From IMG/VR virus record IMGVR_UViG_3300027973_002814, positions 1 to 35,285 of that record: a stretch of 35,285 bases of DNA; one strand, given 5' to 3'. Made by a program: the position numbers and the translations under genes. Positions 1 to 35,285 of this stretch are shown here, piece by piece (position 1 is the stretch's first letter; each line of letters starts with the position of its first letter). The notes beneath the pieces are model-generated. The model made no database searches. It was given only the letters and a program-made list of their open reading frames with translations, and had not been told where the DNA came from. The DNA is from a virus.

Positions 1-1
1 T

Positions 2-634
2 AAACAAGACACTCACGAAAAAGCTGTTCATAGGTATGATAAACACATCATCGAACAAATTTGCGAATTTTATGGAATAAAAAATCCAAAGTTAAAATGT
101 GAAATTTATTTTTCTGATGAGGAAAAGAAATTTGCTTTAGATGTGTTGTCTATTCATTCTTTGTCTACAAACAACTTTATTGTAATTGAACCTCAATCTA
201 ATGATGAATACACCGTTAACAAGCTTTATTCATTTAAAAAATGGCAATTAGTAACAGACGAATTGGTTAAGCTAGGTTTTACTTTAGTTCAAGTAGGAAG
301 AGAAAACAGGGGTAATCGATTAAAAAATGTGATTGATTTAACGGGAAAAACTAGCTTTAGAGAAGCCGCCGCAATTATAAAAAATTCCAGTTTGTTTATA
401 TCTTCAGAAGGTGGATTGATGCACGCCGCCAATGCTGTAGGCGTAAAAAGCGTGATTCTATTCACCGGATTTATTCATCCTAGAATGACAGGTTATCCTG
501 AAAACAAAAACTTGTGGATAGGCAATGATCACGGTCCTTGTGGCATGAAAGTTCGTTGTCCTTCGTGCGCTAAGAATGTTGAAGATCATGATTACTTTGA
601 AATTGTAGAAGCCGTCAAAGGTATAATCAAATGA
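2..634 (+). CDS. GT9 heptosyltransferase-like glycosyltransferase, 5' truncated
   Basis: The reading frame is open from base 2, so the true start lies left of the window; the GTG at 143 is only an internal codon. About 210 residues are visible. The C-terminal part carries the family-9 glycosyltransferase signature: a beta-strand SLFISSEGGLMHAANAVG (near window residues 128-145) corresponds to the conserved D/E-G-x-x-H-x-A-A-x-G nucleotide-sugar site of ADP-heptose:LPS heptosyltransferases. A cysteine-bearing tail (HGPCGMKVRCPSC) follows, of the kind seen in some GT9 proteins. The expected role is transfer of heptose from ADP-heptose to a glycan acceptor. The stop overlaps the next start (ATGA), and the next three genes make ADP-heptose, which supports the donor. 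The acceptor is unknown. Confidence 0.8.
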   Translation, partial: KQDTHEKAVHRYDKHIIEQICEFYGIKNPKLKCEIYFSDEEKKFALDVLSIHSLSTNNFIVIEPQSNDEYTVNKLYSFKKWQLVTDELVKLGFTLVQVGRENRGNRLKNVIDLTGKTSFREAAAIIKNSSLFISSEGGLMHAANAVGVKSVILFTGFIHPRMTGYPENKNLWIGNDHGPCGMKVRCPSCAKNVEDHDYFEIVEAVKGIIK

Positions 635-1551
635 GTATTTTAGTAACAGGTGCAGCAGGATTTGTCGGGTCTAACATTGTAAAAAGACTTAATGATGTAG
701 GTCACTACGATATTTATTTGGTTGATTCTATCAACGACAAAAATGAAAAAAACATTAAAAATGTTAAATACAAAGATCTTATAAGCAAAGAATCTTTTGA
801 TGCTTCCACTCTTGAAAAACTTAAAGAAATAAAAGTTGTATTTCATCAAGGCGCAATTACCGACACTACTTTTAATAATGAAATAGAGATGATGAGAGTG
901 AACTACGATTTAAGCGTAATGATTTTCAATCACTGCGCTTTTAATAATTGTAGCATGATTTATGCTTCATCAGCAGCGGTATATGGAATAGGTGATAATG
1001 GGTTTTCTGAAAATTCTTTTTGCGAAAACCCATTAAATGTTTATGCTGAATCTAAACTAAGATTCGATAATTACGTTAGAAGTTCAAAAGTAAATAACCA
1101 AGTTGTGGGGTTACGTTACTTCAACGTATTCGGAAAAAACGAAGACCACAAATTGAAGATGGCTTCTCCAATAAACCAATTTTATAGACAAGCAAAGAGT
1201 ATAGAAAAGGTAAGGGTTTTTGAAGGAAGCCAAAATTTTAAAAGAGATTTTATTTGTGTAGACGACGTAGTGGACGTCAATATGTTTTTTTACGAAAATA
1301 AAAACATATCTGGAATTTTTAACTGCGGAACAGGACAAACTGCAACTTTTCAAGACGCAGCAGATATGGTGTCAAACCAGTTGAATGTCCCAATAGAAGA
1401 AATACCATTTCCAGATATTTTGAAAGGCAAGTATCAATCATACACCTGCGCTGATTTAACATCTTTAAGATCTGTCGGGTACAAAAAAGAATTTACGTCT
1501 TTTAAAAATGCTGCTTTTGATTATATAGACTTTATGAAAAATTCAGAGTGA
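631..1551 (+). CDS. hldD: ADP-L-glycero-D-manno-heptose 6-epimerase
   Basis: An extended SDR epimerase of 306 residues, the usual HldD length. It inverts C6 of ADP-D-glycero-D-manno-heptose to give the L-glycero form. It has the Rossmann GAAGFVG motif (residues 7-13), a catalytic Y138-x-x-x-K142 (YAESK), the HldD-specific YFNVFG stretch, the HKLKMAS segment (about 173-179) that aligns with the substrate-site lysine region of E. coli HldD, the FEGSQNFKRDFICVDDV block, and the PFPDILKGKYQ C-terminal motif. These are family-diagnostic rather than general SDR features. The start is supported by AAAGG at 617-621. The gene overlaps its upstream neighbour by 4 nt and its downstream neighbour by 1 nt (TGATG), so it is translationally coupled. 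Confidence 0.93.
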   Translation: MSILVTGAAGFVGSNIVKRLNDVGHYDIYLVDSINDKNEKNIKNVKYKDLISKESFDASTLEKLKEIKVVFHQGAITDTTFNNEIEMMRVNYDLSVMIFNHCAFNNCSMIYASSAAVYGIGDNGFSENSFCENPLNVYAESKLRFDNYVRSSKVNNQVVGLRYFNVFGKNEDHKLKMASPINQFYRQAKSIEKVRVFEGSQNFKRDFICVDDVVDVNMFFYENKNISGIFNCGTGQTATFQDAADMVSNQLNVPIEEIPFPDILKGKYQSYTCADLTSLRSVGYKKEFTSFKNAAFDYIDFMKNSE

Positions 1552-1970
1552 TGAAAAAAGTAGTTTTCACAAATGGGTGTTTCGACATTCTTCACGTTGG
1601 TCATATAAAGCTATTAGAAGAATGTAGAAAGTTGTCGTGCGATGGAACTGTTATAATCGGGCTTAACAGCGACGATAGCATCAAAAAATTAAAAGGAAGT
1701 TCCAGACCAATCAACGATCAATATTCTAGAAAAGTATTGCTAGAGTCTATTAGATTTGTTGATGAAGTCATTATTTTTGAAGAAGAAACTCCTGAAAATT
1801 TATTATCGATTATAAGACCTGACGTATTAGTTAAAGGCGGAGATTATTCGATTGAACAAATTGCTGGAAAACAATTTGCAAATGAAGTTATAATATTTTC
1901 TTACTTAGATGGATTCTCTACAACGTCAACCATACGAAAAATATCACAAAATTCTGGTGATAGGCGATAG
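1551..1970 (+). CDS. hldC: Heptose-1-phosphate adenylyltransferase (HldE C-domain type)
   Basis: A 139-residue nucleotidyltransferase matching the adenylyltransferase half of HldE/RfaE. It transfers AMP from ATP to heptose 1-phosphate, giving ADP-heptose. It shows the N-terminal TNGCFDILHVGH motif, with the catalytic HxGH at residues 15-18. It also has GLNSDDSIKKLKG, RPDVLVKGGDY, and a C-terminal STTSTIRKI motif equivalent to the ISSTxxI/R nucleotide-binding signature. I prefer the ATG at 1551, which overlaps the hldD stop, over the GTG one codon upstream. In enterobacteria this domain is fused behind the kinase. Here it is a free-standing protein encoded before the kinase, and the 3' end overlaps the kinase gene by 62 nt in another frame. 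Confidence 0.92.
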   Translation: MKKVVFTNGCFDILHVGHIKLLEECRKLSCDGTVIIGLNSDDSIKKLKGSSRPINDQYSRKVLLESIRFVDEVIIFEEETPENLLSIIRPDVLVKGGDYSIEQIAGKQFANEVIIFSYLDGFSTTSTIRKISQNSGDRR

Positions 1971-2706
1971 CTGCGAAGACATATATCAATATGGAACTTG
2001 TGATAGATTGAGTCCTGAGGCACCTGTTCCGATTTTAAAACTTAATAAGACAGAAATAAAACCTGGCATGTGTATGAATGTAGCCAAGAATCTAGAGGGT
2101 TTAGGCTTAAACGTTGATGTTCTTACGCATAAGAAAAAAATAAAAAAATACAGGTTTGTTGAAGAAAAAAGGTTGGTTCATCTACTGAGGGTAGACGAAG
2201 AAGACTGTCCGGTAGATTCCTTAGTTTGGGATGACGCAGAGTCACTTTTAAAAAATCAAGAATATGATGCAATTGTTATATCTGATTATAATAAGGGATT
2301 TATTAAAGATGACTTGTGCAGAAAGCTAATAGAGTTTGTTGACGGAAAGACTCCTGTCTTTGTAGACACAAAGAAGCAAGACATATCTTGTTATTCAGGT
2401 TGCATAATAAAAGTCAACAAATTTGAAAAAGAAAATATAAAAAAGCTTCCTGACTCAGATTACGAATTAATAGTAACCTTAGGGGAAGAAGGAGCTTTTT
2501 GGAATGACAAAGTTTATCCTACTAAAAAATCTAAATTGTATGACGTTTGTGGAGCCGGGGATACCTTCCTAGCAGCTTTAGTTTATAGTTACGTATCTAA
2601 CAATTCTTTAGAAAATTCTATCATGTTTGCCAACAGATGTGCCAGTCTATCTGTTACTCATTTTGGTAATTTTATTTTGGATAATAAAGATGTCGCCGAG
2701 ATTTGA
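1909..2706 (+). CDS. hldA: Heptose-7-phosphate kinase (HldE N-domain type, PfkB family)
   Basis: A 265-residue PfkB/ribokinase-fold protein matching the kinase half of HldE. It phosphorylates heptose 7-phosphate at C1. Diagnostic segments are ILVIGDSCEDIYQYG (15-29), the heptose-kinase-specific RLSPEAPVPILKLN (33-46), and the catalytic anion-hole/base motif CGAGDT (214-219, catalytic D218). It is shorter than the roughly 315-residue HldE domain, mainly through loss of the region after VLT (about residue 73). The usual GGAxN substrate motif reads GMCMN, so the sugar pocket may be altered. The ATG at 1909 was kept because the next candidate, GTG at 1957, would remove the first beta-strand. It overlaps hldC by 62 nt and the HAD gene by 17 nt. 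Confidence 0.88.
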   Translation: MDSLQRQPYEKYHKILVIGDSCEDIYQYGTCDRLSPEAPVPILKLNKTEIKPGMCMNVAKNLEGLGLNVDVLTHKKKIKKYRFVEEKRLVHLLRVDEEDCPVDSLVWDDAESLLKNQEYDAIVISDYNKGFIKDDLCRKLIEFVDGKTPVFVDTKKQDISCYSGCIIKVNKFEKENIKKLPDSDYELIVTLGEEGAFWNDKVYPTKKSKLYDVCGAGDTFLAALVYSYVSNNSLENSIMFANRCASLSVTHFGNFILDNKDVAEI

Positions 2707-3310
2707 GGCTTTGATATTTGACTTTGATGGAACGCTTTGCAATTCCGAAGACTTGCATAAGTCATGTTTTATTGAATCTTTGAAACTTCATGGATATTCC
2801 TGGTGTTCTAAAAAAGAATTAATTTACCAACTTTCAAAAAATAAAAAAACCTTTAATAAACTTATGTTGTTGTCTGAACAAGGTCTATTAGACAAAAAAG
2901 ACATAATAAACATAAACTCATTGAAGCAAGAGTTAACGATTGACAGAATCAAGACTTCTAAAATGGATGAAGAAGTTTTTAATTTTCTTTTATCTCTAAA
3001 GAACGTAACGTTGGCAATTGCTTCTGATGCCAATAGAAACACAATACTTTCTTTTTTGCAGCATAATCAAGCTTTCGATTTATTCAAACTGGTGGCAACT
3101 AGCGAAGATGTTGGATTAAAAACAAAACCTTCATCTAAAGTTTATGAGTTTGCTTTAAATAAATTGTCAGTATCTTCAGATAAAGTTGCTGTTTTTGAAG
3201 ACACGAACGAAGGTATTGAAGCTGCGACAAACGCAGGAATTCAATTCGTATACAATTGTACATACAAAACTTTACATAATACTTTACAGAAAATTAAGGG
3301 ATCCTTATGA
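2690..3310 (+). CDS. HAD-superfamily sugar phosphatase, possible heptose-bisphosphate phosphatase
   Basis: A 206-residue HAD-IA hydrolase. Motif I is FDFDGT with D11 and D13 as nucleophile and acid/base. A cap region follows, then motif II IASDA, a motif III lysine in KPSSKVYEFAL, and motif IV FEDTNEGIEAA. The beta-phosphoglucomutase-like subclass differs from authentic GmhB, which starts LDRDGT and has no such cap. Position directly after the kinase suggests it removes the C7 phosphate of heptose-1,7-bisphosphate, but that is inference from context; it could act on another sugar phosphate. The start at 2690 (MSPRFEALIF) puts motif I where HAD proteins have it; an upstream ATG in frame would add a hydrophobic, unconserved extension. 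Confidence 0.8.
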   Translation: MSPRFEALIFDFDGTLCNSEDLHKSCFIESLKLHGYSWCSKKELIYQLSKNKKTFNKLMLLSEQGLLDKKDIININSLKQELTIDRIKTSKMDEEVFNFLLSLKNVTLAIASDANRNTILSFLQHNQAFDLFKLVATSEDVGLKTKPSSKVYEFALNKLSVSSDKVAVFEDTNEGIEAATNAGIQFVYNCTYKTLHNTLQKIKGSL

Positions 3311-4950
3311 AGATAGCTGGAGTTTGGCCTGGGCATGATTGTTCTTTTTGCGTTTTAGATGATGGACATCCAATCATCCATGCAGAGTTAGAAAGATACA
3401 ATAGAGAAAAATCTCCTCCTGGAGATGCTGTAGAATTTATGTTCGAAAGATCTCCCGCTGAATCTCAAGAATTGGTGCACATAGCATCTGTTCATCCCAC
3501 CAAAAAAACAAAGCAATATGCTGAGTCTTACAAAAAAGCAGAAGAAATTGTAACGAAAAATGGGGGAAATATACACTTTTTCTCTCATCATAGAGCTCAT
3601 GCTGCAAATGCATTTTATTCTAGCAACTTAAAAGAATCTTTGGTAATAACGATAGATGGTGGCGGTTCTGAAGACGACTCTGGTACAGAAACTGCTTGCA
3701 CCATTTGGTATGGAAATGATTGTAATTTAAAAAATCTAAAAACGTTTAAACCCTACGAACTCAATATTGGAGGAGTTTGGACCAGAATAACTAGATACGT
3801 TTTTAAGTTACAAAATGGATGGCCTCTAGGAGGTGAAGAAGGAACCATCATGGCAATGGCAGCCTTTGGAGATGCCTCAAAGTATGCAGAAGATTTTTAT
3901 AGAATGTTGACAGTAGATATCCTGCCTTCCAGCGTAAAACCTCACAATCAACCTCCTGGAGCTACTTCTGATAAAGATCCTGTGCATCCTTATCTTGAAC
4001 CTTGGGCTGCTATTGCTAGAAAATCTGAGCAAGACAAATTTGATTTAGCTGCCGGGCTTCAGGCTGCAACTGAAGTTTTAATAAAGCAATTAATAGAGTT
4101 TGCATTAACAGCCAGTCCTGCTACTAAAAATCTTTGCATTTCAGGCGGAGTCTCTCTAAATTCAGTTGCAATGGGTAAAATAAAATCTTGGTTCCCAGGA
4201 AGAATAGAAAACGTTTATATTCCGCCTGTTCCATATGACGGCGGCTTGGCTATTGGAGCAGCACAGATTGTTTGGCACGAAGTTTTAGGAAATCCTAGAA
4301 TAGCTTGGCAAAAAAACTTCACTCCTTACTTAGGTGAAGTTTGGGACAAAGGGCACTTTCATGAAACAGTCGCTAAGTATGATGTAGAAGTTTCTGAGTG
4401 TGATTCTGCTAGATTGGCTGATTTGTTAGCTGATGCAAAGATTGTTTCTGTCTTTAACGGAAAGAGTGAATCAGGCAGAAGAGCCTTAGGTAATAGAAGC
4501 ATTTTAGCGGATCCTAGAAATCCGCAAATGAAAGATATTATAAATGAAAAAGTAAAGCACAGAAAATGGTTCAGGCCATTTGCTCCTTCTATCTTGGAAT
4601 CAGACGTTTCTGAATGGTTTGTAGAGTATCAAGAAAGTCCATACATGCAGTTTGTTTTGAAATTTAAAGAAGATAAGAAGAGTTTGGTTCCTGCAGTGGT
4701 TCATGAAGATGGCACAGCTCGTCTACAAACAGTAAGAAAAGAAGATAACGAGTGGTACTTTGACTTTTTAACAAAATGGAAAGAAAAATCAGGAGTGCCT
4801 CTGATTTTAAACACTAGTTTCAACGATAGAGAACCTATCTGCGAAAACGTTTCTCATTCTATCAATTGCTTCTTGGGTACAAAGATTGATTATCTTTTCT
4901 TTCCGGAATATGGATTGATTTTAGAAAGAAAAAAGAAAGATAATTCATGA
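3307..4950 (+). CDS. NodU/CmcH-family O-carbamoyltransferase
   Basis: A 547-residue protein of the family length. It is expected to transfer a carbamoyl group from carbamoyl phosphate, through carbamoyl-AMP, to a sugar hydroxyl. The N-terminal ASKHA-fold domain has GVWPGHDCSFCVLDDG near the start, HHRAHAANAFYSS (94-106) with metal/substrate histidines, and TIDGGG (115-120). The C-terminal YrdC-like domain shows SGRRALGNRSILADPR (about 390-405), FRPFAPSIL, HEDGTARLQTV, and LNTSFNDREP (about 500-509). All are NodU hallmarks. Its start overlaps the HAD stop by 4 nt and has AAGGG at 3296-3300. In a sugar cluster it most likely carbamoylates a glycan residue or nucleotide sugar; the acceptor cannot be named. 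Confidence 0.92.
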   Translation: MKIAGVWPGHDCSFCVLDDGHPIIHAELERYNREKSPPGDAVEFMFERSPAESQELVHIASVHPTKKTKQYAESYKKAEEIVTKNGGNIHFFSHHRAHAANAFYSSNLKESLVITIDGGGSEDDSGTETACTIWYGNDCNLKNLKTFKPYELNIGGVWTRITRYVFKLQNGWPLGGEEGTIMAMAAFGDASKYAEDFYRMLTVDILPSSVKPHNQPPGATSDKDPVHPYLEPWAAIARKSEQDKFDLAAGLQAATEVLIKQLIEFALTASPATKNLCISGGVSLNSVAMGKIKSWFPGRIENVYIPPVPYDGGLAIGAAQIVWHEVLGNPRIAWQKNFTPYLGEVWDKGHFHETVAKYDVEVSECDSARLADLLADAKIVSVFNGKSESGRRALGNRSILADPRNPQMKDIINEKVKHRKWFRPFAPSILESDVSEWFVEYQESPYMQFVLKFKEDKKSLVPAVVHEDGTARLQTVRKEDNEWYFDFLTKWKEKSGVPLILNTSFNDREPICENVSHSINCFLGTKIDYLFFPEYGLILERKKKDNS

Positions 4951-5894
4951 AAAAGATTCTAATCAATAGAAAGATCGTTACTGGACCTTACGGTGGTGGT
5001 AACAATTTTCTAAAATCAATTCATGATTTTTTGCTGAGTAAAAATCATCATATAGTCTATGACCTATCGCACAAGGACATTGATCTGATCATTATGCATG
5101 ATCCTAGGTACGATGAACTGGGAATTTCTGTTAACGAAATAGCTGCTTATAAAAGAGCATTTCCAAAAACCAAAGTGTTGCATAGAATTAATGAATGTGA
5201 CGCAAGAAAAGGAACTAATGAGGTAGATAAACTCCTTATGATTTCTAATTCAATTGCTGATGAAACTGTTTTTATTAGTGAATGGTTGAAAGAATACTTT
5301 GTAAGCAGAGGATTCAATAAGAGCTCCACTGTAATCTATAATGGTTGCAATTCATCATATTTTTATCCAAGAAATAATTTCCAAAAATTGAACTTGGATT
5401 GCCCAGTAAAGATTGTCACTCATCACTGGAGTGACAATTGGATGAAAGGATTCGATGCCTACAAATATCTTGATGAGATTTGTAAGAAGAATTCAGAAAA
5501 ATATCAGTTTACATACATTGGTCGCTATGCTAAACAATATTCACCTGTAGCTACAAAAATAGTAGAACCCTTACATGGTAAAGAATTAGGCGATGAGTTA
5601 AGAAAACATGACGTATATATAACAGCGTCAAGATGGGAACCTTGCGGAATGCATCACATAGAAGGCGCCGCTTCAGGATTACCAGTACTTTACCATTCTG
5701 ATGGAGGCGGCATAGTAGAAGGTTGCCAGAAACACGGAGTGATGTTTTCAAACGTCGAAGAGATGATTACGAAATTGAATGATTTGTTGAATGATTATTC
5801 TTCTATAAGATCAAAAATAGATTATGATTTTTTTTCTATTGATAGATGTATTAAAGACTACTATTCTATAATTGAAAAAATGCTGTTAGGTTAA
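4947..5894 (+). CDS. GT4-type glycosyltransferase (GT-B fold)
   Basis: A 315-residue retaining glycosyltransferase candidate. The N-terminal domain begins with a short strand and a glycine loop (GPYGGGNNFLKS, residues 13-24), as in GT4 acceptor domains. The C-terminal domain has IYNGCNSSYFYP, a THHWSDNWMKGFD substrate-contact region, and the EPCGMHHIEGAASGLPVL segment (near 231-248) with the E-x7-E geometry that binds the donor phosphate/ribose. The mid-protein motif VLHRINECDARKG is frequent in GT4 relatives from O-antigen clusters. It overlaps the carbamoyltransferase stop (ATGA). Donor and acceptor are unknown. Confidence 0.85.
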   Translation: MKKILINRKIVTGPYGGGNNFLKSIHDFLLSKNHHIVYDLSHKDIDLIIMHDPRYDELGISVNEIAAYKRAFPKTKVLHRINECDARKGTNEVDKLLMISNSIADETVFISEWLKEYFVSRGFNKSSTVIYNGCNSSYFYPRNNFQKLNLDCPVKIVTHHWSDNWMKGFDAYKYLDEICKKNSEKYQFTYIGRYAKQYSPVATKIVEPLHGKELGDELRKHDVYITASRWEPCGMHHIEGAASGLPVLYHSDGGGIVEGCQKHGVMFSNVEEMITKLNDLLNDYSSIRSKIDYDFFSIDRCIKDYYSIIEKMLLG

Positions 5895-5897
5895 AAA

Positions 5898-6713
5898 ATG
5901 AAAAGAGCTGCAATAGGTTATCTGAGTTACGTCACAGAAAAAAACAAAAGTTTAAGATTGTTAGATTTTTATAAAAGTCTAGAATCTTTGTCACTTTTGG
6001 ATAAGCAAATTTCAGATATTATTTCTATTGATAATTCTTCAATTTTTGAAGTTAGAGAGGCATTAAGTAACAACAAGTCTTTTGATTTTAAATTTCATTA
6101 TGAAAAAAACTTTTACGACGTTTCTTTGTTTTACACTACGATGTGGTATGCTAAACTAAATTGTTTAGATTATATCTGCTTTTTGTACGATGATTTTATA
6201 GTGTATGATGATGCTCTGCAAGATTCTATAGCTTTTTTAGATTCTAATAAAGAAGTTTCTTGTGTAAGAATCCCAGCATACGATTTCAACAATCAAAAAC
6301 ATTTTGATACAAATTTTACGCCTAAGTCGATAAACCCAGATTCTGTTAGACATTATAATTCAGTTACAACAAAAGCTTTGACTTGGCAAGGACCGTTCAA
6401 CATAAAAAATCATAATTTTTACGTGAATAATTGGCATTATACTTCTAGACCGACTATTTGGAGAAGAGAATATTTTGAAAAAATTCTAGATTCTCAAGGT
6501 TCTATAAGCAAAGTACTACAAGGTTTTGAATCATGGGCTTGTAAGGCTTTTTGTAATGCTAATTTAGTGACAGGAGTTCTAGATAAAGGGATGGTGGTAA
6601 CAACTCCTGTAAAAAACTCAGCGCGAGGAATCGAGGTGAGTCCAAGAGAAGAAGCGGTTATAGACATTCAAGTCGATGAATTGAAAAAAGAATTTGAGAC
6701 GTTCATAAAATGA
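5898..6713 (+). CDS. GT-A-like glycosyltransferase candidate, family unassigned
   Basis: 271 residues. I do not recognise a defined family. Features that suggest a GT2-like GT-A fold are an N-terminal strand followed by IISIDNSS (41-48, position of the nucleotide-contacting D), and a central FLYDDFIVYDDAL (95-107) that resembles the DxD metal site. A SRPTIWRREYFEKIL segment is of the type that follows the acceptor loop. The latter half contains WHYTSRPTIW, echoed loosely by FMMQATLWKKKDF in the product of 8503. No signal peptide or membrane segment is visible. An AGG at 5887-5889 precedes the ATG. Its neighbours are all glycosyltransferase-like, which supports the assignment but does not prove it. 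Confidence 0.6.
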   Translation: MKRAAIGYLSYVTEKNKSLRLLDFYKSLESLSLLDKQISDIISIDNSSIFEVREALSNNKSFDFKFHYEKNFYDVSLFYTTMWYAKLNCLDYICFLYDDFIVYDDALQDSIAFLDSNKEVSCVRIPAYDFNNQKHFDTNFTPKSINPDSVRHYNSVTTKALTWQGPFNIKNHNFYVNNWHYTSRPTIWRREYFEKILDSQGSISKVLQGFESWACKAFCNANLVTGVLDKGMVVTTPVKNSARGIEVSPREEAVIDIQVDELKKEFETFIK

Positions 6714-7699
6714 AAATAATTGCGATAACACCAGATAAAAAACTAGATTCAGTTTGCTCAGTCGTTATCGAAGGAATGAATGAAAGCAATGTTGAAGTAA
6801 TAGCAACTGATCCTGGTAACTCTGTAATTAGAGTATATTCAGAAAAAGAAGTCATTGATCATGCAAAAAACGCTGATTTTATTTTTGCATTTTGGGGAAA
6901 AATAAGAGGAAATAACTCTCCACGTTATCATCTTTTAGAAAAGATAATTAGACCAGAAATATCAGTCTATATCGATGGAAGCGAGTGGACAGCGACTGGA
7001 TATCCTGACGGAGATAAAACAATCTCCGCTCCGTGGGGCAATGTTAATAGCCAAGTTTATGAAGCAAAATTTGACCCTAAAAGGTGTAAAGGTAATCCTT
7101 GGATTAACGAAAGAATGAAAAATTTTTGTAAATGGTATTTCAAAAGAGAATGCTATCCTGAAGATGTAAATCAAGGAATCATACCTTTACCAATAGGCTG
7201 CCAAAATAAGTTTTTTGGAAATTACAACTTAAAAAAAGACATTGATGTATTTTGTTCTTTTGGACAAGTCGCTAACGGGTATCGATACGAGATAGAAAAT
7301 TTTTGTAAAGATCTTAAAAACAAAGGTTATAATGTCGTCGTAAAAAAAGGATTAGAATATCAAGATTATTTGAGACATATTAACAGATCTTATATTTCTA
7401 TTTCTTCGTGGGGAGCAGGAAATAGCTGCATGAGAATGTGGGAAAACATGGCAAATGAATCTTGTTGCTTTGCTCAAAGAACAGAAACTCTATTTCCAGA
7501 TAAACCTGTTGACGGGCAGCATTACGTAGAATACTCTGACATGGATGAATTTAGAGAAAAGATATTCTATTATCTGTCAAGAAAAGAAGAATGCAAAAAG
7601 ATTGGTGAGAATGGACGAAAATTTGTTAAAGAATTTCATTCTGGAAGAGCTAGGTTTGACTACATCATTAGACATTTAACAAGTGGTATACGTAAATGA
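6710..7699 (+). CDS. CgeB-like / group-1 glycosyltransferase
   Basis: A 329-residue GT-B-like protein. The C-terminal third matches the glycosyl-transferase group 1 (CgeB-type) pattern: SISSWGAGNSCMRMWENMAN (about 231-250), where the conserved R-x-E contacts the donor. It is followed by a segment HYVEYSDMDEFREKIFYYL and the closing GENGRKFVKEFHSGRARFDY, typical of these enzymes. The first half has a weaker Rossmann-like pattern (FIFAFWGKIRGNN). It overlaps both neighbours by 4 nt. Donor and acceptor cannot be read. Confidence 0.75.
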   Translation: MKIIAITPDKKLDSVCSVVIEGMNESNVEVIATDPGNSVIRVYSEKEVIDHAKNADFIFAFWGKIRGNNSPRYHLLEKIIRPEISVYIDGSEWTATGYPDGDKTISAPWGNVNSQVYEAKFDPKRCKGNPWINERMKNFCKWYFKRECYPEDVNQGIIPLPIGCQNKFFGNYNLKKDIDVFCSFGQVANGYRYEIENFCKDLKNKGYNVVVKKGLEYQDYLRHINRSYISISSWGAGNSCMRMWENMANESCCFAQRTETLFPDKPVDGQHYVEYSDMDEFREKIFYYLSRKEECKKIGENGRKFVKEFHSGRARFDYIIRHLTSGIRK

Positions 7700-8499
7700 A
7701 AGCTATCAGTTTAGTTTTTGAATATGATTTTGATAAGCAGGTCGATAGTGGCAGGACCTGGGGGAAAACTGGATATAAAACTAAAGATTTTATCTTTGAG
7801 TATTCTGCTGCATCGTTTGCTACTTTCGCTCATCATAATCGTGATGTAACATTCCATCATGAAATAATGACAGATGATAAACATCTGTTGGAAGAAAAGT
7901 TAAAGCAGTATGCAGTGAATTTTTCAAAGCTTTCTATTATTGAAGACAAGCAGGCGATAGCAGGTTGGAAAAATCACAGATATTGTTTTAATCCTGCAAT
8001 GATGCATTTAAAACTTTATGAGAACGAAAAAAATCAAATACTAAAATTGGACAATGATCTTGAATGTAAAAAACCATTAACGGATCTAATAGAAAATAAA
8101 GAAATCATTTTTTGGAAACATGAAAGGAATGTTTCTAAAGGTAGAGAATACTGGGGAGAGAGAGAAGCATCAAGAAAAGCTTTTGGGACCGAAGACTACG
8201 AACTTTATAACATTGGGGTACTAGGTTTGCCTTCAGGAGAAAAATCTTTATTAATAAATGAGATGATTGATGCAGGTTATAAGATGTCAGAAGTTGACAT
8301 AAGCAAAACAGTTCATTTTCCTGAACGACCTGAATTAAAAGTTTCTATTTGGTCTTGCTCAGAACAGACTGCTTATTGTTACATAACTCAAAAAAATAAG
8401 TTGTCTATAAAAACCTGCGAAGATTACATCAATCATCACTGCTATGGTTTTGATTCTAAAAAAGATTGTATAAATGCAGCATCTTTTTTAAGGAAGTAA
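7696..8499 (+). CDS. Putative GT-A glycosyltransferase with DxD motif
   Basis: 267 residues, no clear family. A DxD-like metal motif is placed after a hydrophobic strand (ILKLDNDLE, D119-N-D121), as in GT8 and related GT-A enzymes that use a nucleotide sugar and a divalent metal. The following PLTDLIENKEIIFWKH and YNIGVLGLPSG segments fit the GT-A pattern in which an N-x-G turn follows the metal site. The N-terminus lacks the usual VD-N strand motif, so homology needs profile confirmation. The start overlaps the previous stop (ATGA). Confidence 0.55.
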   Translation: MKAISLVFEYDFDKQVDSGRTWGKTGYKTKDFIFEYSAASFATFAHHNRDVTFHHEIMTDDKHLLEEKLKQYAVNFSKLSIIEDKQAIAGWKNHRYCFNPAMMHLKLYENEKNQILKLDNDLECKKPLTDLIENKEIIFWKHERNVSKGREYWGEREASRKAFGTEDYELYNIGVLGLPSGEKSLLINEMIDAGYKMSEVDISKTVHFPERPELKVSIWSCSEQTAYCYITQKNKLSIKTCEDYINHHCYGFDSKKDCINAASFLRK

Positions 8500-8502
8500 A
8501 TT

Positions 8503-9270
8503 ATGAAAGCTGAAGTCTCTGATATCTGCGCAGTTACTTATACAAATTCAAATTGTCATGATGTACTACAAGTTCATTTAGGACAATTGGATAAATTTGC
8601 ATCAGGCGTAAAAAGTTATGTACTGACTGATAAGAGTCCTGCTTATCCCTTAATAGATCATGAAGTTATCTTATATGATAATAACGACTTTTATTATAAG
8701 CAGTGGTTGTCTTCCTTAGAACAAATTCAACAAAATTATATCATTTATTTGCAAGAAGATTTTTTTCTTTATGACCACGTTAATTACGAAGAACTATCAC
8801 GTTGTAAGTCTTTCTTAGAAAGTTCAGATTATTCTTTTGTCAGATTCGCAAAATTTGATTTGCGCAGAGGCATTCATGATTCAAAATTCAAACTAAAAGA
8901 ATTTCCAGATAGGTTAATTTCAAACAAAATTTATGATGCTTACACATTGGACAAAGATTGCTTCTCTTTTATGATGCAAGCAACTCTATGGAAGAAGAAA
9001 GATTTTATTAATTTGTATGATCACGTTAAGTCAGAAAAATGGTTTGAAAATTCTGATTGGGATAAAGGTATTAGAGATCTAAAGATTAAAGGAACCTTCC
9101 ATCATGATGAATCTCGGCAGTTAGGAAAATTTCATTGGGAATCAAAAATTTGGCCTCATATTTGTACTGCTGTTGGCAAAGGGAAATGGAGCTTGTCTCA
9201 TCATGATCGTAAATTAACTGACATGTTAGCTGAATATAAAATAGACGTTAACAAAAGAGGGACTAGATAA
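8503..9270 (+). CDS. Putative GT-A-like glycosyltransferase (QEDFFL type)
   Basis: 255 residues. The central motif IIYLQEDFFLYD (80-91) sits after a predicted beta-strand, where GT-A enzymes carry DxD; related QEDFFL proteins are common in polysaccharide clusters but poorly characterised. FSFMMQATLWKKKDFINL (about 154-171) and FENSDWDKGIRDLKIKG resemble the acceptor loop and the late acidic helix. The ATG at 8503 has a clear AGGAAG ribosome site at 8491-8496. The product begins with charged residues and has no membrane segment. Function beyond likely glycosyl transfer cannot be stated. Confidence 0.55.
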   Translation: MKAEVSDICAVTYTNSNCHDVLQVHLGQLDKFASGVKSYVLTDKSPAYPLIDHEVILYDNNDFYYKQWLSSLEQIQQNYIIYLQEDFFLYDHVNYEELSRCKSFLESSDYSFVRFAKFDLRRGIHDSKFKLKEFPDRLISNKIYDAYTLDKDCFSFMMQATLWKKKDFINLYDHVKSEKWFENSDWDKGIRDLKIKGTFHHDESRQLGKFHWESKIWPHICTAVGKGKWSLSHHDRKLTDMLAEYKIDVNKRGTR

Positions 9271-9271
9271 C

Positions 9272-10300
9272 ATGAAAAAAGCGCTTGTTTGTGGAGCTGG
9301 TGGATTTATAGGTTCTCACTTAGTTAAACGTCTAAAGTCTGAGGGATATTGGGTTAGAGGAGTTGACTTAAAATATCCTGAATTTTCTGAGTCTGTTACG
9401 GATGAATTTGTGATAGCTGACCTTAGAAGACTTGAAAATGTGGAGTCTTCTTTGCTTGTCAATAAAAATTGCAAAAATGAATTTGAAAGCGGATTTGACG
9501 AAATTTACCAATTAGCTGCTGACATGGGCGGTGCAGGTTACATATTCACTGGACAACATGATGCAGATGTCATGCATAATTCAGCAACTATTAATTTGAA
9601 TGTAGCACATGTAGCAATTAAATTCAAAAACAAACCGAAGGTTTTTTATTCTTCTTCTGCATGCATATATCCTGCGTATAATCAGGAAGATCCTGAAAAT
9701 CCAAAGTGCACCGAAGAATCTGCATATCCCGCAGCACCAGATAGTGAATATGGATGGGAAAAGTTATTTAGCGAAAGATTATATTTGTCCTTTGCAAGAA
9801 ATTACGGTTTGACCGTGAGGATAGCTAGATTTCATAACATATTCGGTCCAGAAGGAACTTGGCGTGGCGGCAAAGAAAAAGCTCCTGCTGCGATGTGCAG
9901 AAAAGTAACAGAAGCTAATCCTGGCGACTCCATAGAAGTATGGGGCGATGGCAAACAAACAAGATCATTTTTATATGTTGAAGAGTGTGTTGAAGCAGTC
10001 AGGCGCCTAATGGATTCAGAATTCTCTGGGCCTGTAAACGTAGGATCAGAAGAGATGATATCTCTAAATGATTTTGCTAAAATGGTCATTAGTATTTCTG
10101 GAAAAGATTTACATGTAAAAAATATAGAAGGTAAAGAGTTTGAAGAAAAATATGGATTCAAATGTCCTGTCGGCGTAAGAGGTAGAAACTCTGATAATAC
10201 ATTGATTAAAGAAAAAATAGGATGGGACTATACTCAAACCCTAAAGCATGGAATGGAAAAAACTTATCAATGGATCTATGATCAGAATAAAAATTTATGA
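9272..10300 (+). CDS. GDP-mannose 3,5-epimerase (GDP-L-galactose forming)
   Basis: 342 residues, extended SDR. It should convert GDP-D-mannose to GDP-L-galactose (and GDP-L-gulose), cytosolic and NAD-dependent. It carries the GAGGFIG loop (8-14) and the highly specific blocks LAADMGGAGYI (81-91), SSACIYP (128-134), Y160-x-x-x-K164, RFHNIFGPEGTW (186-197), KEKAPAAMCRK (201-211), WGDGKQTRSF and GVRGRNSDNTLIKEKIGW. From family knowledge of Arabidopsis GME, the active residues are Cys145, Tyr174, Lys178 and Lys217. Here C131, Y160, K164 and K203 keep exactly the same spacings (29 and 72 residues from the cysteine). AGAGGG lies upstream. No GDP-mannose-forming gene is in the window, so host GDP-mannose may be used. 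Confidence 0.92.
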   Translation: MKKALVCGAGGFIGSHLVKRLKSEGYWVRGVDLKYPEFSESVTDEFVIADLRRLENVESSLLVNKNCKNEFESGFDEIYQLAADMGGAGYIFTGQHDADVMHNSATINLNVAHVAIKFKNKPKVFYSSSACIYPAYNQEDPENPKCTEESAYPAAPDSEYGWEKLFSERLYLSFARNYGLTVRIARFHNIFGPEGTWRGGKEKAPAAMCRKVTEANPGDSIEVWGDGKQTRSFLYVEECVEAVRRLMDSEFSGPVNVGSEEMISLNDFAKMVISISGKDLHVKNIEGKEFEEKYGFKCPVGVRGRNSDNTLIKEKIGWDYTQTLKHGMEKTYQWIYDQNKNL

Positions 10301-11118
10301 GCATTATTGACACAATTCATGATTTGAAAAAAGTAATTTCTTCTATCTGCGATTCTAAAGAAGAATTTTCCTTTTTTTACAATTTAACCCCTAGGCAACT
10401 ATTCGAACTTTCTAGTCTAGAAAGTTTTAGAAAAGATCAAGTTGAATTTGCGAGTCTAATAGATTCATTAAACGATAATTCTTTAAAAATTTTAAGAGAA
10501 GAAGTTTTTTCTATAATAAAAAGTCCCAAGAAAAAATCAGGAAATCAGTTTGGCTTTTATCACAATAACTTTGGTAGTTCTAAAGAAAGAATGAAACTTA
10601 CTTTAGAATTATTACAAAAATCTGTATGTAGAAACCCTGAACTAAAAATCTGCGAGTTAGGAACGAACGCAGGTGGGTGGACCATGTTATGGTTTTTGCA
10701 TAATAACATGATAGATCCAAAAAAGTATATTGGGTGCGATATAATCCCAGATTACTGCAGGCTGTTAAAGGTTTTTGGATCCAACATCTTACCAATAAAT
10801 CTAGCAAAAGAAGATCCAACAAAGATCTTAGAAAAAAACAATGATTTGTTGATTATTACTGAAGTAGTTGAACATATGCCAGATGAACAATCTGGTATGC
10901 AACTTTTAGAAAATTCGTGTAATCTATTGTCACCTCATGCTGACATGATTATTTCTTATCCGCGCGTAGTCAAAGATATATCTAATGATCCTATTGGGCA
11001 TCATTATCAACCTATTTTACAGAAAATTAATGAAAGAGTAGGATTAAAATTCTCTAAAATTGAGATGTATTTTGATGGCGTCAGAGAATATCATTATTTC
11101 ATTGATTATAAAACTTGA
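10297..11118 (+). CDS. Class I SAM-dependent methyltransferase
   Basis: 273 residues. A helical N-terminal region of about 100 residues precedes the Rossmann methyltransferase core. Motif I reads ICELGTNAGGW (118-128), a motif II acidic position lies in IGCDIIPDY (145-153), and the motif IV region is LLIITEVVEHMPDE (184-197), as in UbiE/Methyltransf_23-like enzymes. In this cluster it probably O- or N-methylates a sugar. The start overlaps the GDP-mannose epimerase stop by 4 nt. It is the last gene before a short AT-rich gap with a promoter-like sequence. The substrate is unknown. Confidence 0.8.
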   Translation: MSIIDTIHDLKKVISSICDSKEEFSFFYNLTPRQLFELSSLESFRKDQVEFASLIDSLNDNSLKILREEVFSIIKSPKKKSGNQFGFYHNNFGSSKERMKLTLELLQKSVCRNPELKICELGTNAGGWTMLWFLHNNMIDPKKYIGCDIIPDYCRLLKVFGSNILPINLAKEDPTKILEKNNDLLIITEVVEHMPDEQSGMQLLENSCNLLSPHADMIISYPRVVKDISNDPIGHHYQPILQKINERVGLKFSKIEMYFDGVREYHYFIDYKT

Positions 11119-11130
11119 TTAAAACTAAAA

Positions 11131-11141
11131 TATAAAATTTA
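11131..11141 (+). promoter_or_regulatory. Promoter-like TATAAAATTTA element
   Basis: In the 26-nt gap before the GT2 gene at 11145, the sequence TATAAAATTTA occurs. The identical 11-mer recurs at 16370-16380 in another gap. It resembles the T4 late promoter TATAAATA, and a gp55-like sigma factor is encoded at 19107. No Shine-Dalgarno sequence precedes the ATG four bases downstream, so transcription from here could be nearly leaderless. The gap is AT-rich, so chance is possible. Confidence 0.3.
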
Positions 11142-11144
11142 ATT

Positions 11145-11924
11145 ATGAAAATTGGACTTTGCATAACAAATCATTCTTCACAAAAAATCAGACCATATGG
11201 TAGGGATTTACTAGTAAATGCATTTCAAAGCTTTATAAAAAATTGCAAATATAATTTTGAGATCATCATAGTAGATAACCAATCAGATTTTCGTCTTGAC
11301 AATTCTTCTCATGAACTGTTAACGAATTCCAACGTTCATTACATCTATGTAGAAGATCAATGGAAACGTGGCCTAACTGGGGCCTGGAATGAAGGAATAA
11401 AAAAAGCTGTTGAATTAAATTGCGATATTATCTTAAACTCAAATGATGATTTAATTTTTAATGAATCTATTAATGATTTTATCGAAAAAATAATTTTGAA
11501 TGAGCATAAAGATATTTCCGTATTTGGTCCATTGACTAATGGTGTGAATGGATCTTTTGTAAAGATCCAATATTCAGAAAATACGAATCCAAACTTATCT
11601 AAAGAAATAGTAGCTAACGGTTGGGAAGGGTTTGTCAGCGGTTTCTTTTTTGGTTTCACTAAAAACTTCTACAAAAAATTTACTTATCCTGACGGGGATC
11701 TATTTGCTGAATTTGATAAATTCGATAAATCTTACATTCACAAGTATGCAGGAGATTGTGGCAAATGGGGCGGACAAGAGATGGAAATTTTGAGATTTAA
11801 GGAGTCTGGTGGTAAGGTTTTCGTTATTGGAGAATGTTGGATTTATCATCTAAAAAAGAGAGACTGGAACAAAGCTAGACAAATTGCAGGCGAGTATGGA
11901 TGGCATTTGTCTGAAAAATTTTGA
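11145..11924 (+). CDS. GT2 family glycosyltransferase
   Basis: A 259-residue GT-A inverting glycosyltransferase. The N-terminal strand IIIVDNQSD (41-48) carries the nucleotide-binding D44, GLTGAWNEGIKKA (76-88) is the uridine/ribose loop, NSNDDLIF (98-105) is the metal-binding DxD position, and WGGQEMEILRF (about 207-217) provides the catalytic-base E/D region. All are in order and spaced as in GT2. No membrane segments are seen, so it is a soluble or peripheral enzyme. It begins a new stretch after the promoter-like gap and lacks an evident ribosome site. Donor and acceptor are unknown. Confidence 0.85.
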   Translation: MKIGLCITNHSSQKIRPYGRDLLVNAFQSFIKNCKYNFEIIIVDNQSDFRLDNSSHELLTNSNVHYIYVEDQWKRGLTGAWNEGIKKAVELNCDIILNSNDDLIFNESINDFIEKIILNEHKDISVFGPLTNGVNGSFVKIQYSENTNPNLSKEIVANGWEGFVSGFFFGFTKNFYKKFTYPDGDLFAEFDKFDKSYIHKYAGDCGKWGGQEMEILRFKESGGKVFVIGECWIYHLKKRDWNKARQIAGEYGWHLSEKF

Positions 11925-11939
11925 GTTAAAGGACAAAAT

Positions 11940-12578
11940 ATGTTGAAAGTAAGCGAAAAAAACTATGAAAAAGACTTTGAAACTTCAACTCGTCTGGTAG
12001 GCAAAGAAAGAAATTCATGCCATTACTTGAAAGCTCTTTTTAACACTTTGGTAGAATTCAAGCCTCGTGTTTGTATTGAGATAGGTACTAACACAGGAAA
12101 CACTACGAAGGTGTTTCAAAGATATTTTGATCAGCATATGCCATCTGGCCTTTTAGTCACTTGCGATATAAAAAAATATGTTGATTTGTCACCACTGAAA
12201 AACGTAAAACAATTGATAGTAGCCCACCACATTCCACACATAGAAAAATTCCATAAAGTAAAAAAAGAAGAACTTAGCTTTTTTCCAGAAAATTCTGTTT
12301 CAGTTAACACACAATTGTTAAAAGATGTTGCTCAAGAGTATGATTTCGCATTTATTGACGGAGATCATACGAAAGATTCTTTTTTCAAAGACATTGAAAT
12401 TTGTGAAAATGTGCTGAAAGATCCTAAGTTAATGTTGTTGGACGACACAAAGGAGCCTTTCCATGAATGCTCTCAAGCATATTTTGACATTGTGAAAAAA
12501 GATGAAAAATATGAAACTTACGATTTCGAAGATTGGAAAAAGTTTGTTGGTTGTTCTTTAATAAGAAAGAAATTATGA
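11940..12578 (+). CDS. Class I methyltransferase, Methyltransf_24-like
   Basis: 212 residues. Motif I is CIEIGTNTGNTT (45-56). VTCDIKKY (73-80) supplies the ribose-binding acidic position, and FAFIDGDHTKDSFFKDI (136-152) followed by LMLLDD (164-169) is the signature of Methyltransf_24 and cephalosporin-hydroxylase-like methyltransferases that modify sugars. It lacks the long N-terminal extension of the methyltransferase at 10297, so the two are not recent duplicates. A good AAAGGA ribosome site lies at 11928-11933. It overlaps the following epimerase by 4 nt. A sugar O-methyltransferase role is likely from context. Confidence 0.8.
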   Translation: MLKVSEKNYEKDFETSTRLVGKERNSCHYLKALFNTLVEFKPRVCIEIGTNTGNTTKVFQRYFDQHMPSGLLVTCDIKKYVDLSPLKNVKQLIVAHHIPHIEKFHKVKKEELSFFPENSVSVNTQLLKDVAQEYDFAFIDGDHTKDSFFKDIEICENVLKDPKLMLLDDTKEPFHECSQAYFDIVKKDEKYETYDFEDWKKFVGCSLIRKKL

Positions 12579-13615
12579 AAACTTGTCTTGTAACTGGAGC
12601 AGCTGGGTTAATTGGGTCAGAAGTAGCTAGATACTTCCTTGATCTTGGATGTAAGGTCGTCGGCGTTGACAACAACATGAGAAAATGGTTCTTCGGTCCC
12701 AGTGGCGACACCGAACATGTTGCGGAATCTTTGTTAAATAATGTAAACTATTTTCATGAAAGTTGCGACATAAGAGACAGAGCCGAAATTGAAAGAATCT
12801 TTAAACAAAAGAAACCTGATTTCATCGTCCATGCCGCCGCTCAACCTTCTCACGATTTGGCTGCAAAAATACCTTACGAAGATTTTCATACAAATGCAGT
12901 AGGTACCTTGAATTTGTTAGAATCAACAAGGCAATTTTGTAAAGATTCGCCATTCATCCAAGTCAGCACAAATAAGGTTTACGGCGACACGCCTAATAGG
13001 CTTAAGCTGGTAGAAAAAGATACACGTTACGATTATTTTGAAAAAGATTTGTACGAAGGTATCGATGAAACGATGTCGATAGATCAGACTACTCATTCTT
13101 TGTTCGGAGCATCAAAAACAGCAGGAGATCTACTAGCACAAGAATATGGTAGGTATTTCAACATGCCAGTTGGCGTGTTTAGAGGAGGATGTCTAACGGG
13201 TCCTCAGCATGCCGGTGTCGAATTACACGGATTTTTATCGTATATTGTGAAATGTGCAGTACAGAATAAACCATACACAATTTTTGGGTATAAAGGGAAA
13301 CAAGTTAGAGATCAAATACACTCTTACGATGTGTGCACAGCCTTCTACGAATTTATAAAATCGCCACGTGCGGGTGAAGTCTATAATATCGGAGGTTGTC
13401 GCGACAATAGTGCTTCTATCTTGGAGATTATTCATGTCTTAAAAGACATGGGTTATGATTTGAAATTTTCTATTTCAGATACACCTCGAATGGGTGATCA
13501 CATTTGTTACATCACTAACATGTCCAAATTCAAATCACACTTTCCAGCTTGGAAACACGAAAAAGATTTGAACACAACAATTAAAGAGATTGTAGAATCT
13601 TCCAAAATTAAATGA
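12575..13615 (+). CDS. NAD-dependent epimerase, CDP-paratose/tyvelose 2-epimerase-like
   Basis: A 346-residue extended SDR. The start at ATG 12575 puts the GAAGLIG cofactor loop at residues 8-14; an upstream in-frame ATG at 12533 would add an unconserved tail. HAAAQPSHDLA (86-96), STNKVYGD (131-138), TRYDY, GIDETM and GYKGKQVRDQIHSYDV (238-253) match the RfbE type CDP-paratose 2-epimerase family. At the catalytic Y-x-x-x-K site the sequence is HSLFGASK, so residue 177 is Phe and K181 is kept. The STNKVYG loop supplies another Tyr (Y136). The exact sugar nucleotide is therefore uncertain: a C2 epimerisation of a CDP- or other NDP-sugar is the family precedent. It overlaps neighbours on both sides. 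Confidence 0.82.
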   Translation: MKTCLVTGAAGLIGSEVARYFLDLGCKVVGVDNNMRKWFFGPSGDTEHVAESLLNNVNYFHESCDIRDRAEIERIFKQKKPDFIVHAAAQPSHDLAAKIPYEDFHTNAVGTLNLLESTRQFCKDSPFIQVSTNKVYGDTPNRLKLVEKDTRYDYFEKDLYEGIDETMSIDQTTHSLFGASKTAGDLLAQEYGRYFNMPVGVFRGGCLTGPQHAGVELHGFLSYIVKCAVQNKPYTIFGYKGKQVRDQIHSYDVCTAFYEFIKSPRAGEVYNIGGCRDNSASILEIIHVLKDMGYDLKFSISDTPRMGDHICYITNMSKFKSHFPAWKHEKDLNTTIKEIVESSKIK

Positions 13616-14550
13616 AAAAAGTATCCTTTGGAATAGTCAACTGTAACCGGCTTTTCTATCTTAGAAGTTGTTTAGAGTCTTTGTTGGACACCACATCAGG
13701 TTACGAAAATAAAGAGTTCTTTGTAGTAGATAATGCATCTGTCGAATCAGGGACGGAAGAGTACCTAAAGAACATAGAATCTAGAGGCGTAACTGTCATT
13801 AGAAAAAAAGAAAGAAATCCGGCAAATGAATTTGCAATTGGATTAAATTCAATTATTTCTGAAGCCTCTGGTGATTATGTTTGTTTGTTACAAGGTGACA
13901 TGCAGTTCGTGCTTCCTGATTGGCTGAATGACATCATCAGTTTTTATGAAAAGAACCTTGACATCGTTGGAAGCGTTATGTTGGATGCTCAAAGAAGAAT
14001 CACGCATGATTCTCATCAAATTGTCAAGTTTTCTCAGGACAGACATCCTACGTTTTGCAAGAATATATTCTATGCAGACGTGTCTAGAGATCCAATCAGC
14101 CCCGCTGCCGACGCCATTTTTAGCAGAAAAGTAATAGAACAAATCGCTCCCTGGAGTGAGAGAAATGTGAACCATGAAGGAAGTCTAGATTCAGAGAATG
14201 AAATGCGTTATAGGGTTCTTAGAATGATGAAGGAAGGTAGCATACCGCAGTATACAACGGCGTTATCATCTGTTCCTCAAGCTATTGCAATTTACACGGA
14301 CCCGCGCGGGACGCAAGGTCGAGTCCGAGGAAATAAAAGGTACGGTCAGTACTGGCCCGCAAAAGATGCTTCAGGTTGGAAATACTATGAGTATATAAAT
14401 GAGCATCAGTTTGATTTGTCAAAGGTAAATTCGATAGAAGAAGTGGCAAATCCCATTGGATTTGCGAAGTTTCTTGATGAAAAAGGTAACTGGTTAAAGA
14501 ACCCGATTAGACCGGAATCAGCATCAACAGAAGATTGGACAGAACTGTAA
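13612..14550 (+). CDS. GT2 family glycosyltransferase, variant DxD
   Basis: 312 residues. The N-terminal FGIVNCNRLFYLRSCLESLL and EFFVVDNAS (35-43) are standard GT2 openings. NPANEFAIGLNSIISEASGDY (about 69-89) is the nucleotide loop. The metal site reads LLQGDMQF (92-99), so only one aspartate (D96) remains from the usual DDD. The C-terminal 100 residues are rich in aromatic and charged residues and have no known domain that I recognise. It is the last gene of the low-G+C glycan block; after it base composition and codon use change sharply. Confidence 0.8.
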   Translation: MKKVSFGIVNCNRLFYLRSCLESLLDTTSGYENKEFFVVDNASVESGTEEYLKNIESRGVTVIRKKERNPANEFAIGLNSIISEASGDYVCLLQGDMQFVLPDWLNDIISFYEKNLDIVGSVMLDAQRRITHDSHQIVKFSQDRHPTFCKNIFYADVSRDPISPAADAIFSRKVIEQIAPWSERNVNHEGSLDSENEMRYRVLRMMKEGSIPQYTTALSSVPQAIAIYTDPRGTQGRVRGNKRYGQYWPAKDASGWKYYEYINEHQFDLSKVNSIEEVANPIGFAKFLDEKGNWLKNPIRPESASTEDWTEL

Positions 14551-14565
14551 AACAATCATCAAACT

Positions 14566-14583
14566 GAGTATATAGTCATACTT
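14566..14583 (+). promoter_or_regulatory. Small dyad in the gap upstream of the sugar dehydrogenase
   Basis: GAGTAT (14566-14571) and ATACTT (14578-14583) can pair around a 6-nt loop, with one G-T wobble at the base. It fills much of the 36-nt gap after the GT2 gene and ends three bases before the ATG at 14587, where no ribosome-binding sequence is visible. It is weak alone. The two following gaps also hold dyads. Confidence 0.25.
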
Positions 14584-14586
14584 CAT

Positions 14587-15504
14587 ATGAATAATTCATC
14601 AATTGCAGTTATTGGTCAAGGTTTCGTAGGGGGTTCTCTCACAACTGTCTTCTCAGAAAGAGGCTTCAACGTACTGGTATACGATAAGGCAGGTAAGGTC
14701 TCACCTGGTGCACACGATTATCGACCTGACTCTCTAAAAAGTCTTGTTAATTTTGCCGAAGGATCTGTCGTAGGATTTTCCAAAGTTTATTTCGTGTGTC
14801 TTCCAACACCAATGTATGAGGATGGAAGTGCTGACCTCAGCATTGTTGAGGGTGTACTAACAGAGCTTTCGCAGATCCCGGGCGAGAGGATTGCAGTAGT
14901 AAAGTCCACCATTCCACCTGGCTCAACTGAGAGATGGAATAAAAAGTTTGCAGAAACAGGTCTTCGTGTTGTTTTCAATCCTGAGTTTTTGACAGAGGCC
15001 AACGCTCTGGATGATATGCGAAACCAAAACAGGATCGTCCTAGGCGGACCTCGTCCGTACATCAACACTGTGAAGCAGGTATTCCAGACGGCATTCCCAA
15101 AGGTGCCGCTTGTAAAGACTTCTTCGACCACTGCCGAGATGGTGAAGTATGTCACAAACAACTTCCTGACTGTAAAGGTGGCCTTTGCAAATGAGATGTT
15201 CCAGGTCTGCGAAGCCCTAGATAAATCCGGACTAAATGTGGATTATGATAAGGTAATTGAATATGCTAAGTATGATTCTAGGTTAGGCTCCAGCCACTGG
15301 AGTGTACCTGGACCGGATGGCCAACCTGGGTTCGGGGGTCACTGTTTCCCGAAGGATGTGAATGCAATGATTGATGTGGCAAAGACGCTGGGCGTGAAAC
15401 CGACAGTTCTAAAGTCCGCATGGGAAAAGAACCTTGAGGTACGATCTGACAAGGATTGGGAGAAGATGGCAGGTCGTGCAGTTTCTAAAAAACCGAAGGG
15501 TTGA
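14587..15504 (+). CDS. UDP-glucose/GDP-mannose dehydrogenase family, lacks C-terminal domain
   Basis: 305 residues, against about 390-450 for bacterial UDP-glucose 6-dehydrogenases. The family oxidises a nucleotide sugar to the uronic acid in two NAD-dependent steps. Domain order: Rossmann domain with GQGFVGG (10-16), VCLPTP (70-75) and STIPPGST (107-114); then NPEFLTEANAL (131-141), EMVKY (184-188) and the catalytic GGHCFPKD (250-257, thioester Cys253). The chain ends about 48 residues later, after the central helical dimer domain, with no UDP-binding C-terminal Rossmann domain. Base composition is much richer in G+C than the genes to its left (two counted lines gave 47% and 53%). No ribosome site is evident. 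Confidence 0.85.
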   Translation: MNNSSIAVIGQGFVGGSLTTVFSERGFNVLVYDKAGKVSPGAHDYRPDSLKSLVNFAEGSVVGFSKVYFVCLPTPMYEDGSADLSIVEGVLTELSQIPGERIAVVKSTIPPGSTERWNKKFAETGLRVVFNPEFLTEANALDDMRNQNRIVLGGPRPYINTVKQVFQTAFPKVPLVKTSSTTAEMVKYVTNNFLTVKVAFANEMFQVCEALDKSGLNVDYDKVIEYAKYDSRLGSSHWSVPGPDGQPGFGGHCFPKDVNAMIDVAKTLGVKPTVLKSAWEKNLEVRSDKDWEKMAGRAVSKKPKG

Positions 15505-15511
15505 TGAACTA

Positions 15512-15535
15512 ATATGGTGACATAAGTTACCATAT
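15512..15535 (+). promoter_or_regulatory. Near-perfect hairpin/operator-like dyad before the nuclease gene
   Basis: ATATGGTGAC (15512-15521), loop ATAA, GTTACCATAT (15526-15535): 10 pairs with a single G-T wobble, occupying almost the whole 35-nt gap and ending four bases before the ATG at 15540. No U-tract follows, so it is unlikely to be an intrinsic terminator. It could be an operator for a dimeric repressor or an RNA hairpin that controls translation of the nuclease, which has no Shine-Dalgarno sequence. Confidence 0.5.
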
Positions 15536-15539
15536 AGCA

Positions 15540-16355
15540 ATGCAAGAAAATAACTCCTTCCAAACTCTACCTACGGGAAAACCCCACGTTTCTTTCTCCG
15601 AGGTAAAGTTATGGAAGGAGTGTTCATTTAGACACCACCTCATCCACATCAAAAAGATTGACCTATCGAAACCTTCTCCCGTACTTGACTTTGGTACCGC
15701 AGTTCATGCATCATGCGAAAAATATCTGCTGACTCGTGAGATGGATCCGCAGGTTGCTTTTGATCATATGGATGCAGCTTGGAAGAAACACGAAGGTAAT
15801 CCTGATTTCTCTCCTGCATCACTAGAAAAAGCCAAGATCGAAGTATCACAGATACTTGCTGAGGTGCCTCAGTTCCTAGACAGGGAATTTCCTGAGTGGC
15901 AAGTCGTTGATGCTGAGCACCAACTATATGAGGCAGTTGAAGGTCATCCTCATGCCTTCAAGGGTTTCATTGACGGTGTTATCAAGGCTAAGGGCAAGAG
16001 AGGCGAGACGATCTATTGGATCCTCGACTGGAAGACAACAGTTCGTGGTTGGTTTCGCGAGAAAAGATCTGATGATATGGTCAAGGCACAGTTGGCACTA
16101 TACAAAAACTATTGGTGCCAAAAGAATCCAGAAGTCCCATTCAAGGATGTCAGGTGTGGATTCGTTTTGCTAAAGAAGTCGGCAAAGCCAGGCGAACATT
16201 GCGAGTTGTTTTCAGTTTCTCTAGGTGAGGTTCCTATAAAAAAATCTCTTAAAGTTGTTGGTAACATGTTGACTTCTGTAAAACGAGGTATTGCTATCAA
16301 GAATAGAGATGCTTGCACTTACTGTGAGTATAAAGGTACTGATCACTGCAAATAA
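15540..16355 (+). CDS. PD-(D/E)XK nuclease, Cas4/RecB-like, with Fe-S cysteines
   Basis: 271 residues. Core motifs in order: SFSEVKLWKECSF (18-30) as in RecB-family nucleases, GTAVH with H56, a possible acidic residue at E127, FIDG with D145, ILDWK with D163 and K165, and QLALYKNYW with Q184. Cys28 plus C259, C262 and C270 form the one-plus-three cysteine arrangement that binds a 4Fe-4S cluster in Cas4/AddB proteins. The expected activity is DNA exonuclease or end-processing in phage replication or recombination. No Cas1/Cas2 or repeats are nearby, so it is not a CRISPR gene. Its composition is like the preceding dehydrogenase and unlike the rest of the window. A hairpin, not a ribosome site, precedes it. 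Confidence 0.85.
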   Translation: MQENNSFQTLPTGKPHVSFSEVKLWKECSFRHHLIHIKKIDLSKPSPVLDFGTAVHASCEKYLLTREMDPQVAFDHMDAAWKKHEGNPDFSPASLEKAKIEVSQILAEVPQFLDREFPEWQVVDAEHQLYEAVEGHPHAFKGFIDGVIKAKGKRGETIYWILDWKTTVRGWFREKRSDDMVKAQLALYKNYWCQKNPEVPFKDVRCGFVLLKKSAKPGEHCELFSVSLGEVPIKKSLKVVGNMLTSVKRGIAIKNRDACTYCEYKGTDHCK

Positions 16356-16414
16356 TTTTTGAGTTGTGCTATAAAATTTATTACAACTTTTAGAAAGTTA
16401 GTAATATATCGTTG
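16356..16414 (+). promoter_or_regulatory. 59-nt gap with TATAAAATTTA element and overlapping dyads
   Basis: The largest true gap in the window. It contains TATAAAATTTA (16370-16380), identical to the element at 11131. That element lies between AGTTGT (16362-16367) and ACAACT (16383-16388). A second inverted pair, AACTTT (16385-16390) and AAAGTT (16394-16399), shares bases with the first, so the two stems cannot form together. No ribosome-binding site precedes the ATG at 16415. A late-type promoter for the GT4 pair and the downstream genes is the likeliest reading. Confidence 0.35.
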
Positions 16415-17659
16415 ATGCAGAAAAAAACGATTTTATTGCTTTCGGACCACCCTTTATCCACTTCTGGAGTAGGAACCCAGGCCCGCTGGTTAATTCATGG
16501 ATTAATTGCTACTGGCAAATATAAGTTCAAGTGCTTTGGTGGTGCAGTAAGACATGAAGACTACAGAACTGTAGTCGTAAATGAAGATTTTATCATAAAG
16601 CCGACTAACGGCTTTGGCGATAGAAACATGCTTCGACAAGTTCTTGCTACAGAACGACCGGATGTTCTAATGTTGTTTACAGATCCTAGATTTTTTATTT
16701 GGGCATGGGAAATGGAAGATGAAATTCATCAGATATGCCCGATAGCATACAACCATCTGTGGGATAACGGACCATGGCCAGAATTCAATAGGGTTCTTTA
16801 CGAATCGACTGATCTCGTTAACTGCATCAATTGGCCGACATATCAGATGGTTAAAGAGAGATTTCCGGAAAAAACCAATTACATTCCACATGGTGTACCA
16901 AAAGAATTGTATTATCCAGTTTCTGATGAAGATTCTATCAAGTTTAAGAAAAAAGTTCTAGGAAATGATAGAGTCGATCACTTTGTTCCCATGTACGTTT
17001 CTAGGAACGCCCGCCGCAAGATGCCAAGCGATATTTTAGTTTCATGGAAACAATTTTTAGATGCGTTGCAAGCAAAGCATGGTCATAAGAAAGCAACATT
17101 GTTAATGCATACCGACCCGCTTGATCATGAAGGACCCAACCTTTATCATGTAGTAGAGATGTTAGGAATAACTGATAACGTCAAGTTTTCAAAGAACAGG
17201 GTTGATTTTAATGAAATGAGAGAAATCTATGCAGCTTGTGACACGGTAGTGAATCGTAGTTCTAATGAAGGGTTCGGTCTTCCTACGTTGGAGGCAATGA
17301 TGTGTGGTAAACCTATTATTGCAATAAAGACGGGCGGGTTGAGTCGTCAAGTGGAAGATATAGAGACTGGAGAACAATATGGGATTGCTTTAGAGCCTGA
17401 TGTTAAGTCTCTTGTTGGAAATCAAATGGTGCCTTACATCTATGAAGACTTGATATCTCATGAAAAGTTATCTAATGCATTCATGGAGATGTATGAATGG
17501 GGTCCTGAGAAAAGAAAGCAGGTTGGAAAACGTGCTTTAGAACATGCTCATAAAGATTATGATTTGAAAGAGATTGTTTCTTCTTGGGATAATTCTTTAT
17601 CCAAATTAATTTCTGATTGGGAAAATCGACCGCAGCGATGGGAGGTCAAGTCTTTATGA
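16415..17659 (+). CDS. GT4 glycosyltransferase
   Basis: 414 residues from the ATG at 16415; a TTG one codon earlier is less likely. It is a GT-B retaining glycosyltransferase. The N-terminal domain begins ILLLSDHPLSTSGVGTQARW with the glycine-loop acceptor/phosphate site, then has IPHGV between domains. The C-terminal donor domain has YVSRNARRKMP (the R/K that contacts the donor diphosphate) and SSNEGFGLPTLEAMMCGKP (about 281-299) with E-x7-E. The protein lies in a unit with the next GT4, which it overlaps by 4 nt. This pair lies beside late genes rather than in the main glycan block, which fits a role in decorating virion components or the late-infection surface. Confidence 0.88.
   Translation: MQKKTILLLSDHPLSTSGVGTQARWLIHGLIATGKYKFKCFGGAVRHEDYRTVVVNEDFIIKPTNGFGDRNMLRQVLATERPDVLMLFTDPRFFIWAWEMEDEIHQICPIAYNHLWDNGPWPEFNRVLYESTDLVNCINWPTYQMVKERFPEKTNYIPHGVPKELYYPVSDEDSIKFKKKVLGNDRVDHFVPMYVSRNARRKMPSDILVSWKQFLDALQAKHGHKKATLLMHTDPLDHEGPNLYHVVEMLGITDNVKFSKNRVDFNEMREIYAACDTVVNRSSNEGFGLPTLEAMMCGKPIIAIKTGGLSRQVEDIETGEQYGIALEPDVKSLVGNQMVPYIYEDLISHEKLSNAFMEMYEWGPEKRKQVGKRALEHAHKDYDLKEIVSSWDNSLSKLISDWENRPQRWEVKSL
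17641..17646 (+). promoter_or_regulatory. Strong Shine-Dalgarno deciding the start of the second GT4
   Basis: GGAGGT at 17641-17646 lies nine bases before the ATG at 17656, inside the end of the previous gene. It fixes the start at 17656 rather than the in-frame ATG at 17617. It is one of the strongest ribosome sites in the window. Confidence 0.8.
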
Positions 17660-18813
17660 AAAAAGTTGTTGTTAAAGGACCAGTACTGACGCAGTCAGGC
17701 TATGGGGTACATAGCAGGCAAGTCGCAAAATGGTTGCTGGATCAACCTCAAATTGAGGTAAAGTTTATGGCTACGCCATGGGGAGATACGCCTTGGATTT
17801 TAGACAAAAATTCCAATGATGGATTGGTAGCCAAAATAATGAATAATACAGTAGGTCCTGAATATAAGGCAGATGTCTCATTTCAAATACAGTTGCCTAA
17901 TGAATGGGATTCAAAGCTAGCCACAGAAAATGTAGGTATCACAGCTGCTGTAGAGACAGATAGATCAAATCCAGAATGGGTTTCTGCTTGTAACAACATG
18001 AGTGTTGTGGTGTTTCCATCTGAACATGCCAAAAAGAGCATCACAAATGCAGGAGAGCTAACTACAAAAAGTTTTGTGATACCTGAATCATATGCAGAAG
18101 AGATAAGAAGAGAAAATGTTTTAGAACTACCAGAAATAACAACTGACTTTAATTTTTTATTGTTTGGTCAGTTAACAGGTAATAATCCTTATAATGATAG
18201 AAAAAATCTTCTTTTTACTATAAAATGGATCTGCGAAGCTTTTAAAGATGATCCTGATGTGGGAATAGTCCTGAAAACTAATTCAGGAAGAAATACCAGG
18301 ATTGATAGAAACTTGGTGTCAAAAGTTATCAGCACTGTTCTTAGTGAAGTTCGGAAAGGTCCATATCCTAAAGTACATTTAGTTCATGGAGAGATGAGCG
18401 ATCTTGATGTGGCAGGGTTGTACAGAAGTCCAAAAATTAAAGCATTGGTCTCCTTGACAAGAGGAGAAGGATATGGATTGCCTATACTTGAAGCTGCTGC
18501 ATCAGGATTACCAACCATAGTCACAGGCTGGTCTGGTCACACTGAATTTTTGAAAGACATAAAGTTTGTTTCTGTGGATTATAATCTTACGCAAGTACAT
18601 CCTTCTAGAATCGATGGTAAGATCTTTATGCCAACAGCTAAGTGGGCAGAACCTATCGAGCAAGATTTTAAAAAGAAAATTTTGAAGTTTAAGTCATCAT
18701 CTTCAGTTCCTAAGAAGTGGGCAGTTGAAGGTTCGTTGCACATCCAAGAGAAGTATTCTTTTAATGAAATTTCAAAGATGTATAGTCAACTATTAGGTTC
18801 ATACTTGCAATGA
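17656..18813 (+). CDS. GT4-like glycosyltransferase
   Basis: 385 residues. It opens with VVVKGPVLTQSGYGVHSRQ, a nucleotide-sugar GT-B N-terminal loop. It then has AAVETDRSNPEW and VFPSEHAKKSI, in which a potential acceptor domain ends. LLFGQLTGNNPYNDRKNL starts the donor domain, and SLTRGEGYGLPILEAAASGLP (about 263-283) gives the E-x7-E donor site. It differs enough from the preceding GT4 to be a separate subfamily rather than a tandem duplicate. It has a strong GGAGGT ribosome site and a 4-nt overlap with both neighbours, so it is coupled in translation. Donor and acceptor are unknown. Confidence 0.85.
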   Translation: MKKVVVKGPVLTQSGYGVHSRQVAKWLLDQPQIEVKFMATPWGDTPWILDKNSNDGLVAKIMNNTVGPEYKADVSFQIQLPNEWDSKLATENVGITAAVETDRSNPEWVSACNNMSVVVFPSEHAKKSITNAGELTTKSFVIPESYAEEIRRENVLELPEITTDFNFLLFGQLTGNNPYNDRKNLLFTIKWICEAFKDDPDVGIVLKTNSGRNTRIDRNLVSKVISTVLSEVRKGPYPKVHLVHGEMSDLDVAGLYRSPKIKALVSLTRGEGYGLPILEAAASGLPTIVTGWSGHTEFLKDIKFVSVDYNLTQVHPSRIDGKIFMPTAKWAEPIEQDFKKKILKFKSSSSVPKKWAVEGSLHIQEKYSFNEISKMYSQLLGSYLQ

Positions 18814-19097
18814 TCTATGGATTAATTTTTACTAATATTTTGGCATTTTTTTCTTTAGGTTGGTTGATAAGAAAACACCTAAGTTTGCTAGAAAAATTTG
18901 ATACGATTGTTGAACAAGTAGAGGAGTCATTAGACGTGATAGACTCCTCTTATAACAGAATGACTAACCTTCTTGAAACGCCAGTTTTGTTAGATGATCC
19001 TATTGTAGTAGAGTTAGTACAAAGTGCAAAAAATGCTAAAGATTCTTTGCTCCTCGTCGCAAATAAAATCACAATTAATGAAGATTCAAATCAGTAA
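18810..19097 (+). CDS. Small single-pass membrane protein, unknown
   Basis: 95 residues. Residues 1-20 (MIYGLIFTNILAFFSLGWLI) form one hydrophobic membrane segment followed by RKH, so the C-terminal part is predicted to stay in the cytoplasm (positive-inside rule). The remaining 70 residues are acidic and helical with heptad-like hydrophobics (FDTIVEQVEESLDVIDSSYNRM), compatible with a coiled coil. I do not recognise a family. It overlaps the GT4 stop by 4 nt and precedes the sigma factor by 9 nt. It could be a phage membrane accessory or a superinfection/lysis factor, but nothing in the sequence decides. Confidence 0.65.
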   Translation: MIYGLIFTNILAFFSLGWLIRKHLSLLEKFDTIVEQVEESLDVIDSSYNRMTNLLETPVLLDDPIVVELVQSAKNAKDSLLLVANKITINEDSNQ

Positions 19098-19106
19098 AGA
19101 GAAAAC

Positions 19107-19889
19107 GTGCAAAATACAAGAAATAAAAAAGATCGTAAAGATCTTGAAAAAAATAAAAAGCCGCAGCCCTCCACAGAAGCTGGAGATACTCTCACAGTTA
19201 ATCCAAAGTTCTATTTCACCCCTAAAACGCAGGAAGCAATCTGTAAGTTTCAACAGGCTACTGAAAAACGTGAAAGAGAAAAGTTATACGTAGAAGAGAT
19301 CTCGCCTGCCTTTGAAAAGTTGGTTGAAAATCTGATCAACATTCATAAGTTTAGCAGCATGTATGATTCGTATGATGACTTAAAGAGCGACTGCGTCAAT
19401 TTCTTGTTTGAGACAATACACAAGTTCAATAAGTCGATGGGAACAAACGCATTTTCTTATTTTAATGTCGTCGCAAAAAACTGGTTGATAATTAAGACGA
19501 AACAAAAAGTTCAAAAAACAAAAAAGAACGTTAGTTTAAACGACGTGGCTTCATTAACCATGGCTGAGCTACAGACGATAGAAGAATACAACACAATTCC
19601 TGCTCAAGATGTAGAGCTAGACAAAGTCGCTCATTCAGCAAAAATTTTAAAGGTTCTTTATGACATTAGATCTAAAGTCAAGGTAGAGAACGAACTTGCA
19701 TGCATCAATTCAGTCATCACAATCTTTGAAAACATCAATGATATAGACATTCTCAACAAGAGCGCAATTCTTCTTTACATAAGAGAGTTATCAGGTTTGA
19801 CCCCTAAACAGTTGACGACGTCAATTCAGTCAATAAAAAAACATTACAATAAATTAAGACCTGGATTGCTTTTCGACGTATTCGAATAA
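19107..19889 (+). CDS. gp55: Late sigma factor, T4 gp55-like
   Basis: 260 residues, GTG start preceded by AAAGAGA. Residues 91-130 match sigma-70 region 2 as in phage late sigma factors: DLKSDCVNFLFETIHKF then NKSMGTNAFSYFNVVAKNWLI, corresponding to the pattern DLxSExxxALxxAIxKFxxxxGxxFxxYxxxxxxxxI that holds the -10 recognition and core-binding helices. A basic linker follows (KTKQKVQKTKK). There is no evident region 4, as expected for gp55, which relies on a sliding clamp for activation. The first 60 residues are highly charged and poorly conserved. The role is to direct host RNA polymerase to late promoters. It sits immediately before the baseplate genes it would be expected to serve. Confidence 0.8.
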   Translation: MQNTRNKKDRKDLEKNKKPQPSTEAGDTLTVNPKFYFTPKTQEAICKFQQATEKREREKLYVEEISPAFEKLVENLINIHKFSSMYDSYDDLKSDCVNFLFETIHKFNKSMGTNAFSYFNVVAKNWLIIKTKQKVQKTKKNVSLNDVASLTMAELQTIEEYNTIPAQDVELDKVAHSAKILKVLYDIRSKVKVENELACINSVITIFENINDIDILNKSAILLYIRELSGLTPKQLTTSIQSIKKHYNKLRPGLLFDVFE

Positions 19890-19905
19890 TTTTTAAGGGT
19901 AACTT

Positions 19906-20280
19906 ATGAATGAACCTGACATGTCTGAGCCTATAGAGATAAGTGATCGTTCGATACAGGAGAAAGTAAAAGATTTTAGCGTTCTTCTAAATCAAATAGA
20001 AACTGTAAATGACAAGAAGAAGCAGTTGTGGAAAGAAATCTACGAAAACGCAATTTGTGATAGGCAAAATGCTTACATAATGTTCGTGAAGTTGGTGATG
20101 ATAGTTCAAGATAAGAGCACTGAACATGCTGTTCATGGAAGATCACTGTCGTCTTACATAGAGAGAATGAGTAAAGCCAATGAGCAGTTGATTAAACTTG
20201 CAGAGCTCGTCGCAAAAGCAGAAGCAGCGTCGGAAGCAATAGATCCAGATGATGTCTTTGACAAGATAAGAGATAATTGA
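19906..20280 (+). CDS. Hypothetical helical phage protein
   Basis: 124 residues, acidic at both ends (MNEPDMSEPIEI and IDPDDVFDKIRDN) with a helical centre (VKDFSVLLNQIETVNDKKKQLWKEIYENA) and a C-terminal helix of Ala/Glu/Lys. No known domain is recognised. It has a good AAGGG ribosome site before the ATG and sits 16 nt after the sigma gene and 1 nt before the spike-like gene. It might be a late transcription co-factor (T4 gp33 is a comparable small acidic protein) or a structural chaperone. I see no sequence match to gp33, so I leave it unnamed. Confidence 0.7.
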   Translation: MNEPDMSEPIEISDRSIQEKVKDFSVLLNQIETVNDKKKQLWKEIYENAICDRQNAYIMFVKLVMIVQDKSTEHAVHGRSLSSYIERMSKANEQLIKLAELVAKAEAASEAIDPDDVFDKIRDN

Positions 20281-20281
20281 A

Positions 20282-21781
20282 ATGAATTGGAAGCTTGCAG
20301 AAGAAGTAGCCCAAGGCGTTTATAAAGAAAATGGAATGCTTAGGTCTGCGTTCAACTCGATCACATCCAATATAGTCAATTTAAATCCAATTTTTCTCAG
20401 GTACGTTGTTGAAGAAGTTATTTTTTCTCCTAAGCTTTTGAATGATGATGAGTTATCTGATATAAATCGACGTATAGGTTACATTGATAACATTCTATAT
20501 GCCAAAGGTAAAATATTGCCTAGGAATACTATCATTGCTAAGGAAATAAGAGACGTTAACCGTGGAAACGATACTCGAGCCGCAAAGTCTAGAATTTTAT
20601 TACCTTTTTTCTCATCACATCTTGCAATGCCTTGTAAACCTGGAGAACATGTCTGGGTCATATATGAAGACGTAATGAATCAGCAAGGGTTGGGATATTG
20701 GGTTAGTAGAGTTGTTGGGTTTGATCACATAGATGACGTAAATCATTCTCATTTCCCACGTAACGATGATTCTTCATTCAACGCTCAAGTAGACTTGAAC
20801 ACCGTTCCTCGTTATCATTTTAAGAATGGACACTTCATTGAGATTGTTGATAGAGAAACTCAAAATAGAGGTTCTCGCTTAGATTTTTTCTTTGTAAAGA
20901 ATAAAGAAAATCAAAATCCTGATAACGTGTACGAAGATATTTTATTTTCTTCCAATGGAACGAAAGCCACGGTTAAAGAACCAGTTCCTAGATTTAAAAA
21001 ACGTCCTGGAGATCTTGCGTTGGAAGGAAGTAACAACTCTTTAATCGTGTTGGGTAATGAAAGATCTTTTTCGGAAGACGCTAAAGTTTCTTCAGCTGAG
21101 GTTTTAGATGGATTCAAGGATAGTGCAGGAACCATTGACATGGTTGTTGGTAGAGGTTCTACCCAACAGACGATGGGAAAAATCATTAAAAATGATTTAA
21201 AATTTGATGAATTAGATAAGTTTGCTTTAAACGTTCAAGCTAAAGAAGGAGATCCTGATTTTAATTCTGATAGAAGCAGAATTTTATTATCTCAAAGAAC
21301 GTTGCCTGATTCTAAGTTCTCTATAGCAACTTATAATCAGGAAAAAAATAAAATTTCAGATTCAGCCGACGGCGATGCCGCCGTCGTGATTAAAACAGAT
21401 AAAGTTCGTATAATAGCTAGATCAGATGTGCAGCTGTTGGTCCAAGGATTCCAACCAGCCACAGATCCAGTCGGCAAAAATATAAAAGAGTCATTAACTG
21501 ACGCTAAAAATTGGGCATCAATCACTATTAAGTCAGATGGAAACATAGTTTTTACTCCTTCAGAAATGGGGTATATAAAGTTAGGAGGAGATGATGCAGA
21601 TAAAGGTATTTTATGCACAGCTACTCCTGTTTCAGCTGTTAATGGTGGCGTAGAAGGTCAACCAATCGGTAATGATGCTGGCGGTCGGTCAGGCGGGTCT
21701 TTGGCTGCAAGCCCGCAAGGAAATACCCCTGCAATACATCCAGCCAATGGAACTTTTGCAAATAAGGTTTTAGTGAAATAA
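20282..21781 (+). CDS. Baseplate spike/hub-like structural protein
   Basis: 499 residues. Residues about 98-150 (RILLPFF ... MPCKPGEHVWVIYE ... GYWVSRVVG) look like the OB-fold of the gp5/gpV hub family, where the protein docks on the tail tube. The C-terminal third is repetitive and beta-rich (VVIKTDKVRIIARSDVQLLV, ITIKSDGNIVFTPSE), compatible with an intertwined beta-helix spike, and ends in a glycine-rich tail. No lysozyme domain is present, unlike T4 gp5. The position before gp25-like and gp6-like genes supports a central baseplate location. Assignment is by pattern, not by close identity. Confidence 0.6.
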   Translation: MNWKLAEEVAQGVYKENGMLRSAFNSITSNIVNLNPIFLRYVVEEVIFSPKLLNDDELSDINRRIGYIDNILYAKGKILPRNTIIAKEIRDVNRGNDTRAAKSRILLPFFSSHLAMPCKPGEHVWVIYEDVMNQQGLGYWVSRVVGFDHIDDVNHSHFPRNDDSSFNAQVDLNTVPRYHFKNGHFIEIVDRETQNRGSRLDFFFVKNKENQNPDNVYEDILFSSNGTKATVKEPVPRFKKRPGDLALEGSNNSLIVLGNERSFSEDAKVSSAEVLDGFKDSAGTIDMVVGRGSTQQTMGKIIKNDLKFDELDKFALNVQAKEGDPDFNSDRSRILLSQRTLPDSKFSIATYNQEKNKISDSADGDAAVVIKTDKVRIIARSDVQLLVQGFQPATDPVGKNIKESLTDAKNWASITIKSDGNIVFTPSEMGYIKLGGDDADKGILCTATPVSAVNGGVEGQPIGNDAGGRSGGSLAASPQGNTPAIHPANGTFANKVLVK

Positions 21782-21784
21782 ACT

Positions 21785-24289
21785 ATGGGTTGTTTAGTAG
21801 ACGCAGGAATTTTAAATCCTGATAAAACGCTGTCTCAAAATGCAAAAGACAACTTTATCAAGGAGGTAAAAGAGATAATAATTTACGGATCAGCGAATAC
21901 TCCTACTCCTTCTCTTTTTGGATGTGGAGATGAAATACCTCCGACACCTGGAGCTACTTTTGAAAATATTAAACTAGAAGACGAAACAATCTACGGTTCA
22001 TTCCATAGAGATATATTAAAAAATAAGTATGAAAAATTTGCAGCTGCTTTAGATGTAGAATCCACACACAGCTTGTTACCTCTAATCGCTGATCCTCTTG
22101 CATTGGCTGGCAAGTTAGGAGTTGACCTTCCTGCACCATCATTCCCGGATGGATTTATACCGTACTTTTCAGGTCTTTTAATTCCAAAACTTAGTTTAGA
22201 TCTTTTTGACGCAGGAATACCAGACTATCTATTCCCGCCTGCCCTCGCCGCAAAATTACCAGATTTTATTTCAATACCACAACCACCAGCCTTGTTTCCT
22301 CTTCCTGCAGCTCTTCCCCCTCCTATTCCGGGAGTGACTCCTCCCCCGCTGCCAGAAATAACTCCTCCAGAGTTTCCTGACATACCTCAACCTATTGACC
22401 TAGCAATACCACAAGTTCCTACTCCTCCAGTTGAGTTAGCTTTAGGAGAACTCTTGTCCGTCGACGCCGCAATAGTTACAACCATACCTAAGTTATTGGG
22501 CGGCATAATCGCGGATATTCCAAAATTAGTTTTGAAATTGACTGATTTACCTTCATTATTTTCTGATATTTGCAAAAATGTTTCTGAGTCAGGGATATTT
22601 GGTGAAGAAAAAGAAAATGAAAAATTAAAAAAGATCTATAACAGAGTTTTGTCAAAAAAACTTTCTTCTTGTTTATTTGTTGCTGCACTGGCTTCGACGA
22701 TAGGTTCTGGAAAAGGTAGCGTATCTTCCGCTGTTTCTGAGAAAGCTACGAACGTACCTGCTCCTCCTGCTCCTCCTCCAACTCAGGCCGAGGCTCCTTC
22801 TTGGCAAGATAGAATAAAATCAAAAGCTGATCAGTGCGCTGGTTTGTCTTACGGAGGAGATCGAGAAAACTACGTTCAAACTCTTTATTACATCGAATAC
22901 GTAAATTCGACCCTTGCGAGTAACAACGTGTCGGTTTATGGAAAGCCTGTAATACCAGCTAGATTACCAGAAAAGGGAACCAAATATCAATATCAAGAAG
23001 ATCTAGTAGAAGCTTTTTCTTCCAATATTATTTCTGGAACCAACGTCAGCGGCGGCCCACAAGAATTAGGCGAAGCAAATAAATACGGCGTAGAAGATAG
23101 CTACGGATTCTATAAATATGTTTTGCTTTCAGGACAAACAGATTCATCTTGTGCTCTGTTTGCAAGATCTTGTCTTTATTCAGCAGGGTCAAAAAATGAA
23201 TTTATGATATCTCAATATCCACCTTCAACTGCAATAGCTGGTCTCAGAGGGTTGGCTACGTTAAAAAATTACAATTGGTTAATAAAACAAAACGATTCTA
23301 CTTTTGTGACAAACGATCCATTGTTTACATACTCCAACAGTGTCCTTGACAAAACTGACATAACAGTACTCACAGACGGGTGGTCTCTAAAAGCAGATTT
23401 AACGCCTGTATATGAAAACCCAATATTACAAAATAGTGTTAAGAAGCAAGAAGAATTAGCTTGTATTTCTTTGTATATGCTGCAAGGAATTGCAGAGTCT
23501 TCAGGAAAGTTTCCTGCTCTTGAAATCGGGGATATTTTAATAATGAAATCTCCGGCGTCTGCAAAAAGGACATTTGATGATACTCACATAGCAGTCGTTT
23601 ACGGAGATGTGAATGACGGGATCGAATTTAAGAGACAACAAGATATTAAAGACGGGAATTATACTTTACCAAAATCTATACTGGTCGTTGAAGGTGGATT
23701 AGAAGATGATTTGAATAAAGGACCTGTAAATAAAAATGCCAATAATCTTTTGCCACAAGCCGCGTATGATGAGTGGGTAAAATTGAGAGATGATTTTGTA
23801 AAAAGCAAGAAAAATGATGAAGGACAAAAAAATAAATTAAAAGGATACGCAAAAAAAGCATTTTTTTTAGATGATGGATCGGTTCGGGTGATAGCTCCTG
23901 ACGGTCTTGTTTCTAGTGATGAAACTGAAAGACTTACCGTCCCTCGGCCGACAAGAATAGATCGCGGAAATTTCAGCGAAGGATATATTAAAACCGGAGG
24001 AAATAAGGAAACAGATGGATTTTACATAAGAAAGGTGGGGACAAATAAAATTGGAGGAGATGGTCCTTTTAGACGAGTGGAAATGATTATAAAAACAAAG
24101 AATTTTTTGTCGATAGAATTAATTGAAAAAGAAAACCCTGAAGCGAAAGATCAGTGTCGTTTAGCTTTAGCAATGCAAGATAAGCATCCGATAATGAAGA
24201 AATTTGTTGGTGGGTTGAAAGATAAAGTTAGGTTAGGTTTATTAATACCTGAATTATTCCCTTCTTGGCCCCGCCGCCCCAAAAAGTAA
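21785..24289 (+). CDS. Large proline-rich tail protein with candidate NlpC/CHAP-like hydrolase domain
   Basis: 834 residues. Residues about 148-216 are dense in proline (PPALFPLPAALPPPIPG and similar), with a second short Pro/Ala tract at 325-338. The C-terminal half looks like a cysteine amidase: SSCALFARSC with C456 at a helix start, FPALEIGDILIM (576-587), DTHIAVVYGD with H601, then ILVVEGG (632-638) in the position of the third polar residue. This is the C-H-polar order of NlpC/P60 and CHAP peptidoglycan hydrolases, although the C-to-H spacing is longer than usual, so an insertion would be required. The last gene before a terminator, it is probably a baseplate-associated cell-wall enzyme or needle component. 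No signal peptide is seen. Confidence 0.55.
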   Translation: MGCLVDAGILNPDKTLSQNAKDNFIKEVKEIIIYGSANTPTPSLFGCGDEIPPTPGATFENIKLEDETIYGSFHRDILKNKYEKFAAALDVESTHSLLPLIADPLALAGKLGVDLPAPSFPDGFIPYFSGLLIPKLSLDLFDAGIPDYLFPPALAAKLPDFISIPQPPALFPLPAALPPPIPGVTPPPLPEITPPEFPDIPQPIDLAIPQVPTPPVELALGELLSVDAAIVTTIPKLLGGIIADIPKLVLKLTDLPSLFSDICKNVSESGIFGEEKENEKLKKIYNRVLSKKLSSCLFVAALASTIGSGKGSVSSAVSEKATNVPAPPAPPPTQAEAPSWQDRIKSKADQCAGLSYGGDRENYVQTLYYIEYVNSTLASNNVSVYGKPVIPARLPEKGTKYQYQEDLVEAFSSNIISGTNVSGGPQELGEANKYGVEDSYGFYKYVLLSGQTDSSCALFARSCLYSAGSKNEFMISQYPPSTAIAGLRGLATLKNYNWLIKQNDSTFVTNDPLFTYSNSVLDKTDITVLTDGWSLKADLTPVYENPILQNSVKKQEELACISLYMLQGIAESSGKFPALEIGDILIMKSPASAKRTFDDTHIAVVYGDVNDGIEFKRQQDIKDGNYTLPKSILVVEGGLEDDLNKGPVNKNANNLLPQAAYDEWVKLRDDFVKSKKNDEGQKNKLKGYAKKAFFLDDGSVRVIAPDGLVSSDETERLTVPRPTRIDRGNFSEGYIKTGGNKETDGFYIRKVGTNKIGGDGPFRRVEMIIKTKNFLSIELIEKENPEAKDQCRLALAMQDKHPIMKKFVGGLKDKVRLGLLIPELFPSWPRRPKK

Positions 24290-24293
24290 AAAT

Positions 24294-24316
24294 AAAAAGG
24301 CGGACCGTCTTTTTTT
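24294..24316 (+). terminator. Rho-independent terminator
   Basis: AAAAAGGCG (24294-24302) and CGTCTTTTT (24306-24314) form a 9-bp stem with one G-T pair and a 3-nt loop, followed by a run of T to 24316. It begins 5 nt after the stop of the 834-residue gene. It is the clearest terminator in the window. Confidence 0.75.
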
Positions 24317-24335
24317 GCTTTCGATATTTAATCGA

Positions 24336-24803
24336 GTGGCATCTTTTAGCTTCAAAAGTTCTGGTAGAAATACTTCGTTTAAAACTACCGACGTCCAACC
24401 GCCTACTGTCATCATTCCCGTTGGCATAAAAACGCCTCTTCAGTTGGGCGAAAAAGATGTATTTGCGATGCATTACAGCCTCGTCGATCAAGTTCACGAT
24501 AATTTGCGAAATTTATTGTTGACTAACTGGGGTGAACGTTTGGGATTTTACTACTTTGGCGCAAATTTAAGAGAGCTGACGACAGAGATATCCAACGTTG
24601 ACACTTTCGATGAACTAGCTATTCAAAGAATTAAGCAAGCAGTGGGAACCTGGATGCCATTTGTTAATTTAAAAAACTTTTCCTCTCAAATAGATGATGC
24701 CAGCGATAACAAGACAGGAATTATAAAAATTACTATCACCTACAGCGTTCCTCAACTATTTATTGAGAATCGAGCTCTTCAGATATCTTTGTTCGTAATA
24801 TAA
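24336..24803 (+). CDS. gp25: Baseplate wedge protein, gp25/GpW-like
   Basis: 155 residues using GTG at 24336, which gives MASFSFKSSGRN, the typical N-terminus of gp25-like proteins. A longer frame from TTG at 24315 would start inside the terminator. The fold signature is present: VFAMHYSLVDQVHDNLRNLL (first helix region), NWGERLGFYYFGANLRELT (the loop with acidic residues), then AIQRIKQAVGTWMPFV, and paired strands ending GIIKITITYSV. gp25 forms part of the inner wedge of the contractile baseplate and starts sheath assembly. No strong ribosome site is visible; the gene follows the terminator by only 20 nt. Confidence 0.8.
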   Translation: MASFSFKSSGRNTSFKTTDVQPPTVIIPVGIKTPLQLGEKDVFAMHYSLVDQVHDNLRNLLLTNWGERLGFYYFGANLRELTTEISNVDTFDELAIQRIKQAVGTWMPFVNLKNFSSQIDDASDNKTGIIKITITYSVPQLFIENRALQISLFVI

Positions 24804-24819
24804 TAAGAGTTAAGTTTAT

Positions 24820-26661
24820 ATGGCTTCAGATAACAACTTAAAACAGTTTAGAATTAGAAACTATCTCGCTAAAGACTTTGATTCTTTAAGAGCTCAATTG
24901 CTTGAATACGCTCGGCTGTATTATCCCGATAAAATTCAAGATTTTTCTGAAGCTTCAGTCGGTGGATTACTTCTAGACCTTGCGGCTTACGCAGGCGATG
25001 TGATGACTTTTTATTTGGATCACCAATATAACGAACTAGATCCAAATACGGCCGTAGAAACTAGAAATATAGAAAAAATCATTAGAAATTCAGGCGTCGT
25101 TATCACTGGAGCTTCTCCCGCTGTTGTCGAAGCCACGTTATCCTTGGAAGTACCAGCTACCTTAAATACTTCTACTAACTCTTATGAGCCTGTGGTCAGC
25201 GCAATGCCCGTGGTAAGGCAGAATACGCAGTTTACTTCTTTTTCCGGGATAGATTTTACTCTCTTGCAAGATTTAGATTACAGCAGAAAAAAGTCAGATG
25301 GAACATACGCGGCTAACATAAAAATTGCCAGAGTCGGTCTTGACGGAAATCCATTGACATTTTCTATGTCTCTTTCAGGAGTTTGCATTTCTGGTAAGCA
25401 AGCTACTGAAACTTTTCCTTTGGGGGTTTTTACACCTTTTCCTACAATTACGCTTTCAAATAATAACGTGACCGATGTCTTATCTGTGGTCGATAACAAA
25501 GGTAACACTTATTATCAAGTCAATTATTTGACAGATGATGTCGTCTATAAGAACGTAATAAATCTAGCAAAGGATTCTGAAGAAATTTCAGACGCTTTAA
25601 AAGTTATACCTGCTCCTTACAGGTTTGTGACGAAAGTAGATCTATCTAATAGAGCTACAACTCTTATATTAGGCGGCGGAGAAGATACAAGCATAGACGA
25701 TGATGTGGTACCAGACCCATCTGATTTTGCTGTTTCTTTTCCATACTCAAAAATCTTTACCAGATCTACGCTAAATCCTTTACAACTATTGAAGACTAGA
25801 ACGTTGGGTGTTTATGCGCCTAATTCTGTTTTAACTGTCACTTATCGTTACGGCGGCGGCTTATCTCACAACGTTTCTGCAAAATCTTTAAACTATATTT
25901 CTACTCTTTTGATAGATTTTCCCAAGAATCCTCCTTTAGAGATAATCTCTACCGTAAGAAATAGCTTGTTGGTAACCAATGAAGCCCCTTCGTCAGGAGG
26001 AGAAGATGCTCCGTCTACTGATCTCTTGAAGAACTTAATACCTTCTTCAAAAAATTCACAGGATAGAATCGTGACGAAAGAAGACTTGTTGGCTAGAGTT
26101 TATTCAATACCGACAAACTTTGGTAAGGTTTTCAGGGCCGCGATTAGATCTAACGAAAACAACCCGATGGCTTCTCAACTCTTTATAGTTTGCAGAAATT
26201 CAAACTCCAAGTTGATGTACGCATCTGATACGTTGAAAGAAAATCTCAGAAAGTATTTGAATCCTTATAGATTAGTGAATGACGCCATCGACATTTTAGA
26301 TGCTTACATAGTGAATCTTACTTTTGCGTTTGATGTTCTTGTAGACCCATCATTGAATAAACAAATTGTGTTACAAAATGCATTAATAGAAGTTAAAAAT
26401 CTGCTAAGGACTACAAATTTTTCGATAGATCAGCCGATCATTATTTCTGAAATCACTAATGTAATATCTAGAACGCCTGGGGTCGTTTCGGTCATTAATG
26501 CTACATTCTATGGCATAAATGATGTAGTAAATAACCGTACCTATAGTAACGTAACATTTAACGTAAAAGATAACACGCGAAGAGGAATGATCTACCCTCC
26601 TCCTGGCGGAATATTTGAGATAAAATATCCTGAGGTTGATATAGTTGGAAGGGCAGTCTGA
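24820..26661 (+). CDS. gp6: Baseplate wedge protein, gp6/J-like
   Basis: 613 residues, close to T4 gp6 in length. The first 75 residues carry the hallmark YLAKDFDSLRAQLLEYARL, then DFSEASVGGLLLDLAAYAGDVMTFYLDHQYNEL, characteristic of gp6-like/baseplate J-like proteins that bind neighbouring wedges. The C-terminal part (LLARVYSIPTNFGKVFRAAI, ILDAYIVNLTFAFDVLVDPSLN) matches the gp6 dimerisation region. AGAGTTAAG upstream supports the start. The ATG of the next gene overlaps the stop by one base (TGATG). It forms the wedge ring of the baseplate. Confidence 0.85.
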   Translation: MASDNNLKQFRIRNYLAKDFDSLRAQLLEYARLYYPDKIQDFSEASVGGLLLDLAAYAGDVMTFYLDHQYNELDPNTAVETRNIEKIIRNSGVVITGASPAVVEATLSLEVPATLNTSTNSYEPVVSAMPVVRQNTQFTSFSGIDFTLLQDLDYSRKKSDGTYAANIKIARVGLDGNPLTFSMSLSGVCISGKQATETFPLGVFTPFPTITLSNNNVTDVLSVVDNKGNTYYQVNYLTDDVVYKNVINLAKDSEEISDALKVIPAPYRFVTKVDLSNRATTLILGGGEDTSIDDDVVPDPSDFAVSFPYSKIFTRSTLNPLQLLKTRTLGVYAPNSVLTVTYRYGGGLSHNVSAKSLNYISTLLIDFPKNPPLEIISTVRNSLLVTNEAPSSGGEDAPSTDLLKNLIPSSKNSQDRIVTKEDLLARVYSIPTNFGKVFRAAIRSNENNPMASQLFIVCRNSNSKLMYASDTLKENLRKYLNPYRLVNDAIDILDAYIVNLTFAFDVLVDPSLNKQIVLQNALIEVKNLLRTTNFSIDQPIIISEITNVISRTPGVVSVINATFYGINDVVNNRTYSNVTFNVKDNTRRGMIYPPPGGIFEIKYPEVDIVGRAV

Positions 26662-28193
26662 TGTATAAGATACTATCTGCAGACAAAGATTCTTACATAA
26701 CCAACAGAGTAATAGGTACCGTTGGCTCTGGTACTTTGATGGTCAATTCCAACGTGGGACAAGCAGGTACTCTGGATCTATTTAAACTCTATGGAGCAAC
26801 GTATGCTTCAGGCAACATACCTAACACAGAGTTAACTAGATTGCTAGTTCATTTTGATCTATCACCAGTTCAAACGTTGGTAAATGATGGCAAGCTAAAC
26901 GTCAATGACAGCAGCTTCAATTGTTACCTGAAAATGTTTGATGTCTATGGTGGTCAAACAACACCTCAAGATTTTGATGTAAAAGTTTTCCCTTTGTCCA
27001 GATCATTCTCTGAAGGGAATGGAAGAGATGTAGTTTATTATTCTGACTTTGATGTTTGCAACTTTTTAAGTTCTTCTTACTCTGACGGCGCATGGTTTAT
27101 CACCGGTTGTGCGAAAGGTGGCGGGTCTGATGAACTTTGCGACTATATTACTTCTTCAAATGGAATCAGCTTTAATTCTACGCAACACTTTACGATTGGA
27201 GAAGAAGACTTAAATGTTGATGTCACAAAGATAGTGTCTGCAACCCTAGCAGGAACGATACCTGATAGCGGCATGAGAATATCATTCTCCCAGCAAATAG
27301 AGAATGACAAATACTCTTACTTCGTTAAGAGATTTGCCTCTAGGTCAGCATATAATACTTCAAAACGTCCTAGATTGATCGTCAAGTACGATGATTCTCT
27401 ACAGGATGATACTCAACTTTTGCGTTTTGATACGCCTGCAAATGTTTTCTTAAGAAATTATTCTTATGGAGATCTATCAAATATACTGAGCGGTTCAGCC
27501 CTTTCAGCGATCACAGGATCTAATTGTTTGACTTTGAAGTTATCAACTCAACGCTCTGATGGTAGCGGATCATACAACATTTATTTTACTGGTTCTCAAT
27601 ATTCTAATGGTCTTAACTCGTTTACTGGAATATATTCAGCTTCTGTGTTTTTGCCGCAGACAGATGCCGTCCTAAAGACAGAGTTGTTAAAATCAGGATC
27701 CGTCAAATTTACACCAATCTGGAGTTCTTTGGATGGAACAGTCACGTATTTGACAGGTACTTCGATCTACGCTTATCCTCCTCAGACATCCACAAAAGCG
27801 ATAGATTTTTCTAACTATGTAATCTCTACTTCTGGTCTAAAGACTTCTCATAGATCTGATGAGGAAGTCTTTGTTAGGTTGAACATATTCAACCATTCCT
27901 CACCGTACATAAAATTGGTAAAAAGACCAATGGAATTACCAGGAATCGTGATAAAGAAATGTTATTATCAAATTAGAGATTATTCATCAAATGAAATTTT
28001 GATACCCTTCGATGAGACATATAACTCAACGAGAGTATCAAGCGATGATTCAGGAATGTATTTTAAGATTGACATGACGAATCTGTATAAGGATAGAAGT
28101 TATGCCTTAGACGTAATGATCTCTTTGGCCGGTAACAAAAATGTCTATAAGACAGTCAACGTGTTCAATGTTAGCGATTCTGCTTTAATGTGA
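26661..28193 (+). CDS. Virion structural protein with DNRLRE-like N-terminal domain
   Basis: 510 residues, beta-rich. Residues 1-225 follow the DNRLRE/CBM96 plan: an initial ADKDSYITN, NSNVGQAGTLDLFKLYG, LTRLLVHFDLSPV (about 61-73), VKVFPLSRSFSEGNGRDVVYY (about 107-127), VDVTKIVSATLAGTIPDSGMR (about 191-211). The C-terminal half consists of further beta-sandwich-like segments with no named domain. It has a GGAAGGG ribosome site and sits between gp6-like and the LamG protein, so it is most likely a tail/baseplate component or fibre base. I cannot name a T4 counterpart. Confidence 0.7.
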   Translation: MYKILSADKDSYITNRVIGTVGSGTLMVNSNVGQAGTLDLFKLYGATYASGNIPNTELTRLLVHFDLSPVQTLVNDGKLNVNDSSFNCYLKMFDVYGGQTTPQDFDVKVFPLSRSFSEGNGRDVVYYSDFDVCNFLSSSYSDGAWFITGCAKGGGSDELCDYITSSNGISFNSTQHFTIGEEDLNVDVTKIVSATLAGTIPDSGMRISFSQQIENDKYSYFVKRFASRSAYNTSKRPRLIVKYDDSLQDDTQLLRFDTPANVFLRNYSYGDLSNILSGSALSAITGSNCLTLKLSTQRSDGSGSYNIYFTGSQYSNGLNSFTGIYSASVFLPQTDAVLKTELLKSGSVKFTPIWSSLDGTVTYLTGTSIYAYPPQTSTKAIDFSNYVISTSGLKTSHRSDEEVFVRLNIFNHSSPYIKLVKRPMELPGIVIKKCYYQIRDYSSNEILIPFDETYNSTRVSSDDSGMYFKIDMTNLYKDRSYALDVMISLAGNKNVYKTVNVFNVSDSALM

Positions 28194-28197
28194 GTAT

Positions 28198-31100
28198 ATG
28201 GCAAACTATAACGTCAACCAATACATTCCTTCTTTTATCAAGGCAGCTTCTGCTGGTGATAATCGTTTATACGTTCTGAGGTTTGAGGATTTACCTGAAT
28301 CAGATGTCGAAAATGATGATTCTTTTGCCTATACCTCTGAAGGAACAGCGCTCAAATCAACGCAACAGCTGAACGTAGATTGGACCAAATTTGAGAATCA
28401 TACATTTTTTATGTCTGCAGAAGCCAAGGTTAACTTGGCTTTTGAACAGATCATAAACAACTATCCATTCGACGGTACTAAAGAAGAAATAGAGAGTTTT
28501 TTTACTAAATTAACTGGATACGAAAAGTGGGTATTTGATCAATTCCCTAAATACAAAGGAGAATTGCTCTTTTCAGGTACACAACTCTCAGAAACAACTC
28601 CTAATAAAGGCACTTACATAATCGTTAAAGACATGCCTGGTGCCTTGTTTCCTGAATTGAGTCCAAAGGTGACGACTAATTCAGCTGTGTTGAATCCAAA
28701 AAACAAGAAATCGATGAGTATAGAATTTCATCTATACATCCCTAACATCTCGACTGATGGAACGCAGGTTGTGTTTCAAAAGATAAATGATGTAGATAAT
28801 CATGGATTTTCTTTTAGATTAAAGCCGACGATGTCAACCACCCAGGCAGAATCTCAATTTGAGATCTTTGCTGGAACTTCCGCGATGACTGTCGCCGCGA
28901 ATCTAGAGAAAGGAAATTTTAATCATATTTGTTTGATTTACAATCGAGAAAAAAATCTACCAATTTTACAGTTTTACGTGAATGAGAGTCTAGTGGCTGA
29001 GTCTTCACAAAATATTGAGTTCAGCGATTTGAAAATAGATTATTCAGATTTTATCATAGGGTCAGGCTCTCAATACAACATCTCCACCACCATAGTGACG
29101 CCGCAACAAACATTGTCTGGTGTGTTGGACGAATTTAGGGTTTTTCATGAGGTTCGTTCACCTTCTCAGCAAACTTCTTTTGCTAAAAAATCGATATATT
29201 CAACCCCTAGCTTAAAGCTTTATTACAGATTTAACGAGCCTCCTCCACCTCTTTCTCCGTTTGCTAACGACGTTGTCAATTCAATTGTCTTGGATAGCTC
29301 TGGAAACTCTCTGCATGCATATATTTCAAACTTTTCAGATGAATTAAGAAAAGATGCAGAGACGGACACGAATAGCAAGATGATTTACGAGAAAAATCTG
29401 CTGTCTCCGATTCTGTTTCCTGCTAATGAAGACGTTTTATCTCTAAATGCTAATCTGTTGGCAGCGGCAAAAGAGTATGACGAAGTTAATCCTAACCTAA
29501 TAACCAAACTCATACCTCGGCATTATTTGCTGGAAGGTGCCGCGCAAGAAGGGTTAGAGACCGTAAACCAGAACAATGGATCTCCGTATGGCGGAACGGG
29601 GATACCAGGACAGGGCAAGCTTAACAACGTTCAGTTAATGCTTTCTTTGCTTTACATATGGGCCAAATTTTTTGATGAAATCAGGTTGTTCATTGACGCA
29701 TTTTCTAACTTAAAAAATGTTGAATATGACACCAACGAAAGTATTCCTAACAATTTCTTATTTGACATAGCGAAGAGTTACGGATTGTTTCTGCCTCCAT
29801 TATTGAACAACTCTACAATCGAGCAGTACGTCGATGGTGAGAATATAGACGCAGCTCAAAAAAGCAATGAACAGTTATCGTTACGATCTGTACAACATGA
29901 GTTATTGAGACGAATTTTGATAAACGTTCCTTCCGTTATTCGATCAAAAGGTACTCAACATTCTATTAAGAGCTTTTTAAGAGCTGTTGGAATAGATCCT
30001 GATAGCAGCATGCGTTTTAGGGAATATGGCGGGCCGACGTACAAACACCTCATAAAGTCTAGAGAACAAAAGACAGACTTAAATGCGATGATAAATTTCG
30101 CAACATCGTCTTACGTGTTCTCCACGTATCTATCTGCCTCCAGATATGAACCAGGTTATCCGCACCCAGCAGGTACGTTTACAAGCAAAGATCAGTATGG
30201 TTTATCTATATCAAATGATCCTGATGACGGTTTATTCACCTCAGGTTCATGGTCTTATGAGTCAATTGTCAAGTACAACTTGAAGTCTGTTCCCCTGCAG
30301 AACTTAACTCAATCTATTGTTAGAATGTGTGTGACGGGTTCGAACATAGCAAACCCTGGTCTGCTAGCAAACCTGGTCGCATTTTATGATGAAAATCAAC
30401 CAAAAGTAGAGTTGTACCTACGTCCAGGTAATGCCGCCGCCTCCCCGTTGCTTTCCATGGGATTGCAATTACCAAAAGAAGCCATCTTTGGTGGAGACAT
30501 TTGGAACATTTCCTTTGGATGTAATCGCAATGACAACTTCGGTTCTGTCGCCTCTTCTTCGTACTATCTTCGTGTGGGTTCTCAATCGGATGGGGAGTTG
30601 AGATATTACGAGACGACATCTTCTTACTTTTATGAGTTATCTTCTGGAATGCCTAATGAAAACGCTTTCCGACAGTTGAACTCTCAAACAAATGCTTCAG
30701 GAACTTTTTTGGCGTTCGGTTCAAACCAGGTGGTGCCTGTTGGAACAACTTCGGCCTACCTGTACTTGAATAATTCTAACTATTCACCTGCAGCTGCCAG
30801 AGTGACAGACTTTAATGGTAGGCTTGCTAAGGCCAGATTTTGGTCTAAACAATTTTCAGAAAATGAATGGATTGAACACATACGGAATTATCAATCATTA
30901 GGTGTCGAAGATCCTAAGAAAAACTACAACTACCAAAAATACATCTCTGGTTCTTTTGAGAAGCTTAGGTTAGATTCGTTCACCAAACAGACCGAGAAGA
31001 TTGCATCAAATTCTGGTCAAATAACATTTTTGGATTTTAGCGAAAATGAAATGCATCTTTTTGGTTCAGGATTCCCAACAAATGAAAGCAGCGTGACTCC

Positions 31101-31659
31101 TGAGTTCTTCAGGTACTCTTATCTTTCTCCCTACTTCGATGAAGCTATATCCAGCGATAAGATAAGGGTTAGAGGGTACAATGATGAAAGTTTAATTCAA
31201 CAGTATCCCTGGGCATCTTTTGCTCCTGTTCACGAAATACCAAGATCAGAAAGCCCCACAGACGATGTTAGGTTTTCTATAGATTTTTCGCTTGTTGACT
31301 CGATCAACAGAGACATTGCAAATATGTTCTCTACCTTTGAGTCTTTAGAAAATTACATAGGGTCTCCTGAGCTCGTCTACTCTCCCGACTATCCTGATCT
31401 AGAAAGATTGAGGGTGAATTATTTCAATCGTTTAAAAAAGAAATTAGACTTCAAAGCATTCTTTGAGTTTTATAGCTGGTTTGACAGCACTGTTAGCACA
31501 TTCATCGAACAGTTGTTACCTAGAAAGACGGCATACAAAGGAACAAACTTTATCGTAGAATCTCACATGTTAGAAAGAGCCAAGCACGAATATTATAGCA
31601 CCGATATATACTTAGGAACTCCTAACAGAAATAACATTGTCGATAAATTTTCTACGTAA
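28198..31659 (+). CDS. Large baseplate/tail protein with LamG domains
   Basis: 1153 residues. Domain plan: N-terminal region (1-160) conserved with phage baseplate proteins; a concanavalin/LamG-like jelly roll at about 162-330 (SIEFHLYIPN, ending GVLDEFRVFHEVRSPSQQ); a helical segment 430-620 with ILINVPSVIRSKGTQHSIKS and RAVGIDPDSSMRFREYGGP, the signature seen in tail-protein-I/gp7-like baseplate components; and a second LamG-like repeat at about 690-900 (GRLAKARFWSKQFSENEWI). A C-terminal part of about 250 residues follows. LamG folds commonly bind glycans, so the protein could contact host polysaccharide, or be a purely structural scaffold. The start is 5 nt after the previous stop. Confidence 0.75.
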   Translation: MANYNVNQYIPSFIKAASAGDNRLYVLRFEDLPESDVENDDSFAYTSEGTALKSTQQLNVDWTKFENHTFFMSAEAKVNLAFEQIINNYPFDGTKEEIESFFTKLTGYEKWVFDQFPKYKGELLFSGTQLSETTPNKGTYIIVKDMPGALFPELSPKVTTNSAVLNPKNKKSMSIEFHLYIPNISTDGTQVVFQKINDVDNHGFSFRLKPTMSTTQAESQFEIFAGTSAMTVAANLEKGNFNHICLIYNREKNLPILQFYVNESLVAESSQNIEFSDLKIDYSDFIIGSGSQYNISTTIVTPQQTLSGVLDEFRVFHEVRSPSQQTSFAKKSIYSTPSLKLYYRFNEPPPPLSPFANDVVNSIVLDSSGNSLHAYISNFSDELRKDAETDTNSKMIYEKNLLSPILFPANEDVLSLNANLLAAAKEYDEVNPNLITKLIPRHYLLEGAAQEGLETVNQNNGSPYGGTGIPGQGKLNNVQLMLSLLYIWAKFFDEIRLFIDAFSNLKNVEYDTNESIPNNFLFDIAKSYGLFLPPLLNNSTIEQYVDGENIDAAQKSNEQLSLRSVQHELLRRILINVPSVIRSKGTQHSIKSFLRAVGIDPDSSMRFREYGGPTYKHLIKSREQKTDLNAMINFATSSYVFSTYLSASRYEPGYPHPAGTFTSKDQYGLSISNDPDDGLFTSGSWSYESIVKYNLKSVPLQNLTQSIVRMCVTGSNIANPGLLANLVAFYDENQPKVELYLRPGNAAASPLLSMGLQLPKEAIFGGDIWNISFGCNRNDNFGSVASSSYYLRVGSQSDGELRYYETTSSYFYELSSGMPNENAFRQLNSQTNASGTFLAFGSNQVVPVGTTSAYLYLNNSNYSPAAARVTDFNGRLAKARFWSKQFSENEWIEHIRNYQSLGVEDPKKNYNYQKYISGSFEKLRLDSFTKQTEKIASNSGQITFLDFSENEMHLFGSGFPTNESSVTPEFFRYSYLSPYFDEAISSDKIRVRGYNDESLIQQYPWASFAPVHEIPRSESPTDDVRFSIDFSLVDSINRDIANMFSTFESLENYIGSPELVYSPDYPDLERLRVNYFNRLKKKLDFKAFFEFYSWFDSTVSTFIEQLLPRKTAYKGTNFIVESHMLERAKHEYYSTDIYLGTPNRNNIVDKFST

Positions 31660-31674
31660 AAGGTACTACCTGAT

Positions 31675-32589
31675 ATGAGCGATGAACTTAGTAGAGCTTT
31701 TCAACTTTTAACGCCGAAAAAAGACACAGCATTTTTCTACGGTTTTTTGCCAGAAAATAAAAACGAGTACTTTGAAGACAATACAAACGTAGATCTAGAT
31801 TCTAAGCTAAAAAATTCAAATTCAAACCAATATTTCATCACGGGTTCCGTGATTGACACTTCGCAAATTGATCCTTATAGACAAGGCGTAGAGCTAACCA
31901 GCTATAAACAATTTTACGTAGGCATTGATAGAGGAGTCTGTAAGATACATGCAGGTGAACCTGGACACGTTCTAAGGAAGAACCACTTTGGAACTGATAG
32001 AAATTTTAGAAAAGAAAACTACTACTATGACATCGAATACTTCAACGCGGTAACTTACTTAAATTCTGACAGGGTCTACACCTATCCCATTATAACAGGA
32101 GATAACTCAGAAACAGAAAATTACAATTTTAACGGCGTCATCGAGCCATTGACCATCCGAGCTTTGGTTTCTTTCTTCAGCATTGACGTTCCGTTTGAAG
32201 CTCATGATATAAAAGCAAATATTGAAGACGGAAATGGTGACATAACGAGGTCTCACAGCAAGGTTATCAACATCTATGAAAGAAATCCTTCTCATAGAAT
32301 TGTTCCTTGGCTTGATATGATTGATATGGTTGGAGAAGTAAAGAAAATTCCAACTATGGGATTTTTTAATGATGATAAATCTTTTATTACACCTTTTAAC
32401 GATCAAAAATTTAAGGTAGAATTATCAAACAACTTAGAAGGAATTATGAAATCAGCCGTTATGCGTTTGCAAGGTTCGACTGAAAATTATGTGCCTGATC
32501 TTTATGTATCAGCTCCTTGCGGGTGGATGTACGATGATGCAACCATGAAAGGAACTGATTCTTTAGCATTTGGAGGCCTTGCTTATTAA
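31675..32589 (+). CDS. Hypothetical virion structural protein
   Basis: 304 residues, without a domain I recognise. The composition (few charged runs, many Asn/Tyr/Asp, beta-rich) is that of a structural protein. Notable segments are FFYGFLPENKNEYFED near the start, YVGIDRGVCKIHAGEPGHV in the middle, and a C-terminal PDLYVSAPCGWMYDDATMKG. An AAAGG (31659-31663) precedes the ATG at 31675. The stop overlaps the next start (TAATG). Its location among baseplate and tail genes is the only functional clue. Confidence 0.7.
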   Translation: MSDELSRAFQLLTPKKDTAFFYGFLPENKNEYFEDNTNVDLDSKLKNSNSNQYFITGSVIDTSQIDPYRQGVELTSYKQFYVGIDRGVCKIHAGEPGHVLRKNHFGTDRNFRKENYYYDIEYFNAVTYLNSDRVYTYPIITGDNSETENYNFNGVIEPLTIRALVSFFSIDVPFEAHDIKANIEDGNGDITRSHSKVINIYERNPSHRIVPWLDMIDMVGEVKKIPTMGFFNDDKSFITPFNDQKFKVELSNNLEGIMKSAVMRLQGSTENYVPDLYVSAPCGWMYDDATMKGTDSLAFGGLAY

Positions 32590-35285
32590 TGCCTACGTCC
32601 CGATCTTCTCGTACTCCTCCTCCGCGTTTATTTGCTGACTACATTCTAACCTGGGAGGTCGGTAAAAATTCTGGTTTATCTAGAGTAGATAAGACTCTAT
32701 TTTCTCCGATACCTGGTAGTGTGGGACAACCTGACACCGATGATGCAGTTTCTGCTGTTCTAGACATCGGATTTATTTTTAAGTTTGAAAATAAAAACTA
32801 TACAAAGTATGTCGTTTCGACAGACGGATGGATAGCTTTAATAGATCCAGATTTTTCGACATTTACGTTGACAGACATTCTTGAATCAGGAGCTGCTACG
32901 CGTAATAACTCCAAAATTAAAGATACATTTACAAAAAACCACGTTTTATTAGCTCCGTGGTTTGACGATCTTGTCAATAAAAAAGGTAATTTAAACTACA
33001 TCTTGTCTTTGGCGACTCGTGATAGGATGGAAAAAGGTATCGCTCCTTTATTACCGAACTATCACCCTTCCGAAAATGGAGTCCAATACTATTTGGATAA
33101 AAATTCGAGGTTAGGGAAGCGTTTGATAATCCGTTGGAACTCGATACATTCTCAATCTACTCACATTTTAACTTTTGAGAGCGTGATTTACGAAAATGGT
33201 CGAATTGAATTTAGATATGCCCCTAGATCTAATTGGTTTACATCACCCAATGATGGTAAGCAAGCTGCAACTTGCGGCATTTTTTTAAATAACGATCAGG
33301 ATATTAAACACGGACCTTTTAGAGATTTTTCTCCTTTGTTTGGGTATAGACCCTATGATAGACCTGAATACGTTTATGGGGGCGCTACATATAATGCGGC
33401 GTACACTGATACTGATGCAATAGAAAGTGACTCAGTTAATTACACTGTTAATTTAGATCCCAGCATCCATTGGCCAGGACAAAATCGTTTAGGGGCAACT
33501 GTTATATTCCAACCTCCATTAAATCGAAGGAAGATTTTACCTAGACAAACATTGAGAGATAGAGATAATAGATTAAACTTACCTGTAGTTTCTAGAACCG
33601 GTGCTGGCTATAATTCTAATTCTTCTTTTTTTGACGATAGAACTTCAATTACCTATGGAGTACGCAAAAGAACCGTTAATAGACAAACTGTCTATTTAAG
33701 CGGATCTAATCTGTTAAATTACCCTACAACGATTCCTCGTTTTTATGGGAATTCGCAGGAAGGGATTTCTGATAGACAAAACTTGTTTGCTGGAGATTTT
33801 CTTGTCACAGCTTCCACTTCAAAATCTCTGGTTCAAGACCTAATAGGCAATTCAGTTCAAGAATACGTTACACCCTTTAATGAATCTTTACTGTTTGCTA
33901 ACGAAAATAAAGCATCTCAGGATCCATTTTTCTCAGTAGGCACTTCAATCGAAGATGTTGGTCTTGGATTTTCTCAACCATTAAAATCCAAGACGCAGAT
34001 TCGCATGTCTATGAGAGTTGATCATAAGACAAGAATGTTTGAAGCATCCTCCAGCATTTATTACTTTAGTCCCACCACTAAACGTTGGCAGTATCCAACT
34101 TCATCTTTTGTTGGTGGAGGAGATGACATAGCCAGTCCATACTCAGAAGTCTATCGATCCAGGTTGGTCGAGGTTGATAGAGGATTTAACGCATTCGGAT
34201 TCAATATCTGTTCAGGATCTAACTCTGCGATTCGTCGATTTTTTGAATATGGGACTGATGATATCTTTAATCAAGGGTGGACTAAAGAGAATGAAACGAT
34301 TGCTCTTAACAAAACCTACAGTAAAAGTGTACAAAATGATACAAGATATTCTGCCACCAATAATGAATTTTTTACCGTACCTATTTCTCATCCTTTTTTG
34401 TTAGAAAAAGCAGTTATAGAAATACCGATAGAAGCTGGACCTGGATGGTTTAATGATAAGACTCAATGCTTTTTACCAATCGCCAACACGTATAGCGGAT
34501 GGAGTCCATTTGCTAGAAGTTATCCTTTCGACGTAGGCGGCCCAGGAGTTACGATTGCATTGTTCAATCAAGTCAACATTGGTGGGGGGAGAACTAGAAG
34601 AGATCTCATTCTTTCTGGAACAATCACTCATGAGTTTGATGACGTCACCAATATTGTATACTCTCGTGCTCCTGACCTAGGAAGTCTTGGTGGCGACGTT
34701 TGGCAGATAGTTCCTCAAGGATTTAACGCTTATGGCACGCCTTCAACTGTCGTAAGCGGGTCAAATCAATTTTTCACTGGCACTGTACGAGTAAAGTGCG
34801 AAGCAGCCATATCGAATGGCGTGATGGTCAGGGACACAATTTATGCAAACCAAACCAGCTACGTTGATTACCTGACAGGGTCTCTAGAAAACATATTCAA
34901 TTTTCCAGAGTGGTCGTTGGTAGGTAGAGGTAACATTGAAAACTTCAATCAAGATCCAGGAGGGAATGGGTTTAGAGAACGCACCATCGTAGCTGTCAAC
35001 AATCTCGGCCGCGGGGGCACCGGATTTGAACCTTCTGGCAGGTCTATATTTGGTAAAGAATACGTGACGTCCCAAGGATTATCTCAAAAGTCTTATCCAA
35101 ACGTTTTTTACAAATACAAGAATAGTAGCATCTTGAATGAATTAAAAACGATTGCCTCCACCGCAAGCCCAACTCCCGAATTTTATGCGACTTCTGTTGT
35201 AAACCAACAAACGAGTAAAGCATCTCCTTATTTGCTGTTTCCTAACGATAAATTGATTTTATCTGTTTCCAAGACTAGACCTTAC
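32589..35285 (+). CDS. Large virion structural protein, 3' truncated by window edge
   Basis: Open for 899 codons from the ATG at 32589 to the right edge, with no stop. GGAGG at 32572-32576 supports the start, and the ATG overlaps the upstream TAA. The N-terminal 90 residues have the pattern IGFIFKFENKNYTKYVVSTDGWIAL, resembling the IGFxFxFxGxxYxxxxVSxNGWIxL beta-sandwich module of many secreted and phage fibre proteins. The rest is a series of beta-rich, Ser/Thr/Asn/Pro-rich stretches without named domains. It probably encodes a tail fibre or peripheral baseplate protein. The C-terminus, where receptor-binding parts usually lie, is not in the window. Confidence 0.75.
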   Translation, partial: MPTSRSSRTPPPRLFADYILTWEVGKNSGLSRVDKTLFSPIPGSVGQPDTDDAVSAVLDIGFIFKFENKNYTKYVVSTDGWIALIDPDFSTFTLTDILESGAATRNNSKIKDTFTKNHVLLAPWFDDLVNKKGNLNYILSLATRDRMEKGIAPLLPNYHPSENGVQYYLDKNSRLGKRLIIRWNSIHSQSTHILTFESVIYENGRIEFRYAPRSNWFTSPNDGKQAATCGIFLNNDQDIKHGPFRDFSPLFGYRPYDRPEYVYGGATYNAAYTDTDAIESDSVNYTVNLDPSIHWPGQNRLGATVIFQPPLNRRKILPRQTLRDRDNRLNLPVVSRTGAGYNSNSSFFDDRTSITYGVRKRTVNRQTVYLSGSNLLNYPTTIPRFYGNSQEGISDRQNLFAGDFLVTASTSKSLVQDLIGNSVQEYVTPFNESLLFANENKASQDPFFSVGTSIEDVGLGFSQPLKSKTQIRMSMRVDHKTRMFEASSSIYYFSPTTKRWQYPTSSFVGGGDDIASPYSEVYRSRLVEVDRGFNAFGFNICSGSNSAIRRFFEYGTDDIFNQGWTKENETIALNKTYSKSVQNDTRYSATNNEFFTVPISHPFLLEKAVIEIPIEAGPGWFNDKTQCFLPIANTYSGWSPFARSYPFDVGGPGVTIALFNQVNIGGGRTRRDLILSGTITHEFDDVTNIVYSRAPDLGSLGGDVWQIVPQGFNAYGTPSTVVSGSNQFFTGTVRVKCEAAISNGVMVRDTIYANQTSYVDYLTGSLENIFNFPEWSLVGRGNIENFNQDPGGNGFRERTIVAVNNLGRGGTGFEPSGRSIFGKEYVTSQGLSQKSYPNVFYKYKNSSILNELKTIASTASPTPEFYATSVVNQQTSKASPYLLFPNDKLILSVSKTRPY

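Follow-up and report, generated by a model that had tools for sequence, protein, structure and literature searches.

The gene at 21785–24289 of the window (the whole stretch of DNA analysed, 35,285 bases of the genome of an uncultured virus) very probably encodes a tail-associated peptidoglycan hydrolase with the role that lysozyme has in T4 gp5. In the reading that we prefer, with a probability of roughly 0.82, the product is fixed by an N-terminal dock, is associated with the baseplate hub and carries a papain-like cysteine domain doing the task of the gp5 lysozyme. The computed features behind this prediction are the domain itself, its fold, its conserved residues, the position of the gene and the exchange of modules on the dock, a true lysozyme among them. 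The strongest evidence for the wall-hydrolase reading is the set of modules that relatives carry on the same dock.

Gene neighbourhood and the N-terminal dock

The gene and its neighbours in the window were placed as follows.

20282–21781, + strand: spike-like baseplate protein of 499 aa; an ORF that is a conserved upstream neighbour in related loci
21785–24289, + strand: whole gene, dock plus predicted cysteine-hydrolase domain; 834 aa, ATG start, with full-length relatives in loci L001, L002, L003 and L006
21785–22798, + strand: N-terminal dock, residues 1–338, delimited by an iterated HMM and common to 79 distinct ORFs that differ C-terminally
22220–22429, + strand: proline-rich segment inside the dock, residues 146–215, with 26 prolines by sequence count
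24315–24803, + strand: gp25-type baseplate wedge protein (phrog_261, E 8.9e-6; phrog_43, E 2.8e-5)
24820–26661, + strand: gp6-type baseplate wedge protein (phrog_6, E 3e-15)

The four genes are closely packed on the + strand, and the ATG of the 834-aa ORF lies 3 bases past the stop of the spike-like ORF. The label of this upstream neighbour is based on its position and appearance, and family and PDB searches with it returned no significant match. As the earlier note had stated, it appears to have no enzyme domain of its own; none was found near significance in Pfam, PHROGs or NCBIfam. Behind the gp6-type gene, a 1153-aa ORF (28198–31659) with a Laminin_G_3 domain (E 6.1e-12) is probably a baseplate or fibre part. 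Ahead of the baseplate genes, a series of ORFs (143–15504) resembles sugar-nucleotide, heptose and glycosyltransferase genes when read by eye, and just behind this run a glycosyltransferase was recognized at 16412–17659 (PF00534, E 3.5e-15).

A single-sequence search of IMG/VR returned three relatives of the window protein and a profile search one more. In tblastn searches of 50,697 phage records, the window protein, the full-length proteins of L017, L109 and L049, and the modules of L101 and L150 had no match, and no relatives were found in the genome collection scanned. A wider set was gathered via the neighbouring genes, with the spike-like protein and gp6 as queries, giving 193 sequences, namely the window and 192 locus records (often several from one contig; three reference phages are among them), in which dock ORFs were sought between the spike-like gene and gp25. 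The iterated profile of residues 1–338 recovered 120 ORFs, 79 of them distinct. Among the 80 distinct gp25 loci, a count that left out loci lacking gp25 or an upstream spike, 61 had a dock ORF in the interval from the spike-like gene to gp25, and 19 (L082, L088, L104, L110 and 15 others) had none. Where present, the dock ORF is mostly separated from either neighbour by no more than a few tens of bases. The spike–gp25 gap of the dockless loci, read by eye for a small tip protein, is occupied by small ORFs.

No homologue of the dock was found in Pfam or PHROGs, and a search of the open PMC literature returned no papers on the family, which has no name to search by. An AlphaFold2 run on four full-length sequences gave a pLDDT of 45 and was used for no claim.

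The earlier note had described a proline-rich stalk of about 70 residues on the N-terminal side of C456. The enrichment itself stands: the densest 70-residue window of the protein (residues 146–215) has 26 prolines, a number that 2000 shuffled versions of the sequence never reached (mean 11.8, maximum 18). The stalk, however, was not supported because the stretch lies within the conserved domain 1–338, where its length varies, rather than being a free-standing element, and fades in distant relatives; the densest 60 residues hold 9–25 prolines across dock relatives, with weak density in the distant ones.

Sequence and predicted fold of the cysteine domain

The features of the C-terminal part, numbered by residue of the 834-aa protein, were as follows.

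22784–24130, + strand: papain-like cysteine-hydrolase domain as modelled, residues 334–782 (AlphaFold2, VIA-align)
23150–23152, + strand: codon of C456, proposed nucleophile, in SSC[A/G]xxxR; present in 29/29 domains, the rows being picked by the Cys motif; at a helix start in the model
23177–23524, + strand: insert between the Cys and His regions, residues 465–580; much shorter in compact relatives
23528–23533, + strand: G582-D583 ahead of the His strand, invariant in 29/29
23585–23587, + strand: codon of H601, which lies on a beta strand of the model and is the putative general base; present in 29/29
23690–23716, + strand: EGGLEDDLN motif, residues 636–644, with E636 the proposed third catalytic residue and G638, D641 and N644 invariant

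For the alignment, 30 domain sequences were chosen and L071, which is without the stretch of the Cys motif, was dropped, leaving 29 domains from environmental loci. Residues C456, R461, G582, D583, H601, G638, D641 and N644 were conserved in 29/29, with the conservation of C456 and R461 being partly by construction because rows were chosen by the Cys motif, Arg included; that of the remaining positions does not stem from this choice, and the Cys/His pattern exceeds chance. When these 29 domains were realigned with MAFFT, the same core was recovered, and Y363 and S454 were invariant too. The proposed triad of Cys, His and an acidic residue was conserved almost throughout the set, with Cys in 29/29 of these motif-chosen rows, His in 29/29 and Glu or Asp in 28/29.

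These results agree with the earlier note in placing C456 in SSCALFARSC and H601 in GDILIMKSPASAKRTFDDTHIAVVYGD, and in the long insert between the two, the spacing being 145 residues in the window protein and ranging from 70 to 249 in the 29 domains. For the polar residue that it had sought near 632–638, the best fit is the acidic E636 of the motif EGG(L/Q)xDxxN (25 domains have E there, 3 have D and that of L031 has G), an agreement of position. Among the 14 compact relatives, the spacing from the His to position 636 was 18–20 in 11, with 22, 24 and 42 in L031, L146 and L156, respectively; among the 15 long ones, it was 33–36 in 12.

The order and spacing of Cys, His and acidic residue agree with those of the CHAP domain of LysK (CHAPK), for which PMC4126393 gives Cys54, His117 and Glu134, hence distances of 63 and 17; the compact relative L016 has 70 and 20. 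The same paper describes the Cys and His mutants of CHAPK as dead, and Glu134 as less conserved, with its mutant only weak or reduced. It also gives His as the third residue of Escherichia coli Spr, whereas that of the window domain is acidic.

No Pfam, PHROG or NCBIfam model recognizes the window's cysteine domain. The Pfam CHAP and NlpC/P60 models were not matched by the window protein with an E limit of 1, nor by three relatives with one of 5, and PDB profile searches with the domain found nothing. Comparison of its profile with six CHAP-type endolysins gave a weak and short match of 24 columns, in correct register about GD...H (Prob 24 %, E 8e-4), and another module of the set, run as a control, gave E 0.58. 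At the sequence level, the link is too weak for membership in either the CHAP or the NlpC/P60 family. The domain seems to represent a hitherto undescribed family within the papain-like fold; its signature is SSCxxxxR / GD / H / EGGQxDxxN.

The structure of residues 334–782 was predicted by AlphaFold2 from the 29-sequence alignment with a pLDDT of 84.3 and a pTM of 0.84. In the model, C456 opens the helix at 123–133 (residues 456–466) and H601 is contained in the strand at 267–272 (residues 600–605). Foldseek returned nothing below E 0.001 (best E 1.0 in PDB and 0.11 in BFVD), and the fold call rests on VIA-align, run on Foldseek's candidates, because the Foldseek E-values were not significant. 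By VIA-align, the model was similar to Ly7917 (Z 8.9, rmsd 3.5, 139 aligned), Lys2972 (Z 8.8, rmsd 3.6, 139 aligned), NlpC2 (Z 8.4, rmsd 3.5, 125 aligned), CHAPK (Z 8.0, rmsd 3.6, 142 aligned), Tae3 (Z 6.6, rmsd 3.3, 112 aligned) and Tse1 (Z 6.0, rmsd 4.0, 134 aligned). The first clearly unrelated protein appeared at Z 3.2; above it, all rows were by title cysteine amidases, peptidases or relatives of these, except for one putative xylanase.

The predicted domain combines a Cys that begins a helix, a His on a following strand and similarity to solved members of the papain-like fold. Together with the location of the gene in a baseplate cluster, this supports the earlier suggestion of a tail-associated cysteine hydrolase. 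CHAP endopeptidases (LysK CHAPK, Ly7917, Lys2972 and PlyPy) share with it the papain-like fold, the Cys at the helix start, and the His and acidic residues on following strands; the window domain differs from them in having no Pfam match, in its EGGQxDxxN motif and long insert, and in being baseplate-encoded and fused to a dock. The NlpC/P60 peptidases, Tae3 and Tse1 fall in the same fold class in VIA-align but have no sequence-level match to the window domain.

C-terminal modules on the dock

To compare what follows the dock, the post-dock parts of the 79 distinct ORFs were clustered by BLASTP at E < 1e-5. This gave seven groups of at least two parts, with 26, 10, 8, 8, 4, 2 and 2 members, the largest (26/79) being that of the window's cysteine domain. 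The other dock ORFs were six singletons with a C-terminal part of their own of at least 60 residues, that of L046 with 38 residues left, and 12/79 that stop at the dock. The absence of the dock in 19/80 loci, combined with these 12 docks without an enzyme, indicates that the enzyme is dispensable at this baseplate position.

Two of the modules are recognized wall hydrolases. In L124 the dock is fused to a Phage_lysozyme domain (PF00959, E 2.2e-16; endolysin phrog_7, E 4.8e-22), and in L161 to a transglycosylase-like domain (baseplate hub phrog_196, E 9.8e-27; PDB 9udh, ‘lytic transglycosidase’, E 2.3e-22). The module of L026 gave weaker matches than that of L161 (phrog_4928, E 1.2e-12; phrog_196, E 4.9e-7). 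Their presence on the same dock, within a baseplate gene cluster, is consistent with a tail-associated hydrolase. The proposal of the earlier note that the window protein stands in for the T4 gp5 lysozyme gains most from this comparison, because a relative has a Phage_lysozyme on the same dock at the same gene position.

Beyond the cysteine domain and the modules of L124, L161 and L026, no module had a significant match; for X3, X5, L011 and L069 nothing significant was found in Pfam. The labels Metallo, GH73like, GLM and CysB are our own motif readings. The sole support for Metallo was a sub-threshold match to Peptidase_M74 (E 0.069), a PDB profile search with it having given nothing, and GH73like had no PDB match. 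One module has paired HxxxxFD and HEDHxH motifs when read by eye, like those of murein metallopeptidases, and another resembles a cysteine enzyme of a second kind. The CysB profile aligned with that of the cysteine domain of the window type (CysA) over GD...H...[ED][AG]GQ (E 6.9e-5, Prob 63 %), and the two are therefore probably related. The exchanged modules are thus in part unclassified, and sequence matches make a wall-hydrolase identity firm for the lysozyme and the transglycosylase.

On a tree of 60 distinct gp6 rows, the 14 module states required 26 changes, compared with a minimum of 13 and an average of 36.8 for shuffled labels. The modules therefore follow the gp6 tree only in part. 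It is rather likely, on these patterns, that in a large group of uncultured myophages the wall-cutting function has moved off the spike to a docking protein, and that, with the dock and the baseplate genes around it retained, the enzyme is a cassette exchanged repeatedly among cysteine hydrolases (CysA; CysB/CysB2), lysozyme, transglycosylase, probable metallopeptidases and unclassified folds. If this is true, the unclassified folds on the dock would be new wall hydrolases. A conserved dock with exchangeable enzymes would offer a positional route to new peptidoglycan hydrolases, in which any dock fusion is a candidate, including the X3, X5, L011 and L069 modules. It would also make testable the question of which part of the envelope forces a change of puncturing enzyme while the rest of the baseplate stays.

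Several individual loci depart from the common arrangement. L026 has a single ORF (6083–8146) that chains the dock, the transglycosylase-like domain and a gp25 domain, the last spanning residues 581–670 (PF04965, E 1.2e-5, just under Pfam's own cut-off). In L123 (767–3436), the cysteine domain has an ORF to itself immediately after the dock ORF, and the X5 module of L046 (4611–6454) is likewise on a separate ORF; both are natural splits at the joint of dock and enzyme. ORFs were also seen between the spike-like and dock genes in L124 (3207–3992) and L076 (4869–5450), which from their sequence appearance we take to resemble GIY-YIG homing endonucleases. In Microcystis phage Mel-JY01, a distant relative, the gene occupying the dock position matched endolysin phrog_181 (E 9.9e-33) and is annotated as a chitinase; it had no Pfam match, and its likeness to the dock ORFs is one of gene position.

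Proposed mechanism and alternatives

Tail-associated wall hydrolases are already known; T4 gp5 and the hub of Anabaena myophage A-1(L) carry theirs as integral domains of the spike or hub. The account of T4 in PMC3004832 places the enzyme in the spike protein gp5, between the OB-fold and the beta-helix, and has this lysozyme open the peptidoglycan. The window gene resembles this system in that a wall hydrolase, as predicted, is encoded among baseplate genes beside the putative cell-puncturing spike, and in that its relative L124 has PF00959. It differs in that the enzyme, a predicted cysteine hydrolase, is carried by a protein distinct from the spike and equipped with a dock. The window ORF matched no gp5 family in Pfam or PHROGs, and it is a different ORF from that of the spike-like protein, which places it outside the gp5 family. 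For A-1(L), the hub protein gp15 is described in PMC10966104 as having wall-degrading domains tested in vitro, among them a peptidase active on host cells. The likeness lies in a baseplate hub component with wall-degrading domains; unlike the window protein, gp15 has these domains built into a barrel hub protein, and its likeness to the dock is one of description.

From gene position, the exchange of modules on the dock and the predicted fold, we infer the following mechanism. The dock (residues 1–338) would fix the protein to the hub or spike, and the C-terminal domain (about 340–780) would be a papain-like cysteine amidase or peptidase, in which C456 may act as nucleophile and H601 as base, with E636 most likely orienting the histidine. 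After tail contraction and passage of the spike through the outer membrane, the domain would cut a peptide or amide bond of the peptidoglycan, and the opened wall would let the tube reach the inner membrane. The enzyme would thereby act from a separate protein beside the spike, with lineages keeping the dock and swapping the enzyme module. Catalytic activity, the bond cut, attachment to the hub and timing are all predicted parts of this scheme.

The papain-like fold is also found in proteases, with staphopain and cathepsin among the VIA-align rows, and gp5 of T4 is itself cleaved in maturation according to the account in PMC3004832. The cysteine domain might accordingly be a protease of phage proteins that processes the hub, spike or tape-measure protein, or frees itself from the dock, and leaves peptidoglycan untouched. 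We regard this as very unlikely, given that the docks of relatives bear a glycan-cutting lysozyme or transglycosylase, which would be incapable of protein processing, and that the top structural rows are mostly cell-wall enzymes. The same identified modules (GH24-type lysozyme and transglycosylase), which target peptidoglycan, argue against an effector that is carried by the tail tip and acts inside the host on a protein or small peptide. Such a role would be in keeping with the presence of glutathionylspermidine amidase and phytochelatin synthase among the VIA-align rows and with the VgrG-like manner in which C-terminal modules are exchanged on the dock, VgrG orthologues with varied C-terminal effector domains being described in PMC3004832; it nevertheless seems less probable still. 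Evolved VgrG proteins of type VI secretion, as presented there, share with the dock family a constant tip or dock part and exchangeable C-terminal enzyme modules. The window protein would instead belong to the tail of a phage; those modules of its family that were recognized are wall hydrolases, and Pfam and PHROGs contain no known homologue of its dock.

It is hardly probable at all that the gene encodes an endolysin that serves phage release when infection ends and lies in the baseplate operon by chance. The fold is frequent among endolysins, but here it is fused to a 338-residue dock whose site between the spike-like gene and gp25 recurs in the 61 loci counted above; dock-only members exist without an enzyme, and the single chain of L026 joins dock, transglycosylase and gp25.

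The enzyme part has also diverged more than the dock between near relatives. Between the window protein and that of L001 (851–3340), amino acid identity was 96.4 % in the dock and 57.7 % in residues 339–834, whereas the spike part, gp25 and the gp6 part were about 92–95 % identical, placing the drop at about residue 340. L002 and L003 displayed a milder form of the same pattern, with 75.8 % versus 52.8 %. Wall chemistry or host inhibitors, if they are what drives change, would be expected to make the enzyme diverge faster than the dock. Exchange of a diverged allele of the module and fast evolution would both explain the drop. The difference at four-fold sites between the window and L001 was 0.535 in the enzyme part and 0.36–0.48 in the dock, gp25, gp6 and spike parts, which is suggestive of recombination at about residue 340 but not decisive.
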